A program made the position numbers and the translations under genes. DNA of 55,857 bases from Pseudobutyrivibrio sp. (GTDB taxonomy: Bacteria; Bacillota; Clostridia; Lachnospirales; Lachnospiraceae), in contig NZ_SVEV01000025.1 in NCBI RefSeq assembly GCF_015057185.1, positions 1 through 55,857 on the forward strand, in the 5' to 3' direction. Below are positions 1 through 55,857 of this stretch, in pieces. The notes below the pieces were generated by a model. That model was not told where the DNA came from and searched no databases. It saw only the letters and a program-made list of their open reading frames with translations. Position 1 is the first letter of the stretch, and each line of letters opens with the position of its first letter.

Positions 1-6
1 GTGTAA

Positions 7-26
7 GTAACAAGCTTGCTTGTTAC
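7..26 (-). other. Short perfect inverted repeat in presumed rRNA leader
   Basis: Arms GTAACAAG (7-14) and CTTGTTAC (19-26) enclose a four-base loop. It lies downstream of three minus-strand promoters and after a boxA-like stretch (60-78, reading AACTGAACAG on the minus strand). It may be part of the processing stalk or leader before the first rRNA gene, which would lie off the left edge. The rRNA gene itself is not visible. Confidence 0.45.
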
Positions 27-111
27 CAATTAACTTGTATTAATTCAAGGTTTGTTTCACTGTTCAGTTATCAATCTTCATTTCGTTGTTGCCCTCAGCA
101 GCAACTCGTTC

Positions 112-140
112 ATATTATCACGATGCCAGCTTTTTGTCAA
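112..140 (-). promoter_or_regulatory. Promoter P3 (inner) of presumed rRNA operon
   Basis: On the minus strand a perfect -35 TTGACA (135-140) is followed after exactly 17 bp by a -10 TAATAT (112-117). It is the last of three promoters pointing left out of the window. Confidence 0.85.
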
Positions 141-214
141 CAACTTTTTGTTTTTTATTTTCTTGATTCTCTTTGAAGAATCAAGGGCTGAAGCACTATT
201 GCGTCAGCTTGTTT

Positions 215-243
215 ATAGTATCAAGTGGCAAGCTTTTTGTCAA
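215..243 (-). promoter_or_regulatory. Promoter P2 of presumed rRNA operon
   Basis: Minus-strand -35 TTGACA (238-243), 17-bp spacer, -10 TACTAT (215-220). The spacer starts with AAAAGCTTGCCA, close to the AAAAGCTGGCAT of the inner promoter, which suggests the promoters arose by duplication. Confidence 0.88.
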
Positions 244-328
244 GCACTTTTTACTATATTTTTCTGTCTTAATTCAAGAGAAATAGTTCATTTTTCAAAC
301 TATTTTCCTTTCCCGCGACAGCTTGTTT

Positions 329-357
329 ATAATAGCATTCAGCCCTTTTTGTGTCAA
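329..357 (-). promoter_or_regulatory. Promoter P1 (outer) of presumed rRNA operon
   Basis: Minus-strand -35 TTGACA (352-357), 17-bp spacer, -10 TATTAT (329-334). Ten bases after the -10 comes CGCGGGAAAG (minus, ~309-318), also found just downstream of the tRNA-Gln promoter near 30128. The interval 1-385 holds no credible gene, only these promoters and leader sequence. Confidence 0.88.
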
Positions 358-385
358 CAACTTTTTGTTAATTTTTCGATATTTT

Positions 386-1408
386 TCACAGTATTTTCTT
401 GAGTTCTTCTACTGCATTATCTGAGGTCGCCCAGCTTGTTGCTATTCGGATCACAGTATGGGTCTCATCATACTTTTCCCAAAATCCATAAGCAACCTTT
501 TCTCCAAAGGATTCAAGCTTTTCATTTTCCATTACAACAAAAATCTGATTTGTTGGATTCTCCATATACAGCTTGTAACCTTTGGACTTTAAATCGTCGC
601 GTATTATTGCAGCTTGCTTCACCGCATTTATTCCCATAGACATATATAAATCATCTGTAAATAATGCATCAAACTGCAAACCTAGTAGACGCCCCTTTGC
701 CAATAAAGCTCCATGCTGCTTGATTTGGGTTATCATGTGTTTAGGAGTATTCCCTTTTGTAAACACAACCGCCTCTCCAAAGAGTGCTCCAACTTTAGTC
801 CCACCAATATAGAAAACATCTGCAAAAGCTGCTATATCTGCCATGGATAATTCCGACTGAGCAGCAAGACCGTAAGCAAGTCGTGCGCCATCTACAAATA
901 ATGGCATTTCGTATTCCTTACATATAGAAGAAATAGCATCAAGCTCCTCACGTGAATAAAGTGTTCCATATTCAGTAGGATACGATATATACACCATGCC
1001 TGGATTAACCATATGTTCTGCGCTATCATCAGCATAATGATCAATTAACATCTGTTTCAATTCTGACGCGTCAATTTTACCTTCATGAGCTGGCAATGTG
1101 ATTACCTTGTGACCACTATATTCAATAGCCCCTGCCTCATGAACCGCCACATGACCTGTATCTGCTGCAACCACACCATCATAGTTAGAAAGCATTGAAT
1201 CAATCACAACTTGGTTAGTCTGTGTACCACCCACAAGGAAATAAATATCAGCATTAGGACATTTTATGTAATCTCGAATCTTTTCCTTAGCGCTGTTGCA
1301 AAATTCATCTTCCCCATATCCAGGTGTGGATACCATGTTTGTGTCATTTAAAGCCTGAAGCACTTTAGGATGACAACCTTCCGCATAATCACATGAAAAA
1401 TAGAGCAT
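386..1408 (-). CDS. ltaE: Low-specificity L-threonine aldolase (PLP enzyme)
   Basis: 340 aa, the usual length of the beta-eliminating lyase / threonine aldolase family, which cleaves L-threonine or allo-threonine to glycine and acetaldehyde in the cytosol. The sequence has the stacking histidine in HVAVHEAG (about residue 90), the cofactor-binding Asp in FVDGARLA (about 173) and the Schiff-base lysine in GGTKVG (about 205). The ATG follows GGGAGGTAAAGT. It stands alone: the rRNA promoters begin right after its stop and tRNA-Ser lies upstream. Family assignment is firm; preference among beta-hydroxy amino acids cannot be read from sequence. Confidence 0.93.
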   Translation of the reverse strand: MLYFSCDYAEGCHPKVLQALNDTNMVSTPGYGEDEFCNSAKEKIRDYIKCPNADIYFLVGGTQTNQVVIDSMLSNYDGVVAADTGHVAVHEAGAIEYSGHKVITLPAHEGKIDASELKQMLIDHYADDSAEHMVNPGMVYISYPTEYGTLYSREELDAISSICKEYEMPLFVDGARLAYGLAAQSELSMADIAAFADVFYIGGTKVGALFGEAVVFTKGNTPKHMITQIKQHGALLAKGRLLGLQFDALFTDDLYMSMGINAVKQAAIIRDDLKSKGYKLYMENPTNQIFVVMENEKLESFGEKVAYGFWEKYDETHTVIRIATSWATSDNAVEELKKIL

Positions 1409-1483
1409 ACTTTACCTCCCTTATAGCACAAAAGCCAGATATGCATACGGTTATAAACCATAAGATTCTGGCTCTCATTATAC

Positions 1484-1515
1484 AAAAAAGGTAGTCACAT
1501 TTGCGACTACCTTTT
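1484..1515 (-). terminator. Terminator after tRNA-Ser
   Basis: An 11-bp stem (1486-1496 with 1505-1515; minus strand AAAAGGTAGTC pairing with GACTACCTTTT) runs into a minus-strand T run. It lies directly 3' of tRNA-Ser, which is thus a one-gene unit. Confidence 0.88.
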
Positions 1516-1521
1516 ATAAAA

Positions 1522-1607
1522 CGCAGAGGGTGGGATTCGAACCCACGCGCCCTTGCGGACAAACGGTTTTCAAGACCGCCTCGTTATGACCACTTCGATA
1601 CCTCTGC
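1522..1607 (-). tRNA. tRNA-Ser (anticodon UGA)
   Basis: 86 nt with acceptor stem GCAGAGG/CCTCTGC, T-loop GGTTCGAATCC, a long class II variable arm (TTTGTCCGCAAGGGCGC) and anticodon loop CTTGAAA, giving UGA, which reads UCA/UCN serine codons. The 3' CCA is not encoded: the discriminator G is followed by TTTT. Confidence 0.96.
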
Positions 1608-1631
1608 ATGTATCTCTCGGACACGAATAGT

Positions 1632-1660
1632 ATAATAACATCCGTGCCCTATTATGTCAA
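1632..1660 (-). promoter_or_regulatory. Promoter of tRNA-Ser
   Basis: Minus-strand TTGACA (1655-1660), 17 bp, TATTAT (1632-1637), about 25 bases before the tRNA 5' end. Confidence 0.88.
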
Positions 1661-1757
1661 CAAAAAATCATAAGTTTTTTCGGAAATCCCCGAATTCAGA
1701 AAATTATGACAATGCTTATATTTGCTTGCTTTTTCTAATGTAAATCCTTGTATACTT

Positions 1758-2447
1758 TTAACATCTTTTAAGAATTGCCTCTCCAAAAGCGGCATCCTCA
1801 GGAGTAGTAACTTTTATGTTAGTATATGCTCCCTCTATCATATGAACATCATGATCCGTTGCCAGCTCAACTATCATCGCATCATCAGTAACCGAATATT
1901 CCTCAGCCTTTGATATGATTTTATCGTAAGCGCCACGAATTAGGTTGTATTCAAAGCATTGTGGAGTCTGAACAATCCATACATTGCTTCTGTCTGGTGT
2001 GTCAAGAACCTTTCTGTGCGAATCTGTAATTTTGACCGTATCCTTTGTTGGCATTCCAACCACACAAGATTCATAAAGTGCTACAGCAGACATGCATCTA
2101 TGAATAATATCTACAGAGACAAATGCACGTGCACAGTCGTGTATCAGTACATATCCATCATTAATCGCCTGCAATCCTGCATAAACAGAATCGTAACGCT
2201 CTTCTCCACCTTCAACGATAGCTATGCATTTATCTATATGATATTTCTCAATTATTTCCTTGCGACATTTCTCAACATCACCATGGGCAACAACTAAGAC
2301 TATTTGAGTACATTTGCTTTCTTGAAATGTACGTAGACAGTGAACCATCAAAGGTGCTCCACCAATATCCATATATTGTTTTGGAATTTCTTGTTCCATA
2401 CGTTTGCCAGAGCCAGCCGCTAAAACTATCGCTGTGAATTTGTTCAT
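1758..2447 (-). CDS. ispD: 2-C-methyl-D-erythritol 4-phosphate cytidylyltransferase
   Basis: 229 aa, typical length for IspD, which transfers CMP from CTP to methylerythritol phosphate in the non-mevalonate isoprenoid pathway. The N-terminus carries the nucleotide-binding loop AAGSGKRM followed by IPKQYM, with HDCARAFV near residue 106 (family HDAARP). The start overlaps the tsaD stop as TAATG, so it is translationally coupled as the last gene of the tsa operon. A ribitol-5-phosphate cytidylyltransferase (TarI) is related, but no teichoic acid genes are nearby, so IspD is preferred. Confidence 0.88.
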   Translation of the reverse strand: MNKFTAIVLAAGSGKRMEQEIPKQYMDIGGAPLMVHCLRTFQESKCTQIVLVVAHGDVEKCRKEIIEKYHIDKCIAIVEGGEERYDSVYAGLQAINDGYVLIHDCARAFVSVDIIHRCMSAVALYESCVVGMPTKDTVKITDSHRKVLDTPDRSNVWIVQTPQCFEYNLIRGAYDKIISKAEEYSVTDDAMIVELATDHDVHMIEGAYTNIKVTTPEDAAFGEAILKRC

Positions 2448-3472
2448 TATCTTTCTCCCAATTTAAGATTTGGAATTGCGTTTAAATCCCAACCATCACG
2501 TTTACCTGATAAGTATTCATAATAAGCTGCTGCGCCTATCATTGCCGCATTGTCTGTGCATAAAATTGGAGATGGATGATAGAACTTCACCCCTTTTTCT
2601 GCACACATCTTTTCTATGGCAGCCCTCAATGTCTGATTTGAAGCAACTCCACCAGCTATCGCAAATTTATCCATGCCGAACTCGTCAATAGCCATAGCAG
2701 CATGCTCACAAAGAGTATCAATTACTGTCTGTTGGAAGGATGCTGCAACATCAGCTTCATTAATTGTTTCGCCCTTCATTTGAGCGCCATTTATATAATT
2801 TAATACCTGCGATTTAAGTCCACTAAAAGAAAAATCATATAGTCCATCAGATACCTTTGGTCGTGTAAATTGAATAGCAGTTGAATCGCCCTCATGGGCT
2901 TTCTTTTCAATTTTAGGTCCTCCAGGATATCCAAGCCCAATAGCACGAGCCACTTTGTCAAAAGCTTCTCCCGCAGCATCGTCTCTGGTGCGTCCTAATA
3001 TTTCATATTTACCATAATCTGCAACTCTAACCAAATGAGTATGTCCACCAGATACTACAAGGCACAAGAATGGTGGTTCTAATTCTTTATTCTCTATATA
3101 ATTGGCACTAATATGTCCTTCTATGTGATGCACACCAATAAGTGGTTTGCCTGTTGCAAAAGCAAGAGCCTTTGCCTCTGCAACACCTACAAGCAATGCA
3201 CCAACAAGCCCTGGTCCATAGGTAACAGCTATAGCATCAATATCCTCTAGTCCCATATCAGCTTCTTCTAAAGCCTGCTCTATTACCTGATTGATTCTCT
3301 CGATGTGTTTTCTCGATGCAATTTCAGGAACTACTCCGCCATAAAGAGTATGCAATGGAATCTGAGTTGATATTACGTTACTTCGCACATCTCTTCCATT
3401 TACAACTACAGCTGCTGCAGTTTCGTCGCAAGAGCTTTCTATAGATAATATTTTTATTTCCTTAGTATCCAT
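2447..3472 (-). CDS. tsaD: tRNA N6-adenosine threonylcarbamoyltransferase TsaD
   Basis: 341 aa, full length for the Kae1/TsaD family. It moves the threonylcarbamoyl group onto A37 of ANN-decoding tRNAs (t6A), working with TsaB and TsaE, both encoded upstream in the same operon. N-terminal [10 protein letters not shown], metal-binding HHIEGH (about residues 115-120) and later GGHTHL and GGVASNQ are all present. A ribosome site (GAGGACG) precedes ATG at 3472, and the gene overlaps the end of the hypothetical gene upstream by a few bases. Assignment is secure. Confidence 0.97.
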
Positions 3473-4046
3473 TTATTTCGTCCTCTGTAGACAACCTCCA
3501 TGTAAGGATTTTCCAATGGCCATTAGAATCTTTTCGCAAGCAAAAATCTTCGTAGGTCCTTGTATACTGGCTGCCTTCTCTAATAAAGTAATAAACATTT
3601 ACAAAGGCACACTCATAACCATTAACCGTTTTGTATTGGACCTCTTTAGAATCACTGACTGTTGCAGAAACAATTACTCTATTTCTATTATGATAATCAT
3701 CAATCTCCATTGAGAGAGATGCCAAATATGTATCTCTCGGATTGTACTGGAGAAGCTCGTCATCCATAAGCTTACGAGCCTGATCAGCCATTTCTTCTAA
3801 CTCAGATTGATCAAAGTCCTCACTATAATAGGCTGTAATAATTCGATTGTACCATTTAACTACTGCTCTAGGTGTGGCTGGATAATCAGTATCAAAATTT
3901 TTATTGATTATTGCCTGCACTTCAGAAAGGTCAACTTCTTCTTGCGTTGTTGCTGACGCATTTCTCCGTGACAGATAGGCATAAAAGCCTATAATCAACG
4001 AAGCCATACAGATTACCGCTATTCCTATTCGCAGTACCTTTTTCAT
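3462..4046 (-). CDS. Conserved hypothetical membrane-anchored protein in the tsa operon
   Basis: 194 aa from the ATG at 4046, chosen because GGAGGAG lies just upstream; an ATG 21 bases earlier lies inside rnz and lacks such a site. One hydrophobic segment (about residues 5-23) after a basic start suggests an N-terminal anchor with an extracytoplasmic domain. The C-terminal half ([24 protein letters not shown]) looks like a beta-rich domain ending in KILTWRLS. I do not recognise the function. It sits between rnz and tsaD with overlapping ends, so it is co-expressed, but that does not prove a role in tRNA biology. Confidence 0.8.
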
Positions 4047-4047
4047 A

Positions 4048-4959
4048 TTACTCCTCCACAAAATCAAGCTCTAAAAACTTGCCGTCTTCTCCCAAGTGAG
4101 CCTGTGGAAAAATCTCACAGACTTCTTTCATATACTTTTTGTGCCCCGTCAATGAAGGTGAATAATGAGTGAGCCAAAGCTCTTTAACCTTTGCATCTCT
4201 GGCAACCTTCGCTGCCTCATAAAAAGTCATGTGCTTATTTTGCTTAGCCTTGGCCAATTTATCCTTTTCTGCATACATCCCCTCGCAGATAAGAAGATCC
4301 GAATCTGTCGCTGCTTCAACCAAAGATTTGGTTGGTCTAGTGTCTGTACAATATGTAACTTTAATTCCTTTTCGAGCTTTTCCCATAACCATGTCCGGTG
4401 TATAAACCTTGCCATCATACTCAACTGAATTGCCCTTCTGTAAAGGATTCCACAATTGAACCGGAATGTTAAGAGCCTTCGCATTCTCTACATCAAATCT
4501 GCCTTTTCTAGGAATATCAATAGTATATCCATAACAAAGTACATTATGATTAACCTTAAATGCATGTATCTGATACCCAAGGATTTCAATTCTCTGATCA
4601 GGCTCAGTTATTTCTATTAGATTAATTTGAAATGGAAGCTCTGGAGCAATTACTCTGAGAGAGTTAACTACTCTTTCAAGACCTTTTGGTCCAATAATCG
4701 TAATCGGGTCAGTGCGATCCGAATTGCCCATTGAAAGTAGGAATCCCGGCAGTCCACTAACGTGATCGGCATGATAATGAGTCAAGCAAATCACCGAAAT
4801 AGGATTTGGCGAAAACCCTGCTTCCCGAAGGGCCACTTGGGTGCCTTCACCGCAATCCACAAGTAGACCTTCACCGTTAAATCTAAACAGACAAGATGTC
4901 AACCATCGATTTGGCAACGGCATCATTCCTGCTGTTCCTAACAAACATACATCTAACAT
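4048..4959 (-). CDS. rnz: Ribonuclease Z
   Basis: 303 aa metallo-beta-lactamase fold nuclease that removes 3' trailers from tRNA precursors. The zinc motif THYHADHVSG (H61, H63, D65, H66) is clear, with further ligands in the CEGMYAE region and the LTHYSP motif near the C-terminus. This fits a genome whose tRNA genes here lack encoded CCA, the usual RNase Z substrate. It starts one base after the rimI stop region and ends two bases before the next start, so it is tightly packed in the operon. Confidence 0.93.
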   Translation of the reverse strand: MLDVCLLGTAGMMPLPNRWLTSCLFRFNGEGLLVDCGEGTQVALREAGFSPNPISVICLTHYHADHVSGLPGFLLSMGNSDRTDPITIIGPKGLERVVNSLRVIAPELPFQINLIEITEPDQRIEILGYQIHAFKVNHNVLCYGYTIDIPRKGRFDVENAKALNIPVQLWNPLQKGNSVEYDGKVYTPDMVMGKARKGIKVTYCTDTRPTKSLVEAATDSDLLICEGMYAEKDKLAKAKQNKHMTFYEAAKVARDAKVKELWLTHYSPSLTGHKKYMKEVCEIFPQAHLGEDGKFLELDFVEE

Positions 4960-5400
4960 CTATATATCTAACCTCATACATACAGCATCCTCGACTGGAT
5001 TGCTGTAGAAATATTTGCGAATGCCGATTTCTTCGAAGCCCATATGCTCATACAAGCTACGAGCCGGCATATTGGATACTCTAACCTCAAGAAAGATTGT
5101 TTCTATTCCTCGAGATTTTAGTTCTTTGATTGAATACTCCAAAAGTTGACGACCTAGCCCTCTACCACGGCAGGTTTCCTTAACGACTATATCCGGAAGT
5201 TCGGATTCTGGCGGTGTCAGATAAAACACACTATAGCCGACAATAATTCCTTCTTCCTCTGCCACAATTACAAATGCATGCGACGAACATATAGCCTCAT
5301 CAAAAGAACAAAAGGACCAGGGACAACTCATTGATGCATTTTCTATATCAACAATATTTGTCAGGTCCTTCTCTGTTGCAAATCTAAATGTAAAAGCCAT
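4960..5400 (-). CDS. rimI: Ribosomal-protein-alanine N-acetyltransferase RimI
   Basis: 146 aa GNAT acetyltransferase, normal RimI length. The acetyl-CoA loop is CRGRGLGRQLLEY (motif A), followed by LEVRVSNMPARSLYEHMGF, the RimI signature ending in GF.EIG. In many Firmicutes rimI lies next to tsaB, as here. RimI acetylates the N-terminal alanine of S18, although many RimI proteins act more widely. Start overlaps the tsaB stop as TAATG. Confidence 0.92.
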   Translation of the reverse strand: MAFTFRFATEKDLTNIVDIENASMSCPWSFCSFDEAICSSHAFVIVAEEEGIIVGYSVFYLTPPESELPDIVVKETCRGRGLGRQLLEYSIKELKSRGIETIFLEVRVSNMPARSLYEHMGFEEIGIRKYFYSNPVEDAVCMRLDI

Positions 5401-6110
5401 TAAGCTTTTCCTTCCTTTTCCATGCGTTCACGTTCTGCCTGGGACAGTCTCAAATATTCAGGTCTATGGTCTGCGGCCGTCTCAATATCACCATTCTCAT
5501 AATAGATACAGCCTAAGGCTGCCACTGAAGAAGCATGCTGTCTGTTAAGATGAGCAGGTGCAAACCTATAAGGGACCTTAACCTCGGAAGCAACTAATTC
5601 TTTGAACACAGGTACCCCGTCCCCTAGGAAGGTAACAGGTCTACCAATAGTATTAATTTCCTTTGCAATATCATGGAAATCCAGAGCGCATTGCTCTTTG
5701 ATAACATTAAACTGGCCATCCTCTAAGAACTCATAAATGCCAGTATAAACTTGACCACGTCTAGCGTCGAGAATAGGGCAAATCACCCCAGATGCCCCCC
5801 ACATATTGAAGGCGAGAGCATCGACTGTTGGCACAGATACGATAGGACACCCAAGGGCAAGCCCCAGCCCCTTCGCTGTAGCAGATGCAATACGAAGCCC
5901 AGTAAAAGAGCCTGGACCAGCGGCAACTGCAATGGCATCAACAGTATATAAATCTAATTCCACCATCTTTTTAAGCTCGTCCAACATTGGAAGCAATGTC
6001 TGAGAATGAGTCTTTTTATATCCTGTGGTGTACTCTCCAATTAAATTGTCGTCCTCAACAATGGCAACAGATGCAACAAGACCTGAGCCATCAATTCCTA
6101 AAATCTTCAT
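5400..6110 (-). CDS. tsaB: tRNA threonylcarbamoyladenosine biosynthesis protein TsaB
   Basis: 236 aa, an ASKHA-fold partner of TsaD needed for t6A formation. N-terminal ILGIDGSG and the family signature AAGPGSFTGLRIA (about residues 64-76) identify it. The start is close behind the tsaE stop with only a weak ribosome site, so translational coupling is likely. Together with tsaE and tsaD this gives the full TsaBDE set in one operon; the TsaC/Sua5 enzyme that makes the threonylcarbamoyl adenylate is not in the window. Confidence 0.95.
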   Translation of the reverse strand: MKILGIDGSGLVASVAIVEDDNLIGEYTTGYKKTHSQTLLPMLDELKKMVELDLYTVDAIAVAAGPGSFTGLRIASATAKGLGLALGCPIVSVPTVDALAFNMWGASGVICPILDARRGQVYTGIYEFLEDGQFNVIKEQCALDFHDIAKEINTIGRPVTFLGDGVPVFKELVASEVKVPYRFAPAHLNRQHASSVAALGCIYYENGDIETAADHRPEYLRLSQAERERMEKEGKA

Positions 6111-6113
6111 AGT

Positions 6114-6551
6114 CTAACGTGAAATAGTTTCTATCGTAATTTTGCGATAGTCAAATCCTTTTTCTAAATTTTTCTCGATTGTTACCTGAGTATATTCGTC
6201 TGGTAAAATCTCTTCTATAAGATTAGCCCACTCAATAAGTGAGACGCCATCTCCATATATATAGTCCTCATAGCCGATTTCGTCCATCTCTTCGATATCG
6301 CCTATGCGGTATACATCGAAATGATAAAATGGCAACCTACCAGTATCGTACACTTGAACGATTGTAAAAGTAGGACTGCAAATAGGCTCATCTATTTCAA
6401 GACCTGTAGCAAAGCCTTGTGTAAAAACTGTTTTACCAACACCCAAGTCTCCAATTAAAGTAAATACCTGTCCTGGAGTCGCTTGCGATGCAAGCCTTTG
6501 ACCTAGAGCTTCTGTTTCTTCTGGTGAATTAGTTTCTATTATTTCTATCAT
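6114..6551 (-). CDS. tsaE: tRNA threonylcarbamoyladenosine biosynthesis ATPase TsaE
   Basis: 145 aa P-loop ATPase. Walker A is GDLGVGKT (residues 34-41) and the conserved SPTFTIVQVY follows, then YHFDVYRI and LIEWAN, all hallmarks of TsaE. The ATP cycle of TsaE resets the TsaBD complex during t6A synthesis. The start overlaps the stop of the preceding gene as ATGA. Confidence 0.96.
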   Translation of the reverse strand: MIEIIETNSPEETEALGQRLASQATPGQVFTLIGDLGVGKTVFTQGFATGLEIDEPICSPTFTIVQVYDTGRLPFYHFDVYRIGDIEEMDEIGYEDYIYGDGVSLIEWANLIEEILPDEYTQVTIEKNLEKGFDYRKITIETISR

Positions 6552-7051
6552 TTTAGTTGTAACTTATAATCCTCTACATGCTGTTTAATGTACTCTTTTA
6601 TATTGTCATAATCCTCGGCAATATCTGCCATAGGAATAATATATGCATTTACTCGATTACTATAGATAAGTAAATAGCCCTTCCATGTGGAAATTTTGTA
6701 TACATACTCCCATGGAAGCTCAGCTGGTTCGTCAGTAGTAGGTGATGAGATAATAATACCCGAATCAGCAAGCTCATATGTCAAAGGATGCTGAAAAACT
6801 TCCTGGGTCATCTGCGCCTTTGATTTAAGTTTAAGGCTCATTGGTATGTAAATCAGAAACACAAATGCAACAGCTGGATACATAACCTGATAAACAAGTC
6901 TCAACTGTGGAAAACGCAATATCCACACCACAATCAATAAAACAAACAGAACAACTGAAAGAATGCCCTGATTGTGTGTGTAGGCATAATGCATATTGTA
7001 TCTATATAAATCGTCATCTGTAATCTTGGTGCTAAATTTAATATTAGTCAT
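6548..7051 (-). CDS. YcxB-like membrane protein
   Basis: 167 aa with two adjacent transmembrane segments (about residues 30-47 and 53-73) and a C-terminal cytosolic domain containing ISSPTTDEPAELPWEYV and a YLLIYSN strand, the layout of YcxB-like / bacterial PH-like proteins. Function is unknown. It is first in the operon and overlaps tsaE by four bases. The ATG follows a good purine-rich site (AGGGAGAAAAATT). Confidence 0.7.
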   Translation of the reverse strand: MTNIKFSTKITDDDLYRYNMHYAYTHNQGILSVVLFVLLIVVWILRFPQLRLVYQVMYPAVAFVFLIYIPMSLKLKSKAQMTQEVFQHPLTYELADSGIIISSPTTDEPAELPWEYVYKISTWKGYLLIYSNRVNAYIIPMADIAEDYDNIKEYIKQHVEDYKLQLK

Positions 7052-7122
7052 AATTTTTCTCCCTATATATAGTGTATTTTACCATAAATAAGAACAAAAA
7101 AATACAATTATTCAACCCCATT

Positions 7123-7158
7123 ATAAAAAGGGGCGCCACTATGCAGTGTCCCCCTTTT
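7123..7158 (-). terminator. Strong hairpin upstream of the tsa operon
   Basis: Outer stem AAAAGGGG (7126-7133) with CCCCTTTT (7151-7158), inner stem CACT/AGTG around GCAT, then a minus-strand T run (7125-7129). It ends transcripts coming from the tex side before the ycxB-tsaE operon. Being nearly symmetrical it could work in both directions. Confidence 0.8.
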
Positions 7159-7180
7159 GTGTCGTAGTCAGGAGGAAGGC

Positions 7181-7217
7181 AAAAAAAGAGTGAGCCGAAA
7201 CCCCTAACGACTCACTC
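7181..7217 (-). terminator. Terminator ending a short RNA unit
   Basis: Stem GAGTGAG (7211-7217, minus reading) with CTCACTC (7188-7194) and a T run of seven at 7181-7187. It follows a strong promoter by only about 80 bases. Confidence 0.8.
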
Positions 7218-7265
7218 ATTAACCATTTCTCCTAAAAAGCTAACTCATTGTTACTTTTCTTTACA
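7181..7265 (-). ncRNA. Candidate small RNA, about 85 nt
   Basis: A minus-strand promoter (7272-7300) and an intrinsic terminator (7181-7217) bound a transcript with no good gene. A 26-codon frame (7139-7219) starts with a fair ribosome site (AGGAGAA) but runs through the terminator, so it is unlikely to be the product. I recognise no known RNA family in it. The rest of the 7052-7384 gap holds the second terminator and the leader of ycxB. Confidence 0.5.
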
Positions 7266-7271
7266 TGGAAA

Positions 7272-7300
7272 AGTATAGGTATTTTCTACAACAATGTCAA
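7272..7300 (-). promoter_or_regulatory. Promoter of the short RNA unit
   Basis: Minus-strand TTGACA (7295-7300), 17 bp, TATACT (7272-7277). Confidence 0.8.
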
Positions 7301-7384
7301 CAAATTGTGCTTCTTAGGGTATTATTTCGTATAGTTGCATAATTTGCACGTGTAATATATGTGCATTATACGAAAACCTTTAAG

Positions 7385-9538
7385 CTATTTATTTTTATTT
7401 AATTTCATGGTAAGGGCAATTCTGCCCTTTTTCTCATCAACTGAAAGAACCTCTACATCAACGATATCTCCTACAGATACTACTTCAAGAGGATGCTTAA
7501 TATAACGGTCAGTCATCTGCGAAATGTGCACAAGACCATCCTGATGAACGCCAATATCAACAAATGCACCAAAATCAATTACATTTCGTACAGTTCCTTT
7601 GAGCTGCATGCCTGGCTTTAAATCCTTCATCTCAAGAACATCACTCTTTAGGATTGGCTTTGGCATATCCTCACGAGGATCACGTCCTGGCTTTTCTAAT
7701 TCTTTTACGATATCCTCAAGTGTCATTTCGCCAACACCAAGCTCTGTGGATAACGCCTTGATATCGGCGATACTCTTGTGGATTTCTTTAAGAGTGCCTG
7801 CTGCAATATCCTTTACATCAAACCCGAGTTTTTCAAGGAGAGCCTTTGCCGCATCGTAGCTTTCTGGATGTACAGCTGTGGAATCAAGTGGATTTCTACC
7901 ACCTGTAATTCTCATGAAACCTGCACACTGCTCAAATGCTTTAGGCCCAAGCTTAGGCACCTTTTTAAGCTCTGCACGAGAATTGAATCTACCATTCTCT
8001 TCTCTATAAGCAACGATGTTTTTAGCTAAAGTTTTGTTGATACCTGAAACGTATTCTAATAATGATGCTGAAGCAGTATTAAGATCTACACCTACAGCAT
8101 TAACGCATGTCTCTACTACACCTGCAAGAGTCTCATCAAGCTTCTTTTGATTCATATCGTGCTGGTACTGTCCAACACCAACTGATTTAGGATCGATTTT
8201 TACAAGCTCTGCAAGTGGATCCTGAAGTCGACGGGCCATAGATGTGGCACTACGCTGTCCTACATCAAAGTTAGGGAACTCTTCTGTAGCAAGCTTACTT
8301 GCAGAGTAAACTGAAGCGCCTGCTTCATTTACAATAATATACTCAACCTTTTCTGGAATCTCTTTAAGCATATCTACAATAATCTGCTCTGACTCACGGC
8401 TTGCAGTACCATTTCCAAGAGAAATGAGCGAAACATTATACTTTTTAATGAGAGCCTTGATTACTTTCTTAGTTTCCTCAACTTTGTTCTGAGGCGCAGT
8501 TGGATAAACAACTGTAGTATCAAGAACCTTTCCTGTAGCATCAACTACTGCAATTTTGCATCCTGTTCTGAAAGCTGGGTCCCAACCAAGAACAACACGG
8601 CCTGCAATAGGTGGCTGCATAAGAAGCTGTGTGAGATTCTTTCCGAATACTTTGATAGCTCCATCCTCAGCCATCTCTGTAAGATTGTTTCTAATTTCAT
8701 TTTCAATTGATGGAGCAATAAGTCTTGTATATGCGTCCTCAATTGTAGCCTGTAAAGCTTGATTCGTATTTACGTTATCTCGGCTGATAATTTTCTTTTC
8801 GAGATACTTGAGAATATCCTCTACTGGAGCCTCAATTGAGACCTTAAGGATTTTCTCTTTTTCTCCACGATTAAGAGCAAGAATTCTATGACCTGGAAGC
8901 ATTGCGATAGCCTCATCATAATCATAGTAATTCTCATATACAGACTCAGCCTCAGCATCCTTTGCCTTTGATACAATACGACCATTTTTGAAAGTCTTTT
9001 CACGAATCCATGTACGGTAATCCGCATCATCAGAAATACTCTCTGCAATGATATCGCAAGCGCCAGCAATAGCTTCCTCCGGAGTATTGACCTCTTTTTC
9101 TGGATTGATAAATGCTTTCGCTTCCTCTTCAAGGGACTTATCTGTCATCTGAAGAATAATAATATTTGCAAGAGGCTCTAAGCCTTTTTCCTTTGCGATA
9201 GTAGCTCGAGTGCGGCGCTTTGGTCTGTATGGACGATATAAATCATCAACTGCAACCTGTGTTGTAGCCTCAAGTATTGCTTTTTTCAGTTCCTCTGTGA
9301 GAAGCCCCTGTTCCTCGATTGAAGCAAGGCATGTGGCTTTTTTATCCTCTAAGTTACGTAAATAAGTAAGTCTCTCTGAAAGTGCTCTAAGCTGCTCATC
9401 ATTAAGGCCGCCTGTAGCTTCCTTTCTATATCGAGAAATAAATGGAACCGTATTTCCTTCATCTAATAATTTCACTGCAGCCTCAACCTGCGCCGGACGC
9501 ACCTGAAGTTCTGCTGCAATCTGTTTAGTAATATCCAT
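7385..9538 (-). CDS. tex: Tex-family transcription accessory / S1 RNA-binding protein
   Basis: 717 aa from the ATG at 9538, which has ATAGGAG upstream; an earlier in-frame ATG at 9607 would run through the structured repeat and is rejected. Order of domains: N-terminal helical region (IAAELQVRPAQVEAAV), YqgF-like nuclease fold around GWDPAFRTGCK, helix-hairpin-helix (VSGINKTLAKNIVAYREENGR... region) and a C-terminal S1 domain (GTVRNVIDFGAFVDIG...LVHISQM). Tex binds nucleic acids and affects gene expression, but its exact role is not settled. It stands alone; a structured RNA-like element lies 15 bases before its ribosome site. Confidence 0.95.
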   Translation of the reverse strand: MDITKQIAAELQVRPAQVEAAVKLLDEGNTVPFISRYRKEATGGLNDEQLRALSERLTYLRNLEDKKATCLASIEEQGLLTEELKKAILEATTQVAVDDLYRPYRPKRRTRATIAKEKGLEPLANIIILQMTDKSLEEEAKAFINPEKEVNTPEEAIAGACDIIAESISDDADYRTWIREKTFKNGRIVSKAKDAEAESVYENYYDYDEAIAMLPGHRILALNRGEKEKILKVSIEAPVEDILKYLEKKIISRDNVNTNQALQATIEDAYTRLIAPSIENEIRNNLTEMAEDGAIKVFGKNLTQLLMQPPIAGRVVLGWDPAFRTGCKIAVVDATGKVLDTTVVYPTAPQNKVEETKKVIKALIKKYNVSLISLGNGTASRESEQIIVDMLKEIPEKVEYIIVNEAGASVYSASKLATEEFPNFDVGQRSATSMARRLQDPLAELVKIDPKSVGVGQYQHDMNQKKLDETLAGVVETCVNAVGVDLNTASASLLEYVSGINKTLAKNIVAYREENGRFNSRAELKKVPKLGPKAFEQCAGFMRITGGRNPLDSTAVHPESYDAAKALLEKLGFDVKDIAAGTLKEIHKSIADIKALSTELGVGEMTLEDIVKELEKPGRDPREDMPKPILKSDVLEMKDLKPGMQLKGTVRNVIDFGAFVDIGVHQDGLVHISQMTDRYIKHPLEVVSVGDIVDVEVLSVDEKKGRIALTMKLNKNK

Positions 9539-9566
9539 GTTGTGTACTCCTATAGGTTTTTTCTCG

Positions 9567-9647
9567 CCTGTTACGCAAACAATCCATAGTATTACTCCGC
9601 TCAACACACGTTTCGCTTGAGTAATCTATGAGATTGTTTACTACAGG
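9567..9647 (-). repeat. Structured intergenic element, copy 1 (divergent)
   Basis: Minus-strand fold: CCUGU/ACAGG base stem; 1x3 internal loop (A against GUA); GUA/UGC; CAAUC/GAUUG; bulged U; CAUAG/CUAUG; bulged A; AUUACUC/GAGUAAU; GC/GC; tandem GA/GA; AAC/GUU; loop GUGU. The same plan with different bases occurs at 20874-20956 and 33573-33655. It ends 15 bases before the tex ribosome site, in the same sense as tex. Confidence 0.85.
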
Positions 9648-9664
9648 CTATTTTTACTTTTCAA

Positions 9665-10711
9665 TTATAAACATTTCTTTACACGGTTTGTGAAATATCT
9701 CACCAGCGCGGATGATGCCCATGTCAATGCGATGGACAGTAATAACATCGTAAAAGTCTCACGGCGACTATATAATGAAATGTCATAATGCCTAAATAAT
9801 AAGGTGATAATGATGTGGTGTGTCAAAATAACATACCAGCTGATACCTGAAATATAGGCGATAACTTTATATATTTTCTTTTCAGGAGAGATATCCACAT
9901 CTCTTATAGCAAGAAACATAGTTATCGACCAAATTACACAGATTATCTCAAAGGGCTGGTCTAAAACTACTGGGAAAATCGCAGTATAGCCAGCAATCAA
10001 TAAATATACAAATATTGCCACAGAAACAACTGCACAAATAATCCTAGTTGTTTTTGAAATTTCCTTTTTTCCAACTAACTCATAAAGGAGCATTCCAACA
10101 AAGAAGTATAAAAAAACAAATAGTGGATTGTGCTCCACTTGAATATCAAATGGATTAAAGAAAAATAGCAATAATATATTCCAAGCAACTAAAACAGCAA
10201 AAATTGTATATTTAAATTTTTTGATTAACTTTGCAAATAACGGGAAGAGCAAATAGCAAGCCACAATACATGACATAAACCATTCGCCAATTAGATAAAA
10301 CCCTAGTCCACCACTCATTTCCTGAACCATGGCATCAACGCCCAATATTGTAAATACGAACATATATAATGGAGATGTACTACCTGCTGCAACATTATTA
10401 GCTGCGAAATACACAAGAAACATTATCGTATATGCGATATAAAAAGGAATAAACAAACCTTTGAATCTTCTAATGTAGTATTCTTTTATGCTTAATTCAT
10501 TCTCATGATTATACATAAGAGCATAACCAGATATAATAAACAAAAATAAGCTAGCTGGACGCGCCCAGATATTAGCAAAATAATTGACGGATGGCATAAT
10601 AGGATCCGTGCCATGGGCTAAATTAATGTACTCTATACAGAAATGATACAGAAATATAAAAATAACTCCAATATCCCTGAGGATATCGAGACCAATTATT
10701 CTTTTTTTCAT
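9665..10711 (-). CDS. Acyltransferase family 3 membrane protein
   Basis: 348 aa from the ATG at 10711, which follows AGAGGAG; an earlier ATG lacks such a site. About ten hydrophobic segments span the protein. The N-terminus LDILRDIGVIFIFLYHF has the R-x(n)-H pattern of family 3 acyltransferases, and RPASLFLFIISGYAL follows, as in O-acetyltransferases of cell-wall or surface polysaccharides. Acceptor unknown; no glycan genes adjoin it. Stands alone between tex and the glycerol operon. Confidence 0.85.
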   Translation of the reverse strand: MKKRIIGLDILRDIGVIFIFLYHFCIEYINLAHGTDPIMPSVNYFANIWARPASLFLFIISGYALMYNHENELSIKEYYIRRFKGLFIPFYIAYTIMFLVYFAANNVAAGSTSPLYMFVFTILGVDAMVQEMSGGLGFYLIGEWFMSCIVACYLLFPLFAKLIKKFKYTIFAVLVAWNILLLFFFNPFDIQVEHNPLFVFLYFFVGMLLYELVGKKEISKTTRIICAVVSVAIFVYLLIAGYTAIFPVVLDQPFEIICVIWSITMFLAIRDVDISPEKKIYKVIAYISGISWYVILTHHIIITLLFRHYDISLYSRRETFTMLLLSIALTWASSALVRYFTNRVKKCL

Positions 10712-10804
10712 AATCAAGAATCTCCTCTGATTAAATTCTTTATTAAGTATATTCAATTAGGGGTTGAAAAAGCAAGTAATAGTTGGGCTCAGCCAAATAA
10801 GCAC

Positions 10805-10832
10805 AAAAATGCCCTCCCTTCAAGGGGAGGGC
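10805..10832 (-). terminator. Terminator of the glycerol operon
   Basis: Stem GCCCTCCC/GGGAGGGC (10811-10818 with 10825-10832) followed by minus-strand ATTTTTG. It lies just 3' of the DUF1667 gene. Confidence 0.92.
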
Positions 10833-10845
10833 CATAATTGTTATA

Positions 10846-11211
10846 TTATTTAACTTCTACATTTCTTGTGGCAACAACATCTACACCTGTGCCGCATACA
10901 TTTTTAACTACTACATCACCAATATGAACTGGCGCTTTCATTACTGCTGCATCAATTTCTTTCATGACAGCACCAATTTTATCCTTTGGAATATTTGATT
11001 TTGTCTTAACCGATACACGTGGTTTATCACCACCAAGAATTATAGCAGTTGAAGTAACTGTACGTTCTGGATGTGTAACCTCATTTTTTGCATAATTCTC
11101 ACCGATTTTACAGGTGTTTCCTGTAACTGAGATTACCTCTCCTTTTTCTAATTCTACTGTAATGGCACAACCCATTGGGCAGCCGATACATGTCAATTCT
11201 CTCTTTTCCAT
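10846..11211 (-). CDS. DUF1667 iron-sulfur/cysteine-motif protein
   Basis: 121 aa with CIGCPMGC at residues 8-15, then a C at about 33 and another in VKNVCGTGVDV. This is the DUF1667 family, usually found with glycerol-3-phosphate dehydrogenase-like flavoproteins in anaerobes, as here. It probably serves as a small redox partner, perhaps carrying a metal centre, but this is inferred from context. Last gene of the glp operon; a terminator follows at once. Confidence 0.88.
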   Translation of the reverse strand: MEKRELTCIGCPMGCAITVELEKGEVISVTGNTCKIGENYAKNEVTHPERTVTSTAIILGGDKPRVSVKTKSNIPKDKIGAVMKEIDAAVMKAPVHIGDVVVKNVCGTGVDVVATRNVEVK

Positions 11212-11229
11212 AATTTATCTTCTGCCTCC

Positions 11230-12492
11230 TTAGTTATCCTCTATTTTTACAGTTATTTTCTTAAGCCCTGACTTCTCTTTTAGTTTATCTTTAAGCAAAA
11301 TAACCTGTTCCATTTCACCAGGTGCCATAATACGTTTCTTGTTGTGCATTACTCTCTCATCATCAAAGTAAACACTTACGTAAGAGTCCTTATATACAGC
11401 ACCTACACGGAAACGAACTGTAAGCTTGTCATCCATTCTATCCACATTGATAGTAGATGGAACTGTGTAACGAGCGCCTTCTGTAGCCACAATCTCGATA
11501 TCAGCTTTTGCATCTGAAAGCTGACCCTTAACAAATTTAGCTGCATTCTGACCAGCTCTATCTGCTTCCTCAGAAACATAGTCAACAAGATCATGTACAT
11601 GAAGTACATTACCACAAGCAAATACACCAGGAATGTTAGTCTCGAGAGATTCATTTACAACAGGGCCGCTTGTGATTGGACTCATCTCAACTCCTGCATT
11701 TCTAGAAAGCTCATTCTCAGGAATAAGTCCGCAAGAAAGGAGAAGTGTATCACATGTATATCTCTCCTCTGTACCAGGAATTGGTTTGCCCTTGTTATCA
11801 ACCTCTGCAATTGTAACTGCAGTTACATGCTCTTTACCTTCGATGTCAACGACTGTGTGGGAAAGTTTAAGAGGAATGCCAAAATCGTCAAGACACTGAA
11901 CGATATTTCTCTTTAAGCCACCTGAATATGGCATAAGTTCTGCAACAACTTTAACCTTTGCTCCCTCAAGAGTCATTCGACGAGCCATAATAAGTCCAAT
12001 ATCACCAGAGCCTAAGATAACAACCTCACGGCCTGGCATATAGCCTTCAATGTTTACAAGGCGCTGTGCTGTACCTGCTGAGAAAATTCCCGCTGGTCTG
12101 TAGCCAGGAATGTTTAATGCCCCTCTTGGACGCTCACGGCATCCCATTGCAAGAATAACAGCTCCAGCCTTTATCTGATACATTCCATCTTCACGACTCA
12201 TGGCTGTTACCACACGGTCCTCAGAAATATCCATTACCATTGTGTTGAGTTTATACTCGATTTTTGCATCAAGAACCTTCTCAATAAATCTATATGCATA
12301 TTCTGGGCCTGTAAGCTCTTCTTTAAATGTGTGAAGTCCAAAACCATTGTGGATGCACTGGTTAAGAATGCCTCCTAATTCCTTATCTCTCTCTAAAATA
12401 AGAATTTTATCTACGCCGGCATTTCTTGCTGCAACAGCAGCTGCGAGTCCTGCTGGGCCGCCGCCAACAATAACAATATCGTAATTCATCAT
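11230..12492 (-). CDS. NAD(P)/FAD-dependent oxidoreductase, GlpB-like partner
   Basis: 420 aa. N-terminal FAD site VGGGPAGLAAAVAA, then a second nucleotide site ILGSGDIGLIMARR and the C-terminal FAD motif GVFACGNVLHVHDLVD. It resembles thioredoxin-reductase-type flavoproteins such as the second subunit of anaerobic glycerol-3-phosphate dehydrogenase-like complexes. It lacks a CxxC redox pair. The start overlaps the glpA-like stop as TAATG with GGGAGG upstream, so the two subunits are made together. Likely role: pass electrons from glycerol-3-phosphate oxidation to a soluble acceptor. Confidence 0.85.
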   Translation of the reverse strand: MMNYDIVIVGGGPAGLAAAVAARNAGVDKILILERDKELGGILNQCIHNGFGLHTFKEELTGPEYAYRFIEKVLDAKIEYKLNTMVMDISEDRVVTAMSREDGMYQIKAGAVILAMGCRERPRGALNIPGYRPAGIFSAGTAQRLVNIEGYMPGREVVILGSGDIGLIMARRMTLEGAKVKVVAELMPYSGGLKRNIVQCLDDFGIPLKLSHTVVDIEGKEHVTAVTIAEVDNKGKPIPGTEERYTCDTLLLSCGLIPENELSRNAGVEMSPITSGPVVNESLETNIPGVFACGNVLHVHDLVDYVSEEADRAGQNAAKFVKGQLSDAKADIEIVATEGARYTVPSTINVDRMDDKLTVRFRVGAVYKDSYVSVYFDDERVMHNKKRIMAPGEMEQVILLKDKLKEKSGLKKITVKIEDN

Positions 12493-13952
12493 TACTGCTC
12501 GCCTCCCTTCTGATTCTTTGTGCGCTCGATTACAATATTTGACTTTCCACCACTCTTTGTAATCTCTTCATAATCGAGGCCGAGCTCTCTATGGAGTATC
12601 TCCATAGTTTTTGGAGAGCAGAAACCTGCCTGACATCTTCCCATTCCAGCTCTCGTTCTTCTCTTTACTCCGTCAAGCGAACGAGCACCTAAAGGTCTGT
12701 GAATTGCATCAAGAATTTCTCCCTCTGATATAGACTCGCAGCGGCAAATAATGTTACCATATGCTGGATTTTTCTTAATTAACTCATTTCTTTCTTCAAC
12801 TGAAAGGTCTGCTGGGTTCATTACATCTTTTCTAGTGCTAATCCAATTAGTCTTTGGTGTAAGTCCCATCATATCCTTTAACATATTTCCAACCATTTCT
12901 CCGATGGCTGGGCTAGATGTAAGTCCTGGCGATTCGATTGCAGCGCAATCAATAAAGTGCTTTGCACCCTTTACTTCTCCGATGATGAACTCATGGCGAG
13001 CTTCATGGGCACGAAGACCTGCAAATGATGTGATAACCTTTCTCATTGGAAGATTCTTTACATGGTCATTTGCCTTTGCAATTAAATCATTGATTCCAGC
13101 AGCTGTTGTGTTTGTTCCCTCTTTGTCATCAATATCAATAGCTGTAGGTCCAACAATAAGATTTCCATGAACTGTTGGAGATACCAGAACACCTTTTCCA
13201 AGGTTTGTTGGCTGTGGAAAAATAGTGTGACTAACATGATTTCCAACTTCTTTATCAAGCAAGCAGTAGTCACCACGTCTTGGAATAATTTCTATTTTGT
13301 CGTCGTCCTGGCTAACCATATTGTGGATAACACCAGAATATACACCTGCTGCATTTACTACATATTTTGAAACATACTCACCATTGTTGGTGCGAATGTG
13401 CCATAGTCCGTCTTCACCGGCTTTGATAGCCTCAACCTTTGTATTAAATCTAAAATCGACTCCGTTTACATTTGCATTTTCTGCCATCGCAATGCAAAGC
13501 TTGAATGGACAAATAATACCGCCAGTTGGTGCATATAAAGCTCCTTCTACGTTGTCTGAAAGATTTGGTTCCATTTCAAGAGCCTCTTCACGGCTAAGGA
13601 TTCTCATATCCTTTACACCATTTTTTATTCCTCTGTCATAGAGCTCCTGAAGACCAGGAAGAGCTTCCTTATGAATGCAAACAACCATAGAACCATTTCT
13701 TTTGAACGGAATGTCCAAATCACGGCAAAGGTCGTCCATCATTTCATTTCCTCGTACATTTAATTTTGCCATCAATGATCCAGCAGCAGCATCAAAGCCT
13801 GCATGCACAATTGCTGAATTTGCCTTTGACGTTCCCTCACATACATCTTCACATTTTTCCAAAACACAGACATTTGCCTCATAGCGTGAGAGTTCTCTTG
13901 CAATTGCGCTACCAGAAACGCCTGCGCCTATGATTATGACATCATACAACAT
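12492..13952 (-). CDS. glpA: Glycerol-3-phosphate dehydrogenase-like FAD protein with BFD-type Fe-S domain
   Basis: 486 aa. N-terminal FAD-binding IIGAGVSGSAIARELSRYE, a DAO-type catalytic core with NSAIVHAGFD, and a C-terminal [2Fe-2S] BFD-like domain with cysteines in IICRCES and RCQAGFC. This is the GlpA-like protein of Firmicute glycerol operons, oxidising glycerol 3-phosphate to dihydroxyacetone phosphate. 190 bases separate it from glpF, and a hairpin in that gap may reduce read-through. A hydroxyglutarate oxidase-type activity is possible for this family, but the operon argues for glycerol 3-phosphate. Confidence 0.85.
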   Translation of the reverse strand: MLYDVIIIGAGVSGSAIARELSRYEANVCVLEKCEDVCEGTSKANSAIVHAGFDAAAGSLMAKLNVRGNEMMDDLCRDLDIPFKRNGSMVVCIHKEALPGLQELYDRGIKNGVKDMRILSREEALEMEPNLSDNVEGALYAPTGGIICPFKLCIAMAENANVNGVDFRFNTKVEAIKAGEDGLWHIRTNNGEYVSKYVVNAAGVYSGVIHNMVSQDDDKIEIIPRRGDYCLLDKEVGNHVSHTIFPQPTNLGKGVLVSPTVHGNLIVGPTAIDIDDKEGTNTTAAGINDLIAKANDHVKNLPMRKVITSFAGLRAHEARHEFIIGEVKGAKHFIDCAAIESPGLTSSPAIGEMVGNMLKDMMGLTPKTNWISTRKDVMNPADLSVEERNELIKKNPAYGNIICRCESISEGEILDAIHRPLGARSLDGVKRRTRAGMGRCQAGFCSPKTMEILHRELGLDYEEITKSGGKSNIVIERTKNQKGGEQ

Positions 13953-13985
13953 AGTTTTTTCTCCTAACTAAAAATGTTTATTCAT

Positions 13986-14040
13986 TAAGAAAAGGAGTCG
14001 GCAATTAGACGCATCTCATCATGCGTTCAATACCGACTCC
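13986..14040 (-). terminator. Internal terminator-like hairpin between glpF and glpA
   Basis: Outer stem GGAGTCGG/CCGACTCC (13994-14001, 14033-14040), inner stem ACGCAT/ATGCGT (14009-14014, 14021-14026), then CCTTTTCTT on the minus strand. Lying inside the operon it may allow partial read-through, setting a lower dose of the dehydrogenase genes, or protect the upstream mRNA. Confidence 0.7.
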
Positions 14041-14142
14041 AATCCTCAGTGTATCAATAATAAAGTTGTAAAATAAATGGTTACAGTATTGAATACTGAA
14101 CTTATATTACAATACAAACATTGTAATTCTGTGAATGACTAA

Positions 14143-14868
14143 TTAGCCAAACATCTGAGCTGCTGCAAGTGCATTGTAAAGTAAAGAAGCAACAACACCA
14201 CCACAGATAGGTGCTACAGCTGGAATCCAGCCATATGACCAGTTACCATTCTTCTTGCCAAAGTTTGGTGCAAGGCAAAGATAAGCAATACGAGGAGCTG
14301 TATCTCTTGCTGCATTCATTGCGTATCCTGTTAATCCACCGAATGAAGCGCCGCAAGCAACGATTACACCGTATACAAGTGGCCAAACAACACGGTCTGT
14401 ACCTGCTGGAATAAGTGCAAGTGTAAATACAAGTACGAATGTAGCTACAAACTCTGACATAAAGTTAAGGAACTGATTAGGAATTGAAGGTGCTGTACAG
14501 AAGCATCCTCTAACTACTGCATCATCAGCTGTTTCCTTAATGTGATCATGATAAAGAAGCATAAGGATAGCTGCACCTACAAAACCACCAAGCATCTGAG
14601 CTACTATTTGGCCGCCTGCTGTGCTCCAGTCGCCTGTTCTGATAGCAAGGCCAATTGTAACTGCTGGGTTAAAAGCTGATGGACATCCAGTAAAGTTGCT
14701 CATTGCAAATGCAGGAACCATAACAGCCATTCCCCAACCGATGAGGATGTGAACTGCTCCGCCGCCCTTGAAGCCTGATTTGTTCAATGAAACGTTACAG
14801 CAAACGCCATCGCCAAGAAGTACAAGTAAAATAGTACCAATAAACTCACCTACATAAATTGGATTCAT
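14143..14868 (-). CDS. glpF: Glycerol uptake facilitator (aquaglyceroporin)
   Basis: 241 aa MIP-family channel with six membrane segments. The first pore motif is FNPAVT; the second, normally NPA, is NAA (GYAMNAARDTAPR), a variant seen in some glycerol-type channels. AARD with Arg and the following Asp fits the glycerol-facilitator subgroup rather than water-only channels. It sits directly after glpK and before the dehydrogenase genes, so it brings in glycerol for phosphorylation. ATG at 14868 follows AGGGGGTAAAG. Confidence 0.93.
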   Translation of the reverse strand: MNPIYVGEFIGTILLVLLGDGVCCNVSLNKSGFKGGGAVHILIGWGMAVMVPAFAMSNFTGCPSAFNPAVTIGLAIRTGDWSTAGGQIVAQMLGGFVGAAILMLLYHDHIKETADDAVVRGCFCTAPSIPNQFLNFMSEFVATFVLVFTLALIPAGTDRVVWPLVYGVIVACGASFGGLTGYAMNAARDTAPRIAYLCLAPNFGKKNGNWSYGWIPAVAPICGGVVASLLYNALAAAQMFG

Positions 14869-14900
14869 AAAAACTTTACCCCCTTTTTAAGTTGTTTTAT

Positions 14901-16427
<1,527 letters not shown>

Positions 16428-16467
16428 TTAGCAAGTTACTTTTGAAGTGAGTCCTAATTAGCTACGC

Positions 16468-17046
16468 TTAAAGCTGCCATACCTTTTCATTGGTGGTAGA
16501 TACAGCAAGCACCCCATTATTAAGCGCATTCATAACATCATCCCTATCTGAAATCAAGCCTCCTGCCAAAACAGGGACTCGGCTAACAGATTTAACCCTT
16601 TTTATAATCTTTGGTAAGACTATTCCTGGAAGGATTTCGATGACATCCGGCTGAGATATCCCGTGCCTGTCTTGTTTTTCAATGTTAACAAGTGCCATGC
16701 TATCGATTACGAAATATCTAAGTACCGAATATAGACCCAACTCCTTTGCCCTTCCGATAAGATTCCCCTTTGTTGTAATAATACCGTCTGCCACAGTATT
16801 ATTTTTTATAAAGTCAACGGAGATATCCTTGGTATTATTTAGTCCTGCAATCAGATCCAAATGTACCATCGCTACTTTGTCTGCATCTTTTATTTTTTGT
16901 ACAATTCTTGGAATTGAACAAACGTCCCCATACAAGATAAATATTATCTCACAATCAGATGCAATAGCATGCTCCAATCCCTCGTCATCCTTTATGGCTG
17001 CAATAACTGGATTTGCTTCCAGTTTATCGATAAACTCTCTGTGCAT
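16468..17046 (-). CDS. glpP: Glycerol uptake operon antiterminator
   Basis: 192 aa TIM-barrel-like protein of the GlpP family: IAAIKDDEGLEHAI, FILYGDVCSI, HLDLIAGL, IITTKGNLIGRAKELGL, IEILPGIVLPKII and VLAGGLISDRDDV are the family blocks. GlpP binds glycerol 3-phosphate and then prevents early transcription termination in glp leaders. It is first in this operon, so it would regulate its own synthesis along with glpK and glpF. The ATG follows GAGGGAG. Confidence 0.93.
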   Translation of the reverse strand: MHREFIDKLEANPVIAAIKDDEGLEHAIASDCEIIFILYGDVCSIPRIVQKIKDADKVAMVHLDLIAGLNNTKDISVDFIKNNTVADGIITTKGNLIGRAKELGLYSVLRYFVIDSMALVNIEKQDRHGISQPDVIEILPGIVLPKIIKRVKSVSRVPVLAGGLISDRDDVMNALNNGVLAVSTTNEKVWQL

Positions 17047-17079
17047 TACTTATACTCCCTCATAGTAATCTTCCAATCC

Positions 17080-17178
17080 CTAGGCACAAAAAAAGAACAT
17101 GCCTAGAAATACACAAGAATCACCTTATGTTAAGTCGCAGCCACATTCTCATCTCTCACGGGCATTTATTTACTTTGT
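17080..17178 (-). promoter_or_regulatory. Leader of the glp operon, probable GlpP target
   Basis: Between the promoter and glpP the minus strand forms CTAGGCA/TGCCTAG (17100-17106 with 17080-17086) with a run of seven T inside its loop (17088-17094). An upstream ATGCC (17161-17165) can instead pair with GGCAT (17099-17103), placing the T run right after a stem as in a terminator. Two exclusive pairings around one T run suit antitermination. The rest of 17047-17341 holds the promoter and the thrH terminator. Confidence 0.5.
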
Positions 17179-17184
17179 ATACTA

Positions 17185-17213
17185 ATAATACACCTCACAT
17201 GGGTAAAATTCAA
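17185..17213 (-). promoter_or_regulatory. Promoter of the glp operon
   Basis: Minus-strand TTGAAT (17208-17213), 17 bp, TATTAT (17185-17190). The start site near 17178 gives a leader of about 130 bases before glpP. Confidence 0.78.
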
Positions 17214-17310
17214 CATACATTTTTCACAAAATAGAAATACTATGTACACAATTACCTATAATAACCTATTTCACGGCATTTCAAATTAAGTAATAATCGT
17301 TTATTTGCAT

Positions 17311-17338
17311 AAAAAAAGCTTCCCCATTAAGGGGAAGC
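17311..17338 (-). terminator. Terminator after thrH
   Basis: Stem GCTTCCCC/GGGGAAGC (17318-17325, 17331-17338) followed by seven minus-strand T. Confidence 0.93.
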
Positions 17339-17341
17339 AAA

Positions 17342-17944
17342 TTATTTTTGTGCATTTATTATAGCATTATACAAATCATCATATTCTTCAAAGGCTGGAT
17401 ATTGAGGGTAATCTTTTTTTATTGCCTCAGTTGTTCTAAATAAGAATCCTGCTTTTGAAGCCTGAATCATTGCCAAATCATTAAAGCTATCGCCACTTGC
17501 TATTGTCTCAAATCCACAGGACTGTAAAGCTTTGACTGTTGTAAGCTTGCTTTTTTCGCAGCGCATTTTATAGCCTGTTATCTCTCCATCAGCTCCAACA
17601 ATTAGTTCGTTGCAGAAAATAGTAGGCATACCAAGCTTTTCCATTAAAGGACCTGCAAATTGCGAAAAAGTATCACTAATAATTATTGTCTGTCCATGTG
17701 CTCTTAATTTGTCTAAAAATTCTTTTGCCCCTGGAAGTGGATCTATTTTTGCTATTGTTTCTTGAATTTCTTTGAGTCCAAGACCATGCTCCTTTAGAAT
17801 TTCAATTCTATAGTTCATAAGCTTGTCATAATCAGGCTCATCTCTTGTTGTCTTTTTCAATTCTGGAATACCAGTAGCCTCCGCAAAAGCAATCCATATT
17901 TCAGGAACTAAAACCCCTTCTAAATCTAAGCAAGTAATATACAT
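17342..17944 (-). CDS. thrH: Phosphoserine phosphatase / homoserine phosphotransferase ThrH
   Basis: 200 aa HAD phosphatase with a strong match to Pseudomonas ThrH as remembered: LDLEGVLVPEIWIAFAE at the start and IISDTFSQFAGPLM and SGDSFNDLAMI later. ThrH removes phosphate from phosphoserine and can move it to homoserine, making phosphohomoserine for threonine synthesis. Its place right after homoserine dehydrogenase supports the homoserine role. No thrB is seen nearby, so ThrH may replace homoserine kinase; this is inference. Confidence 0.92.
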   Translation of the reverse strand: MYITCLDLEGVLVPEIWIAFAEATGIPELKKTTRDEPDYDKLMNYRIEILKEHGLGLKEIQETIAKIDPLPGAKEFLDKLRAHGQTIIISDTFSQFAGPLMEKLGMPTIFCNELIVGADGEITGYKMRCEKSKLTTVKALQSCGFETIASGDSFNDLAMIQASKAGFLFRTTEAIKKDYPQYPAFEEYDDLYNAIINAQK

Positions 17945-17962
17945 AATTCTTCTCCTAAAAAG

Positions 17963-19159
17963 CTAAAATACTCTTATAACCTGTTTAACACCACCAAGAG
18001 CAGCAGCACGCTCATCAAACTCTGCCTCTGTCATAAGCTGAGTAACAAATCCAACTTCTTCATCTAAGTCTAAGTTTGAATACTCTACTTTGTCGAATTC
18101 GTTTTCAATGTTTGATTGCAATGCAGATGTTCTAACAAAGAATCTATATTCTTGCTTTGCAGAATCAGCTAATTCAAGTTTTTCATGATCCCAACCAATT
18201 TTAACGTGTCTATTAGTATTTCTAGCCAAGAAAACCATATCTCCAACTACTGCAGATGCTGTAGGAAGAGCGCCTGCACCAGCTCCATAATACATTGATT
18301 CTCCAAGCATATTGCCTTTTACAGAAACAGCATTCATAACGCCTGCCACATGGTACAGCATTTGTTCAGGCTTAATTAAAAATGGAGCAACTCTGCAGGA
18401 ATATGTATCTCCAACCTTTACGCTACGAGCAATAAGTTTAATACTGCACCCCATTGCTTTTGCATATCTAAAATCTGTTGAAGAGATTTTGCTAATTCCC
18501 TCAGTTGGAATTTCATTAAAGTCTACATTTTTTCCTGATACTAATGAAGTAAGAATAGCAATTTTACGGCAGCTATCATGTCCTTCTACATCAGCTGTAG
18601 GGTCCTTTTCTGCATATCCTAATGACTGTGCTTCTGCCAAAATCTCATTATAATCGCTTCCAAACTGTTCCATGTTTGTAAGCATGTAATTAGTTGTTCC
18701 ATTGCAGATAGCATCGATTTCTTCGATAACATCACCAGTCAAGCAAGCTGTTAGTGTTCTAATAATTGGAATTCCGCCGCCTACTGCTGCCTCAAATACG
18801 AAGTTAACATTATTTTTCTCTGCAATTTCCATGAGCTCTGCGCCCTTGTCTGCAACCAAGGCTTTATTTGAAGTAGTGACCGACTTTCCAGCTTCAAGCA
18901 TTTCTTTTACAAATGTAAATGCAGGCTCAACCCCACCCATGGTTTCAACAACGATTTGAACGTCTTTATCTTTTGCTATTTTCTTGTAGTCTTTTACGAA
19001 ACAATCCTCATGTGGATCACCAGGAAAATCCCTCAAATCCAAGATATATTTAAGCTCAAGCTCTTCGCCAAGTCTGGCCTTGATGATATCTTTATTTGTG
19101 TCTAAAACTTTTGCCACACCAGAACCAATTGTTCCGTATCCCATAATTGCTGCTTTCAT
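17963..19159 (-). CDS. hom: Homoserine dehydrogenase
   Basis: 398 aa. N-terminal NAD(P)-binding MGYGTIGSGVAKVL, then NKALVADKG and the catalytic region ANGT-type ICNGTTNYMLTNME, GYAEKDPTADVEGHD, followed by a C-terminal part resembling an ACT regulatory domain. It reduces aspartate semialdehyde to homoserine in the methionine/threonine branch. It lies four bases after an ACT protein and 18 bases before thrH, so the three are one operon. Confidence 0.96.
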   Translation of the reverse strand: MKAAIMGYGTIGSGVAKVLDTNKDIIKARLGEELELKYILDLRDFPGDPHEDCFVKDYKKIAKDKDVQIVVETMGGVEPAFTFVKEMLEAGKSVTTSNKALVADKGAELMEIAEKNNVNFVFEAAVGGGIPIIRTLTACLTGDVIEEIDAICNGTTNYMLTNMEQFGSDYNEILAEAQSLGYAEKDPTADVEGHDSCRKIAILTSLVSGKNVDFNEIPTEGISKISSTDFRYAKAMGCSIKLIARSVKVGDTYSCRVAPFLIKPEQMLYHVAGVMNAVSVKGNMLGESMYYGAGAGALPTASAVVGDMVFLARNTNRHVKIGWDHEKLELADSAKQEYRFFVRTSALQSNIENEFDKVEYSNLDLDEEVGFVTQLMTEAEFDERAAALGGVKQVIRVF

Positions 19160-19163
19160 CTTG

Positions 19164-19607
19164 TCACTCCCTTGCTAATATTTTTACGTAGTGTACGCCT
19201 TCCACATTCTCAATGGCGCTGATTAAATCGGTAAAATCTCCTGAATCTTCCAAAATATCCACCGAAATTGTAAGTGTTGCAAAACCATTAACCGGTATAC
19301 TCTGATGAATAGTTAAAATATTCACGCGGGAATTAGCCATAACATCAAGAACTCTTGATAGAATTCCTGGTTCATCCTCAAGCTGAATTACCATATTTAT
19401 GGTTTTGCCCTTAGTATCCTCATGAAATGGAAAAATGTCATCTTTGTACTTATAAAAAGAGCTTCTGCTAATACCAACTTGCTCTGTAGCCTCTTGTACT
19501 GAGTCACATTTCCCTGTATCAATAAGCTTTTTTGCTGCTACAACCTTAAGTAATACTTCAGGCACAGCCTTTTCCTTTAAAACAAAATAGGTAGTCTTCT
19601 CTGCCAT
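19164..19607 (-). CDS. ACT domain protein, PheB family
   Basis: 147 aa. The N-terminal half has a helix-turn-helix-like stretch (VQEATEQVGISRSSFYKYKD) and the C-terminal half an ACT domain (VIQLEDEPGILSRVLDVMA). This is the PheB/UPF0735 type found before hom in Firmicutes. It probably senses an amino acid such as threonine or a branched-chain product and may act on DNA. An 8-bp inverted repeat just downstream of its promoter could be its operator. The ATG follows AGGAGGAG. Confidence 0.88.
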   Translation of the reverse strand: MAEKTTYFVLKEKAVPEVLLKVVAAKKLIDTGKCDSVQEATEQVGISRSSFYKYKDDIFPFHEDTKGKTINMVIQLEDEPGILSRVLDVMANSRVNILTIHQSIPVNGFATLTISVDILEDSGDFTDLISAIENVEGVHYVKILARE

Positions 19608-19626
19608 AGCTCCTCCTAGTGTCTTT

Positions 19627-19646
19627 TGTACAAAAACATTTGTACA
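19627..19646. promoter_or_regulatory. Candidate operator in the hom operon
   Basis: Perfect 8-bp arms TGTACAAA and TTTGTACA separated by four bases, directly after the -10 box and before the ribosome site of the ACT gene. It could be an operator for the HTH-ACT protein or fold as a leader hairpin. Confidence 0.5.
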
Positions 19647-19656
19647 CGCTCAGAAG

Positions 19657-19686
19657 ATAATAACATTAAATACTACCTATTTTCAA
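19657..19686 (-). promoter_or_regulatory. Promoter of the ACT-hom-thrH operon
   Basis: Minus-strand TTGAAA (19681-19686), 18 bp, TATTAT (19657-19662). Confidence 0.72.
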
Positions 19687-19714
19687 GTACTTTATTAAAT
19701 TAAAGTGTCAAATT

Positions 19715-20852
19715 TTATTCTGTTTCCATTGCGCCTCTATCAGGGCAGCCTAAAGAGAGCCATTTTAAATACGCATTCATGAATGGTGTAAGCTTACCAT
19801 CTAGCACTGCATCTGCATTTCCAGACTCTTCACCTGTTCTAAGATCCTTGACCATGGTATATGGTTGAAGGACATAGGAACGAATTTGATTACCCCAGCC
19901 AATGTCAGAAACCTCGCCTCGGATACCACTAGCCTTGGCAGCATTTTCCTCTTGCTTTAAAAGCAATAACTTGGTTTTCAACATCTGCATTGCCTTGTCT
20001 TTATTTTGGAATTGGCTTCGTTCATTTTGGCAGGTAACTACTATACCAGTAGGAAAATGGGTAATTCTAATTGCCGAACTCGTTTTGTTGATATGCTGTC
20101 CACCTGCGCCTGAAGAACGATATGTATCAATTCGAATATCTTCATCACGAATCTCAACATCAACGTCTTCTTCAATATCAGGCATTACATCACAGCTGGC
20201 AAAAGAAGTCTGTCGTTTGCCCTGGGCATTAAATGGAGAAATTCGAACCAGTCTATGGATTCCTTTCTCGGATTTAAGATATCCATACGCATTTTCTCCA
20301 TTAACCTGGAAGGTAACAGATTTAATACCTGCCTCGTCACCCTCTTGATAGTCCAGCTCATCCACAGAAAAGCCTGCATCGCCAGCCCAACGGGTATACA
20401 TTCTGTATAGCATTTGTACCCAGTCACAAGCCTCTACACCACCAGCACCTGAGTGTAAGGTGACAATAGCGTTATCACTATCATATTCTCCAGATAACAA
20501 TGTTTTCATTCTTAGACTTTCAAGTGAAGCTTCGAATTCTTCTATAAGGACAGCAACCGTATCGACGATTTCCTGATCCTCTTCTTCGTTTCCAAGCTCT
20601 ATGTAGTCTTCAATTTCTTTATATAAATCATCAAGTTTATCTATGACAGCTACGTCGTCCTTCATTGATTTTAGCTCTTTCATCTTTGCAGTGGACGCGT
20701 TAGCATCTGTCCAAAAATCAGGAGCCTCCATCTCTCGCTCTAGCTCTTCAATTCGAGCCTTTTTAGCTGCGACGTCAAAGTGAATCCCTCACTTCCGTCA
20801 TAGAATTTTTTTGCGACGTTAGTCGCACCTTGAACTGATCTAGTTCTATCAC
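19715..20852 (-). CDS. prfB: Peptide chain release factor 2, with programmed +1 frameshift
   Basis: Read from GTG at 20852 (GGTGGTG upstream), 25 codons end in CTT TGA C at 20774-20780; a +1 slip over the UGA continues as DVAAKKARIEELERE into the main frame from 20731, giving 378 aa. The AGGGA just before CTT acts as the internal Shine-Dalgarno-like stimulator. The protein has the RF2 tripeptide SPF (RISPFNAQGKR) for stop-codon reading and the catalytic GGQ (SSGAGGQHINKT). RF2 releases peptides at UGA and UAA; low RF2 favours the frameshift, an autoregulatory loop. A structured element lies 9 bases before its ribosome site. Confidence 0.96.
20774..20780 (-). promoter_or_regulatory. RF2 +1 frameshift site
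   Basis: Minus-strand CTTTGAC with AGGGA six bases upstream. The zero-frame UGA is at 20775-20777. Classical prfB recoding signal. Confidence 0.96.
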
Positions 20853-20873
20853 GAAATCACCACCTTTGTCTCG

Positions 20874-20956
20874 CCTGTTACACTCTCAAGCCTGAGTGCA
20901 GCTTTACTCGACTAACATGTCTCGCGCAGCAGCACTCAGAGCTTGATAGTTACAGG
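20874..20956 (-). repeat. Structured intergenic element, copy 2
   Basis: Minus-strand fold: CCUGU/ACAGG; 1x3 loop (A against GUA); ACU/AGU; CAAGC/GCUUG; bulged U; CUGAG/CUCAG plus UGC/GCA; GCU/AGC; tandem GA/GA; GAC/GUC; loop AUGUUA. Its apical part is identical to copy 3 while helices differ by paired changes. It lies between ctp and prfB, sense with prfB, ending 9 bases before the prfB ribosome site. Confidence 0.88.
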
Positions 20957-21007
20957 CTATTTATACTCTACCTAATTATTTACAGTTGCCCGCCTACAAA
21001 ATAGCAT

Positions 21008-22243
21008 TTATTCCCCCAGTACTTCCAACGCTTTTTGTAGCTGATTATCATATTCTATGCTATAGGCCTCATTCTCTCCACCAAGGAACTCATATTCAAG
21101 GACTATGTCAGGAGTAATACCTTTGCCATGTATGCATTCTCCACTTGGTGTGTAATATCTAGAGGTTGTAATTTTTACTGCTGTTCCATCCCCCAAATCT
21201 ATTGTAGACTGGACAATTCCTTTACCATAGGTTTGAGTTCCTATAATTGTACCATACTCAAAGTCCCTAATAGCACCTGTAAATATTTCAGCTGCCGATG
21301 CTGTATTTCCATTGACCAAAACTGCCATTGGAATATCTTTGTAGTTATCTGCATCCGAAGAATATTCAACCTTATAATCATTTCTATCCATTGTGTAAAC
21401 CACAGTACCCTCTGGAAGAAGATAATCTAAAATTTTTACAACTGAATCAACAAGTCCGCCACCATTATTTCTCATATCAAAAACGACAGCAGTCATTCCC
21501 TGAGATTCCAAATCCTCATAGGCTTCAACAAAATCATCATACGTACTCTCTGTAAATTGAGATACTGCAATATAGCCTATATTATTCTCTAACATCTTTG
21601 ATTCGACTGTAGGAGTAGCAATAGTTTCTCTCTCGCATGTAATTGTCATTTCCTCGCCATCACGAGAAATAACAAGGGCAACAGATGTGCCTTCCTCTCC
21701 ACGAATATGTTGAACAAATTCATCCAAATCCATATCCACAGCTAGGTATTCATCTGCTGAAACAATACTGTCACCAGCCTGCAAGCCGGCTTTTTCTGCT
21801 GGTGTGTCACTGTATACCTTTGTTATATTAACCTCACCAGTTTCTATATTTTTTTGAAGAAGAGCTCCAATTCCAGCATAGTTGCCGGACAAGGTAGACA
21901 TTAATTCGTCGTATTCATCTTCTGTATAATACTCTGAGTATGGATCATCTAAGCTTTCAAATAAGCCCTCATACAATCCATTCTGTAAAGTTTCATCATC
22001 AACATCTATATAATAGTAGTCTTTAATCAATTGGATTAATGAGCTTAGCTTTGCGTTCTCGCCAACTGTTGATGATGTAACCGCTGACTTTTTGTTAACT
22101 GTTCCAACTGCAAATAATATACCTAAGGTTATAGCTGCACCTAATGCTATTCCCAAAACAGCAGCTAGAAATATAGGCCACTTTTTTGTACTCTTCTTTT
22201 CTACAGTCTCTTCTATTGAGACCTCCTCAATATCCTCACACAT
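21008..22243 (-). CDS. ctpA: S41 family C-terminal processing peptidase with PDZ domain
   Basis: 411 aa from the ATG at 22243, which is preceded by GGAAAGG; an ATG 18 bases earlier has no site. One N-terminal membrane anchor (WPIFLAAVLGIALGAAITLGI start), a PDZ domain (SDTPAEKAGLQAGDSIVSAD) and the S41 core with catalytic Ser in NGNTASAAE and Lys in TYGKGIVQ. These proteases cut extracytoplasmic proteins, often wall hydrolases or their regulators. It follows ftsX behind a terminator-like hairpin, which fits a role near the division machinery. Confidence 0.93.
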   Translation of the reverse strand: MCEDIEEVSIEETVEKKSTKKWPIFLAAVLGIALGAAITLGILFAVGTVNKKSAVTSSTVGENAKLSSLIQLIKDYYYIDVDDETLQNGLYEGLFESLDDPYSEYYTEDEYDELMSTLSGNYAGIGALLQKNIETGEVNITKVYSDTPAEKAGLQAGDSIVSADEYLAVDMDLDEFVQHIRGEEGTSVALVISRDGEEMTITCERETIATPTVESKMLENNIGYIAVSQFTESTYDDFVEAYEDLESQGMTAVVFDMRNNGGGLVDSVVKILDYLLPEGTVVYTMDRNDYKVEYSSDADNYKDIPMAVLVNGNTASAAEIFTGAIRDFEYGTIIGTQTYGKGIVQSTIDLGDGTAVKITTSRYYTPSGECIHGKGITPDIVLEYEFLGGENEAYSIEYDNQLQKALEVLGE

Positions 22244-22283
22244 TTTTATACGCCTTTCCATTTAAGTAAAAATCCTTATATAC

Positions 22284-22312
22284 AAAAGTGCCTCAGCAAT
22301 CGCCAAGGCACT
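22284..22312 (-). terminator. Terminator-like hairpin after ftsX
   Basis: Stem GTGCCT/AGGCAC (22288-22293, 22306-22311) with a GC/GC inner pair, then minus-strand TTTT. Short T run, so read-through into ctp is possible. Confidence 0.65.
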
Positions 22313-22331
22313 CCCCTATTATTTATAATAG

Positions 22332-23240
22332 CTAAACTCTCAAATGCTTATGCAAAGTAAATCTCGAGCCAACCCAACCTATTCCAACGCCAAGCACTAA
22401 TGACACTGGTACAAGGGTTTTAAATATAGTTTCTACTGGTATAAAAGATACCATATCACTCAAGAAATTGAACTCACTCGCTGCATAAGAAATTACTTTC
22501 TCATAAATAAAGAATAGAAGAACTAGTGGAATAATCGAGCCAATCAAGCCGATAAAAATACCCTCAACAACGAATGGCTGTCTAACGAAGGCATCCTTAG
22601 CTCCAATTAATTTCATAATAGCAATTTCTTCTTTTCGTACGGAAATACCTACCATAACTGTATTACTAATCAAGAATACAGAAACGAATAGAAGAATTGT
22701 AACAATCGCCATTGATATTATTGTGATGGCTCTGTTAATATCTGTAAAAGTTTTGGCAGCAACCTCTGATTTATTTACCTGTCGAACGCCATCTAGACTC
22801 TCAAGATATGAAACCAAAGTAGACTGCATCGAAACATCGCTCAAATAGATTTCATAGTTAGCTGATTCTGCAAGAGGATTATCATCTGCAAAACTATCAG
22901 CAGCATCTTCGTGTCCTGCGAAGTAAATGCTCTTATATTCTTCCCAAGCATCTTCAGCAGAAACGAACTCATATTTTGAAACCTCTGGGCGCTTTGCTAT
23001 TTCATTACCAATCTCATCTATACGATTCTGAGTAATTCCTTTATCAAAGAAACAAGTAACAGCTACGCCTTCTTCTGCTTCTTTAAGCATTGCCTGGAAA
23101 TTAGTTCCTAATGAGTAAAAAATACCGAATAAGAATATGCATGCAGACATAGTTGCTATAGACGCCAACGAAAAGAGTTTATTTCTCCATACGTTTTTAA
23201 TACCCTGTCCAATGTTGTAAATATGGGTACTAATCTTCAT
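22332..23240 (-). CDS. ftsX: Cell division membrane protein FtsX
   Basis: 302 aa from ATG at 23240, which has GGAGGTG six bases upstream. Typical FtsX plan: one N-terminal membrane segment (LFSLASIATMSACIFLFGIF), a large extracellular domain (about residues 45-160) and three C-terminal segments. FtsX with FtsE forms an ABC-like complex that signals to peptidoglycan hydrolases. The start lies within the end of ftsE. Confidence 0.95.
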   Translation of the reverse strand: MKISTHIYNIGQGIKNVWRNKLFSLASIATMSACIFLFGIFYSLGTNFQAMLKEAEEGVAVTCFFDKGITQNRIDEIGNEIAKRPEVSKYEFVSAEDAWEEYKSIYFAGHEDAADSFADDNPLAESANYEIYLSDVSMQSTLVSYLESLDGVRQVNKSEVAAKTFTDINRAITIISMAIVTILLFVSVFLISNTVMVGISVRKEEIAIMKLIGAKDAFVRQPFVVEGIFIGLIGSIIPLVLLFFIYEKVISYAASEFNFLSDMVSFIPVETIFKTLVPVSLVLGVGIGWVGSRFTLHKHLRV

Positions 23241-23910
23241 AGTCATCACCTCCAACGTCACTTACTACCACGCCTTTTTTAATGGTGATAACTCGCTTAT
23301 TCATTGCTCTAACAATTTCCATATTATGGGTAACAACAACTACTGTAGTTCCTCGCTGATTGATTTCCTCAAGTAGCTTCATAATTTCCCATGTATTATC
23401 ATTGTCCAAATTACCAGTAGGTTCATCTGCCAAAATAATTTTTGGCTCATTAATAAGAGCTCTAGCAATAGCCACTCTCTGCTGTTCTCCACCAGAAAGC
23501 TGACTTGGTCTAGATTTGTATTTAGCTGCAAGTCCTACTAGAGATAAAATAGTAGGAACCTTTTTCTTAATCTCTCTATTTGGAGATTCAACTACCTTCA
23601 TTGCAAAGGCAACATTTTCATAAACATTTCTATCTGGAAGAAGTCTGAAATTCTGGAAGACTACTCCAACATTACGTCTATACTTTGGAATCTTTTTGTG
23701 GGTAACCTTTTTAAGGTCCTGACCATTGATGTATATTTTACCCTTTGTAGGCTCTAATTCTTTAAGTAATAATCTAATAAGTGTAGATTTACCAGAGCCA
23801 CTATCACCAACAACAAAAACAAATTCTCCTGGATCAATATGTATAGTTACATCCTCTAGAGCTGGTTTCCCAACTTCGTACGATTTACTAACATGATCTA
23901 ATCGTATCAA
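23230..23910 (-). CDS. ftsE: Cell division ATP-binding protein FtsE
   Basis: 226 aa ABC ATPase: Walker [10 protein letters not shown], signature LSGGEQQRV, Walker [12 protein letters not shown], and the H-loop in VVVVTHN. Start codon is TTG at 23910 with AGAGGT upstream. It works with FtsX, whose gene overlaps its 3' end by 11 bases. Targets in Firmicutes are NlpC/P60-type endopeptidases; such a gene lies 2 kb upstream. Confidence 0.96.
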
Positions 23911-23951
23911 TATTAATTACCTCTTTCCGCTGAATAACTGTAAAGTAATAT

Positions 23952-25040
23952 TTAGAACTTTTCATCCTCCATATACTTCATGTATTTTACTACCATAAGT
24001 GCAATTTTGAAAGTAATTGCATCTTCAAATACTCTTAAATCTAACCCCGTGCTCTTTTCAAGCTTGTCCAAACGATATACTAAAGTATTTCTGTGGATAT
24101 ATAGCTGTCTAGATGTCTCAGATACATTTAAGCTATTCTCAAAGAATTTGCTGATAGTTGTCAAAGTCTCTTCGTCAAAATCATCTGGTGATTTATTTTC
24201 AAAAATCTCCGAAATAAACATTTTGCAAAGAGGAATTGGCAACTGATAAATAAGACGACCTATTCCAAGAGCAGAGTATGCTATAACACGTTTGTCGTTG
24301 AAGAATATTTTACCAACATCCATAGCCATAGACGCTTCTTTATAAGAACGTGATACTTCTTTTATTTCGCCAACAACAGTTCCGTATGACACTCTGATTT
24401 CTTTTGAATTCTTATCGTGGAATGCATCGATAATAACAGCAGCAATCTTGTCGATATCACTGTAGCTGTCATTCTCGCCTAATTCCTTTACTACAATAAT
24501 ATTATGCTCATCAACAGCAGTAACAAAGTCCTTTGTTTTGCCGCCAAAGACAGAACGAACTCTATCTAATTCGTCACCATCCTTATCTGGGCCAACTTCC
24601 ACAATCATTACTACTCTTCGAGCGTTAATATCTACGTGAAGTTTTTTAGAACGATTATAAATATCCACAAGAAGCAAATTATCTAATAATAAGTTCTTGA
24701 TGAAATTATCTTTATCAAAGCGTTCCTTATAGGCAATCATCAACTCCTGGATTTGGAATGCCGCGATTTTGCCAATTGTAGATGCTTGTTCCCCATCTCC
24801 TTGAGCTAAAATAACGAATTCAAGCTGCTGATCATCAAACACCTTGAAAAAGTGATATCCCAAAGCCACCTGACTATCGGCCTCTGATGCTGCAAAAACT
24901 GATACAGCGTCTGCTAGTTGTGCAGTTTCCGTGAAAGTAGCTGCACAAACAACCCCCTCAGAGTCCATAACAGCCAAATCTATTTTTGTAAGCTGATGCA
25001 GCCCTTCTATTGTATTTTGCATAATCTGATTCGAAATCAT
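23952..25040 (-). CDS. PucR/CdaR-type transcriptional regulator
   Basis: 362 aa. N-terminal sensor-like region (LTKIDLAVMDSEGVVCAA), a GGDEF-like middle part and a C-terminal PucR-type helix-turn-helix (NVSETSRQLYIHRNTLVYRLDKL). CdaR-type members respond to sugar acids, PucR to purine breakdown; the ligand here is unknown. It ends 41 bases before ftsE, so transcription may run on. AGGAGG precedes the ATG. Confidence 0.85.
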   Translation of the reverse strand: MISNQIMQNTIEGLHQLTKIDLAVMDSEGVVCAATFTETAQLADAVSVFAASEADSQVALGYHFFKVFDDQQLEFVILAQGDGEQASTIGKIAAFQIQELMIAYKERFDKDNFIKNLLLDNLLLVDIYNRSKKLHVDINARRVVMIVEVGPDKDGDELDRVRSVFGGKTKDFVTAVDEHNIIVVKELGENDSYSDIDKIAAVIIDAFHDKNSKEIRVSYGTVVGEIKEVSRSYKEASMAMDVGKIFFNDKRVIAYSALGIGRLIYQLPIPLCKMFISEIFENKSPDDFDEETLTTISKFFENSLNVSETSRQLYIHRNTLVYRLDKLEKSTGLDLRVFEDAITFKIALMVVKYMKYMEDEKF

Positions 25041-25356
25041 ATCGAATACCTCCTACTTTTATATGCAATATAAACAATGCAAAAACCCTTTTTTGCATAC
25101 AATTACACATAACCTATGCCCATTCTAATATAAATAACCAAAAAATGAAATAGGAAACTTATATTTATTTATGCAAATTTACAAATTAATATGATGATGG
25201 ACAAATATGAAGCTATTGTGAACTGAAGTATAATTCGAAATATTGTCAGTAAATACACATTTATATCTGAAAATAGTATATCAGCAATAAAGTCAAGTAA
25301 TTCCGACAAATTGCCAACATTTGTAGAATTGAACCAAAACATTCGTTTATGTGAAT

Positions 25357-25459
25357 TGTGGATAACTCCATTTCCTTTTTCACAATTATGGTGGATAAAG
25401 TGGATAACACGTTTACAAGTTCATTTTTACGTGAAGAAAGTGTGAACATCTGTTGATAA
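25357..25459 (+). promoter_or_regulatory. Cluster of DnaA-box-like 9-mers
   Basis: TGTGGATAA at 25357-25365 is an exact DnaA box (complement of TTATCCACA). Three more differ by one base and share its direction: GGTGGATAA (25390-25398), AGTGGATAA (25399-25407, directly abutting) and TGTTGATAA (25451-25459). AT-rich DNA follows. Confidence 0.5.
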
Positions 25460-25681
25460 AATTTTGTATATACACATTAATCTATATTATATGTATTTTT
25501 AACTTTTTATTTTTTTGTGCACTTTTTAAGATTAAAGTAAAAGAATTTAAATTCTATTATCTGACAATTGAAGATAAAATACATTCAATATTATATAAAT
25601 CACACGTGTATCCAGATGTGGCTTTTCTATAATTCAATAAAACTTCTACTACATCCTTTAATAATAAGAATTCTATAAATC

Positions 25682-25710
25682 AAAAATAGGGCATCTGAAG
25701 ATGCCCTATT
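25682..25710 (-). terminator. Terminator of the NlpC/P60 gene
   Basis: 11-bp stem AATAGGGCATC/GATGCCCTATT (25685-25695, 25700-25710), loop TTCA on the minus strand, then a T run. Confidence 0.92.
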
Positions 25711-25725
25711 AATTATTAATTTGAA

Positions 25726-26937
25726 TTAGAATATTCTTCTGATTGCTAAGATATTCTTGTAGTTTACATTTGAGTATGTAATACCTGTTCTGTATGTAGA
25801 TGCATGAAGGAGCTGTCCATTACCAGCATAAATACCAACATGACCTGAATAACATACGATATCACCTGGCTGCATCTCATCATATGATACACCATAACCA
25901 ACGCTACGAAGTGCTGATGATGAATGTGGAAGGCTTACACCAAATGCTGAGTAAACACTCATAACAAAACCTGAACAGTCAGTACCATTTGTAAGTGATG
26001 TACCACCATATACATATGGATTACCAACGAACTGTGAACCATAGGCTACTACTGAACTTCCTGATGATCCAGATGGTGCTGCATAGGTTGTTCCAGAAGA
26101 AGAAGATGATGATGAGTTAGAAACTGCTGCTGCAGCCTGAGTAGCTCTCTGAGCTGCTGCCTGTGCTTCTTCTTTCTCTCTTTCTTCTTTTGCTAAACGA
26201 GCAATTTCTGCATTCTTAGATTCAGCAACTGTAAAGTCTGTTGAAAGCTCTATATAATCTGTTGAGATATAACCTTCACCAGCATTACATGTAACCTTTA
26301 CCCAGCCTGTATCTACCATTGATTCATCGATAACTGTTAAATCGTCTCCTTCTGGAAGAAGATCAATTACGTCTGAATCTGTAGTAGCTTCCTCTCTAAC
26401 GTAAAGAGTAGTAGTTTTAACAATAGCAAGTCGTCTAGATACTGACTTTGCAAGTTCTTCATCATTCTGAACTACATACTCACTTTTAACATATCCTGTA
26501 ACATCTCCAGATGTTATTTTGAGCCACTGTCCATCGTCTGTATCTACAGTCTCAGAAACTGTTGCAGCTGAATTGTTATATAATTTACCAACATATTCGC
26601 TATCTGCTGAAGCTGACTCTCTAATATAAACGTAATTATCTACCTGAGCGATAGCAATATCAGCATATGGATTGTCTGAAGAAGATACTGTACTAGCATC
26701 ATTATCAGCTAACTGTGTCTCTGCTGAAATAGCAGTAGCATTAGCAAGCATATCGTTAACTGAAAGCTGTGCTCCCGCATATGCGGAATACTCTGTCTCC
26801 TCTAAAACTCCAGTCGTACTAGAGATAGAGCTGACACCAGAAGTAGTACTAGCAGCATCTGAGCAAAGTGAAACGCTCGATAATAAAACACATGCTGCAA
26901 GGGAGTAGCTAACAGTCTTTGTCAATTTATAATTCAT
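25726..26937 (-). CDS. Secreted NlpC/P60 peptidoglycan hydrolase with SH3 domains
   Basis: 403 aa. Signal peptide (KTVSYSLAACVLLSSVSLCSDA), two bacterial SH3 domains (about residues 95-165 and 170-235), an Ala/Gln and Ser-rich linker and a C-terminal NlpC/P60 domain with catalytic Cys in TDCSGFV, His in GHVGIYAG and a third polar residue in LLHAST. Such enzymes cut D-Glu-diaminopimelate bonds in the wall and are classical FtsEX clients. A perfect consensus promoter drives it, so it should be made in large amounts. Confidence 0.94.
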   Translation of the reverse strand: MNYKLTKTVSYSLAACVLLSSVSLCSDAASTTSGVSSISSTTGVLEETEYSAYAGAQLSVNDMLANATAISAETQLADNDASTVSSSDNPYADIAIAQVDNYVYIRESASADSEYVGKLYNNSAATVSETVDTDDGQWLKITSGDVTGYVKSEYVVQNDEELAKSVSRRLAIVKTTTLYVREEATTDSDVIDLLPEGDDLTVIDESMVDTGWVKVTCNAGEGYISTDYIELSTDFTVAESKNAEIARLAKEEREKEEAQAAAQRATQAAAAVSNSSSSSSSGTTYAAPSGSSGSSVVAYGSQFVGNPYVYGGTSLTNGTDCSGFVMSVYSAFGVSLPHSSSALRSVGYGVSYDEMQPGDIVCYSGHVGIYAGNGQLLHASTYRTGITYSNVNYKNILAIRRIF

Positions 26938-26980
26938 TTTGTAAAAAAACCTCCGAATTTGTTACAAACTTATTACAACT

Positions 26981-27016
26981 GTTGACATTATATAATCTAA
27001 TGCTAATGATGTCAAC
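26981..27016. promoter_or_regulatory. Inverted repeat spanning the NlpC/P60 promoter
   Basis: GTTGACAT (26981-26988) and ATGTCAAC (27009-27016) are perfect 8-bp arms, one covering the -35 and the other starting beside the -10. It cannot be an RNA hairpin because one arm is upstream of the start site, so a protein operator is the likely reading. Confidence 0.45.
26987..27015 (-). promoter_or_regulatory. Full-consensus promoter of the NlpC/P60 gene
   Basis: TTGACA (27010-27015), 17 bp, TATAAT (26987-26992) on the minus strand, exact sigma-A consensus. Confidence 0.92.
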
Positions 27017-27080
27017 CCCTTGACTTTACATTGTATTTATGGGCTAATCCTCATGTGGAAATTTGTAATAATTTAGTAAA

Positions 27081-27995
27081 CTATTTTTGCTGCAAATACC
27101 TCTCGATTGATGTAATTGCATTTGCGCCATCTGCAGTAGCAGTAATGACCTGTTTTAACTGTTTGGCTCTAACATCTCCTGCGGCATAGATTCCAGGTTT
27201 TGACGTAACACATGTTTCATCTGCAACTAAATATCCTCTCTCGTCAGTTTCTGGCAATCCCTGTATAGAAGAAGTATTTGGTGTTGAACCAACTGCAATA
27301 AACACGCCTTGAACCTTTAGTTCAGTTTGTTCATTTGTATTCTTATTTTTTATAAGAAGATATTCAACTGCATCAGAACCATTAATAGAGTCCACAGTTG
27401 TATCATAGATTATTTCAATTTTGTCAGAGGCTTTGACTTGTTCCTGTAGAAGCGCTGCACCCCTAAATTCATCTCTTCTATGAATAAGATAGACTTTCTT
27501 GCAAAATCTAGCCAAATAAATAGCATCCTCTAGTGCTACGTCTCCGCCACCTACAACTGCAACTTCTTTATCTTTAAAGAAAGCGCCATCACATGTAGCA
27601 CAATATGAAACGCCAACACCTGAAAATTCTTCTTCACCAGGGCAACCAAGCTTTGTATTTGATGCTCCTGTTGCTATGATGACAGTTTTGCTGTAGAAAT
27701 TACCTTTTTTAGTGACAAGCTCTTTATTCCCATCAACCTCATTGATTGAAGTAACTCGTCCTCTAGCAAATTCAACTCCAAGCTTTTCACAATGGTCACG
27801 CATTGCCTGGGCTAGCTCTGTTCCAGAAATGCCAGGCATTCCAGGATAGTTGTCTATTTCATATGTATTAAGAATTTGTCCGCCGCTGATTGAACTAGTA
27901 TCTAAAATCAGAATATCAAGTCCTGCTCTCTTGCCATATATTCCGGCTGCTAAACCTGCTGGACCTGCGCCAATTACGATTACATCATAAATCAT
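27081..27995 (-). CDS. trxB: Thioredoxin reductase
   Basis: 304 aa. FAD site VIGAGPAGLAAGIYGKRAGL, redox-active CATC in SYCATCDGAFF, NADPH site VVGGGDVALEDAIYLA and C-terminal GIYAAGDVRAKQLKQ. It reduces thioredoxin in the cytosol. It follows ridA by 18 bases and has GGAG before ATG, so it is the last gene of the thioesterase-cvfB-ridA-trxB unit. Confidence 0.96.
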   Translation of the reverse strand: MIYDVIVIGAGPAGLAAGIYGKRAGLDILILDTSSISGGQILNTYEIDNYPGMPGISGTELAQAMRDHCEKLGVEFARGRVTSINEVDGNKELVTKKGNFYSKTVIIATGASNTKLGCPGEEEFSGVGVSYCATCDGAFFKDKEVAVVGGGDVALEDAIYLARFCKKVYLIHRRDEFRGAALLQEQVKASDKIEIIYDTTVDSINGSDAVEYLLIKNKNTNEQTELKVQGVFIAVGSTPNTSSIQGLPETDERGYLVADETCVTSKPGIYAAGDVRAKQLKQVITATADGANAITSIERYLQQK

Positions 27996-28013
27996 AACAA
28001 ATCTCCGCTGTAA

Positions 28014-28388
28014 TTATTTTGTAGCAATAGCTTCTGCTTCTAATAATACATCCTTTGGGATTCTAGCCACTTCTATACATGAACGAGCAGGAAATGGCTC
28101 AGGAAAATATTTTGCATACACTTCATTAATCGCTGCAAAATCATCCATATTTTTGATGAATACTGTTGTCTTAACAACATTCTTCATAGATGTGCCTGCT
28201 GCATCCAAAAGTGCAGACATGCTCTTGAATACTCTGTCAGCCTGAGCTGCTGCTCCTTGAGGAATCTCACCAGTAGCAGGATCAACAGGAATAATACCTG
28301 ATGTATATACCATACCATTAACTTCGATAGCCTGTGAGTAAGGTCCAATAGCTGCTGGTGCCTTGTCTGTTGCAATTACATTTTTCAT
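28014..28388 (-). CDS. ridA: RidA family enamine/imine deaminase
   Basis: 124 aa, usual length. IGPYSQAIEVNGMVYTSG at the start and PARSCIEVARIPKD with the substrate-binding Arg near the C-terminus. RidA hydrolyses reactive 2-aminoacrylate and related enamines from PLP enzymes. GGAGGACAATGTA region gives a good ribosome site. Confidence 0.96.
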   Translation of the reverse strand: MKNVIATDKAPAAIGPYSQAIEVNGMVYTSGIIPVDPATGEIPQGAAAQADRVFKSMSALLDAAGTSMKNVVKTTVFIKNMDDFAAINEVYAKYFPEPFPARSCIEVARIPKDVLLEAEAIATK

Positions 28389-28425
28389 TACATTGTCCTC
28401 CTTGTTAAATCCCTAATATTGTGAA

Positions 28426-29256
28426 CTACAAATCAATTCTTCGAATTTTACCATTCTCTAAAGAGATTTTACGTTCTTTATAAAGACGTCCAACTGCACG
28501 CTTGAAAGCGGCCTTTGAAAGTCCTGTCTCCCTTTTAATAACCTCAGGTGAAGCCTTCTCTGTGAATGGTAGAACTCCCGCATAACTATCTATCAATTCA
28601 AGAAGTGCCTGAGCATCCTCGTCCATTTGGACGTAAGCTTTGTCACGAATTGTAACGTCACATTTTCCATCTTCTTTTATACCTGTGACACGAACCATTA
28701 GGATATCACCTATTCTAAACTTCGAAACATCCTCGTGTCTAGGAATCATAGCAGAATATTTATCTTCTAATGCAACAAATGTGCCAAAGTCATGTCCGAA
28801 TTCATATATTCTCGCTTCAACTTCATCTCCAACCTGATATGGCGGCTTCTTTGAAAGCAAATCATATATGCCCTTCATACTAGCACAAAGACGCTGACTT
28901 TTATCAATATATACTCTAACAATAATCTCATCACCCTCTGATGGCTGACGAGTCATTTCCTTAAATGGTAAGAATAAATCCTTTTCAAGTCCCCAATCAA
29001 GGAATGCTCCAACTTTGTTAACCTGGCTTACAGTCAGCACGCCAAACTGTCCCAATGTAAGCTTTGGTGTATTGGTAGTGGCAATCATTCTGTCCTTTGA
29101 GTCCTTATATAAAAAGACTGATATCTCATCACCAATATGATATTCTTCTGGTACCTGTTTCTTAGGAAGTAATACTCTCTCATTTCCATCTGAAAGATAT
29201 ACTCCGAACTCTACCTTCTTTTCTATTTTAAGCTTTTGAATCTCGCCTAATTTCAT
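28426..29256 (-). CDS. CvfB-like S1 RNA-binding protein
   Basis: 276 aa with successive S1-type beta-barrel domains (VNKVGAFLDWGLEKDLFLPF; FGHDFGTFVALED) and a C-terminal winged helix (VIKRETGLSKAAFKRAVGRLYKERKI). This is the CvfB/YitL plan, implicated in RNA binding and virulence gene control in Staphylococcus; here the role is unknown. ATG overlaps the thioesterase stop as TAATG. Confidence 0.88.
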   Translation of the reverse strand: MKLGEIQKLKIEKKVEFGVYLSDGNERVLLPKKQVPEEYHIGDEISVFLYKDSKDRMIATTNTPKLTLGQFGVLTVSQVNKVGAFLDWGLEKDLFLPFKEMTRQPSEGDEIIVRVYIDKSQRLCASMKGIYDLLSKKPPYQVGDEVEARIYEFGHDFGTFVALEDKYSAMIPRHEDVSKFRIGDILMVRVTGIKEDGKCDVTIRDKAYVQMDEDAQALLELIDSYAGVLPFTEKASPEVIKRETGLSKAAFKRAVGRLYKERKISLENGKIRRIDL

Positions 29257-29954
29257 TATTTGTACTCCACAATCGTATAAACTTCGTCGTCCTTTTTAAG
29301 AACAACTTGATAACCTGTTTCTAATTCTACCAAATATACATCTAATTCATCAAATAGCAATGCTGCCTTTTTATAATTAACCGTAATTTGAAAAAAATTT
29401 TCTTTTGGTAAATACCTTCTAGTCACATCTATATAGAATGAATTATTCATGTGCCCATTAGTATCTATGTGATTTTCATTAACAACAAATCTGCCTACTT
29501 TTTCACCTTCTGCTTTATATTGAAGCTTGCTTCTCTCAAAATCAAACTTTGGCATATCAGGATCCAAAGGATAGGCCGCTATCATTTTGTCATCAATTCT
29601 AGCTGGTCTAAGATGTTCTAAATCCATCAATACCCAAAGAGAATCTGCATATACAAGTACCTCATCTTCTTCGGAACAAATGGTGTACACACGTCTTGCC
29701 ATCATCCCTCTCACCTGATAAGGGTATGTTGTTATTTTGATACGCTCCATGTATTTAGGAAGTCTGTTAATGTGAATTTCGTAAGTAGTAACAAACCATC
29801 CTCTACTACGTGGTGCTAAATAATGAACACCAACTCCTACATCATCAGAATGGAAACAGCTACAATCCTGCATATAATTTACAAGTGCATAGTATGTAAG
29901 ATTAAGATTTGAATCCACCTCACTATAACTAACTCGATCACTATACTGATACAT
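29256..29954 (-). CDS. Acyl-ACP thioesterase
   Basis: 232 aa with two hotdog folds typical of bacterial FatA/B-like enzymes. The motif DTNGHMNNSFYIDV carries the conserved Asn/His of the second hotdog. The enzyme releases free fatty acids from acyl carrier protein. AAGGAG precedes the ATG. It leads the unit with cvfB, ridA and trxB. Confidence 0.9.
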   Translation of the reverse strand: MYQYSDRVSYSEVDSNLNLTYYALVNYMQDCSCFHSDDVGVGVHYLAPRSRGWFVTTYEIHINRLPKYMERIKITTYPYQVRGMMARRVYTICSEEDEVLVYADSLWVLMDLEHLRPARIDDKMIAAYPLDPDMPKFDFERSKLQYKAEGEKVGRFVVNENHIDTNGHMNNSFYIDVTRRYLPKENFFQITVNYKKAALLFDELDVYLVELETGYQVVLKKDDEVYTIVEYK

Positions 29955-29984
29955 GACTTCTCCTTAAAGCAAATCTGTTTTTGT

Positions 29985-30016
29985 AAAAAAAAAGACCTAA
30001 GCGCTATGCTTAGGTC
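29985..30016 (-). terminator. Terminator of tRNA-Gln
   Basis: Stem GACCTAAGC/GCTTAGGTC (29994-30002, 30008-30016) and nine minus-strand T. Confidence 0.94.
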
Positions 30017-30021
30017 CTTAG

Positions 30022-30093
30022 CTGGCCCACAAGGATTCGAACCTTGAAATGACGGAGTCAGAGTCCGTTGCCTTACCATTTGGCGATGGGCCA
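30022..30093 (-). tRNA. tRNA-Gln (anticodon CUG)
   Basis: 72 nt. Acceptor TGGCCCA/TGGGCCA with discriminator G, D-arm TCGCCAAATGGTAAGGCA, anticodon loop CTCTGAC (CUG), T-loop GGTTCGAATCC. The 3' CCA is not encoded (GCT follows). Confidence 0.95.
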
Positions 30094-30140
30094 ATACGTT
30101 GAGCTCTTTGCTTTGTTGCTTTCCCGCGTCAACGAATGCT

Positions 30141-30169
30141 ATTATAAAGCATAGATTTTAGAATAGCAA
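30141..30169 (-). promoter_or_regulatory. Promoter of tRNA-Gln
   Basis: Minus-strand TTGCTA (30164-30169), 17 bp, TATAAT (30141-30146). The CGCGGGAAAG block after it matches the outer rRNA promoter. Confidence 0.85.
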
Positions 30170-30188
30170 GTACTTTTTTCAACTTTTT

Positions 30189-30842
30189 TTAAAATTTTAA
30201 AAGTTGGCCTTCTAAAATGTCGTATTTAATCTCGTCATCCCACGTAATTACGGCATTTCCGGCAGTTTTGTCTGCGATATTTTTTTCAAAAATTTCTATA
30301 CTTTCTGATGGAATAACCGATGAAATAATGACATTTACCCCAAAATCTGTATTCAAAATTGGAAAATTATTTTCTCTGAGAACATATTCTATTTTTCCAT
30401 AGCCATTATAATCTGTGGATACAGTACAACACCTTCCTGTTTTAGGAGCAAGTATTTTTGATTCCTTTAATCCTTCTTGTACTGCTTTTTGATAAGCACG
30501 TACTAATCCACCTGTCCCCAATAGTACTCCGCCAAAATATCTTGTTACCACCACGACACAATTATGGATATTTTCTTTTAATAAAACATCCAGCATAGGT
30601 CTACCAGCAGTTTGAGCTGGCTCCCCATCATCATTGCAGCGGGTAATCTCATTATTTTCACCTATAACAAATGCAGAGCAATTATGTCTAGCATCCCAAA
30701 ACTCTTTTTTCTTTCCATTAATAAACGCTACTGCTTCTTCTTCAGTTGTCACTGGTGCAACATGAGCAATAAATCTAGACTTCTTCTCTTCGATTTCTCC
30801 CGTTCCACCCTGATAGACAATTTTATATTCTTTTATATCCAT
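30189..30842 (-). CDS. YigZ/IMPACT family protein
   Basis: 217 aa. N-terminal UPF0029 domain (SRFIAHVAPVTTEEEAVAF, WDARHNCSAFVIG, RCNDDGEPAQTAGRPML, VVVTRYFGGVLLGTGGLVRAY) and a C-terminal DUF1949 ferredoxin-like domain. Eukaryotic IMPACT regulates GCN2; the bacterial role is unknown. Divergent from the PBP gene. Confidence 0.93.
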   Translation of the reverse strand: MDIKEYKIVYQGGTGEIEEKKSRFIAHVAPVTTEEEAVAFINGKKKEFWDARHNCSAFVIGENNEITRCNDDGEPAQTAGRPMLDVLLKENIHNCVVVVTRYFGGVLLGTGGLVRAYQKAVQEGLKESKILAPKTGRCCTVSTDYNGYGKIEYVLRENNFPILNTDFGVNVIISSVIPSESIEIFEKNIADKTAGNAVITWDDEIKYDILEGQLLKF

Positions 30843-30905
30843 ACTTTTTCCTTAATTTCAATTATTAATTGTCACTAATTACAATTGTGTTTTTCACAGT
30901 GAATA

Positions 30906-30935
30906 GTAACATTTTTACTCTGTTTTTGCTATAAT
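30906..30935 (+). promoter_or_regulatory. Promoter of the penicillin-binding protein gene
   Basis: GTAACA (30906-30911), 18 bp, TATAAT (30930-30935). The perfect -10 overlaps an earlier ATG at 30934, which therefore cannot be the start. Confidence 0.65.
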
Positions 30936-30957
30936 GAAGTCTAAATTGGAGGTTATT

Positions 30958-33546
30958 ATGAATTACGGAAAAGAAAATGCAGCTAAGCAATCCGCTAGGC
31001 TTGCAGGACGAGGCAAGAAGAGGCGTAGAAGTGCCGGCCTTGCGATTATCCGAATGTCGCTAATTTGTATCGTCTCTGTTATTGTAGCCACTGGTATATT
31101 TGCTTACCTCTATGCTAAAAATCTTATCGACCAACTTCCCGATGTATCTACTATAGATATTTCCCCTACAGGATATCTGAGCACTGTATATGATTCAGAC
31201 GGGAATGAAATTGAAACACTTGCTTCTACAGGCTCAAATAGAACTTACGTTACATTAGAAGATATTCCTTTAGATTTACAGCATGCTTTTGTTGCAATTG
31301 AGGATGCCCGTTTTTACGAGCACAACGGTATCGATCCACAGGGTATAGTTAGAGCAGCTGTTGATGGTGTCCTAAATGGTTTTCACTTTTCACAAGGTGC
31401 TAGTACACTGACACAGCAGCTATTAAAAAACAACTATTTCACCACATGGACATCTGAGCGTACAAAGCTCGATAGTATCAACCGAAAAATTCAAGAACAG
31501 TACCTTGCAGTTCAACTTGAAAAAATAGTTAGCAAAGATACAATACTTGAGAATTATTTAAATAGTATTAACTTAGGCCAGAACACACTTGGTGTAGAGG
31601 CTGCAGCCGAAAGATATTTTAATAAATCAGTCGGTGACCTAACGCTTTCTGAATGTGCAGTTATTGCAGGTATCACTCAGAACCCAACTAAATACAATCC
31701 TATTACTCACCCAGACGAAAACGCAAAGCGTAGGAAAAAGGTCCTTGGCAATATGCTTGATCAAGGTTATATCAATCAAAGTGAGTATGAGGAAGCACTT
31801 GCCGATGATGTTTATGACAGAATCCAAGTATTAAATACAGAAATCGCCAACTCATCAACCTCTTATTTTGTTGATGCACTTACAGATGAAGTCGTTGCCG
31901 ATTTACAGTCAAAGCTTGGTTACTCTGAGACAGAAGCCTATACATTGCTTTACTCAGGTGGTTTGTCAATTTATTCAACACAGGATACATCAATTCAGCA
32001 AATCGTCGAGGAAGAAATTAACAACACTGACAATTACAATGGCTTAGAAAAGGTTTCCTTCTCTTATCGACTTACCATAACAAAAGCAGATGGTTCAACG
32101 GCTAACTATTCTGACATTACAATGCTTTCTTATTACCAAGCTAGCAACAAAGACTACAATCTTGAATTTGATTCGGAAGAAGATGCCGCTGCTGCAATTG
32201 AAGCTTATAAGGAAATCGTATTAGAAGACGGCGACAAGGTTGAAGGTGAAAGTGTTACATATACATTACAGCCTCAGGCCGCAATGACCGTTATTGATCA
32301 ATCAACTGGACAGGTAGTTGCTATGGTAGGTGGTCGCGGTGATAAAACAGCCGCAAAAACACTTAATCGTGCAACAGGCATTACTCGTCAGCCTGGCTCT
32401 ACATTCAAGGTTATCGCTTGTTATGCCGCAGCTCTTGATGCTGGTGGAATGACATTAGCATCTGTAGAAAACGATATGCCTACCACATACGCAGATGGAA
32501 CAAAGCTTTCAAACTATAATAAAGCGTATTTAGGCTGGACAAACATTCGTACAGCTATCACCAATTCCATTAACGTCGTAACTGTTGAAGTTATGCAGGA
32601 TATTGGAACAAGCCTTGGTTATCAATACGCTCAGGACCTTGGAATTACTACCTTAACTGATACTGATAACAACGCAGCATTAGCCCTTGGTGGTATTACA
32701 GACGGTGTAACAAACCTTGATCTTACAACCGCATATGCAACAATTGCCAATGGCGGTGAATATAATGAACCAGTTTTCTACACAACAGTTGTAGATCATC
32801 AGGGTAATATAATTCTTGATAATAGAGAAAATAGTCCAAAAAGAGTTTTAAAAGAAACAACTGCTTGGCTTTTAACAAGCGCTATGCAGGATGTTATGAC
32901 TGCTGGTACAGGTAAGGTTGCCAACTTTGAGGGAATGGCAGTTGCTGGTAAATCAGGAACAACAACCAAAAATAAGGATACTGTATTTGCAGGATTTACA
33001 CCTTACTACACAGCCGTTATTTGGGGTGGATTTGACGACAATACACCTCAAAGCTATACAACTTACTCTAAAGTTATTTGGAAGGCCGTAATGAGCCGAA
33101 TTCACGAGAATTTGGCCTATAAAGACTTTACCAAGCCGAGTGGAATTGTTACTGCTCAAGTTTGTAAGAAATCTGGAAAGCTTGCCATTGCAGGCGTTTG
33201 TGATTGCGACCCTCGTGGTTCAATGGTTTATACAGAATACTTTGAGGAAGGTACAGAGCCAACAGAATATTGTGATCACCACTATTTAGGTAGTGTTTGT
33301 ACCGCCACTCACATGTTTGCAAATTCTGAATGTCCTTATTACACAGGAGTATTTATAATAGGTGCTGCTGCAGGCTCAGATGATGAAGCTTATGGTGTCG
33401 ATGCAGCCACATTCGGACAATATTGTCCTATCCACGGTGGTTACCAGCTACCTAACTCTGGCTCTGTTGGTGGTGGCACTAGCACTGTTACCGACAGCGG
33501 AGGCAGCGAGGGAACAATCGAGGTAGTTCCTGGTAATAGCGAATAA
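30958..33546 (+). CDS. Class A penicillin-binding protein (PBP1A type)
   Basis: 862 aa from ATG at 30958 (GGAGGT upstream). Basic cytosolic tail, one membrane segment (about residues 28-50), GT51 transglycosylase (catalytic Glu in VAIEDARFYEHNGID; GASTLTQQLLKN) and transpeptidase with the active Ser in RQPGSTFKV, the SxN motif in TNSINVV and KSGTTTK. It polymerises and cross-links peptidoglycan. After the transpeptidase comes a cysteine-rich tail (CKKSG, CDCDPRG, CDHHY, CTATHMF, CPYY, CPIHGG) and a Gly/Ser-rich end. The only plus-strand gene in the window. Confidence 0.95.
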   Translation: MNYGKENAAKQSARLAGRGKKRRRSAGLAIIRMSLICIVSVIVATGIFAYLYAKNLIDQLPDVSTIDISPTGYLSTVYDSDGNEIETLASTGSNRTYVTLEDIPLDLQHAFVAIEDARFYEHNGIDPQGIVRAAVDGVLNGFHFSQGASTLTQQLLKNNYFTTWTSERTKLDSINRKIQEQYLAVQLEKIVSKDTILENYLNSINLGQNTLGVEAAAERYFNKSVGDLTLSECAVIAGITQNPTKYNPITHPDENAKRRKKVLGNMLDQGYINQSEYEEALADDVYDRIQVLNTEIANSSTSYFVDALTDEVVADLQSKLGYSETEAYTLLYSGGLSIYSTQDTSIQQIVEEEINNTDNYNGLEKVSFSYRLTITKADGSTANYSDITMLSYYQASNKDYNLEFDSEEDAAAAIEAYKEIVLEDGDKVEGESVTYTLQPQAAMTVIDQSTGQVVAMVGGRGDKTAAKTLNRATGITRQPGSTFKVIACYAAALDAGGMTLASVENDMPTTYADGTKLSNYNKAYLGWTNIRTAITNSINVVTVEVMQDIGTSLGYQYAQDLGITTLTDTDNNAALALGGITDGVTNLDLTTAYATIANGGEYNEPVFYTTVVDHQGNIILDNRENSPKRVLKETTAWLLTSAMQDVMTAGTGKVANFEGMAVAGKSGTTTKNKDTVFAGFTPYYTAVIWGGFDDNTPQSYTTYSKVIWKAVMSRIHENLAYKDFTKPSGIVTAQVCKKSGKLAIAGVCDCDPRGSMVYTEYFEEGTEPTEYCDHHYLGSVCTATHMFANSECPYYTGVFIIGAAAGSDDEAYGVDAATFGQYCPIHGGYQLPNSGSVGGGTSTVTDSGGSEGTIEVVPGNSE

Positions 33547-33561
33547 ATTATATATTTACAA

Positions 33562-33666
33562 AAAAGAACCAATTTGTTACGGCTACAAGCCTTAGTGTTA
33601 CTCCACTCGACTAACATGTCTCGTGGAAGTAACCTAAGAGCTTGATGCCTACAAATTGGTTCTTTT
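33562..33666. terminator. Bidirectional terminator enclosing a structured element
   Basis: A 16-bp stem, AAAAGAACCAATTTGT (33562-33577) with ACAAATTGGTTCTTTT (33651-33666), ends in T runs both ways, serving the convergent PBP and glnA genes. Its loop is 73 bases, filled by copy 3 of the structured element. Confidence 0.85.
33573..33655 (-). repeat. Structured intergenic element, copy 3
   Basis: Minus-strand fold: UUUGU/ACAAA; 1x3 loop (A against GUA); GGC/GCC; CAAGC/GCUUG; bulged U; CUUAG/CUAAG; bulged A; GUUAC/GUAAC; bulged U; UCCAC/GUGGA; tandem GA/GA; GAC/GUC; loop AUGUUA. Every helix is fully paired. Confidence 0.9.
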
Positions 33667-33702
33667 TATTTTATACTATTATATTATTCGCTATATCAGG
33701 AA

Positions 33703-35823
33703 CTACACTTCGAAAATCATGTCTCCATAGCTTGGCATTGGCCAAGATTCCTTGTCTACAATCATTTCTAGGGCATCAACTGGACGACGAAGATTTTCCA
33801 TTGCCTTTACTACCTCATCATGATAGTAGTTTGCCTTCTTGCAGCTTGTTGCCTTCATTGTGTATGCCTTCTCGTTTGTCTCTCTAAGAGTAACAAGAGC
33901 ATCTTTTGATTCACGAAGAAGATTTGAAAGCTTGATTAAAAGCTCCTTCTGTGTGCTTACATCTGCTTCAGGACAAGCATCAGCGATTGTGCCAATTGAT
34001 AATCCTAATTCTGTCGCATAGCTAATTACAGCTGGAATAATCTGTTTAGAAGCCATATCAATCATAGTACGAGCTTCGATATTAATTGATTTAATGTACT
34101 GTTCATACTCAATTTCTGCACGTGACTCAAGCTCTACCTTTGAGAATACACCAAACTTTTCAAACATGGAAACAGTTGCATCTGTAGTAAGTGCAGGAAT
34201 TGCTTCAACAAGAGAATTAATGCTTGGAAGTCCTCTCTTTTTAGCTTCCTTTACCCACTCTTCGCCATAGCCGTTACCACTGAAAACAATACGCTGGTGT
34301 TCAGTAGCGAGCTTCTTAATCATATCGTGAACTGCACTATCAAAGTCCTTTGCTTTTTCAAGCTCATCACAAGCCTCGCAAAGCGCTTCTGCCATAATTG
34401 TATTAAGAACTACATTTGGTTCACCAACTGAGTCCTGAGAGCCAGGCATTCTGAACTCAAATTTATTTCCTGTAAATGCGAATGGTGATGTACGGTTTCT
34501 ATCAGTAGCATCTTTTCTGAAATCTGGAAGAGTTTTTACACCTGTAGCAAGCTTTTCACCCTTCTTAGATTTTGTAGCTGTACCTGTAGAAATCAACTGA
34601 GTCAAAACATCTTCAAGCTGCTCTCCTAAGTAAACAGAAATAATAGCTGGAGGTGCTTCATTTCCGCCTAATCTGTGATCATTTCCAACATCTGATGCAG
34701 ATTCACGTAAAAGATCTGCATGAGTATCTACAGCTTTGAGAACAAGGCAAAGAATCAATAAGAATTGAATATTCTCATGTGGAGATTTACCTGGTTCAAA
34801 AAGATTAATTCCATCATCAGTAACAAGGGACCAATTGTCATGCTTTCCAGAACCATTTACACCCTCAAAAGGCTTTTCATGTAATAAGCATTGAAGTCCA
34901 TGACGATTAGCTACTTTACGTAATGTCTCCATAATAATTTGATTATGATCCACAGCCACATTGCACTGTGCGTAAATAGGAGCAAGCTCATGCTGGGCAG
35001 GAGCTACCTCGTTATGCTGTGTTTTTGATGACACTCCTAGTTTCCAAAGCTCAATATTTACATCGCGCATATATGCCTCTATACGCTCTGGAATCGTTCC
35101 AAAGTAATGGTCATCCATCTCTTGACCCTTTGGTGGCATAGCGCCAAATAAAGTACGTCCAGTGTACATCAAATCCTTTCTGGCAAGATACATTTCACGA
35201 TCAATCAAAAAGTATTCTTGCTCAGCTCCTACAGAAGGGATAACACGTTTTGAAGTTGTATTACCAAATAATCTAAGTAATCTAATTGCCTGTTCTGAAA
35301 CAACCTCCATTGAACGAAGAAGAGGTGTCTTTTGGTCTAATGCTTCGCCTGTATAAGAACAAAATGCTGTTGGAATGCAAAGCGTAGCGCCTGCAGCATC
35401 CTGTCTAACAAAAGCAGGTGATGTTGGATCCCAAGCAGTATATCCTCTAGCCTCAAATGTGGCACGGAGTCCACCCGAAGGAAATGAAGATGCATCAGGC
35501 TCACCCTTTATTAATTCCTTTCCAGAAAAACTCATTAATACTTTTCCGCTTGGAAGTGGAGCAGAAATAAATGAATCATGCTTTTCTGCTGTGATACCAG
35601 TTAGAGGTTGGAACCAATGTGTATAGTGAGTTGCGCCCTTTTCGATAGCCCATTCCTTCATCTCGTGGGCAATAACATCTGCGGTCTCTAAATCTAGCTC
35701 TTTACCCTCAGAAATAGTCTGCTTAAGCTTCTGATAGGTCTTCTTTGGGAGTCGTTCTTGCATAACAGAATCATTGAATACATTCTCACCAAAGATATCT
35801 GCCACATTAAAATATTCTTCCAT
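33703..35823 (-). CDS. glnA: Glutamine synthetase type III
   Basis: 706 aa, the large GSIII (GlnN) form common in Bacteroidetes and Clostridia, clearly longer than GSI (~450). [57 protein letters not shown] and SGKHDNWSL are the metal and substrate motifs. It forms glutamine from glutamate, ammonia and ATP. It stands alone, after fba, and ends at a bidirectional terminator. Confidence 0.96.
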
Positions 35824-35850
35824 TATTTGTTATCCTTTCAAACATTATAT

Positions 35851-35909
35851 AGAAATAGACAATCAGCATAATTCACCGATTGTCTATTCTAAAAGCTCAT
35901 GTATGAGCT
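35851..35909 (-). terminator. Tandem hairpins between fba and glnA
   Basis: First AGCTCAT/ATGAGCT (35894-35900, 35903-35909) with minus-strand TTTT, a terminator for fba; then ATAGACAATC/GATTGTCTAT (35855-35864, 35878-35887), which lacks a clear T run and may be a leader hairpin of glnA. Confidence 0.6.
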
Positions 35910-35921
35910 ATTTCATCATTA

Positions 35922-36788
35922 TTAATTAGCCTTGCCTACAGATCCGAAGAGTTCCATCTTCTCTTTAACTGTAGCCTTGATAGCCTCTGTACCAGGAGCT
36001 AAGAGCTTACGTGGGTCAAATCCCTTGCCCTCAAGATCCTTACCAGCCTCGATGTACTTACGTGTAGCATCAGCAAATGAAAGCTGGCACTCTGTATTAA
36101 CGTTAATCTTTGAAACGCCAAGCTCGATAGCCTTCTTGATCATATCTGAAGGGATTCCTGTACCACCGTGAAGAACGAGTGGCATAGAACCTGTCTTCTG
36201 CTGAATAGCATCAAGAGTCTCAAATGAAAGTCCCTGCCAGTTCTCTGGGTACTTACCGTGGATATTACCAATACCAGCTGCAAGCATATCAACGCCAAGA
36301 TCAGCGATTGTCTTGCACTCGTTAGGATCAGCGCATTCGCCCATACCTACAACGCCGTCTTCCTCACCACCGATAGAACCAACTTCGCACTCGATAGAAA
36401 GGCCAAGTCCGTGAGCAACGTTAACAAGCTCTGTAGACTTTGCAAGATTCTCCTCGAATGGATAGTGAGAACCATCAAACATGATTGATGTGAAACCAGC
36501 CTTGATGCACTTGTAGCATCCTTCGTATGAGCCGTGATCAAGGTGAAGTGCTACAGGAACTGTAATTCCGAGCTCCTCATCCATTGCTCTAACCATAGCA
36601 GCTACTGTCTTGAAGCCTGTCATGTACTTACCAGCACCCTCAGAAACACCAAGGATTACAGGAGAGTTAAGCTCCTGAGCTGTAAGAAGAATGGCCTTTG
36701 TCCACTCAAGGTTGTTGATGTTAAACTGACCAACTGCATAGTGGCCTGCTTTTGCTTTATCAAGCATTTCTTTTGCAGAAACTAACAT
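35922..36788 (-). CDS. fba: Class II fructose-bisphosphate aldolase
   Basis: 288 aa zinc-dependent aldolase: VALHLDHGSYEGC (metal His), the ECEVGSIGG loop, GNIHGKYP, and LVLHGGTGIPSDMI. It splits fructose 1,6-bisphosphate in glycolysis. Own promoter at 36843-36871 and a leader hairpin at the mRNA 5' end; GGAGG before ATG. Strongly biased codon choice fits high expression. Confidence 0.96.
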   Translation of the reverse strand: MLVSAKEMLDKAKAGHYAVGQFNINNLEWTKAILLTAQELNSPVILGVSEGAGKYMTGFKTVAAMVRAMDEELGITVPVALHLDHGSYEGCYKCIKAGFTSIMFDGSHYPFEENLAKSTELVNVAHGLGLSIECEVGSIGGEEDGVVGMGECADPNECKTIADLGVDMLAAGIGNIHGKYPENWQGLSFETLDAIQQKTGSMPLVLHGGTGIPSDMIKKAIELGVSKINVNTECQLSFADATRKYIEAGKDLEGKGFDPRKLLAPGTEAIKATVKEKMELFGSVGKAN

Positions 36789-36807
36789 AATTATTCCTCC
36801 ATAAAAA

Positions 36808-36839
36808 CGTTATTTGGGTCTTTATGACCCTACCTAACG
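36808..36839 (-). promoter_or_regulatory. 5' leader hairpin of fba
   Basis: GGGTC/GACCC inside CGTTA/TAACG, starting at the predicted transcript 5' end and followed by TTTTT. It may both end lipid-kinase transcripts and protect the fba mRNA end. Confidence 0.55.
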
Positions 36840-36842
36840 CAA

Positions 36843-36871
36843 ATTTTAACATAACGCAATTTGCTATTCAA
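36843..36871 (-). promoter_or_regulatory. Promoter of fba
   Basis: Minus-strand TTGAAT (36866-36871), 17 bp, TAAAAT (36843-36848); the -35 overlaps the end of the lipid kinase gene. Confidence 0.72.
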
Positions 36872-37757
36872 TAGCTATTTCCAGCGCACTCTGCTCATCC
36901 AAAATCTGAACAAGCTTGTGACTGCCGCCGTATTCTCCATCTAATGTCCATGGCACTTCCTCAGCGCTTGTGAATTTTATATCACTTGTTTGAAAAGAAT
37001 ATACCATATCTGAATCAGGGATAATTCCTGTCATATATCCGATAATCTCGTTTAATTCTAAAGGATTCTTTGGTCTGCGAATGAGTGTAACCTCAAGTAC
37101 GCCATCATTTAATCCTATATCACCACGAATTATTCCTTGGAAGCCTCCAACAGACTTTGAATTTGTAATCATACCATATATGAATTCGTCATATACAACA
37201 TTGCCATCATACTCTACCTGCATTCTAAATGTAGGTATATCCCTAAGCTGTTTTGCTCCCTCTATTATATAAGCTGCATGTCCTAGAATATTTTTTAAGT
37301 CCTGTGATGTTGCATAAGAAACCTCTGTAAAAATACCAAATGCAGCCACATATACAAATGAGTCCGAATTAAATCTACCTATATCACAAGGGAATAGGTG
37401 TTCAGACACACTCAACTGGGCCGCATTTATCATATTTTTATCTATGCCCAGAGAATTACCAAAATCATTTGTGGAGCCAGCTGGAATATAACCAATTGGC
37501 TTTCTAGCCTCTGGTGACAAACTCATCATACCTGTGACTACTTCGTCCAAGGTACCATCTCCACCAGAGCAAACAATTCTATCGAAATTCTCTGCTTGTT
37601 CTATTGTTTGTTTTGTTGCATCGCCACCAGCCTGTGTAATATGCACCGATACCTGATAGCCTGCCTTTATCATAATATCTAGGATGTCAGCAAGATGTGC
37701 TTTTATTTGCCCCTTTCCTGAGCGAGGATTTATTATAAATAGTAATCTCTTTGACAT
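36864..37757 (-). CDS. Diacylglycerol kinase-family lipid kinase
   Basis: 297 aa. LFIINPRSGKG, VCSGGDGTLDEVV (the GGDGT nucleotide loop) and IPAGSTNDFGNSL are the family motifs. YegS/BmrU-DgkB type, phosphorylating diacylglycerol or a related lipid. Last gene after whiA and the HPr-like gene. Confidence 0.93.
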   Translation of the reverse strand: MSKRLLFIINPRSGKGQIKAHLADILDIMIKAGYQVSVHITQAGGDATKQTIEQAENFDRIVCSGGDGTLDEVVTGMMSLSPEARKPIGYIPAGSTNDFGNSLGIDKNMINAAQLSVSEHLFPCDIGRFNSDSFVYVAAFGIFTEVSYATSQDLKNILGHAAYIIEGAKQLRDIPTFRMQVEYDGNVVYDEFIYGMITNSKSVGGFQGIIRGDIGLNDGVLEVTLIRRPKNPLELNEIIGYMTGIIPDSDMVYSFQTSDIKFTSAEEVPWTLDGEYGGSHKLVQILDEQSALEIAIE

Positions 37758-37772
37758 AATTCCCTCTATTAA

Positions 37773-38021
37773 TTATTTTGTAAGAAAATCAGAAAGCTCA
37801 GCTACTGCTTTTTCTTCATCATCACCAGCTGCATCAATAACTACTGTTGAACCTGAAGCTAATACCAAACTCATCATTCCCATAATGCTCTTTGCGTTAA
37901 CCTTTTTCTCGTCCATCTCAAAATAAATTGAGCTTGTGAACTGGTTTGCAAGCTGCACTAAATGTGCTATAGGTGTTGCTTCCATTGAATTTGACATCTG
38001 AATAGTAACTTCTTTTTGCAT
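37773..38021 (-). CDS. crh: Crh-like HPr family protein lacking the PTS histidine
   Basis: 82 aa HPr fold. The active-site block GIHARPA of HPr reads SMEATPIA here, putting Glu14 where His15 should be and Thr where Arg17 should be. The regulatory Ser region is kept as AKSIMGMMSL (Ser45). So it cannot carry phosphate from Enzyme I, but HprK could phosphorylate the Ser, as for Bacillus Crh (Gln15). It follows whiA, the same place as crh in Bacillus subtilis, and hprK lies 4 kb upstream. Likely a CcpA cofactor. Confidence 0.85.
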   Translation of the reverse strand: MQKEVTIQMSNSMEATPIAHLVQLANQFTSSIYFEMDEKKVNAKSIMGMMSLVLASGSTVVIDAAGDDEEKAVAELSDFLTK

Positions 38022-38060
38022 GACGTCCTCCTGACTAACTAAATAAAACCTATATCTGAC

Positions 38061-38906
38061 TTATCGCAACCCATTCGCGATAGAAGCCAGTTTTTTAAAC
38101 CTATGATTAACTCCAGACTTTCCAATTGGCGGATCTAAAAACTGTCCCAAATCTCCAAGAGATGTATCCGGATTATCCAGACGGATTTGGGCTATTTCTT
38201 GAAGCTGAACAGGCAATGTATCTAAACCCATTTTTTCATCAATAAGCTTGATATCCTCAATTTGCCTAACTGCTGCATTTACCGTTTTGCCAATGTTAGC
38301 TGTTTCACAGTTAACCTTACGGTTTATTGTGCCACGAACTTCTTTGACCACTCGAATGTTTTCCAGTTCCATGACGGAATGGGCAGCCTCCATAACACGA
38401 AGAACCTCAACTATTTGAGCTCCTTCTTTAAGGTATACCACATGTTTTCCATTTCGCTGGACTTGTTTTGCACCAATATCAAAAACATTCATAGCTTTTA
38501 TCAATTGGTTGGCGTGAGCTATACTCTCACATACTATCTCGAAATGGTACCCTTTATTAGGATCCGAAATGGACCCTGCAGCTATAAATGAGCCTCTAAT
38601 AAACGCTCTCTTACAGCATGGTTGCTGCAAAATAATATCATCCACAGCCGTCCCGTCCTCAGACAGTTTGACCATTTCACGAGTCTCTAAAAAAACATCC
38701 GTAGACAAAGATGTGACATCTTTTCCTATATTAAGTGTTTTATTTAATAAAGTAAAGACTTTTCTATCCAAAGCATCTTCAGAATTAATATTAATATCAT
38801 TAATGCCTTGGGTTAAGATAATTCCAGCAAGTTCAGCCACCATACAATGTCTGCTTTTAGGAATCACCTTAATAAGTTCTTCTTTAACCTCTTTTGAAAA
38901 TGACAA
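38061..38906 (-). CDS. whiA: DNA-binding protein WhiA
   Basis: 281 aa with LAGLIDADG-like N-terminal fold (CMVAELAGIILTQG) and C-terminal helix-turn-helix (LDNPDTSLGDLGQFLDPPIGKSGVNHRFKKL). Start codon is TTG at 38906, right after the rapZ TAA, with GAGAGGAAAG upstream. In Bacillus it affects division and chromosome segregation. The usual neighbour yvcK (glmR) between rapZ and whiA is absent. Confidence 0.95.
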   Translation of the reverse strand: MSFSKEVKEELIKVIPKSRHCMVAELAGIILTQGINDININSEDALDRKVFTLLNKTLNIGKDVTSLSTDVFLETREMVKLSEDGTAVDDIILQQPCCKRAFIRGSFIAAGSISDPNKGYHFEIVCESIAHANQLIKAMNVFDIGAKQVQRNGKHVVYLKEGAQIVEVLRVMEAAHSVMELENIRVVKEVRGTINRKVNCETANIGKTVNAAVRQIEDIKLIDEKMGLDTLPVQLQEIAQIRLDNPDTSLGDLGQFLDPPIGKSGVNHRFKKLASIANGLR

Positions 38907-39779
38907 TTACTTTCCTCTCAACGCATCTTTTCCAATATCACGATGCTCTATTTTTAGTCCATAAGTCTCATCGCCATTAAGCGCTTCAAAAATTTCATCT
39001 GCCAGGCAAACAGAACGATGTTTACCGCCAGTGCAGCCTACTGCTATAACCAACTGATTTTTTCCTTCCTTAATATAATTAGGAATCAAAAACTTTATCA
39101 AATCTGTGGTTTTAGCTAGAAATGTCTGAGCCTCATCATACTTTAAAACAAAGTCTTTGATTGGCTGATCATTTCCTGTAAAAGGACGCAACTCAGTATC
39201 ATAATATGGATTTGGTAAAAATCTCACATCAAAAACTAAATCAGCATCCTCTGGAATTCCATATTTAAAGCCGAATGAAATAATGGTAACAAAAAGACTC
39301 TTATAGTCCACATCATCTACAAATATCTTTTGTAATTCTTCTTTAAGCTCTCTTGTGAGAAGATGTGTTGTATCGATAACATAATCTGCTTCGTCTCTAA
39401 GAAAACCAATAGATTCTCTCTCTTTGACAATACCTGCTGCGATTCTCTCTCTACCTGATAAAGGATGATTTCTTCTAGTTTCCTTGTATCTTTTTATTAG
39501 GACATCATCCTCAGCATCTAAAAATAGTATAGAATAATGCCTGTGATCGTTATCAAGTTCCTGCAATATGTCCGGCAAAAGTTTGACTGCATTGCCCCCG
39601 CGCACATCAATACCAACTACAATTTTTTTGTCGAAGGCGCCATTTTCTGCCAACTCCACTACTGACTTGAGCAATTGTATAGGCAAATTGTCCACGCAAT
39701 AGTAGCCCATATCTTCAAGAATCTTAAAGGCTGTATTTTTACCTGAACCTGACATTCCTGTCAATATAAGTAGATTCAC
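38907..39779 (-). CDS. rapZ: RNase adapter / nucleotide-binding protein RapZ
   Basis: 290 aa. Walker A GMSGSGKNTA, VDNLP near residue 34, and C-terminal AVGCTGGKHRSVCLAD. In E. coli RapZ guides RNase E to GlmZ; in Firmicutes YvcJ binds nucleotides with unclear role. GTG start at 39779 overlapping the murB stop as TAGTG, with GGGAGG upstream. Confidence 0.95.
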   Translation of the reverse strand: MNLLILTGMSGSGKNTAFKILEDMGYYCVDNLPIQLLKSVVELAENGAFDKKIVVGIDVRGGNAVKLLPDILQELDNDHRHYSILFLDAEDDVLIKRYKETRRNHPLSGRERIAAGIVKERESIGFLRDEADYVIDTTHLLTRELKEELQKIFVDDVDYKSLFVTIISFGFKYGIPEDADLVFDVRFLPNPYYDTELRPFTGNDQPIKDFVLKYDEAQTFLAKTTDLIKFLIPNYIKEGKNQLVIAVGCTGGKHRSVCLADEIFEALNGDETYGLKIEHRDIGKDALRGK

Positions 39780-40702
39780 TAGATATTCCTCCCTACTATT
39801 CTCACCTCTGGTGTTAAGTGAACGCCAAATGATTCATAAACTTTTGCATCTACATCCTTCATTAGTTGTAAAACTTCCTCTGCTGTTGCATCGCCCTTGT
39901 TTACAACAAATCCACAATGCTTCTCGGATACCTGTGCATTTCCTACAGTATATCCTCTAAGTCCTGCATCATCTATAAGTTTGCCAGCAAAATATCCCTC
40001 TGGGCGTTTGAAGGTAGAACCCGCACTTGGAAAATTAAGTGGCTGTTTTTCTTGTCTCTGGGCACGAATAGAATTTATTTTTTCTTTAATTTCTTCTGGA
40101 TTACCCTTGTTTAGTTTAATCTTGGCGCCTAGTACAATACCACCATTTTCCATAAGATTTGAATGTCTGTATGACAAATCCAATTCTTCTGGACTTAATT
40201 CTATAAACTTATAATCCGGTGTAAGTATATCAACAGACACCAATACATCCTTGATTTCTCCACCATATGCGCCTGCGTTCATATAAACTGCACCACCTAT
40301 AGAGCCAGGAATGCCAGATGCGAACTCTAAGCCTGTAAGGCCTGCATTAGCTGCCCTATTGGCAACAGTAGATAAAAGAGCGCCTGCCTCCGCAATAATA
40401 GTATCACCTTCAATAGTAATATTACCTGCTTTTTTTCCTAATGAAACAACAACGCCTTCTATTCCTTCGTCAGAAACCAGCAAATTACTACCATTTCCTA
40501 TTACCATAAAAGGTATTTGTTGGTTGCGAAGTAGATTTATCAAATTAACTGTTTCGGATGTGGTTGGCTCAATATAAACGTCTGCTGGCCCACCAATTTT
40601 AAAGGTAGTATGTTTCTTCATTGGCTCATCAACCAAAATGGTCGATTTTGGAAAATGAGCCTGAAGATCATTTACTAATCCGTAATAATTATTGTTATGC
40701 AT
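39779..40702 (-). CDS. murB: UDP-N-acetylenolpyruvoylglucosamine reductase
   Basis: 307 aa. FAD-binding IGNGSNLLVSDEGIEGVV, IPGSIGGAVYMNAGAYGGE, catalytic Ser in PSAGSTFKRP and a final Glu in TPEVRIVG. It makes UDP-MurNAc, the second committed step of peptidoglycan precursor synthesis. Type IIb-like length. Start lies inside the end of the aminopeptidase gene; the ribosome site is weak, so coupling is likely. Confidence 0.95.
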   Translation of the reverse strand: MHNNNYYGLVNDLQAHFPKSTILVDEPMKKHTTFKIGGPADVYIEPTTSETVNLINLLRNQQIPFMVIGNGSNLLVSDEGIEGVVVSLGKKAGNITIEGDTIIAEAGALLSTVANRAANAGLTGLEFASGIPGSIGGAVYMNAGAYGGEIKDVLVSVDILTPDYKFIELSPEELDLSYRHSNLMENGGIVLGAKIKLNKGNPEEIKEKINSIRAQRQEKQPLNFPSAGSTFKRPEGYFAGKLIDDAGLRGYTVGNAQVSEKHCGFVVNKGDATAEEVLQLMKDVDAKVYESFGVHLTPEVRIVGRNI

Positions 40703-42092
40703 ATTTAATAAATGCCTCGTATCCTAATAGTGCTTCATACAAGTCAACCTTTGAAATAATCTCGCAAGGAGCATGCATAGAAAGAACTGCAACACCTGAG
40801 TCTATAACCTGCATATTGTAGTTACCCATGATGTAGGCAATTGTGCCGCCGCCACCTTGGTCAACCTTACCAAGTTCTGCTGTCTGCCAAAATACATTGT
40901 CCTTGTCCATGATTGCACGAACCTCTCCCACATATTCAGCAGATGCATCGTTAGAACCGCTCTTTCCTCTAGCACCTGTATACTTGTTGAATACAAGTCC
41001 GCGTCCTAAATAAGCAGAATTGTTCTTTTCAAAAGCTGATGCATATGTAGGGTCTAATGCTGCAGATACATCAGATGAAAGCACCTTGCAATTTGTAAGT
41101 GCACGACGAAGCTTAATCTCTGAATAATCTCCCATGCAATTGTAAAGCTCTGCAACTGTATTCTCAAAGAATCTAGACTGCATTCCTGTAGCACCAACTG
41201 AACCAATCTCTTCTTTGTCAACTAAGAGAGCGCATGCTGTCTTTGTAAGTGTCTCCTTGCAATTAAGAAGAGCCATAAATGAAGGGTACGCACATACTCT
41301 ATCATCATGTCCATATCCCAAAATCATAGAACGGTCAAAACCAAAGTCTCTAGCTGGACCAGCAGGAACGACTTCTATTTCTGCTGAAATAAAGTCTTCC
41401 TCTTCAATATCATATTTATCCTTGAGAAGCTTTAATACATTTTTCTTAACAGCTTCTTTTTCTTTTTCGCCCTTTTTGTCAAATGCTGGAATGCTTCCGA
41501 TGATTACATTTAAGTCTTCACCTTCTACAACTTTAGCACCCTTTTTGTCCATCTGATCAGCAGCCAAATGGATAAGCAAATCAGAAATACCAAAAACTGG
41601 ATCTGCAGGGTCTTCACCCACATTTACAGTAACTACTTCTCCAGATTTTTTAACTAGTACTCCATGGAGTGCAAGTGGGATAGTTACCCACTGATACTTC
41701 TTGATTCCACCATAGTAGTGTGTATCTAATAATGCTAAATCAGTGTCCTCATAAACAGGATTTTGCTTTAAATCCATTCTTGGACTATCAATATGAGCTC
41801 CCAAAATGTTTAATCCAGACTCTAATGACTCTGTTCCAATATTGAATACAGCAAGCTCTTTACCCTTATTTGCTGCATATACTTTATCTCCAGCTTTAAG
41901 CTTCTTGCCACTCTTGATTACATCCTCAAGGTTTTTATAACCAGCCTTTTCTGCTGCAGCGATAAAGAATTCAACACACTCTCTTTCGGTTTTACACTCA
42001 GAGATAAACTGTCTATACTCCTCGCCAAACTTAAATACTTTTTTCTTGTCTTTTTCTGAAGTATATTTACTCCATGCGTTCTTGCGTTCCAT
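40695..42092 (-). CDS. M18 family aminopeptidase
   Basis: 465 aa. Metal ligands in ILGAHIDSPRMDL and GYGHDDRVC, with DKEEIGSVGATGMQSRFFE the catalytic Glu region. Zinc aminopeptidase of the aspartyl aminopeptidase clan, cytosolic. TAGGAG before ATG. Sits between hprK and murB. Confidence 0.93.
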   Translation of the reverse strand: MERKNAWSKYTSEKDKKKVFKFGEEYRQFISECKTERECVEFFIAAAEKAGYKNLEDVIKSGKKLKAGDKVYAANKGKELAVFNIGTESLESGLNILGAHIDSPRMDLKQNPVYEDTDLALLDTHYYGGIKKYQWVTIPLALHGVLVKKSGEVVTVNVGEDPADPVFGISDLLIHLAADQMDKKGAKVVEGEDLNVIIGSIPAFDKKGEKEKEAVKKNVLKLLKDKYDIEEEDFISAEIEVVPAGPARDFGFDRSMILGYGHDDRVCAYPSFMALLNCKETLTKTACALLVDKEEIGSVGATGMQSRFFENTVAELYNCMGDYSEIKLRRALTNCKVLSSDVSAALDPTYASAFEKNNSAYLGRGLVFNKYTGARGKSGSNDASAEYVGEVRAIMDKDNVFWQTAELGKVDQGGGGTIAYIMGNYNMQVIDSGVAVLSMHAPCEIISKVDLYEALLGYEAFIKYA

Positions 42093-42132
42093 TAAAAACT
42101 CACTCCTATTTCTTTAAAAGCAAAAATTGCCT

Positions 42133-43068
42133 TTATTTATTTTCATCTATATTATTTTGAACTCTTCTATAGAGCTCTTCTGCTGCATTGTAGCCCATCT
42201 TCTTCTGACGATGGTTAACTGCTGCAGTCTCACAAATAATAGCAAGGTTTCGACCTGGTCTAATTGGAAGTGAATGGCAAGTTACATCAATACCAAGAAT
42301 ATTCATGTATTCATCTGTCATTCCAAGACGGTCGTACTCTTTTTCTTTCGTCCAATCCTCTAATTTAATAACCAAATCAATTCGTTGCTCATCTTTAACA
42401 GCCTCAACACCATAAAGAGATTTAACATCAATAATGCCAATACCTCTAAGCTCAATTAAGTACTGTGTGATTGATGGTGCACGACCATATAATCTTTCAT
42501 TGTTAGGTCTTCTAATTTCTACTACATCATCTGATACTAATCTATGTCCTCTACGGATAAGCTCTAGAGCTGCCTCTGATTTTCCAATACCAGATTCGCC
42601 TGTAATAAGAAGTCCCTCGCCATATACATCAACCAAAACGCCGTGAATGGTTGTATATGGAGCAAAATCCTTGTTTAATGAATAAATAAGGGCTGACATA
42701 AATTCTGAAGTAGCACGATCTGTGCCAAGCACTGGTACCTTTGCCTTTACAGCCTCATCTAAAAGAGCCTTTACAGGCTTTTCTTCACGGCAAAAGATAA
42801 CACATGGAATCTGATAAGAGAATAATTTAGAAAAGCTCTCAGCCTGCTCCTCATCTGTCTTTTTTGATAAGTAAGCAGCTTCAACGTTTCCTATTACTTG
42901 AATTCTTGTCTGATCAAAATGCTCATAAAATCCGTGAAGTTGTAGACCTGGTCGATTAACATCAGCAACTGTAACATGAGACTCCTCTAAGTTAAGCTCT
43001 GGTGTATAGTTTACGAGATTAAATCTCTCCTGAATAGTTGCTACAGTAACGAATTTTGTAGTTGCCAT
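42133..43068 (-). CDS. hprK: HPr kinase/phosphorylase
   Basis: 311 aa from the ATG at 43068 (GGGAGGA upstream; an ATG 15 bases before overlaps that site). P-loop GESGIGKSEAA and the family signature IELRGIGIIDVKSLYG are present. It phosphorylates the regulatory Ser of HPr and Crh in response to fructose bisphosphate and reverses it with phosphate. A Crh-like partner is in the same cluster. Confidence 0.96.
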   Translation of the reverse strand: MATTKFVTVATIQERFNLVNYTPELNLEESHVTVADVNRPGLQLHGFYEHFDQTRIQVIGNVEAAYLSKKTDEEQAESFSKLFSYQIPCVIFCREEKPVKALLDEAVKAKVPVLGTDRATSEFMSALIYSLNKDFAPYTTIHGVLVDVYGEGLLITGESGIGKSEAALELIRRGHRLVSDDVVEIRRPNNERLYGRAPSITQYLIELRGIGIIDVKSLYGVEAVKDEQRIDLVIKLEDWTKEKEYDRLGMTDEYMNILGIDVTCHSLPIRPGRNLAIICETAAVNHRQKKMGYNAAEELYRRVQNNIDENK

Positions 43069-43130
43069 ATAAATTCCTCCCACATATTATAATACAAAGT
43101 TAACTATAAAAATTGTATATCATTTAACCC

Positions 43131-44981
43131 CTAATTAACAGGGTGAAAGTAATTATACACATTTTCTGCGGCCTCTCTAGACATGGATGGTGTGTCCTTC
43201 AAATCATCTATTGTTGCCTTTGCCATATTCTCCGCAGAAACATATTTCTTCATAAGCGCTTTTCGTCTAGCTGGTCCAATTCCTTCGATATCATCTAGGA
43301 AGCTGTGTACCTGCCCCTTGCTTCTAAGACTTCTGTGATACTCAATAGCAAAGCGATGTGCTTCATCTTGTAATCTAGTTATCAACTGAAAGCCTTGGGA
43401 ATGGGTATCGATTGGTAGTTCTTGGTCTTTAAAATATAACCCTCTAGTTCTATGGTGGTCGTCCTTAACCATTCCTGCGATTGGTATATGTAGCCCTAAT
43501 TCTGCCATTACCTGTTCAGCAATGTGTACTTGTCCTTTACCACCATCCATCATAATGATATCCGGAAATTTCGTAAAGCTGTCTTCCTGCTGACCGCCGT
43601 TTGCTTCAAGCTCTTCTAGACCATGAGAAAATCGTCTAGTAAGGACCTCATGCATAGATGCATAATCATTTGGTCCCTCTACCGTCTTTATTTTAAATTT
43701 ACGGTAATCTGAACGTTTAGGTTTGCCCTTTTCAAATACAACCATGGAGCCGACTGATTGAAATCCTGAAATATTAGAAATATCAAATGCTTCCATTCTG
43801 CTAGCACCAGGTAATCCTAACATATCTGCAATTTCCTTCATTGCACCTAAGGTTCTGCCCTCTTCTTTTTTTATTTTTTCTCTATCTTGGTCAAGAACCA
43901 TTTGCGCATTTTTAGCCGCAAGCTCTACCAATTTTTCTTTTGAACCTCTCTTTGGGGTTCTGATATATACTCTTGCCCCTTTTTTATCGGTCAGCCAATT
44001 TTCTAATAGTTCTGCCTCTTCCAAATCATATTGCACAAATATTTCTCGTGGAATAAATGGAGTCCCCGTATAATAATCCTTCAAAAAATATTGCAGCAAG
44101 TCCTCATTTGTATCATCTACACGTACATTAATAAAGAAATGCTCACGCCCAATCATTTTACCATCACGTATAAAAAAGACTTGAACAACTGCATCTTCTT
44201 TTGCTGCAGCCATCGCAATTATATCCCTATCTTCTCCGTCTAATTGGGTTGCCTTTTGTCTACCAGCGCAAGCCTTAACAGATTCTATTAAATCTCTGTA
44301 TAATGCTGCCTTTTCAAAATCCATTTCCTCAGAAGCTGATAACATTTTAGCCTCTAAATCCTTGAGGGTATCAAAATAGTCACCATTCAAAAAATCTATT
44401 ACTTTTTCTACATTTTTAGCATACTCTTCCTTGGAAATGTTTCCTTGGCATACGCCTAGACACTGGCCAATATGATAGTTTAAGCATGGACGATTTTTTC
44501 CAAAGCTTTCTGGAAACTTTTGACTACAAGTCCTTATTTTGTAAAGCTTTTGAACAAGTTCAACCGTATCATGTACCGCATTTGCCGAAGTAAATGGACC
44601 AAAAAATTTATTGCCATTCTTTTTCATTCTGCGGGAAAACATAACACGTGGATAAGCTTCGGTTAGAGTAACCTCTATGTATGGATAGGTCTTATCGTCT
44701 CGAAGCATTGTATTATACTTTGGGCGATATTCTTTTATTAAATTGCATTCTAAAATAAGGGCTTCAAGTTCAGAATCAGTAACTATAAACTCGAAATAAT
44801 CGATATTAGCCACCATCTGCTTCTTTTTAAGCCCTTCATCATGGCTCGGCTGAAAATACTGTCGTACTCTATTTTTCAGAGAGCGTGCCTTACCAACATA
44901 TATAATTTCATCATTTTTCCCATGCATTAGATAAACTCCCGGTTGATCCGGGAGTTTTCCAAGGTCTTGTTCTGTTACCAT
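43131..44981 (-). CDS. uvrC: UvrABC excinuclease subunit C
   Basis: 616 aa. GIY-YIG nuclease domain at the N-terminus ([19 protein letters not shown]), Cys-containing linker ([13 protein letters not shown]), UVR motif ([17 protein letters not shown]), RNase H-like C nuclease (AFDISNISG) and C-terminal HhH ([16 protein letters not shown]). It makes both incisions in nucleotide excision repair. Starts four bases after ftsH, so co-transcribed. Confidence 0.97.
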
Positions 44982-44984
44982 AAA

Positions 44985-47039
44985 TTACTCATCAAAAATA
45001 CTATCCGTAACTACATTGTTAGGATCATTGTCATCAAAGATACTAGATTTCTTATTATCTTCAAAAAGACTAGAGTTGTTATCTGAATCATCCTGTGACT
45101 CTTCTGCATCTGCCTTTTCTTTCGCTTTTTCCTCTTCTGGGTCAGGGAGTCCTTTTATTTCTCTGAATATCTTCATGAATTCTTTGCCTGTAATAGTTTC
45201 ATGCTCAAATAGATACTCTGAAATTTTATCAAGGCTTTGCATATTTTCAGTAAGAAGCTCTTTTGCCTTTGCATAAGCATCAGTAATCATTTTAAGTACT
45301 TCTTCATCAATTTGTCCTGCAGTGTTATCACCACAGATAAGAGAAGCTCGACCATCAAGATACTGGCTTTCTACTGTTGCAAGTCCCATCATGCCGAATT
45401 TTTCCGACATACCAAAGCGAGTAACCATAGCTCTAGCAATTTTGGTAGCCTGCTCAATATCATTGGCAGCGCCGGAAGTATAGCTTCCAAATTTAATATC
45501 CTCAGCTGCACGTCCACCCATGAATGTAACAATTTTTGCTAGCAGCTCGTCCTTTGTTTCAAGGAACTTTTCTTCTTCTGGAGTCTGTAATGTATATCCA
45601 AGAGCACCCATAGTACGAGGCACAATTGTAATCTTTTGAACTGGCTCTGAATCCTTCTGTAAAGCAGAAACAAGAGCGTGTCCTACTTCGTGATAAGAAA
45701 CAATTCTGCGTTCCTTCTCACTCATTGCCCTATCTTTCTTTTCTTTACCACCAACTGCAACAAGCTCGAATGCCTCGAACAAGTCTTTTTGATTAACGAA
45801 TTTTCTTTTGTCCTTAACTGCAAGAATAGCTGCCTCATTTATGATATTAGCAAGGTCAGAACCAACCAAACCAACTGAAGCAAGCGCCATAGCATCCAAA
45901 TCTACAGATTCATCCATTTTGACATCCTTGGCATGAACCTTGAGAATCTCAAGACGTCCCTTTTGATCTGGTCTATCAACAATAATTCGTCTATCAAAAC
46001 GTCCTGGACGTAAAAGAGCCTTATCAAGTACTTCTGGTCTATTTGTAGCCGCTAAAATAAGAAGTCCCTTATTAGAATCGAAACCATCCATTTCTGCCAA
46101 TAACTGGTTTAATGTCTGCTCTCGTTCATCATTTCCGCCGCCGTAATGAGCATCACGGCTCTTTCCGATTGCGTCGATCTCATCAATAAAAACAATACAA
46201 GGTGCTACCTTTTGTGCCTCTTTAAACAAGTCACGAACACGTGAAGCACCAACACCAACGAACATTTCAACAAAGTCAGATCCAGCTAATGAGAAGAATG
46301 GAACGCCCGCCTCACCAGCTACAGCCTTTGCAAGAAGTGTCTTACCAGTTCCAGGAGGGCCTACTAACAACGCACCCTTTGGTAGCTTCGCACCAATTTC
46401 TGTATATTTCTTAGGGTTATGTAGGAAATCTACCATTTCCTGAACAGATTCTTTTGCTTCATCCTGGCCTGCAACATCCTTAAAAGTAATGCCAGTAGCC
46501 TTTTCCATGTTGTAAAGCTTTGCATTAGATTTACCAACGCCCATAGGGCCGCCACCCATTTTCTTCATAAGGAAGCCTAGTACTACCCATAAAAGTACTA
46601 ATGGTAAAACAAATGAAAGAATGTTATAAATAATAGCCGCTGTTGAATCAGCTATTGTACCTTCAAAATTAACATTATGCTCTTTTAGAAGCTGTACTAA
46701 TTCTTCATCTTCAAAAATCCTAGCAGTGTATAATTTAATGGATGTATCGTAAATCTGAGGTGATATACTTGTCTCATCACTCACATCACTATAATCAGCA
46801 TCATCTACTAAAGTGATGTTGATTACGTCATCCTTAAAGGTTACTTCTTTTACCTTATCAGCCTCTACTAATTCAAGGAATTCTGAATATGTTATCTCCT
46901 GACTTGTTCCAGAAGCAACACCCTTGTACATCATGCTTGTAAAGAAAAGCGCAATAAGCACTAAAATTCCTAATGTATAAAACGGCTGATGATTCTTTTT
47001 GTTATTTCCATTTTGGTTGTTATTGTTGTTCTCGTTCAC
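44985..47039 (-). CDS. ftsH: ATP-dependent zinc metalloprotease FtsH
   Basis: 684 aa. Asn-rich start, two membrane segments flanking an extracellular domain, AAA module ([36 protein letters not shown]) and zinc site [11 protein letters not shown]. Acidic C-terminal tail ([19 protein letters not shown]). GTG start at 47039 with GGAGG. It degrades membrane and short-lived regulatory proteins. Confidence 0.97.
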
Positions 47040-47171
47040 ATCTGCCTCCGCATTTATAAATTCATCTACTCTAATTTATCATAAATAGGGGTAAAAGTAT
47101 CGTTTTTAATAAATTTTTAATACATATTAACGTCTTTATTCACAATTATTTCTTGTTAATTCTCTGTAACG

Positions 47172-47243
47172 AAAAAACAGCTTGCGACATCGATTTGCAA
47201 AAATTGTTTCAATACAATATTTTACATTTCGCTACGCAAGCTG
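47172..47243 (-). terminator. Terminator of the ABC transporter operon, long-looped
   Basis: Stem CAGCTTGCG/CGCAAGCTG (47178-47186, 47235-47243) followed by six minus-strand T. The 48-base loop can form a second stem (AAAATTGT with ACAATATTTT). Confidence 0.82.
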
Positions 47244-47258
47244 CTTTATTTTCATTAA

Positions 47259-48056
47259 TTATTTAGAAAGGATTTCAGTATCATTAGTAAACTCTGTACC
47301 AGATACTTCTTCAAATTTATGCAACAGGTCCTCGATAGAAAGTTGCTTCTTTTCTTCTCCACTAATATTAAGAATAACTCTACCTTCATTCATCATAATA
47401 AGTCTATTGCCGTACTTGATTGCATCACGCATATTGTGAGTTACCATCATTGCAGTTAGATTATTCTCTTTAATTAGCATGTCTGTGATTTCCAAAACCT
47501 TCGAAGCAGTTTTAGGATCCAAAGCCGCTGTATGTTCGTCTAAAAGTAATACCTTTGGCTTTTGAATTGTTGCCATCAAAAGTGTTAACGCTTGACGCTG
47601 TCCACCTGAAAGCAAGCCAACCTTTGCTGTTAGTCTATCTTCTAGACCTAAATCTAGCTGTTTGAGCATTTCATGATATTTTTCACGTTCTGATGAGGTA
47701 ACACCCCACTTTAATCCTCTAATTTTGCCACGACGCGCTGCCAATGCCATGTTCTCATCAATCTGCATATTTGCAGCGGTACCTGTCATTGGATCCTGAA
47801 ATACTCGGCCTAAGTATTTAGCTCTTTTATGTTCTGGTAATCCAGTAACATCAACACCGTCAATTGTAATTGTTCCTCGATCCACTGGCCATACACCAGC
47901 TACAGCGTTAAGAAATGTGGACTTACCTGCTCCATTTCCTCCGATAACTGTGCAGAATTCTCCTTCCTCTAGGTAAAGAGAAGCACCTGCTAAAGCAACC
48001 TTTTCATTAATTGTGCCAGGGTTGAAGGTCTTTTTCAAATTGTTAGCACTAAGCAT
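47259..48056 (-). CDS. ABC transporter ATP-binding protein (TrpZ type)
   Basis: 265 aa. Walker A GGNGAGKST, signature LLSGGQRQALTLLM, Walker B VLLLDEHTAALDPKT and H-loop MMVTHNMRDA. The EHTAALDP variant is typical of ATPases paired with TrpX/PF04392 binding proteins. It overlaps the permease gene by eight bases. GGAGG before ATG. Confidence 0.92.
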   Translation of the reverse strand: MLSANNLKKTFNPGTINEKVALAGASLYLEEGEFCTVIGGNGAGKSTFLNAVAGVWPVDRGTITIDGVDVTGLPEHKRAKYLGRVFQDPMTGTAANMQIDENMALAARRGKIRGLKWGVTSSEREKYHEMLKQLDLGLEDRLTAKVGLLSGGQRQALTLLMATIQKPKVLLLDEHTAALDPKTASKVLEITDMLIKENNLTAMMVTHNMRDAIKYGNRLIMMNEGRVILNISGEEKKQLSIEDLLHKFEEVSGTEFTNDTEILSK

Positions 48057-48975
48057 GTCTTCTACCTCCTTCTCTAGCAGCTTTTCTAAATGAGCTATTT
48101 GCCTTTCCTTTTAAGTATGGTACCGCAAGGAATATAGCAACTATCAATGCTGTAAACAATTTCAAATCGTTAGTATTTAGCTTCAGCTTCAAAACTAAAT
48201 CCATGAAGATGTAATATAGCACTCCGCCAAGTACAACAAATACTAATAATATGGCAAAATTTATCTTTTTTCTAAAAATAACATTGCAGATAACTTCACC
48301 TATGATAATGGCTGCCAAACCGATAACAATAGCGCCACGTCCATTATTAACATTTGCTTGGCCATTAAACTGCGCATATAAAGCACCTGCAAAGGCAACT
48401 AATGCATTTGATATCACAAGACCTATAGTCTTCATAATATTTATATTAATTCCCTGTGCCTTTGCCATGGCTGGATTTGTTCCTGTTGCTCTAAGAGCAG
48501 AACCCATTTCTGTTCCAAAAAATGCATACATAACAGCTATAATAGCAACAGCAATAATAGCTACAGTAATCAGCGCATCATTCTGATATCTCAGAGAAAC
48601 TGCCAAATCATATTTATCAACTGAAATTGGAACACTAGATTGAGCATTTGAAATTCGAAGATTTATTGAATATAAAGCTAACTGCGTTAAAATTCCGGCC
48701 AAAATATCAGGAATACCAAAGGTAGTATGAAGTACTCCAGTGATTAGTCCCGCTGCAGCACCTGCTATAAAAGCTAATACAAGGGCTAAAACCCAAGATT
48801 TTCCAGATAATATTACCATTGCCGCAACAATTCCTCCTGTGGAGAATGAACCGTCAACAGACAAGTCGGCGAAATTTAATAATTTAAATGTTATATATAC
48901 TCCTAGGGCCATTATACCGTATATAATTCCCTGTGCTAGAGTACCAGGTAACCCTGCTATTATTGTTTCTATCAT
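48049..48975 (-). CDS. ABC transporter permease (TrpY type)
   Basis: 308 aa with about nine hydrophobic segments. Branched-chain/ribose-type permease with IYGIMALGVYITFKLLNFADLSVDGS and the EMGSALRATGTNPAMAKAQGIN loop. Works with the neighbouring ATPase and lipoprotein. Confidence 0.92.
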   Translation of the reverse strand: MIETIIAGLPGTLAQGIIYGIMALGVYITFKLLNFADLSVDGSFSTGGIVAAMVILSGKSWVLALVLAFIAGAAAGLITGVLHTTFGIPDILAGILTQLALYSINLRISNAQSSVPISVDKYDLAVSLRYQNDALITVAIIAVAIIAVMYAFFGTEMGSALRATGTNPAMAKAQGININIMKTIGLVISNALVAFAGALYAQFNGQANVNNGRGAIVIGLAAIIIGEVICNVIFRKKINFAILLVFVVLGGVLYYIFMDLVLKLKLNTNDLKLFTALIVAIFLAVPYLKGKANSSFRKAAREGGRRHA

Positions 48976-48993
48976 AATCTAAAACTCCAAAGA

Positions 48994-49015
48994 GCAAGGT
49001 CTAAAAAGACCTTGC
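48994..49015 (-). terminator. Hairpin between binding protein and permease genes
   Basis: 9-bp stem GCAAGGTCT/AGACCTTGC with no T run after it. Better read as an mRNA-stabilising or attenuating hairpin that keeps binding protein in excess. Confidence 0.6.
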
Positions 49016-49046
49016 CCACATCCTTACTAAATATTTTGAATATCTT

Positions 49047-50075
49047 TTATTCTTCCATCTCAATTGCTGTATAGTCATCTGGAAGTGTAATTCCAAGCTG
49101 CTCAGCGATTACTGGATTATATTCCTTTGTAAATTCTGTAGCATAATTAATCTCTGTAGTTGCAGGATCTGCACCATTTACAAGAATATCGTAAGCCATA
49201 AGGCCTGCTTCATAACCGATGTCATAGTATGAAATTGAAAGTGTAGCGATTCCACAGCCCTTGCAGATTCCTTCTTCACCAGCCACAATTGGAACACCTG
49301 CTGTTAAAGCAATATTATTTATTGTTTCAGCACAATCTGCTGCTACGTTATCTGTTGGAACATATAAAACATCACTAGAGCTACATGCTGTCTGTACTAC
49401 TGTGGATACATCTGCTGAATCTGCAAATGTATAAGGTGTTACGTTGTAGCCATACTCCTGTAAGTATTTTGTGATTTGGTTTGCCTGATAAATTGAGTTA
49501 TCTTCTCCAGAACAGTAGATGATACCTACTTCCTTAGCATCTGGGAAAAGCTCATTTAACATTTCTGCCTGGCCATCTAATGGAGCCAAATCTGAAGTTC
49601 CAGTTACATTAATACCTGTTGAACCAGACCAATCATCAATGTCCAATGCTGTAGCATAGTCAGTAATAGATGTTGCAACAATAGGAATGCTATTAGTAGC
49701 TGTCTGACTAGCCTGCAAAGCTGGTGTAGCATTTGCCATAATTAAATCAACATTGTCTGTTACAAATGCATTTGCAATAATTGAGCAGTTAGAAATCTCG
49801 CCAGAAGCATTCTGTACCTCAATGTTTACTTTATCCCCAAGCTTTTCAGTTAATGCATCCTGAAATCCTTCTGTAGCCGCGTCTAATGCTGGATGCTGTA
49901 CCAACTGTAAAACTCCCACATTATATGTCTGATCACCAGAATCTGATGACTGTTGTGCATCAGTCGTTTGCTCAGTCTCTGACTGTTCAGCTTTTTCTTT
50001 TGCAGCATTTGTTCCACATGCTACCATATTAAAAGCCAAAACAGATGCAGTAACAAATCCAAGAATTTTCTTCAT
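49047..50075 (-). CDS. ABC transporter substrate-binding lipoprotein (TrpX/PF04392 type)
   Basis: 342 aa from ATG at 50075, with AGGAGGAG upstream. Lipoprotein signal ending in NMVAC (Cys about residue 19), a Glu/Gln/Ser-rich linker, then the two-lobed domain (YNVGVLQLVQHPALDAATEGF; VGIIYCSGEDNSIYQANQ; VPIVAGEEGICKGCGIATLSI). Related systems in Streptococcus import tryptophan precursors or tryptophan; substrate here is not proven. Confidence 0.92.
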   Translation of the reverse strand: MKKILGFVTASVLAFNMVACGTNAAKEKAEQSETEQTTDAQQSSDSGDQTYNVGVLQLVQHPALDAATEGFQDALTEKLGDKVNIEVQNASGEISNCSIIANAFVTDNVDLIMANATPALQASQTATNSIPIVATSITDYATALDIDDWSGSTGINVTGTSDLAPLDGQAEMLNELFPDAKEVGIIYCSGEDNSIYQANQITKYLQEYGYNVTPYTFADSADVSTVVQTACSSSDVLYVPTDNVAADCAETINNIALTAGVPIVAGEEGICKGCGIATLSISYYDIGYEAGLMAYDILVNGADPATTEINYATEFTKEYNPVIAEQLGITLPDDYTAIEMEE

Positions 50076-50109
50076 ATGTCTTCTCCTCCTATATTTACTT
50101 ATGTTGGAT

Positions 50110-50138
50110 ACTTTAGCACTTTTAATGACTAAAGTCAA
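50110..50138 (-). promoter_or_regulatory. Promoter of the ABC operon with embedded inverted repeat
   Basis: Minus-strand TTGACT (50133-50138), 17 bp, TAAAGT (50110-50115). ACTTTAG (50129-50135) and CTAAAGT (50110-50116) are 7-bp inverted arms within it, a possible repressor site. Confidence 0.62.
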
Positions 50139-50181
50139 TTTGCAAATTTTAAATTTAATTTTTGTTTATTTCCTTCAATTT

Positions 50182-50211
50182 AAAAAAGCCTGTAGCATAA
50201 TCGCTACAGGC
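50182..50211 (-). terminator. Terminator of the SDR gene
   Basis: Stem GCCTGTAGC/GCTACAGGC (50188-50196, 50203-50211) with six minus-strand T. Confidence 0.94.
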
Positions 50212-50218
50212 CAGTTAA

Positions 50219-50998
50219 TTACATTGCAGTATATCCGCCATCTACTGGCAATATTACTCCATTTACATATGTACTGCATGGAGACGCCAAGAAAATTGCT
50301 GCTGTATCAAGCTCTCCCTCTTTTCCATATCTATTCAATGGAATCATTGTTTTAGCATATTGCTGGAAGAATTCAGTATCAAGGGTTTCCTTTGTCAAAG
50401 GAGTTTCAAAATATCCCGGACAAATAGCATTTACCGTAATGCCCTTGTTTCCCCATTCAGATGCTAATGCACGTGTAAGATTAACCACGCCACCCTTTGC
50501 AGCATGGTATGCGGCTGCTGGAGCAATATTGTTTCCTACAAGGCCATACATTGATGCAATATTAATTATTCTTCCATATCCAGCAGAAATCATTGCCTTT
50601 TTCGCTACTGCTCGAGCCATTTTAAAACTACCTGTTAAATCTATAGCTATTTCTCCTTCAAATTGAGAATCTTCCATATTTTCAGCAGATGTTGCACCTG
50701 ATCCTGTTCCTGCGTTATTAATCAAAATATCTATTCTGCCAAACTCTTCTAATATCTTATCAACAGTTTCATTTACCTTTGAAGTATCAGTAATATCGCA
50801 AGGAATACCAATAGCTTTCACGCCATATGTTTCTGCTATTTCCTTTGCTACCTCATCAATCAAATTCTGTCTTCTTGCAACTGCCACAATATTGCAGCCC
50901 TGTGAAGCCAATGCCTTTGCCATTTGAACTCCAAGTCCAGATGAACATCCAGTAACCAACGCTACATGGTTTGATAAATCAAAATACTTTTTTAACAT
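50219..50998 (-). CDS. Short-chain dehydrogenase/reductase
   Basis: 259 aa classical SDR: TGCSSGLG cofactor loop, NNAGTGSG, catalytic Ser in NIASMYG, Tyr/Lys in YHAAKGG and C-terminal VDGGYTAM. Closest in style to gluconate 5-dehydrogenase/3-oxoacyl reductase types; substrate unknown. Single-gene unit with a cre-like box upstream, which would fit sugar-acid metabolism. Confidence 0.9.
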   Translation of the reverse strand: MLKKYFDLSNHVALVTGCSSGLGVQMAKALASQGCNIVAVARRQNLIDEVAKEIAETYGVKAIGIPCDITDTSKVNETVDKILEEFGRIDILINNAGTGSGATSAENMEDSQFEGEIAIDLTGSFKMARAVAKKAMISAGYGRIINIASMYGLVGNNIAPAAAYHAAKGGVVNLTRALASEWGNKGITVNAICPGYFETPLTKETLDTEFFQQYAKTMIPLNRYGKEGELDTAAIFLASPCSTYVNGVILPVDGGYTAM

Positions 50999-51073
50999 TT
51001 TTCTTCCTCCTAAAAATTTCTTTCTTTAAATTTTTAAAACTTAAGAGGTATTGTATAGTATATTTGATATTTG

Positions 51074-51087
51074 TGTAAGCGTTTTTC
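51074..51087. promoter_or_regulatory. Candidate cre (CcpA) site before the SDR gene
   Basis: TGTAAGCGTTTTTC matches the cre pattern TGWAANCGNTNWCA at 12 of 14 positions. Confidence 0.35.
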
Positions 51088-51125
51088 TATAGATTTAATA
51101 TTTATTTAATACTTTTCTGAATATT

Positions 51126-51179
51126 GTTTGTTAATTAACAAACCATTTTATTAAGACTTTTAAATCCTAATAAAATGGT
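51126..51179 (-). terminator. Terminator region of the MATE gene
   Basis: 12-bp stem ACCATTTTATTA/TAATAAAATGGT (51142-51153, 51168-51179), then minus TTTGTTAATT, which overlaps a perfect 18-bp palindrome (51126-51143). 50999-51187 holds no gene. Confidence 0.65.
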
Positions 51180-51187
51180 CCGATGAT

Positions 51188-52552
51188 TTATATATAATGA
51201 CAGTTCTCGCTGCAAAATCTTTTTTCTAATTTATGACAACATGAATAAAAACCTGGGACTAAGAATATTACAGCAAATAGCCAAGCAACTGGGCTAGCCC
51301 ATACTGCGCCTTCATAACCAATTATTGGAACCAATACAAATGCAACCAAGATTCTGGCTATCATTTCCATTACTCCTGAATAAATTGCAAATCCAGAAAA
51401 CCCCATTCCTTGAATAGCAAATCTAAAAATGTTAACTGCCGCTAATAATGTATAGGTCAAAGCATTAACAATCAATAATAGCATTGCCTGTTCAATTACA
51501 ACTGGTGTATCAGTGAACATTCTAAGAAGAATTCTTCCAACAAAGAATAAAACTATTAAACTAATAACCGCATAAATTGTTCCTAATAGCTGTGCTGTCC
51601 ATATGCCCTTTTTTACTCTAGGTATATCCTTTGCTCCTACATTCTGACCAGCATATGTAGCCATGGTTCCGCCTAAGGCATCAAATGGGCACACAACAAA
51701 TTGTGAGAGCTTACCACCGGCTGTCATTGAAGCTACTGCAACTGTTCCAAGGCCATTTACCGCAGTCTGAAGAACAACAGACCCAATGGCCGTAATTGAA
51801 TACTGTAATCCAAATGGAATACCCATAAACATAAGGACTTGGGTATGATGCTTGCCTAAAACCAAATCGCCTTTACTAAGTTTTAGTATAGGAAACTTTT
51901 TAATCATGTAAATGACACAGCTAGCTCCTGCAATAAACTGCGAAATAACTGTAGCTAATGCTGGACCTTCAACATTCATTTTAAATACCAATATAAAAAC
52001 GATATCTAGTACAACATTTATTCCTGCCGCCAAAATCAAAAAATAGGTAGGTGTTGTACTATCTCCCAATGAACGAATGATGCCTGCCGTAAGATTATAG
52101 AGAAATGTAACAGGAATACCTAGAAAGATTATCTCAATGTATATATATGCTAAATCTATAATCTCTTCTGGTGTTCTCATCAACGAAAGAATCTGATAGC
52201 AAAAAATACAAACTACAGTAGTAATTGCCACTGATAATATAGCTGATAATACAATAGAATTACCTACAAATTTCCTCATTGAACTATAGGACTCCGCCCC
52301 AAAACGCTGGGCAACAGGTATAGCAAAGCCCGAGCAAATGCCTATACAAAATCCATTAATCAAAAAATTAATTGAGCCAGTAGATCCAACAGCAGCAAGA
52401 GCATTATCTCCCAGTGTTTGACCAACTATAATAGTATCAACAAGATTATATAATTGCTGAAACAGCAATCCAAACAACATCGGAATTGAAAAATTAAGGA
52501 TTAATGTAAGAGGTCGTCCCTCAGTCATTTTTGTAATCTTAGTCTTCCCCAT
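51188..52552 (-). CDS. MATE family efflux transporter
   Basis: 454 aa with twelve membrane segments. PMLFGLLFQQLYNLVDTIIVGQ at the start and the repeated half around IPFGLQYSITAIGS mark the NorM/DinF-like family, exporting cationic drugs or metabolites with Na+ or H+. Substrate unknown. GAGGTTGAT precedes the ATG. Confidence 0.94.
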   Translation of the reverse strand: MGKTKITKMTEGRPLTLILNFSIPMLFGLLFQQLYNLVDTIIVGQTLGDNALAAVGSTGSINFLINGFCIGICSGFAIPVAQRFGAESYSSMRKFVGNSIVLSAILSVAITTVVCIFCYQILSLMRTPEEIIDLAYIYIEIIFLGIPVTFLYNLTAGIIRSLGDSTTPTYFLILAAGINVVLDIVFILVFKMNVEGPALATVISQFIAGASCVIYMIKKFPILKLSKGDLVLGKHHTQVLMFMGIPFGLQYSITAIGSVVLQTAVNGLGTVAVASMTAGGKLSQFVVCPFDALGGTMATYAGQNVGAKDIPRVKKGIWTAQLLGTIYAVISLIVLFFVGRILLRMFTDTPVVIEQAMLLLIVNALTYTLLAAVNIFRFAIQGMGFSGFAIYSGVMEMIARILVAFVLVPIIGYEGAVWASPVAWLFAVIFLVPGFYSCCHKLEKRFCSENCHYI

Positions 52553-52650
52553 ATCAACCTCACAGTAAAATTATAATTATATTGTCATACTACATCATTT
52601 TAGAAAATACTTAAATAATAAATATTTTTTTAAATAAAAATTTTGTGTAT

Positions 52651-52679
52651 AAAAAAAACCAGGACTAAACGTCCTGGTT
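52651..52679 (-). terminator. Terminator of the alpha ribosomal operon
   Basis: Stem AACCAGGAC/GTCCTGGTT (52657-52665, 52671-52679) with a T run of eight; follows rplQ. Confidence 0.94.
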
Positions 52680-52693
52680 AAAAGTCAATATAA

Positions 52694-53218
52694 TTATACT
52701 AACTCAAGAACAACTTCCATAGCTGCATCGCCCTTACGTGGTCCGATCTTTACGATACGTGTGTAACCACCCTTGCGATCAACGTACTTTGGAGCGATCT
52801 CATCGAATACAAAGTTAGCCATGTCAACCTTGTGTGTCTCAGACTTCTTTGCACCCTTAGCTGTTGGAGTGTAAAGAACCTGCATCATCTGACGACGAGC
52901 GTGAAGTCTAGAAGCTGAATCCTTCTTGATCTTCTTGTCAACTGTATCGTATACAGTAACCTTCTTGCCATCAACAACTTCCTTTACTCTCTTACCATCT
53001 TTATCTTTACGAGCAACCTTTGCCTGAACTGTAACTTCTTCGAAGTTATCCTTTTCCTTTACACCAAGTGTAATGATGTGCTCAGCAATCTTCTTTACTT
53101 CCTTAGCCTTAGCTTCAGTTGTAACAATCTTTCCGTGATAAAGAAGCTCAGTTACCTGATTTCTTAAAAGCGCTTTTCTCTGTGAAGATGTTCTGCTTAA
53201 TTTTCTGTACTTTGCCAT
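52694..53218 (-). CDS. rplQ: Ribosomal protein bL17
   Basis: 174 aa, longer than the E. coli protein (127 aa). N-terminal YRKLSRTSSQRKALLRNQVTE and C-terminal GGYTRIVKIGPRKGDAAMEVVLEL are standard; the extra length is a lysine-rich insert of about 45 residues (about 57-100: KVARKDKDGKRVKEVVDGKK and on). Last gene of the alpha operon. GGAG before ATG. Confidence 0.96.
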   Translation of the reverse strand: MAKYRKLSRTSSQRKALLRNQVTELLYHGKIVTTEAKAKEVKKIAEHIITLGVKEKDNFEEVTVQAKVARKDKDGKRVKEVVDGKKVTVYDTVDKKIKKDSASRLHARRQMMQVLYTPTAKGAKKSETHKVDMANFVFDEIAPKYVDRKGGYTRIVKIGPRKGDAAMEVVLELV

Positions 53219-53241
53219 TTCTTTTCTCCTTAATAACTGGC

Positions 53242-53324
53242 GTTACAGGTGCTCATCGGTCTTACCCCGTAACTTTGTGATGGAAAGGCATCCGCGAAAA
53301 TGCTCATCGGTCTTATTTTTCACG
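53242..53324 (-). ncRNA. Twin hairpins with identical loops before rplQ
   Basis: Hairpin A: CGTGAAAA/TTTTCGCG (53317-53324, 53293-53300); hairpin B: GTTACGGG/CCTGTAAC (53266-53273, 53242-53249). Both have 8 bp and a 16-nt loop with TAAGACCGATGAGCA, preceded by A in one and G in the other. Each stem has one G-U pair that would be A-C on the other strand, so the mRNA strand is the folded one. Confidence 0.75.
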
Positions 53325-53353
53325 TATTATTTCCTGTTACTTATAAAAACGAT

Positions 53354-54313
53354 TTAGTCCTCAATCATTCTGAGTGAAAGACCAAGCTCGCTAAGCTTCT
53401 GTTCTACTTCTTCCATAGACTTGCGACCAAGGTTACGAACCTTCATCATGTCATCAGGTGACTTGTCGCAAAGTTCTGCTACTGTATTGATACCAGCTCT
53501 CTTTAAGCAGTTGTATGAACGAACTGAAAGCTCAAGCTCATCAATGCTCATTTCAAGAGTCTTGCCTGTTGTATCATCTGGCTTGTCAGCGATAACGCTA
53601 AGATCCTGAGCAGCCTCTGAAAGATTAACAAATAAATTTAAATGCTCGCTGAGTACCTTAGCAGCCATAGAAACTGCCTCATCAGGACCCATTGTACCAT
53701 TTGTATATACATCAAGTGTAAGCTTGTCATAATCAGTAACCTGACCTACACGAGTGTCCTCAACTGTCATGTTTACACGCTCTACTGGTGTGTAAATTGA
53801 ATCTACCGCAATCTTACCGATTGGTGTATCTGGAGTCTTGTTCTTGTCAGCTGAAACATAGCCACGATTCTTTGTAATTGTAAGCTCCATATAAAGCTTG
53901 CAATCATTGCCACCATTAAGATGTGCAATAACAAGATCTGGATTAATGATCTCGATATCTGAATCTACCTGGATATCAGCAGCTGTTACAACTCCTTCAC
54001 CCTCGAACTCAATATATGCTGTCTTTGGTTCATCAGAGCTACTGTTATTTCTAATAGCAAGCTCTTTGATGTTCATAACAATTTCTGTAACGTCTTCTTT
54101 AACGCCTGGAATAGCACTAAATTCATGAAGAACGCCTTCGATCTTAATCTGGCTAACTGCAGCTCCTGGCAGAGATGAAAGCATAATTCTACGAAGAGAA
54201 TTGCCAAGTGTTATACCATAACCTCTCTCAAGAGGTTCTACAACGAATCTGCCGTATTTTTTGTCCTCAGAAATCTCAGCGATTTCAATGTTTGGGTTTT
54301 CAAAATTTAACAC
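53354..54313 (-). CDS. rpoA: RNA polymerase subunit alpha
   Basis: 319 aa. N-terminal assembly domain ([23 protein letters not shown]...) and C-terminal DNA/activator-binding domain ([33 protein letters not shown]). GTG start at 54313, eight bases after GGAGG. 136 bases of structured leader separate it from rplQ and 156 from rpsD. Confidence 0.97.
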
Positions 54314-54346
54314 TACATTGCCTCCTTAATATAATGTATTAGACTG

Positions 54347-54373
54347 AAAAAACAGAATATTTAAAATATCCTG
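54347..54373 (-). terminator. Attenuator-like hairpin between rpsD and rpoA
   Basis: CAGGATATTT/AAATATTCTG (54353-54373 overall) followed by six minus-strand T. With the hairpin at 54414-54443 it may reduce read-through to rpoA. Confidence 0.6.
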
Positions 54374-54413
54374 CTTAATTGCTCATTGTCGCATAGTAAA
54401 ATTTTAACAAATC

Positions 54414-54443
54414 GCACTTATACAAGCAAGCTGGTATAAGTGC
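54414..54443 (-). terminator. Hairpin after rpsD
   Basis: 10-bp stem GCACTTATAC/GTATAAGTGC with a 10-base loop; followed by GATTTGTT, a poor T run. Confidence 0.6.
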
Positions 54444-54469
54444 TTTTTGTAAGAATTCACTAAAATTTA

Positions 54470-55063
54470 TTATTTTGAATATAACTCGACGATAAGCATC
54501 TCGTCTACAGGAACATCAATCTGCTCTCTATTAGGAAGCTCCTTAACTGTACCCTTAAGATTCTCAGAATCAACGTCAACCCACTCTGGTGTTGTTCTAC
54601 CAGCTGTTACCTCAACGATATCCTTGAATCTCTGAATGCTCTTTGACTTCTCTCGAACTTCGATAACATCTCCAGCCTTTACAAGGTATGAAGGAATGTT
54701 AACTGACTTACCGTTTACAAGGAACATCTTGTGATCAACAACCTGACGAGCTTCTTTTCTTGTACGAGCAAATCCCATACGGAATACTACGTTATCAAGA
54801 CGGCTCTCAAGAATTGTCATAAGGTTTTCACCTGTCATACCCTTCTGACGGTCAGCCTTCTCATAATAATTACGGAAAGGCTTCTCAAGTACGCCATAGA
54901 TGAACTTAGCCTTCTGCTTCTCCTGAAGCTGAAGTGCGTACTCTGACTTCTTACCTCTTCCTCTATTCTTCTGTCTACGTGACTTTTTATCATATCCTAA
55001 AAATGTAGGATCTAAATCAAGAGATCTACATCTTTTAAGAACTGGTGTCTTATTAACTGCCAT
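54470..55063 (-). CDS. rpsD: Ribosomal protein uS4
   Basis: 197 aa. [23 protein letters not shown] region and the S4 RNA-binding domain ([26 protein letters not shown]). A 16S primary binder and often a translational repressor of its own operon. AGGAGG before ATG. 16 bases from rpsK. Confidence 0.97.
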
Positions 55064-55079
55064 TAGATTTTCCTCCTAA

Positions 55080-55472
55080 TTAGACTCTTCTACGCTTTGG
55101 TGGACGACATCCGTTATGTGGAACTGGAGTAACATCCTTGATTGTAAGAACCTGAACGCCGTTTGCATCGATTGCTCTGATTGCAGCCTCACGTCCTGAA
55201 CCTGGTCCCTTTACGAATACATCTACACTCTTTAATCCGTGAATTAATGCAGCCTTAACTGCTGTCTCAGCTGCCATCTGTGCAGCATAAGGAGTAGATT
55301 TCCTTGAACCTCTAAATCCTAGACCACCAGCACTTGCCCATGAAAGAGCATTACCCTGAGCATCTGTAATAGTTACGATTGTATTATTGAAAGATGCCTG
55401 AACATGTACCTGTCCGTGTTCAACGTTTTTCTTTACACGCTTTTTTGTTGTCTTCTTTGCAACTTTAGCCAT
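55080..55472 (-). CDS. rpsK: Ribosomal protein uS11
   Basis: 130 aa. [41 protein letters not shown] and C-terminal [18 protein letters not shown] are diagnostic. Part of the 30S platform. Follows rpsM. Confidence 0.97.
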
Positions 55473-55507
55473 AATTAAACTAACCTACTTTCTTTCTATT
55501 GAATAAA

Positions 55508-55857
55508 TTACTTCTTCTTATTTGCTACTGTACGCTTTGGACCCTTACGAGTACGAGCGTTTGTCTTAGTCTTCTGTCCACGAACTGGAAGACCCTTTCT
55601 ATGACGGATTCCTCTATAGCATCCGATTTCCTGAAGTCTCTTAATATCAAGAGCTACTTCTCTTCTAAGATCACCTTCAACAGTTAATGTCTCATCAATA
55701 ACTGTGCTAATCTTCTTAACTTCTTCATCAGTTAAATCCTTGACACGTGTGTTAGGATCAACACCAGCTGCCTCAAGAACCTTGTTTGAGCTTACTCTAC
55801 CAATTCCGTAAATGTAAGTTAAACCAATTTCAATTCTCTTGTCTCTTGGTAAATCTA
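55508..55857 (-). CDS. rpsM: Ribosomal protein uS13, 5' end beyond the window
   Basis: 115 residues are visible from [19 protein letters not shown] to [13 protein letters not shown]; about seven N-terminal residues (usual MARIAGV) lie off the right edge. [21 protein letters not shown] and [15 protein letters not shown] are diagnostic. Head of the 30S subunit. Confidence 0.97.

What the first reader, a model, noticed from the sequence alone, without database searches (positions are those of the whole stretch)
20874..33655. A covarying ~82-nt structured element in three intergenic copies
Copies at 9567-9647, 20874-20956 and 33573-33655, all in the same sense (minus strand), share one fold while their stems differ. 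Base stem: CCUGU/ACAGG in two copies, UUUGU/ACAAA in the third. Next helix: GUA/UGC, ACU/AGU, GGC/GCC. Then CAAUC/GAUUG or CAAGC/GCUUG; CAUAG/CUAUG, CUGAG/CUCAG or CUUAG/CUAAG; apical AAC/GUU or GAC/GUC. Conserved unpaired parts: a 1x3 loop (A opposite GUA), a bulged U, and tandem GA/GA below the apical stem. Compensatory changes at five helices in three copies are what a selected structure looks like. I cannot match it to a riboswitch or repeat family I know.
Basis: partly seen in the sequence, partly recalled or inferred. Interest (0 to 1): 0.85.

Follow-up and report, generated by a model that had tools for sequence, protein, structure and literature searches.

The report
Genus-specific folding repeat between genes
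The three copies belong to a family of about a hundred short, precisely folding sequences scattered between genes in the rumen bacterium Pseudobutyrivibrio, which appears to have spread like a small mobile element and whose fold seems to have been kept afterwards.

Summary
The three elements lie where stated, fold as described, and belong to a family with at least 110 strong copies in this 3.25-Mb genome. In a 36-copy alignment 21 of 31 pairs show compensatory change; the covariation score is 0.505 against 0.165 +/- 0.010 when shuffled. The genus is Pseudobutyrivibrio: 27 of 29 genus genomes have copies, and samples of 397 family and 392 order genomes gave no strong match outside it. No Rfam family matched. 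None of 229 copies in three genomes lies wholly inside a gene called here.

It behaves like a small mobile repeat: present, absent or remnant at orthologous sites, in opposite orientations, and nested in older copies. It takes two forms: a short-footed hairpin before start codons inside gene runs, and the apex of terminator-like stems between convergent genes. It is not a riboswitch (mixed housekeeping genes) and fails two of the GTAG-REP tests outright (size, tag); a Y1 transposase is missing from many copy-rich genomes. The mover is unknown and RNA function was not tested. Best filed as a new variant of the known kind 'structured intergenic repeat'.

The parts
9563..9651 (-). Copy 1, leader form, between the ORF ending at 9665 and the start of the Tex-like ORF (7388-9538)
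   Evidence: CM R1 73.8 bits, E 2.2e-20; fold z -8.4; foot ATAGCCT/AGGCGAG, GTA at 9644-9642, GTAAC at 9574-9570
20870..20960 (-). Copy 2, leader form, directly upstream of prfB (GTG start at 20852 read)
   Evidence: CM R1 100 bits, E 2.8e-29; fold z -6.4; foot ATAGCCT/AGGCGAG; a copy stands upstream of prfB in 14 of 28 readable genus genomes
33569..33659 (-). Copy 3, terminator form, between convergent genes
   Evidence: CM R1 84.3 bits, E 5.9e-24; fold z -11.3 for 33558-33672
33653..33667 (-). 5' arm (AAAAAGAACCAATTT) of the terminator-like stem that carries copy 3 as its apex
   Evidence: Sequence; 15 pairs outside GTA/GTAAC counted
33561..33575 (-). 3' arm (AAATTGGTTCTTTTT) of the same stem, running into a T-run
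   Evidence: Sequence
33576..33580 (-). Conserved GTAAC (3' side of the 1x3 internal loop); GTAAC is invariant in 36 of 36 aligned copies
33650..33652 (-). Conserved GTA (5' side of the internal loop), 36 of 36 aligned copies
7388..9538 (-). Gene downstream of copy 1: 717-aa protein with a C-terminal S1-type stretch (Tex-like; the name Tex is recalled)
   Evidence: NCBIfam match to 30S ribosomal protein S1 only over residues 637-712, below its cut-off
19715..20852 (-). prfB (release factor 2), downstream of copy 2, with the in-frame TGA of the usual programmed frameshift (frameshift recalled)
   Evidence: TIGR00020 493 bits for 19718-20731; sequence
21008..22261 (-). C-terminal processing peptidase (S41), gene upstream of copy 2
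   Evidence: TIGR00225 306 bits
30934..33546 (+). PBP1A-family penicillin-binding protein, convergent neighbour of copy 3
   Evidence: TIGR02074 527 bits
33703..35823 (-). 706-aa protein, other convergent neighbour of copy 3 (looks like type III glutamine synthetase by recall; no NCBIfam hit at 1e-20)

Best explanation
The element is one member of a genus-restricted family of structured intergenic repeats of about 85-95 nt (at least 110 copies here). The family most likely spread as a small mobile element whose recognised form is a folded single strand, and its copies then came to serve as hairpins in transcripts. Between co-directional genes the sense strand forms a hairpin with a short foot (typically four pairs beyond the invariant G-C and U-A, then an A.G mismatch), mostly without a U-run and usually within about 25 nt of the next start codon, so it would act as an intercistronic or leader structure without terminating transcription. 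Between convergent genes the same apex mostly sits on a long stem with an A-run before and often a T-run after, so it would act as the upper part of a terminator. SHOWN by sequence: the fold, the covariation, the copy number, the genus limit in the samples taken, the intergenic placement, the two context forms, presence/absence and nesting. INFERRED: movement as a folded strand, maintenance for an RNA-level role such as mRNA end or intercistronic protection, and recognition of the invariant loops (A/GUA, bulged U, apical loop) by a protein.
For: Copy number and fold: 110 strong copies; covariation 0.505 vs 0.165. Folded strand: G-T cells outnumber A-C cells 49 to 8 in A2 and 129 to 8 in 103 rows of A3, so the sense strand is the one that folds. 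Outer pairs of both stems covary while unpaired positions are invariant, so the fold and not a double-stranded terminal repeat is what is kept. Mobility: at prfB, 14 of 28 readable genomes have a copy, 2 a remnant and 12 none (G020 not readable). L115 is filled where L074 is empty, flanks 94-95% identical. At the convergent site 6 of 27 loci have copies, one orientation in this genome and the other in five. Nested copies. Two forms: stem of 8 or more pairs in 11 of 15 scored convergent copies vs 2 of 64 scored sense tandem copies, P=1e-8; A-run in 14 of 15 vs 2 of 64, P=1e-12; T-run in 7 of 15 vs 0 of 64, P=2e-6. Sense bias: 68 of 89, 45 of 52 and 36 of 41 tandem-gene copies in three genomes. 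Maintenance in place: no pair of the 110 copies reaches 95% identity (12 of 5995 pairs reach 90%), median 72%, yet pairing holds; in 8 orthologous pairs at 90-99.99% identity, changes at paired sites were 3 double compensatory, 7 G-U-preserving and 3 breaking.
Against: No enzyme that moves it was found. No target-site duplication was seen in the one clean filled/empty pair, whose ends stay uncertain. Gain cannot be told from loss: the G016/G012 pair fits either. 21 of 110 copies here are antisense to both neighbours, which does not suit a sense-RNA role, and 6 of 19 scored antisense copies also have long stems, so the two forms are not a clean split. Two of the three double compensatory changes are the same change seen in two loci (L075, L088). 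Below 75% identity, orthologous-site pairs (21) show 171 double-kept, 10 G-U, 26 single-broken and 19 double-broken, but many may be replacements. Template-switch correction of palindromes (recalled) could make compensatory changes without selection, though it would also erase the conserved mismatches. The own genome does have one Y1 transposase match over the cut-off (44.5 bits). No transcription data were available. Genes and start sites are my own simple ORF calls.
Confidence: 0.6

Rival explanations
1. Purely selfish mobile repeat: copies spread through folded single-stranded DNA at replication forks, as REP/IS200-type elements do (recalled), and have no role in RNA. Sense bias and placement only reflect where insertions are tolerated.
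For: Nesting, remnants and turnover. In G011, 61 of 70 copies point with the fork; in contexts where genes do not fix the orientation 15 of 19 do, P=0.019. One Y1 transposase match in the own genome.
Against: The replication signal did not repeat in G009 (4 of 8) and is P=0.052 pooled, 19 of 27. Y1 transposase is found in only 10 of 29 genus genomes and not in copy-rich G011, G012, G004 or G022. Diverged copies keep their pairing. The two forms go with gene context.
Confidence: 0.25
2. A true cis-regulatory RNA class (riboswitch or protein-binding leader) that controls a regulon.
For: Position just before start codons in tandem genes; strictly conserved loops.
Against: Downstream genes look unrelated: FabK-like, fabD, fabZ, prfC, smpB, hydG, ilvD, pyrF, purN, isocitrate dehydrogenase and others among the 20 of 54 scanned, one of which had no match. 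Copies come and go at the same gene between species. 16 of 110 are between convergent genes and 21 antisense.
Confidence: 0.1
3. A MITE of a conventional DDE transposon: the core ends (GCTATCAAGC / GCTCTCAAGC) are terminal inverted repeats and the flanking GTA...GTA is a 3-bp target duplication.
For: GTA flanks the core on both sides in 36 of 36 copies; the G016/G012 terminators differ by a core between GTA and GTA-AC.
Against: The outermost core pairs vary with compensation, which a double-stranded repeat would not need. Hairpins with a GTAAC loop and no core are rare: 11 places with 6 or more pairs in 1.44 Mb, only the two in G016 with 10 or more, and GTAAC is not among the 15 most hairpin-prone loops of the 64 compared; no empty leader feet in 1.86 Mb. 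No parent transposon was recognised among paired half-elements in 1.08 Mb.
Confidence: 0.05

Closest known systems
GTAG-tagged REP elements with RAYT transposases
   Same: High-copy, mostly intergenic hairpins, mainly between unidirectional and convergent genes, some species-specific (PMC3733652: abstract, outline and found passages seen)
   Different: Those are 20-40 bp with an unpaired GTAG at one end; here about 85-95 nt, GTA is inside the helix, and Y1 transposases are missing from many copy-rich genomes. The words 'Firmicutes', 'Butyrivibrio' and 'Clostridi' do not occur in the main text of that paper.
bcr1 of the Bacillus cereus group
   Same: Group-restricted repeat of about 150-170 nt with a conserved structure and mobile-element traits (Bcr1 rows and title of reference 24 in PMC2267715, passages seen)
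   Different: No relation by Rfam; I did not compare sequences with bcr1. The two context forms and nesting seen here I cannot match to bcr1 (recall).
Stem-loop sequence families of Cozzuto et al. 2008 (92 families in 40 genomes)
   Same: Same general kind: repeated, mostly intergenic sequences with a common fold (PMC2267715: abstract, outline and passages seen)
   Different: The passages seen list Clostridium perfringens and C. tetani families; 'Butyrivibrio' does not occur in its main text. Sequences were not compared.
Intrinsic (Rho-independent) terminators
   Same: Most convergent-site copies have long stems and an A-run before, about half a T-run after
   Different: The conserved apex of about 70 nt is not part of a terminator, and no sense tandem copy scored has the T-run.

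Membership tests
GTAG REP / RAYT system | 20-40 bp palindromic unit | tested here: not met
   Matches span mostly 88-95 nt
GTAG REP / RAYT system | Unpaired GTAG at one end | tested here: not met
   G and T of GTA pair with C and A of GTAAC in 36 of 36; the next base also pairs; only the A is unpaired
GTAG REP / RAYT system | Y1 (REP-associated) transposase in the genome | tested here: inconclusive
   PF01797 in 10 of 29 genus genomes, among them the own genome (one match, 44.5 bits, cut-off 23); none in G011, G012, G004 or G022, which have 43 or more copies each. Not a general requirement; an ancestral role is not excluded
Conventional MITE (DDE) | Terminal inverted repeats conserved in sequence | tested here: inconclusive
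   CAAGC/GCTTG conserved, but outer pairs covary
Conventional MITE (DDE) | Target-site duplication at clean filled/empty pairs | tested here: inconclusive
   GTA...GTA in G012 vs G016; none visible in L115 vs L074
Conventional MITE (DDE) | Parent transposon with the same ends | tested here: inconclusive
   Half-element pairing in 1.08 Mb gave 177 pairs, three of them over 2 kb, judged spurious by eye; no transposase unit recognised, no protein search made inside them
Integron attC site | Core-site boxes GTTRRRY / RYYYAAC (recalled) | tested here: not met
   Invariant ends are GTA and GTAAC
Integron attC site | Integron integrase in the genome | not tested
   Not searched
Riboswitch / cis-regulatory RNA class | Leaders of functionally related genes | tested here: not met
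   Mixed genes in 20 of 54 scanned
Riboswitch / cis-regulatory RNA class | Known Rfam family | tested here: not met
   Gathering scan of the whole window: only 2 tRNAs. Permissive scan of one of the three copies (33480-33750): five matches, none near a gathering score
Intrinsic terminator | Stable stem followed by a T-run | tested here: inconclusive
   T-count rule met by 7 of 15 scored convergent copies and 0 of 64 scored sense tandem copies; no termination assay

The most novel reading that the evidence does not exclude
A hairpin-targeting mobile element of a new kind: recognised as a folded single strand by an unknown enzyme other than a Y1 transposase, it enters or leaves the loops of existing hairpins (intrinsic terminators with a GTAAC loop, and older copies of itself, giving Russian-doll nests), and its host has turned about a hundred copies into two context-specific RNA parts, intercistronic leaders and terminator tops.
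Probability: 0.2. Interest if true: 0.8.

Novelty: new variant of a known kind. Interest (0 to 1): 0.55.

Why it matters
Structured intergenic repeats are common, but it is rarely possible to say whether the fold serves movement or the host. Here one family gives dozens to over a hundred diverged copies per genome, two context-specific forms, empty and nested sites, and a culturable genus, so both questions can be tested directly. If the unknown mover is found, it could be a new enzyme acting on folded strands.

Tried and rejected
Rfam at gathering thresholds and, for one of the three copies, permissive thresholds: nothing. Y1/RAYT as the general mover: not supported, though the own genome has one Y1 match. 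Search for an autonomous parent by pairing 5' and 3' half-elements: found nested copies, no transposase unit recognised. Ready-made GTAAC-loop hairpins as a general target: 11 places with 6 or more stem pairs in 1.44 Mb, only the two in G016 with 10 or more, and no empty leader feet in 1.86 Mb, so this stays a minority reading; three shortened-core copies were found instead (L241, L293, L329). Replication-strand bias: suggestive in G011, not repeated in G009. Relatives outside the genus: one 20.1-bit match, E 0.03, in G072, treated as chance. Viral contigs: one strict pattern, 0 hits. Papers: seven searches showed no description of this repeat in their listings; the library holds open-licence papers only. 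Two papers were seen as outline, abstract and found passages (PMC3733652, PMC2267715); all others as listings.

Rows dropped: of 114 matches, four (E above 1e-5, one of them the reverse strand of a counted copy) were left out of the context counts. For the 36-row alignment, one search kept 38 copies and skipped 5 places (fragments or degenerate); one of the 38 lacked margin in the stretch fetched and one (C42, about 76104) I left out as divergent. Stem and run counts score 64 of 68 sense tandem, 19 of 21 antisense, 15 of 16 convergent and 3 of 3 divergent copies. The script and the first tests used 68 and 16 as run denominators; one search redoes them on scored copies. The G-T/A-C count on A3 uses the first 103 of 108 rows, because the last five are reverse strands of copies already counted.

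Full report
OBSERVATION. The ORF list and protein matches place copy 1 upstream of a gene that looks like Tex (recalled; the only NCBIfam match is to a short S1-type stretch), copy 2 directly upstream of prfB, and copy 3 between a PBP1A-family gene and a 706-aa gene that converge. Rfam gives only two tRNAs in the window; a permissive scan of copy 3 alone gives five matches, none near a gathering score.

FAMILY SIZE AND FOLD. One copy used as a blastn query finds 43 places in the genome. I fetched these, aligned 36 copies and built a covariance model R1. In the own genome R1 gives 114 matches at E<=1, 110 of them at E<=1.8e-10; 150 of 984 candidates were scored, so there may be more. Of 31 modelled pairs, 21 have compensatory changes. 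Against 500 shuffles the covariation score is 0.505 vs 0.165 +/- 0.010, and sliding the partners by 1-3 columns gives at most 0.096. Invariant in 36 of 36 are GTA, GTAAC, the bulged T, and the C and G closing the apex. The tandem GA is at one position in 23 copies and one pair further up in 7; the other 6 have other pairs there. G-T cells outnumber A-C cells 49 to 8, and 129 to 8 in 103 rows from named genomes, so the strand described is the one that folds.

DISTRIBUTION. A pattern scan of named genomes returned 77 stretches: 70 titled Pseudobutyrivibrio and 7 titled Butyrivibrio fibrisolvens 16/4. The latter record has the same length as the contig of G009, which the tool places in the same genus. 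With R1, 27 of 29 genus genomes (own included), 0 of 8 other family genomes and 0 of 24 order genomes have matches; the two negatives, G006 and G020, are incomplete (86 and 83%). In a draw of 397 family genomes only 2 match, both of this genus, 1 of 334 genera. A model R2 from 108 rows of other species (five of these rows are reverse strands of copies) adds one match in G072, 20.1 bits, E 0.03. In 392 order genomes 10 match, all of this genus, 1 of 173 genera. These draws overlap in genomes, and large draws use stricter filters that lose weak matches. One strict pattern finds nothing in viral contigs.

PLACEMENT. By my own ORF calls, none of 110 copies here lies wholly inside a gene (a few overlap a gene end by up to 24 nt); 68 lie between and in the sense of co-directional genes, 21 antisense to both, 16 between convergent and 3 between divergent genes, 2 at contig ends. 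In G011 none of 70 and in G009 none of 49 lies inside a gene. Tandem-gene copies are sense in 68 of 89, 45 of 52 and 36 of 41. Median distance from the 3' end of the match is 20.5 nt to the next start codon in sense tandem copies and 12 nt to the stop codon of the opposite gene in antisense copies. Proteins downstream of 20 of 54 sense copies (those within 60 nt of a start) were scanned: 19 match ordinary housekeeping or metabolic families, some below the curated cut-off (FabK, for example), and one has no match.

TWO FORMS. In scored sense tandem copies the foot has a median of 4 pairs outside GTA/GTAAC, and 2 of 64 have 8 or more; 0 of 64 have a T-run and 2 of 64 an A-run. In scored convergent copies the median is 11, 11 of 15 have 8 or more, 14 of 15 have an A-run before and 7 of 15 a T-run after. 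Antisense copies lie between: median 5, 6 of 19 with 8 or more, 5 with an A-run, 1 with a T-run. In sense copies the foot is usually closed by an A opposite a G: A in 56 of 64 on the 5' side and G in 49 of 64 on the 3' side.

SIGNS OF MOBILITY. At prfB, of 28 genomes whose upstream region could be read, 14 have a full copy, all in the sense of prfB, 2 have remnants (G026, G005) and 12 have none (G020 not readable). The 14 copies are as unlike each other as copies from different places (median identity 0.71 over 91 pairs, random pairs 0.73), except among close relatives (G007/G014/G023, G018/G025, G004/G013, 0.93 to 1.0). In G007, G014, G018 and G025 the site holds extra 5' halves, one whole hairpin, and extra 3' halves; G023 has an extra 5' half only. 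Basal stems match level by level in G007 and, as far as read, in G025. Other nests: L080, and the orthologous L097, L124 and L141. L115 has a copy where L074, with 94-95% identical flanks, has none. At the convergent site of copy 3, 6 of 27 loci have copies: this genome in one orientation, G012 (three tandem copies), G002, G005, G007 and G014 in the other. G016 there has two plain hairpins with the loop GTAAC where G012 has the core between GTA and GTAAC, a precise gain or loss. The Tex site was not compared, because that query failed.

MAINTENANCE. No two of the 110 copies reach 95% identity (12 of 5995 pairs reach 90%; ends trimmed by 6 nt); the median is 72%. Pairing nonetheless holds. Of 47 orthologous-site pairs, 8 at 90-99.99% identity show 3 double compensatory, 7 G-U-preserving and 3 breaking changes; 6 at 75-90% show 26, 4 and 3, with 2 double-broken; 21 at 50-75% show 171, 10 and 26, with 19 double-broken, and many of these last are probably replacements and not descent. 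Two of the first three double changes are one change seen in two loci. Template-switch correction of palindromes is a known non-selective source of such changes (recall), but it would not spare the conserved mismatches.

MOVER. Y1 transposases occur in 10 of 29 genus genomes, the own genome included with one match of 44.5 bits, and not in copy-rich G011, G012, G004 or G022. In G011, GC skew gives clear replichores, and 61 of 70 copies point with the fork, most of them because their genes do. Where genes do not fix the orientation, 15 of 19 point with the fork (P=0.019), but in G009 4 of 8 do (pooled 19 of 27, P=0.052), so this is unresolved.

VERDICT. The element is a new genus-restricted family of structured intergenic repeats, most likely of mobile origin, with a fold that appears to be maintained after insertion. 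What moves it and what it does in RNA remain inference. No description was seen in the listings of seven searches of an open-licence library.

Noticed in passing
G000 C53:10114-10213, C34:64624-64723, C16:3370-3519, C16:232-380; a related one near C47:59.8 kb: Copies with a different apical domain (GAGGAGTATAGCGAAAGCGATCTC-like) on the same foot; the two C16 copies carry a longer insert in it.
   Followed up: partly
G000 C25:68079-68240: A copy whose apex is interrupted by another hairpin (CAAAATTATCCTTGCAAATGCAAGGTAATTTTG and more), perhaps a second small repeat.
   Followed up: no
L246, L260, L265, reversed in L248 and L266: What looks like a second dispersed repeat in the same convergent intergenic region (GGCAGCACCC...TGCCTACGGCAAAGAGGGTGCGCCGTG-like), seen by eye.
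   Followed up: no
G000 C53:4967, 6020, 9057: Copies stand before FabK-like, fabD and fabZ genes in one fatty-acid gene cluster.
   Followed up: partly
L293 about 1328 and L329 about 8456, minus strand; L241 about 1336, minus strand: Copies with the core shortened to 23, 3 or 5 nt that keep the foot and GTA...GTAAC.
   Followed up: no
window 20720-20852, minus strand: prfB start and the in-frame TGA of the usual release-factor-2 frameshift (recalled) lie directly after copy 2.
   Followed up: no
L132 5041-5265, L091 2529-2748, L245 1113-1469: Whole elements in tandem about 130 nt apart, in L245 near-identical by eye.
   Followed up: no
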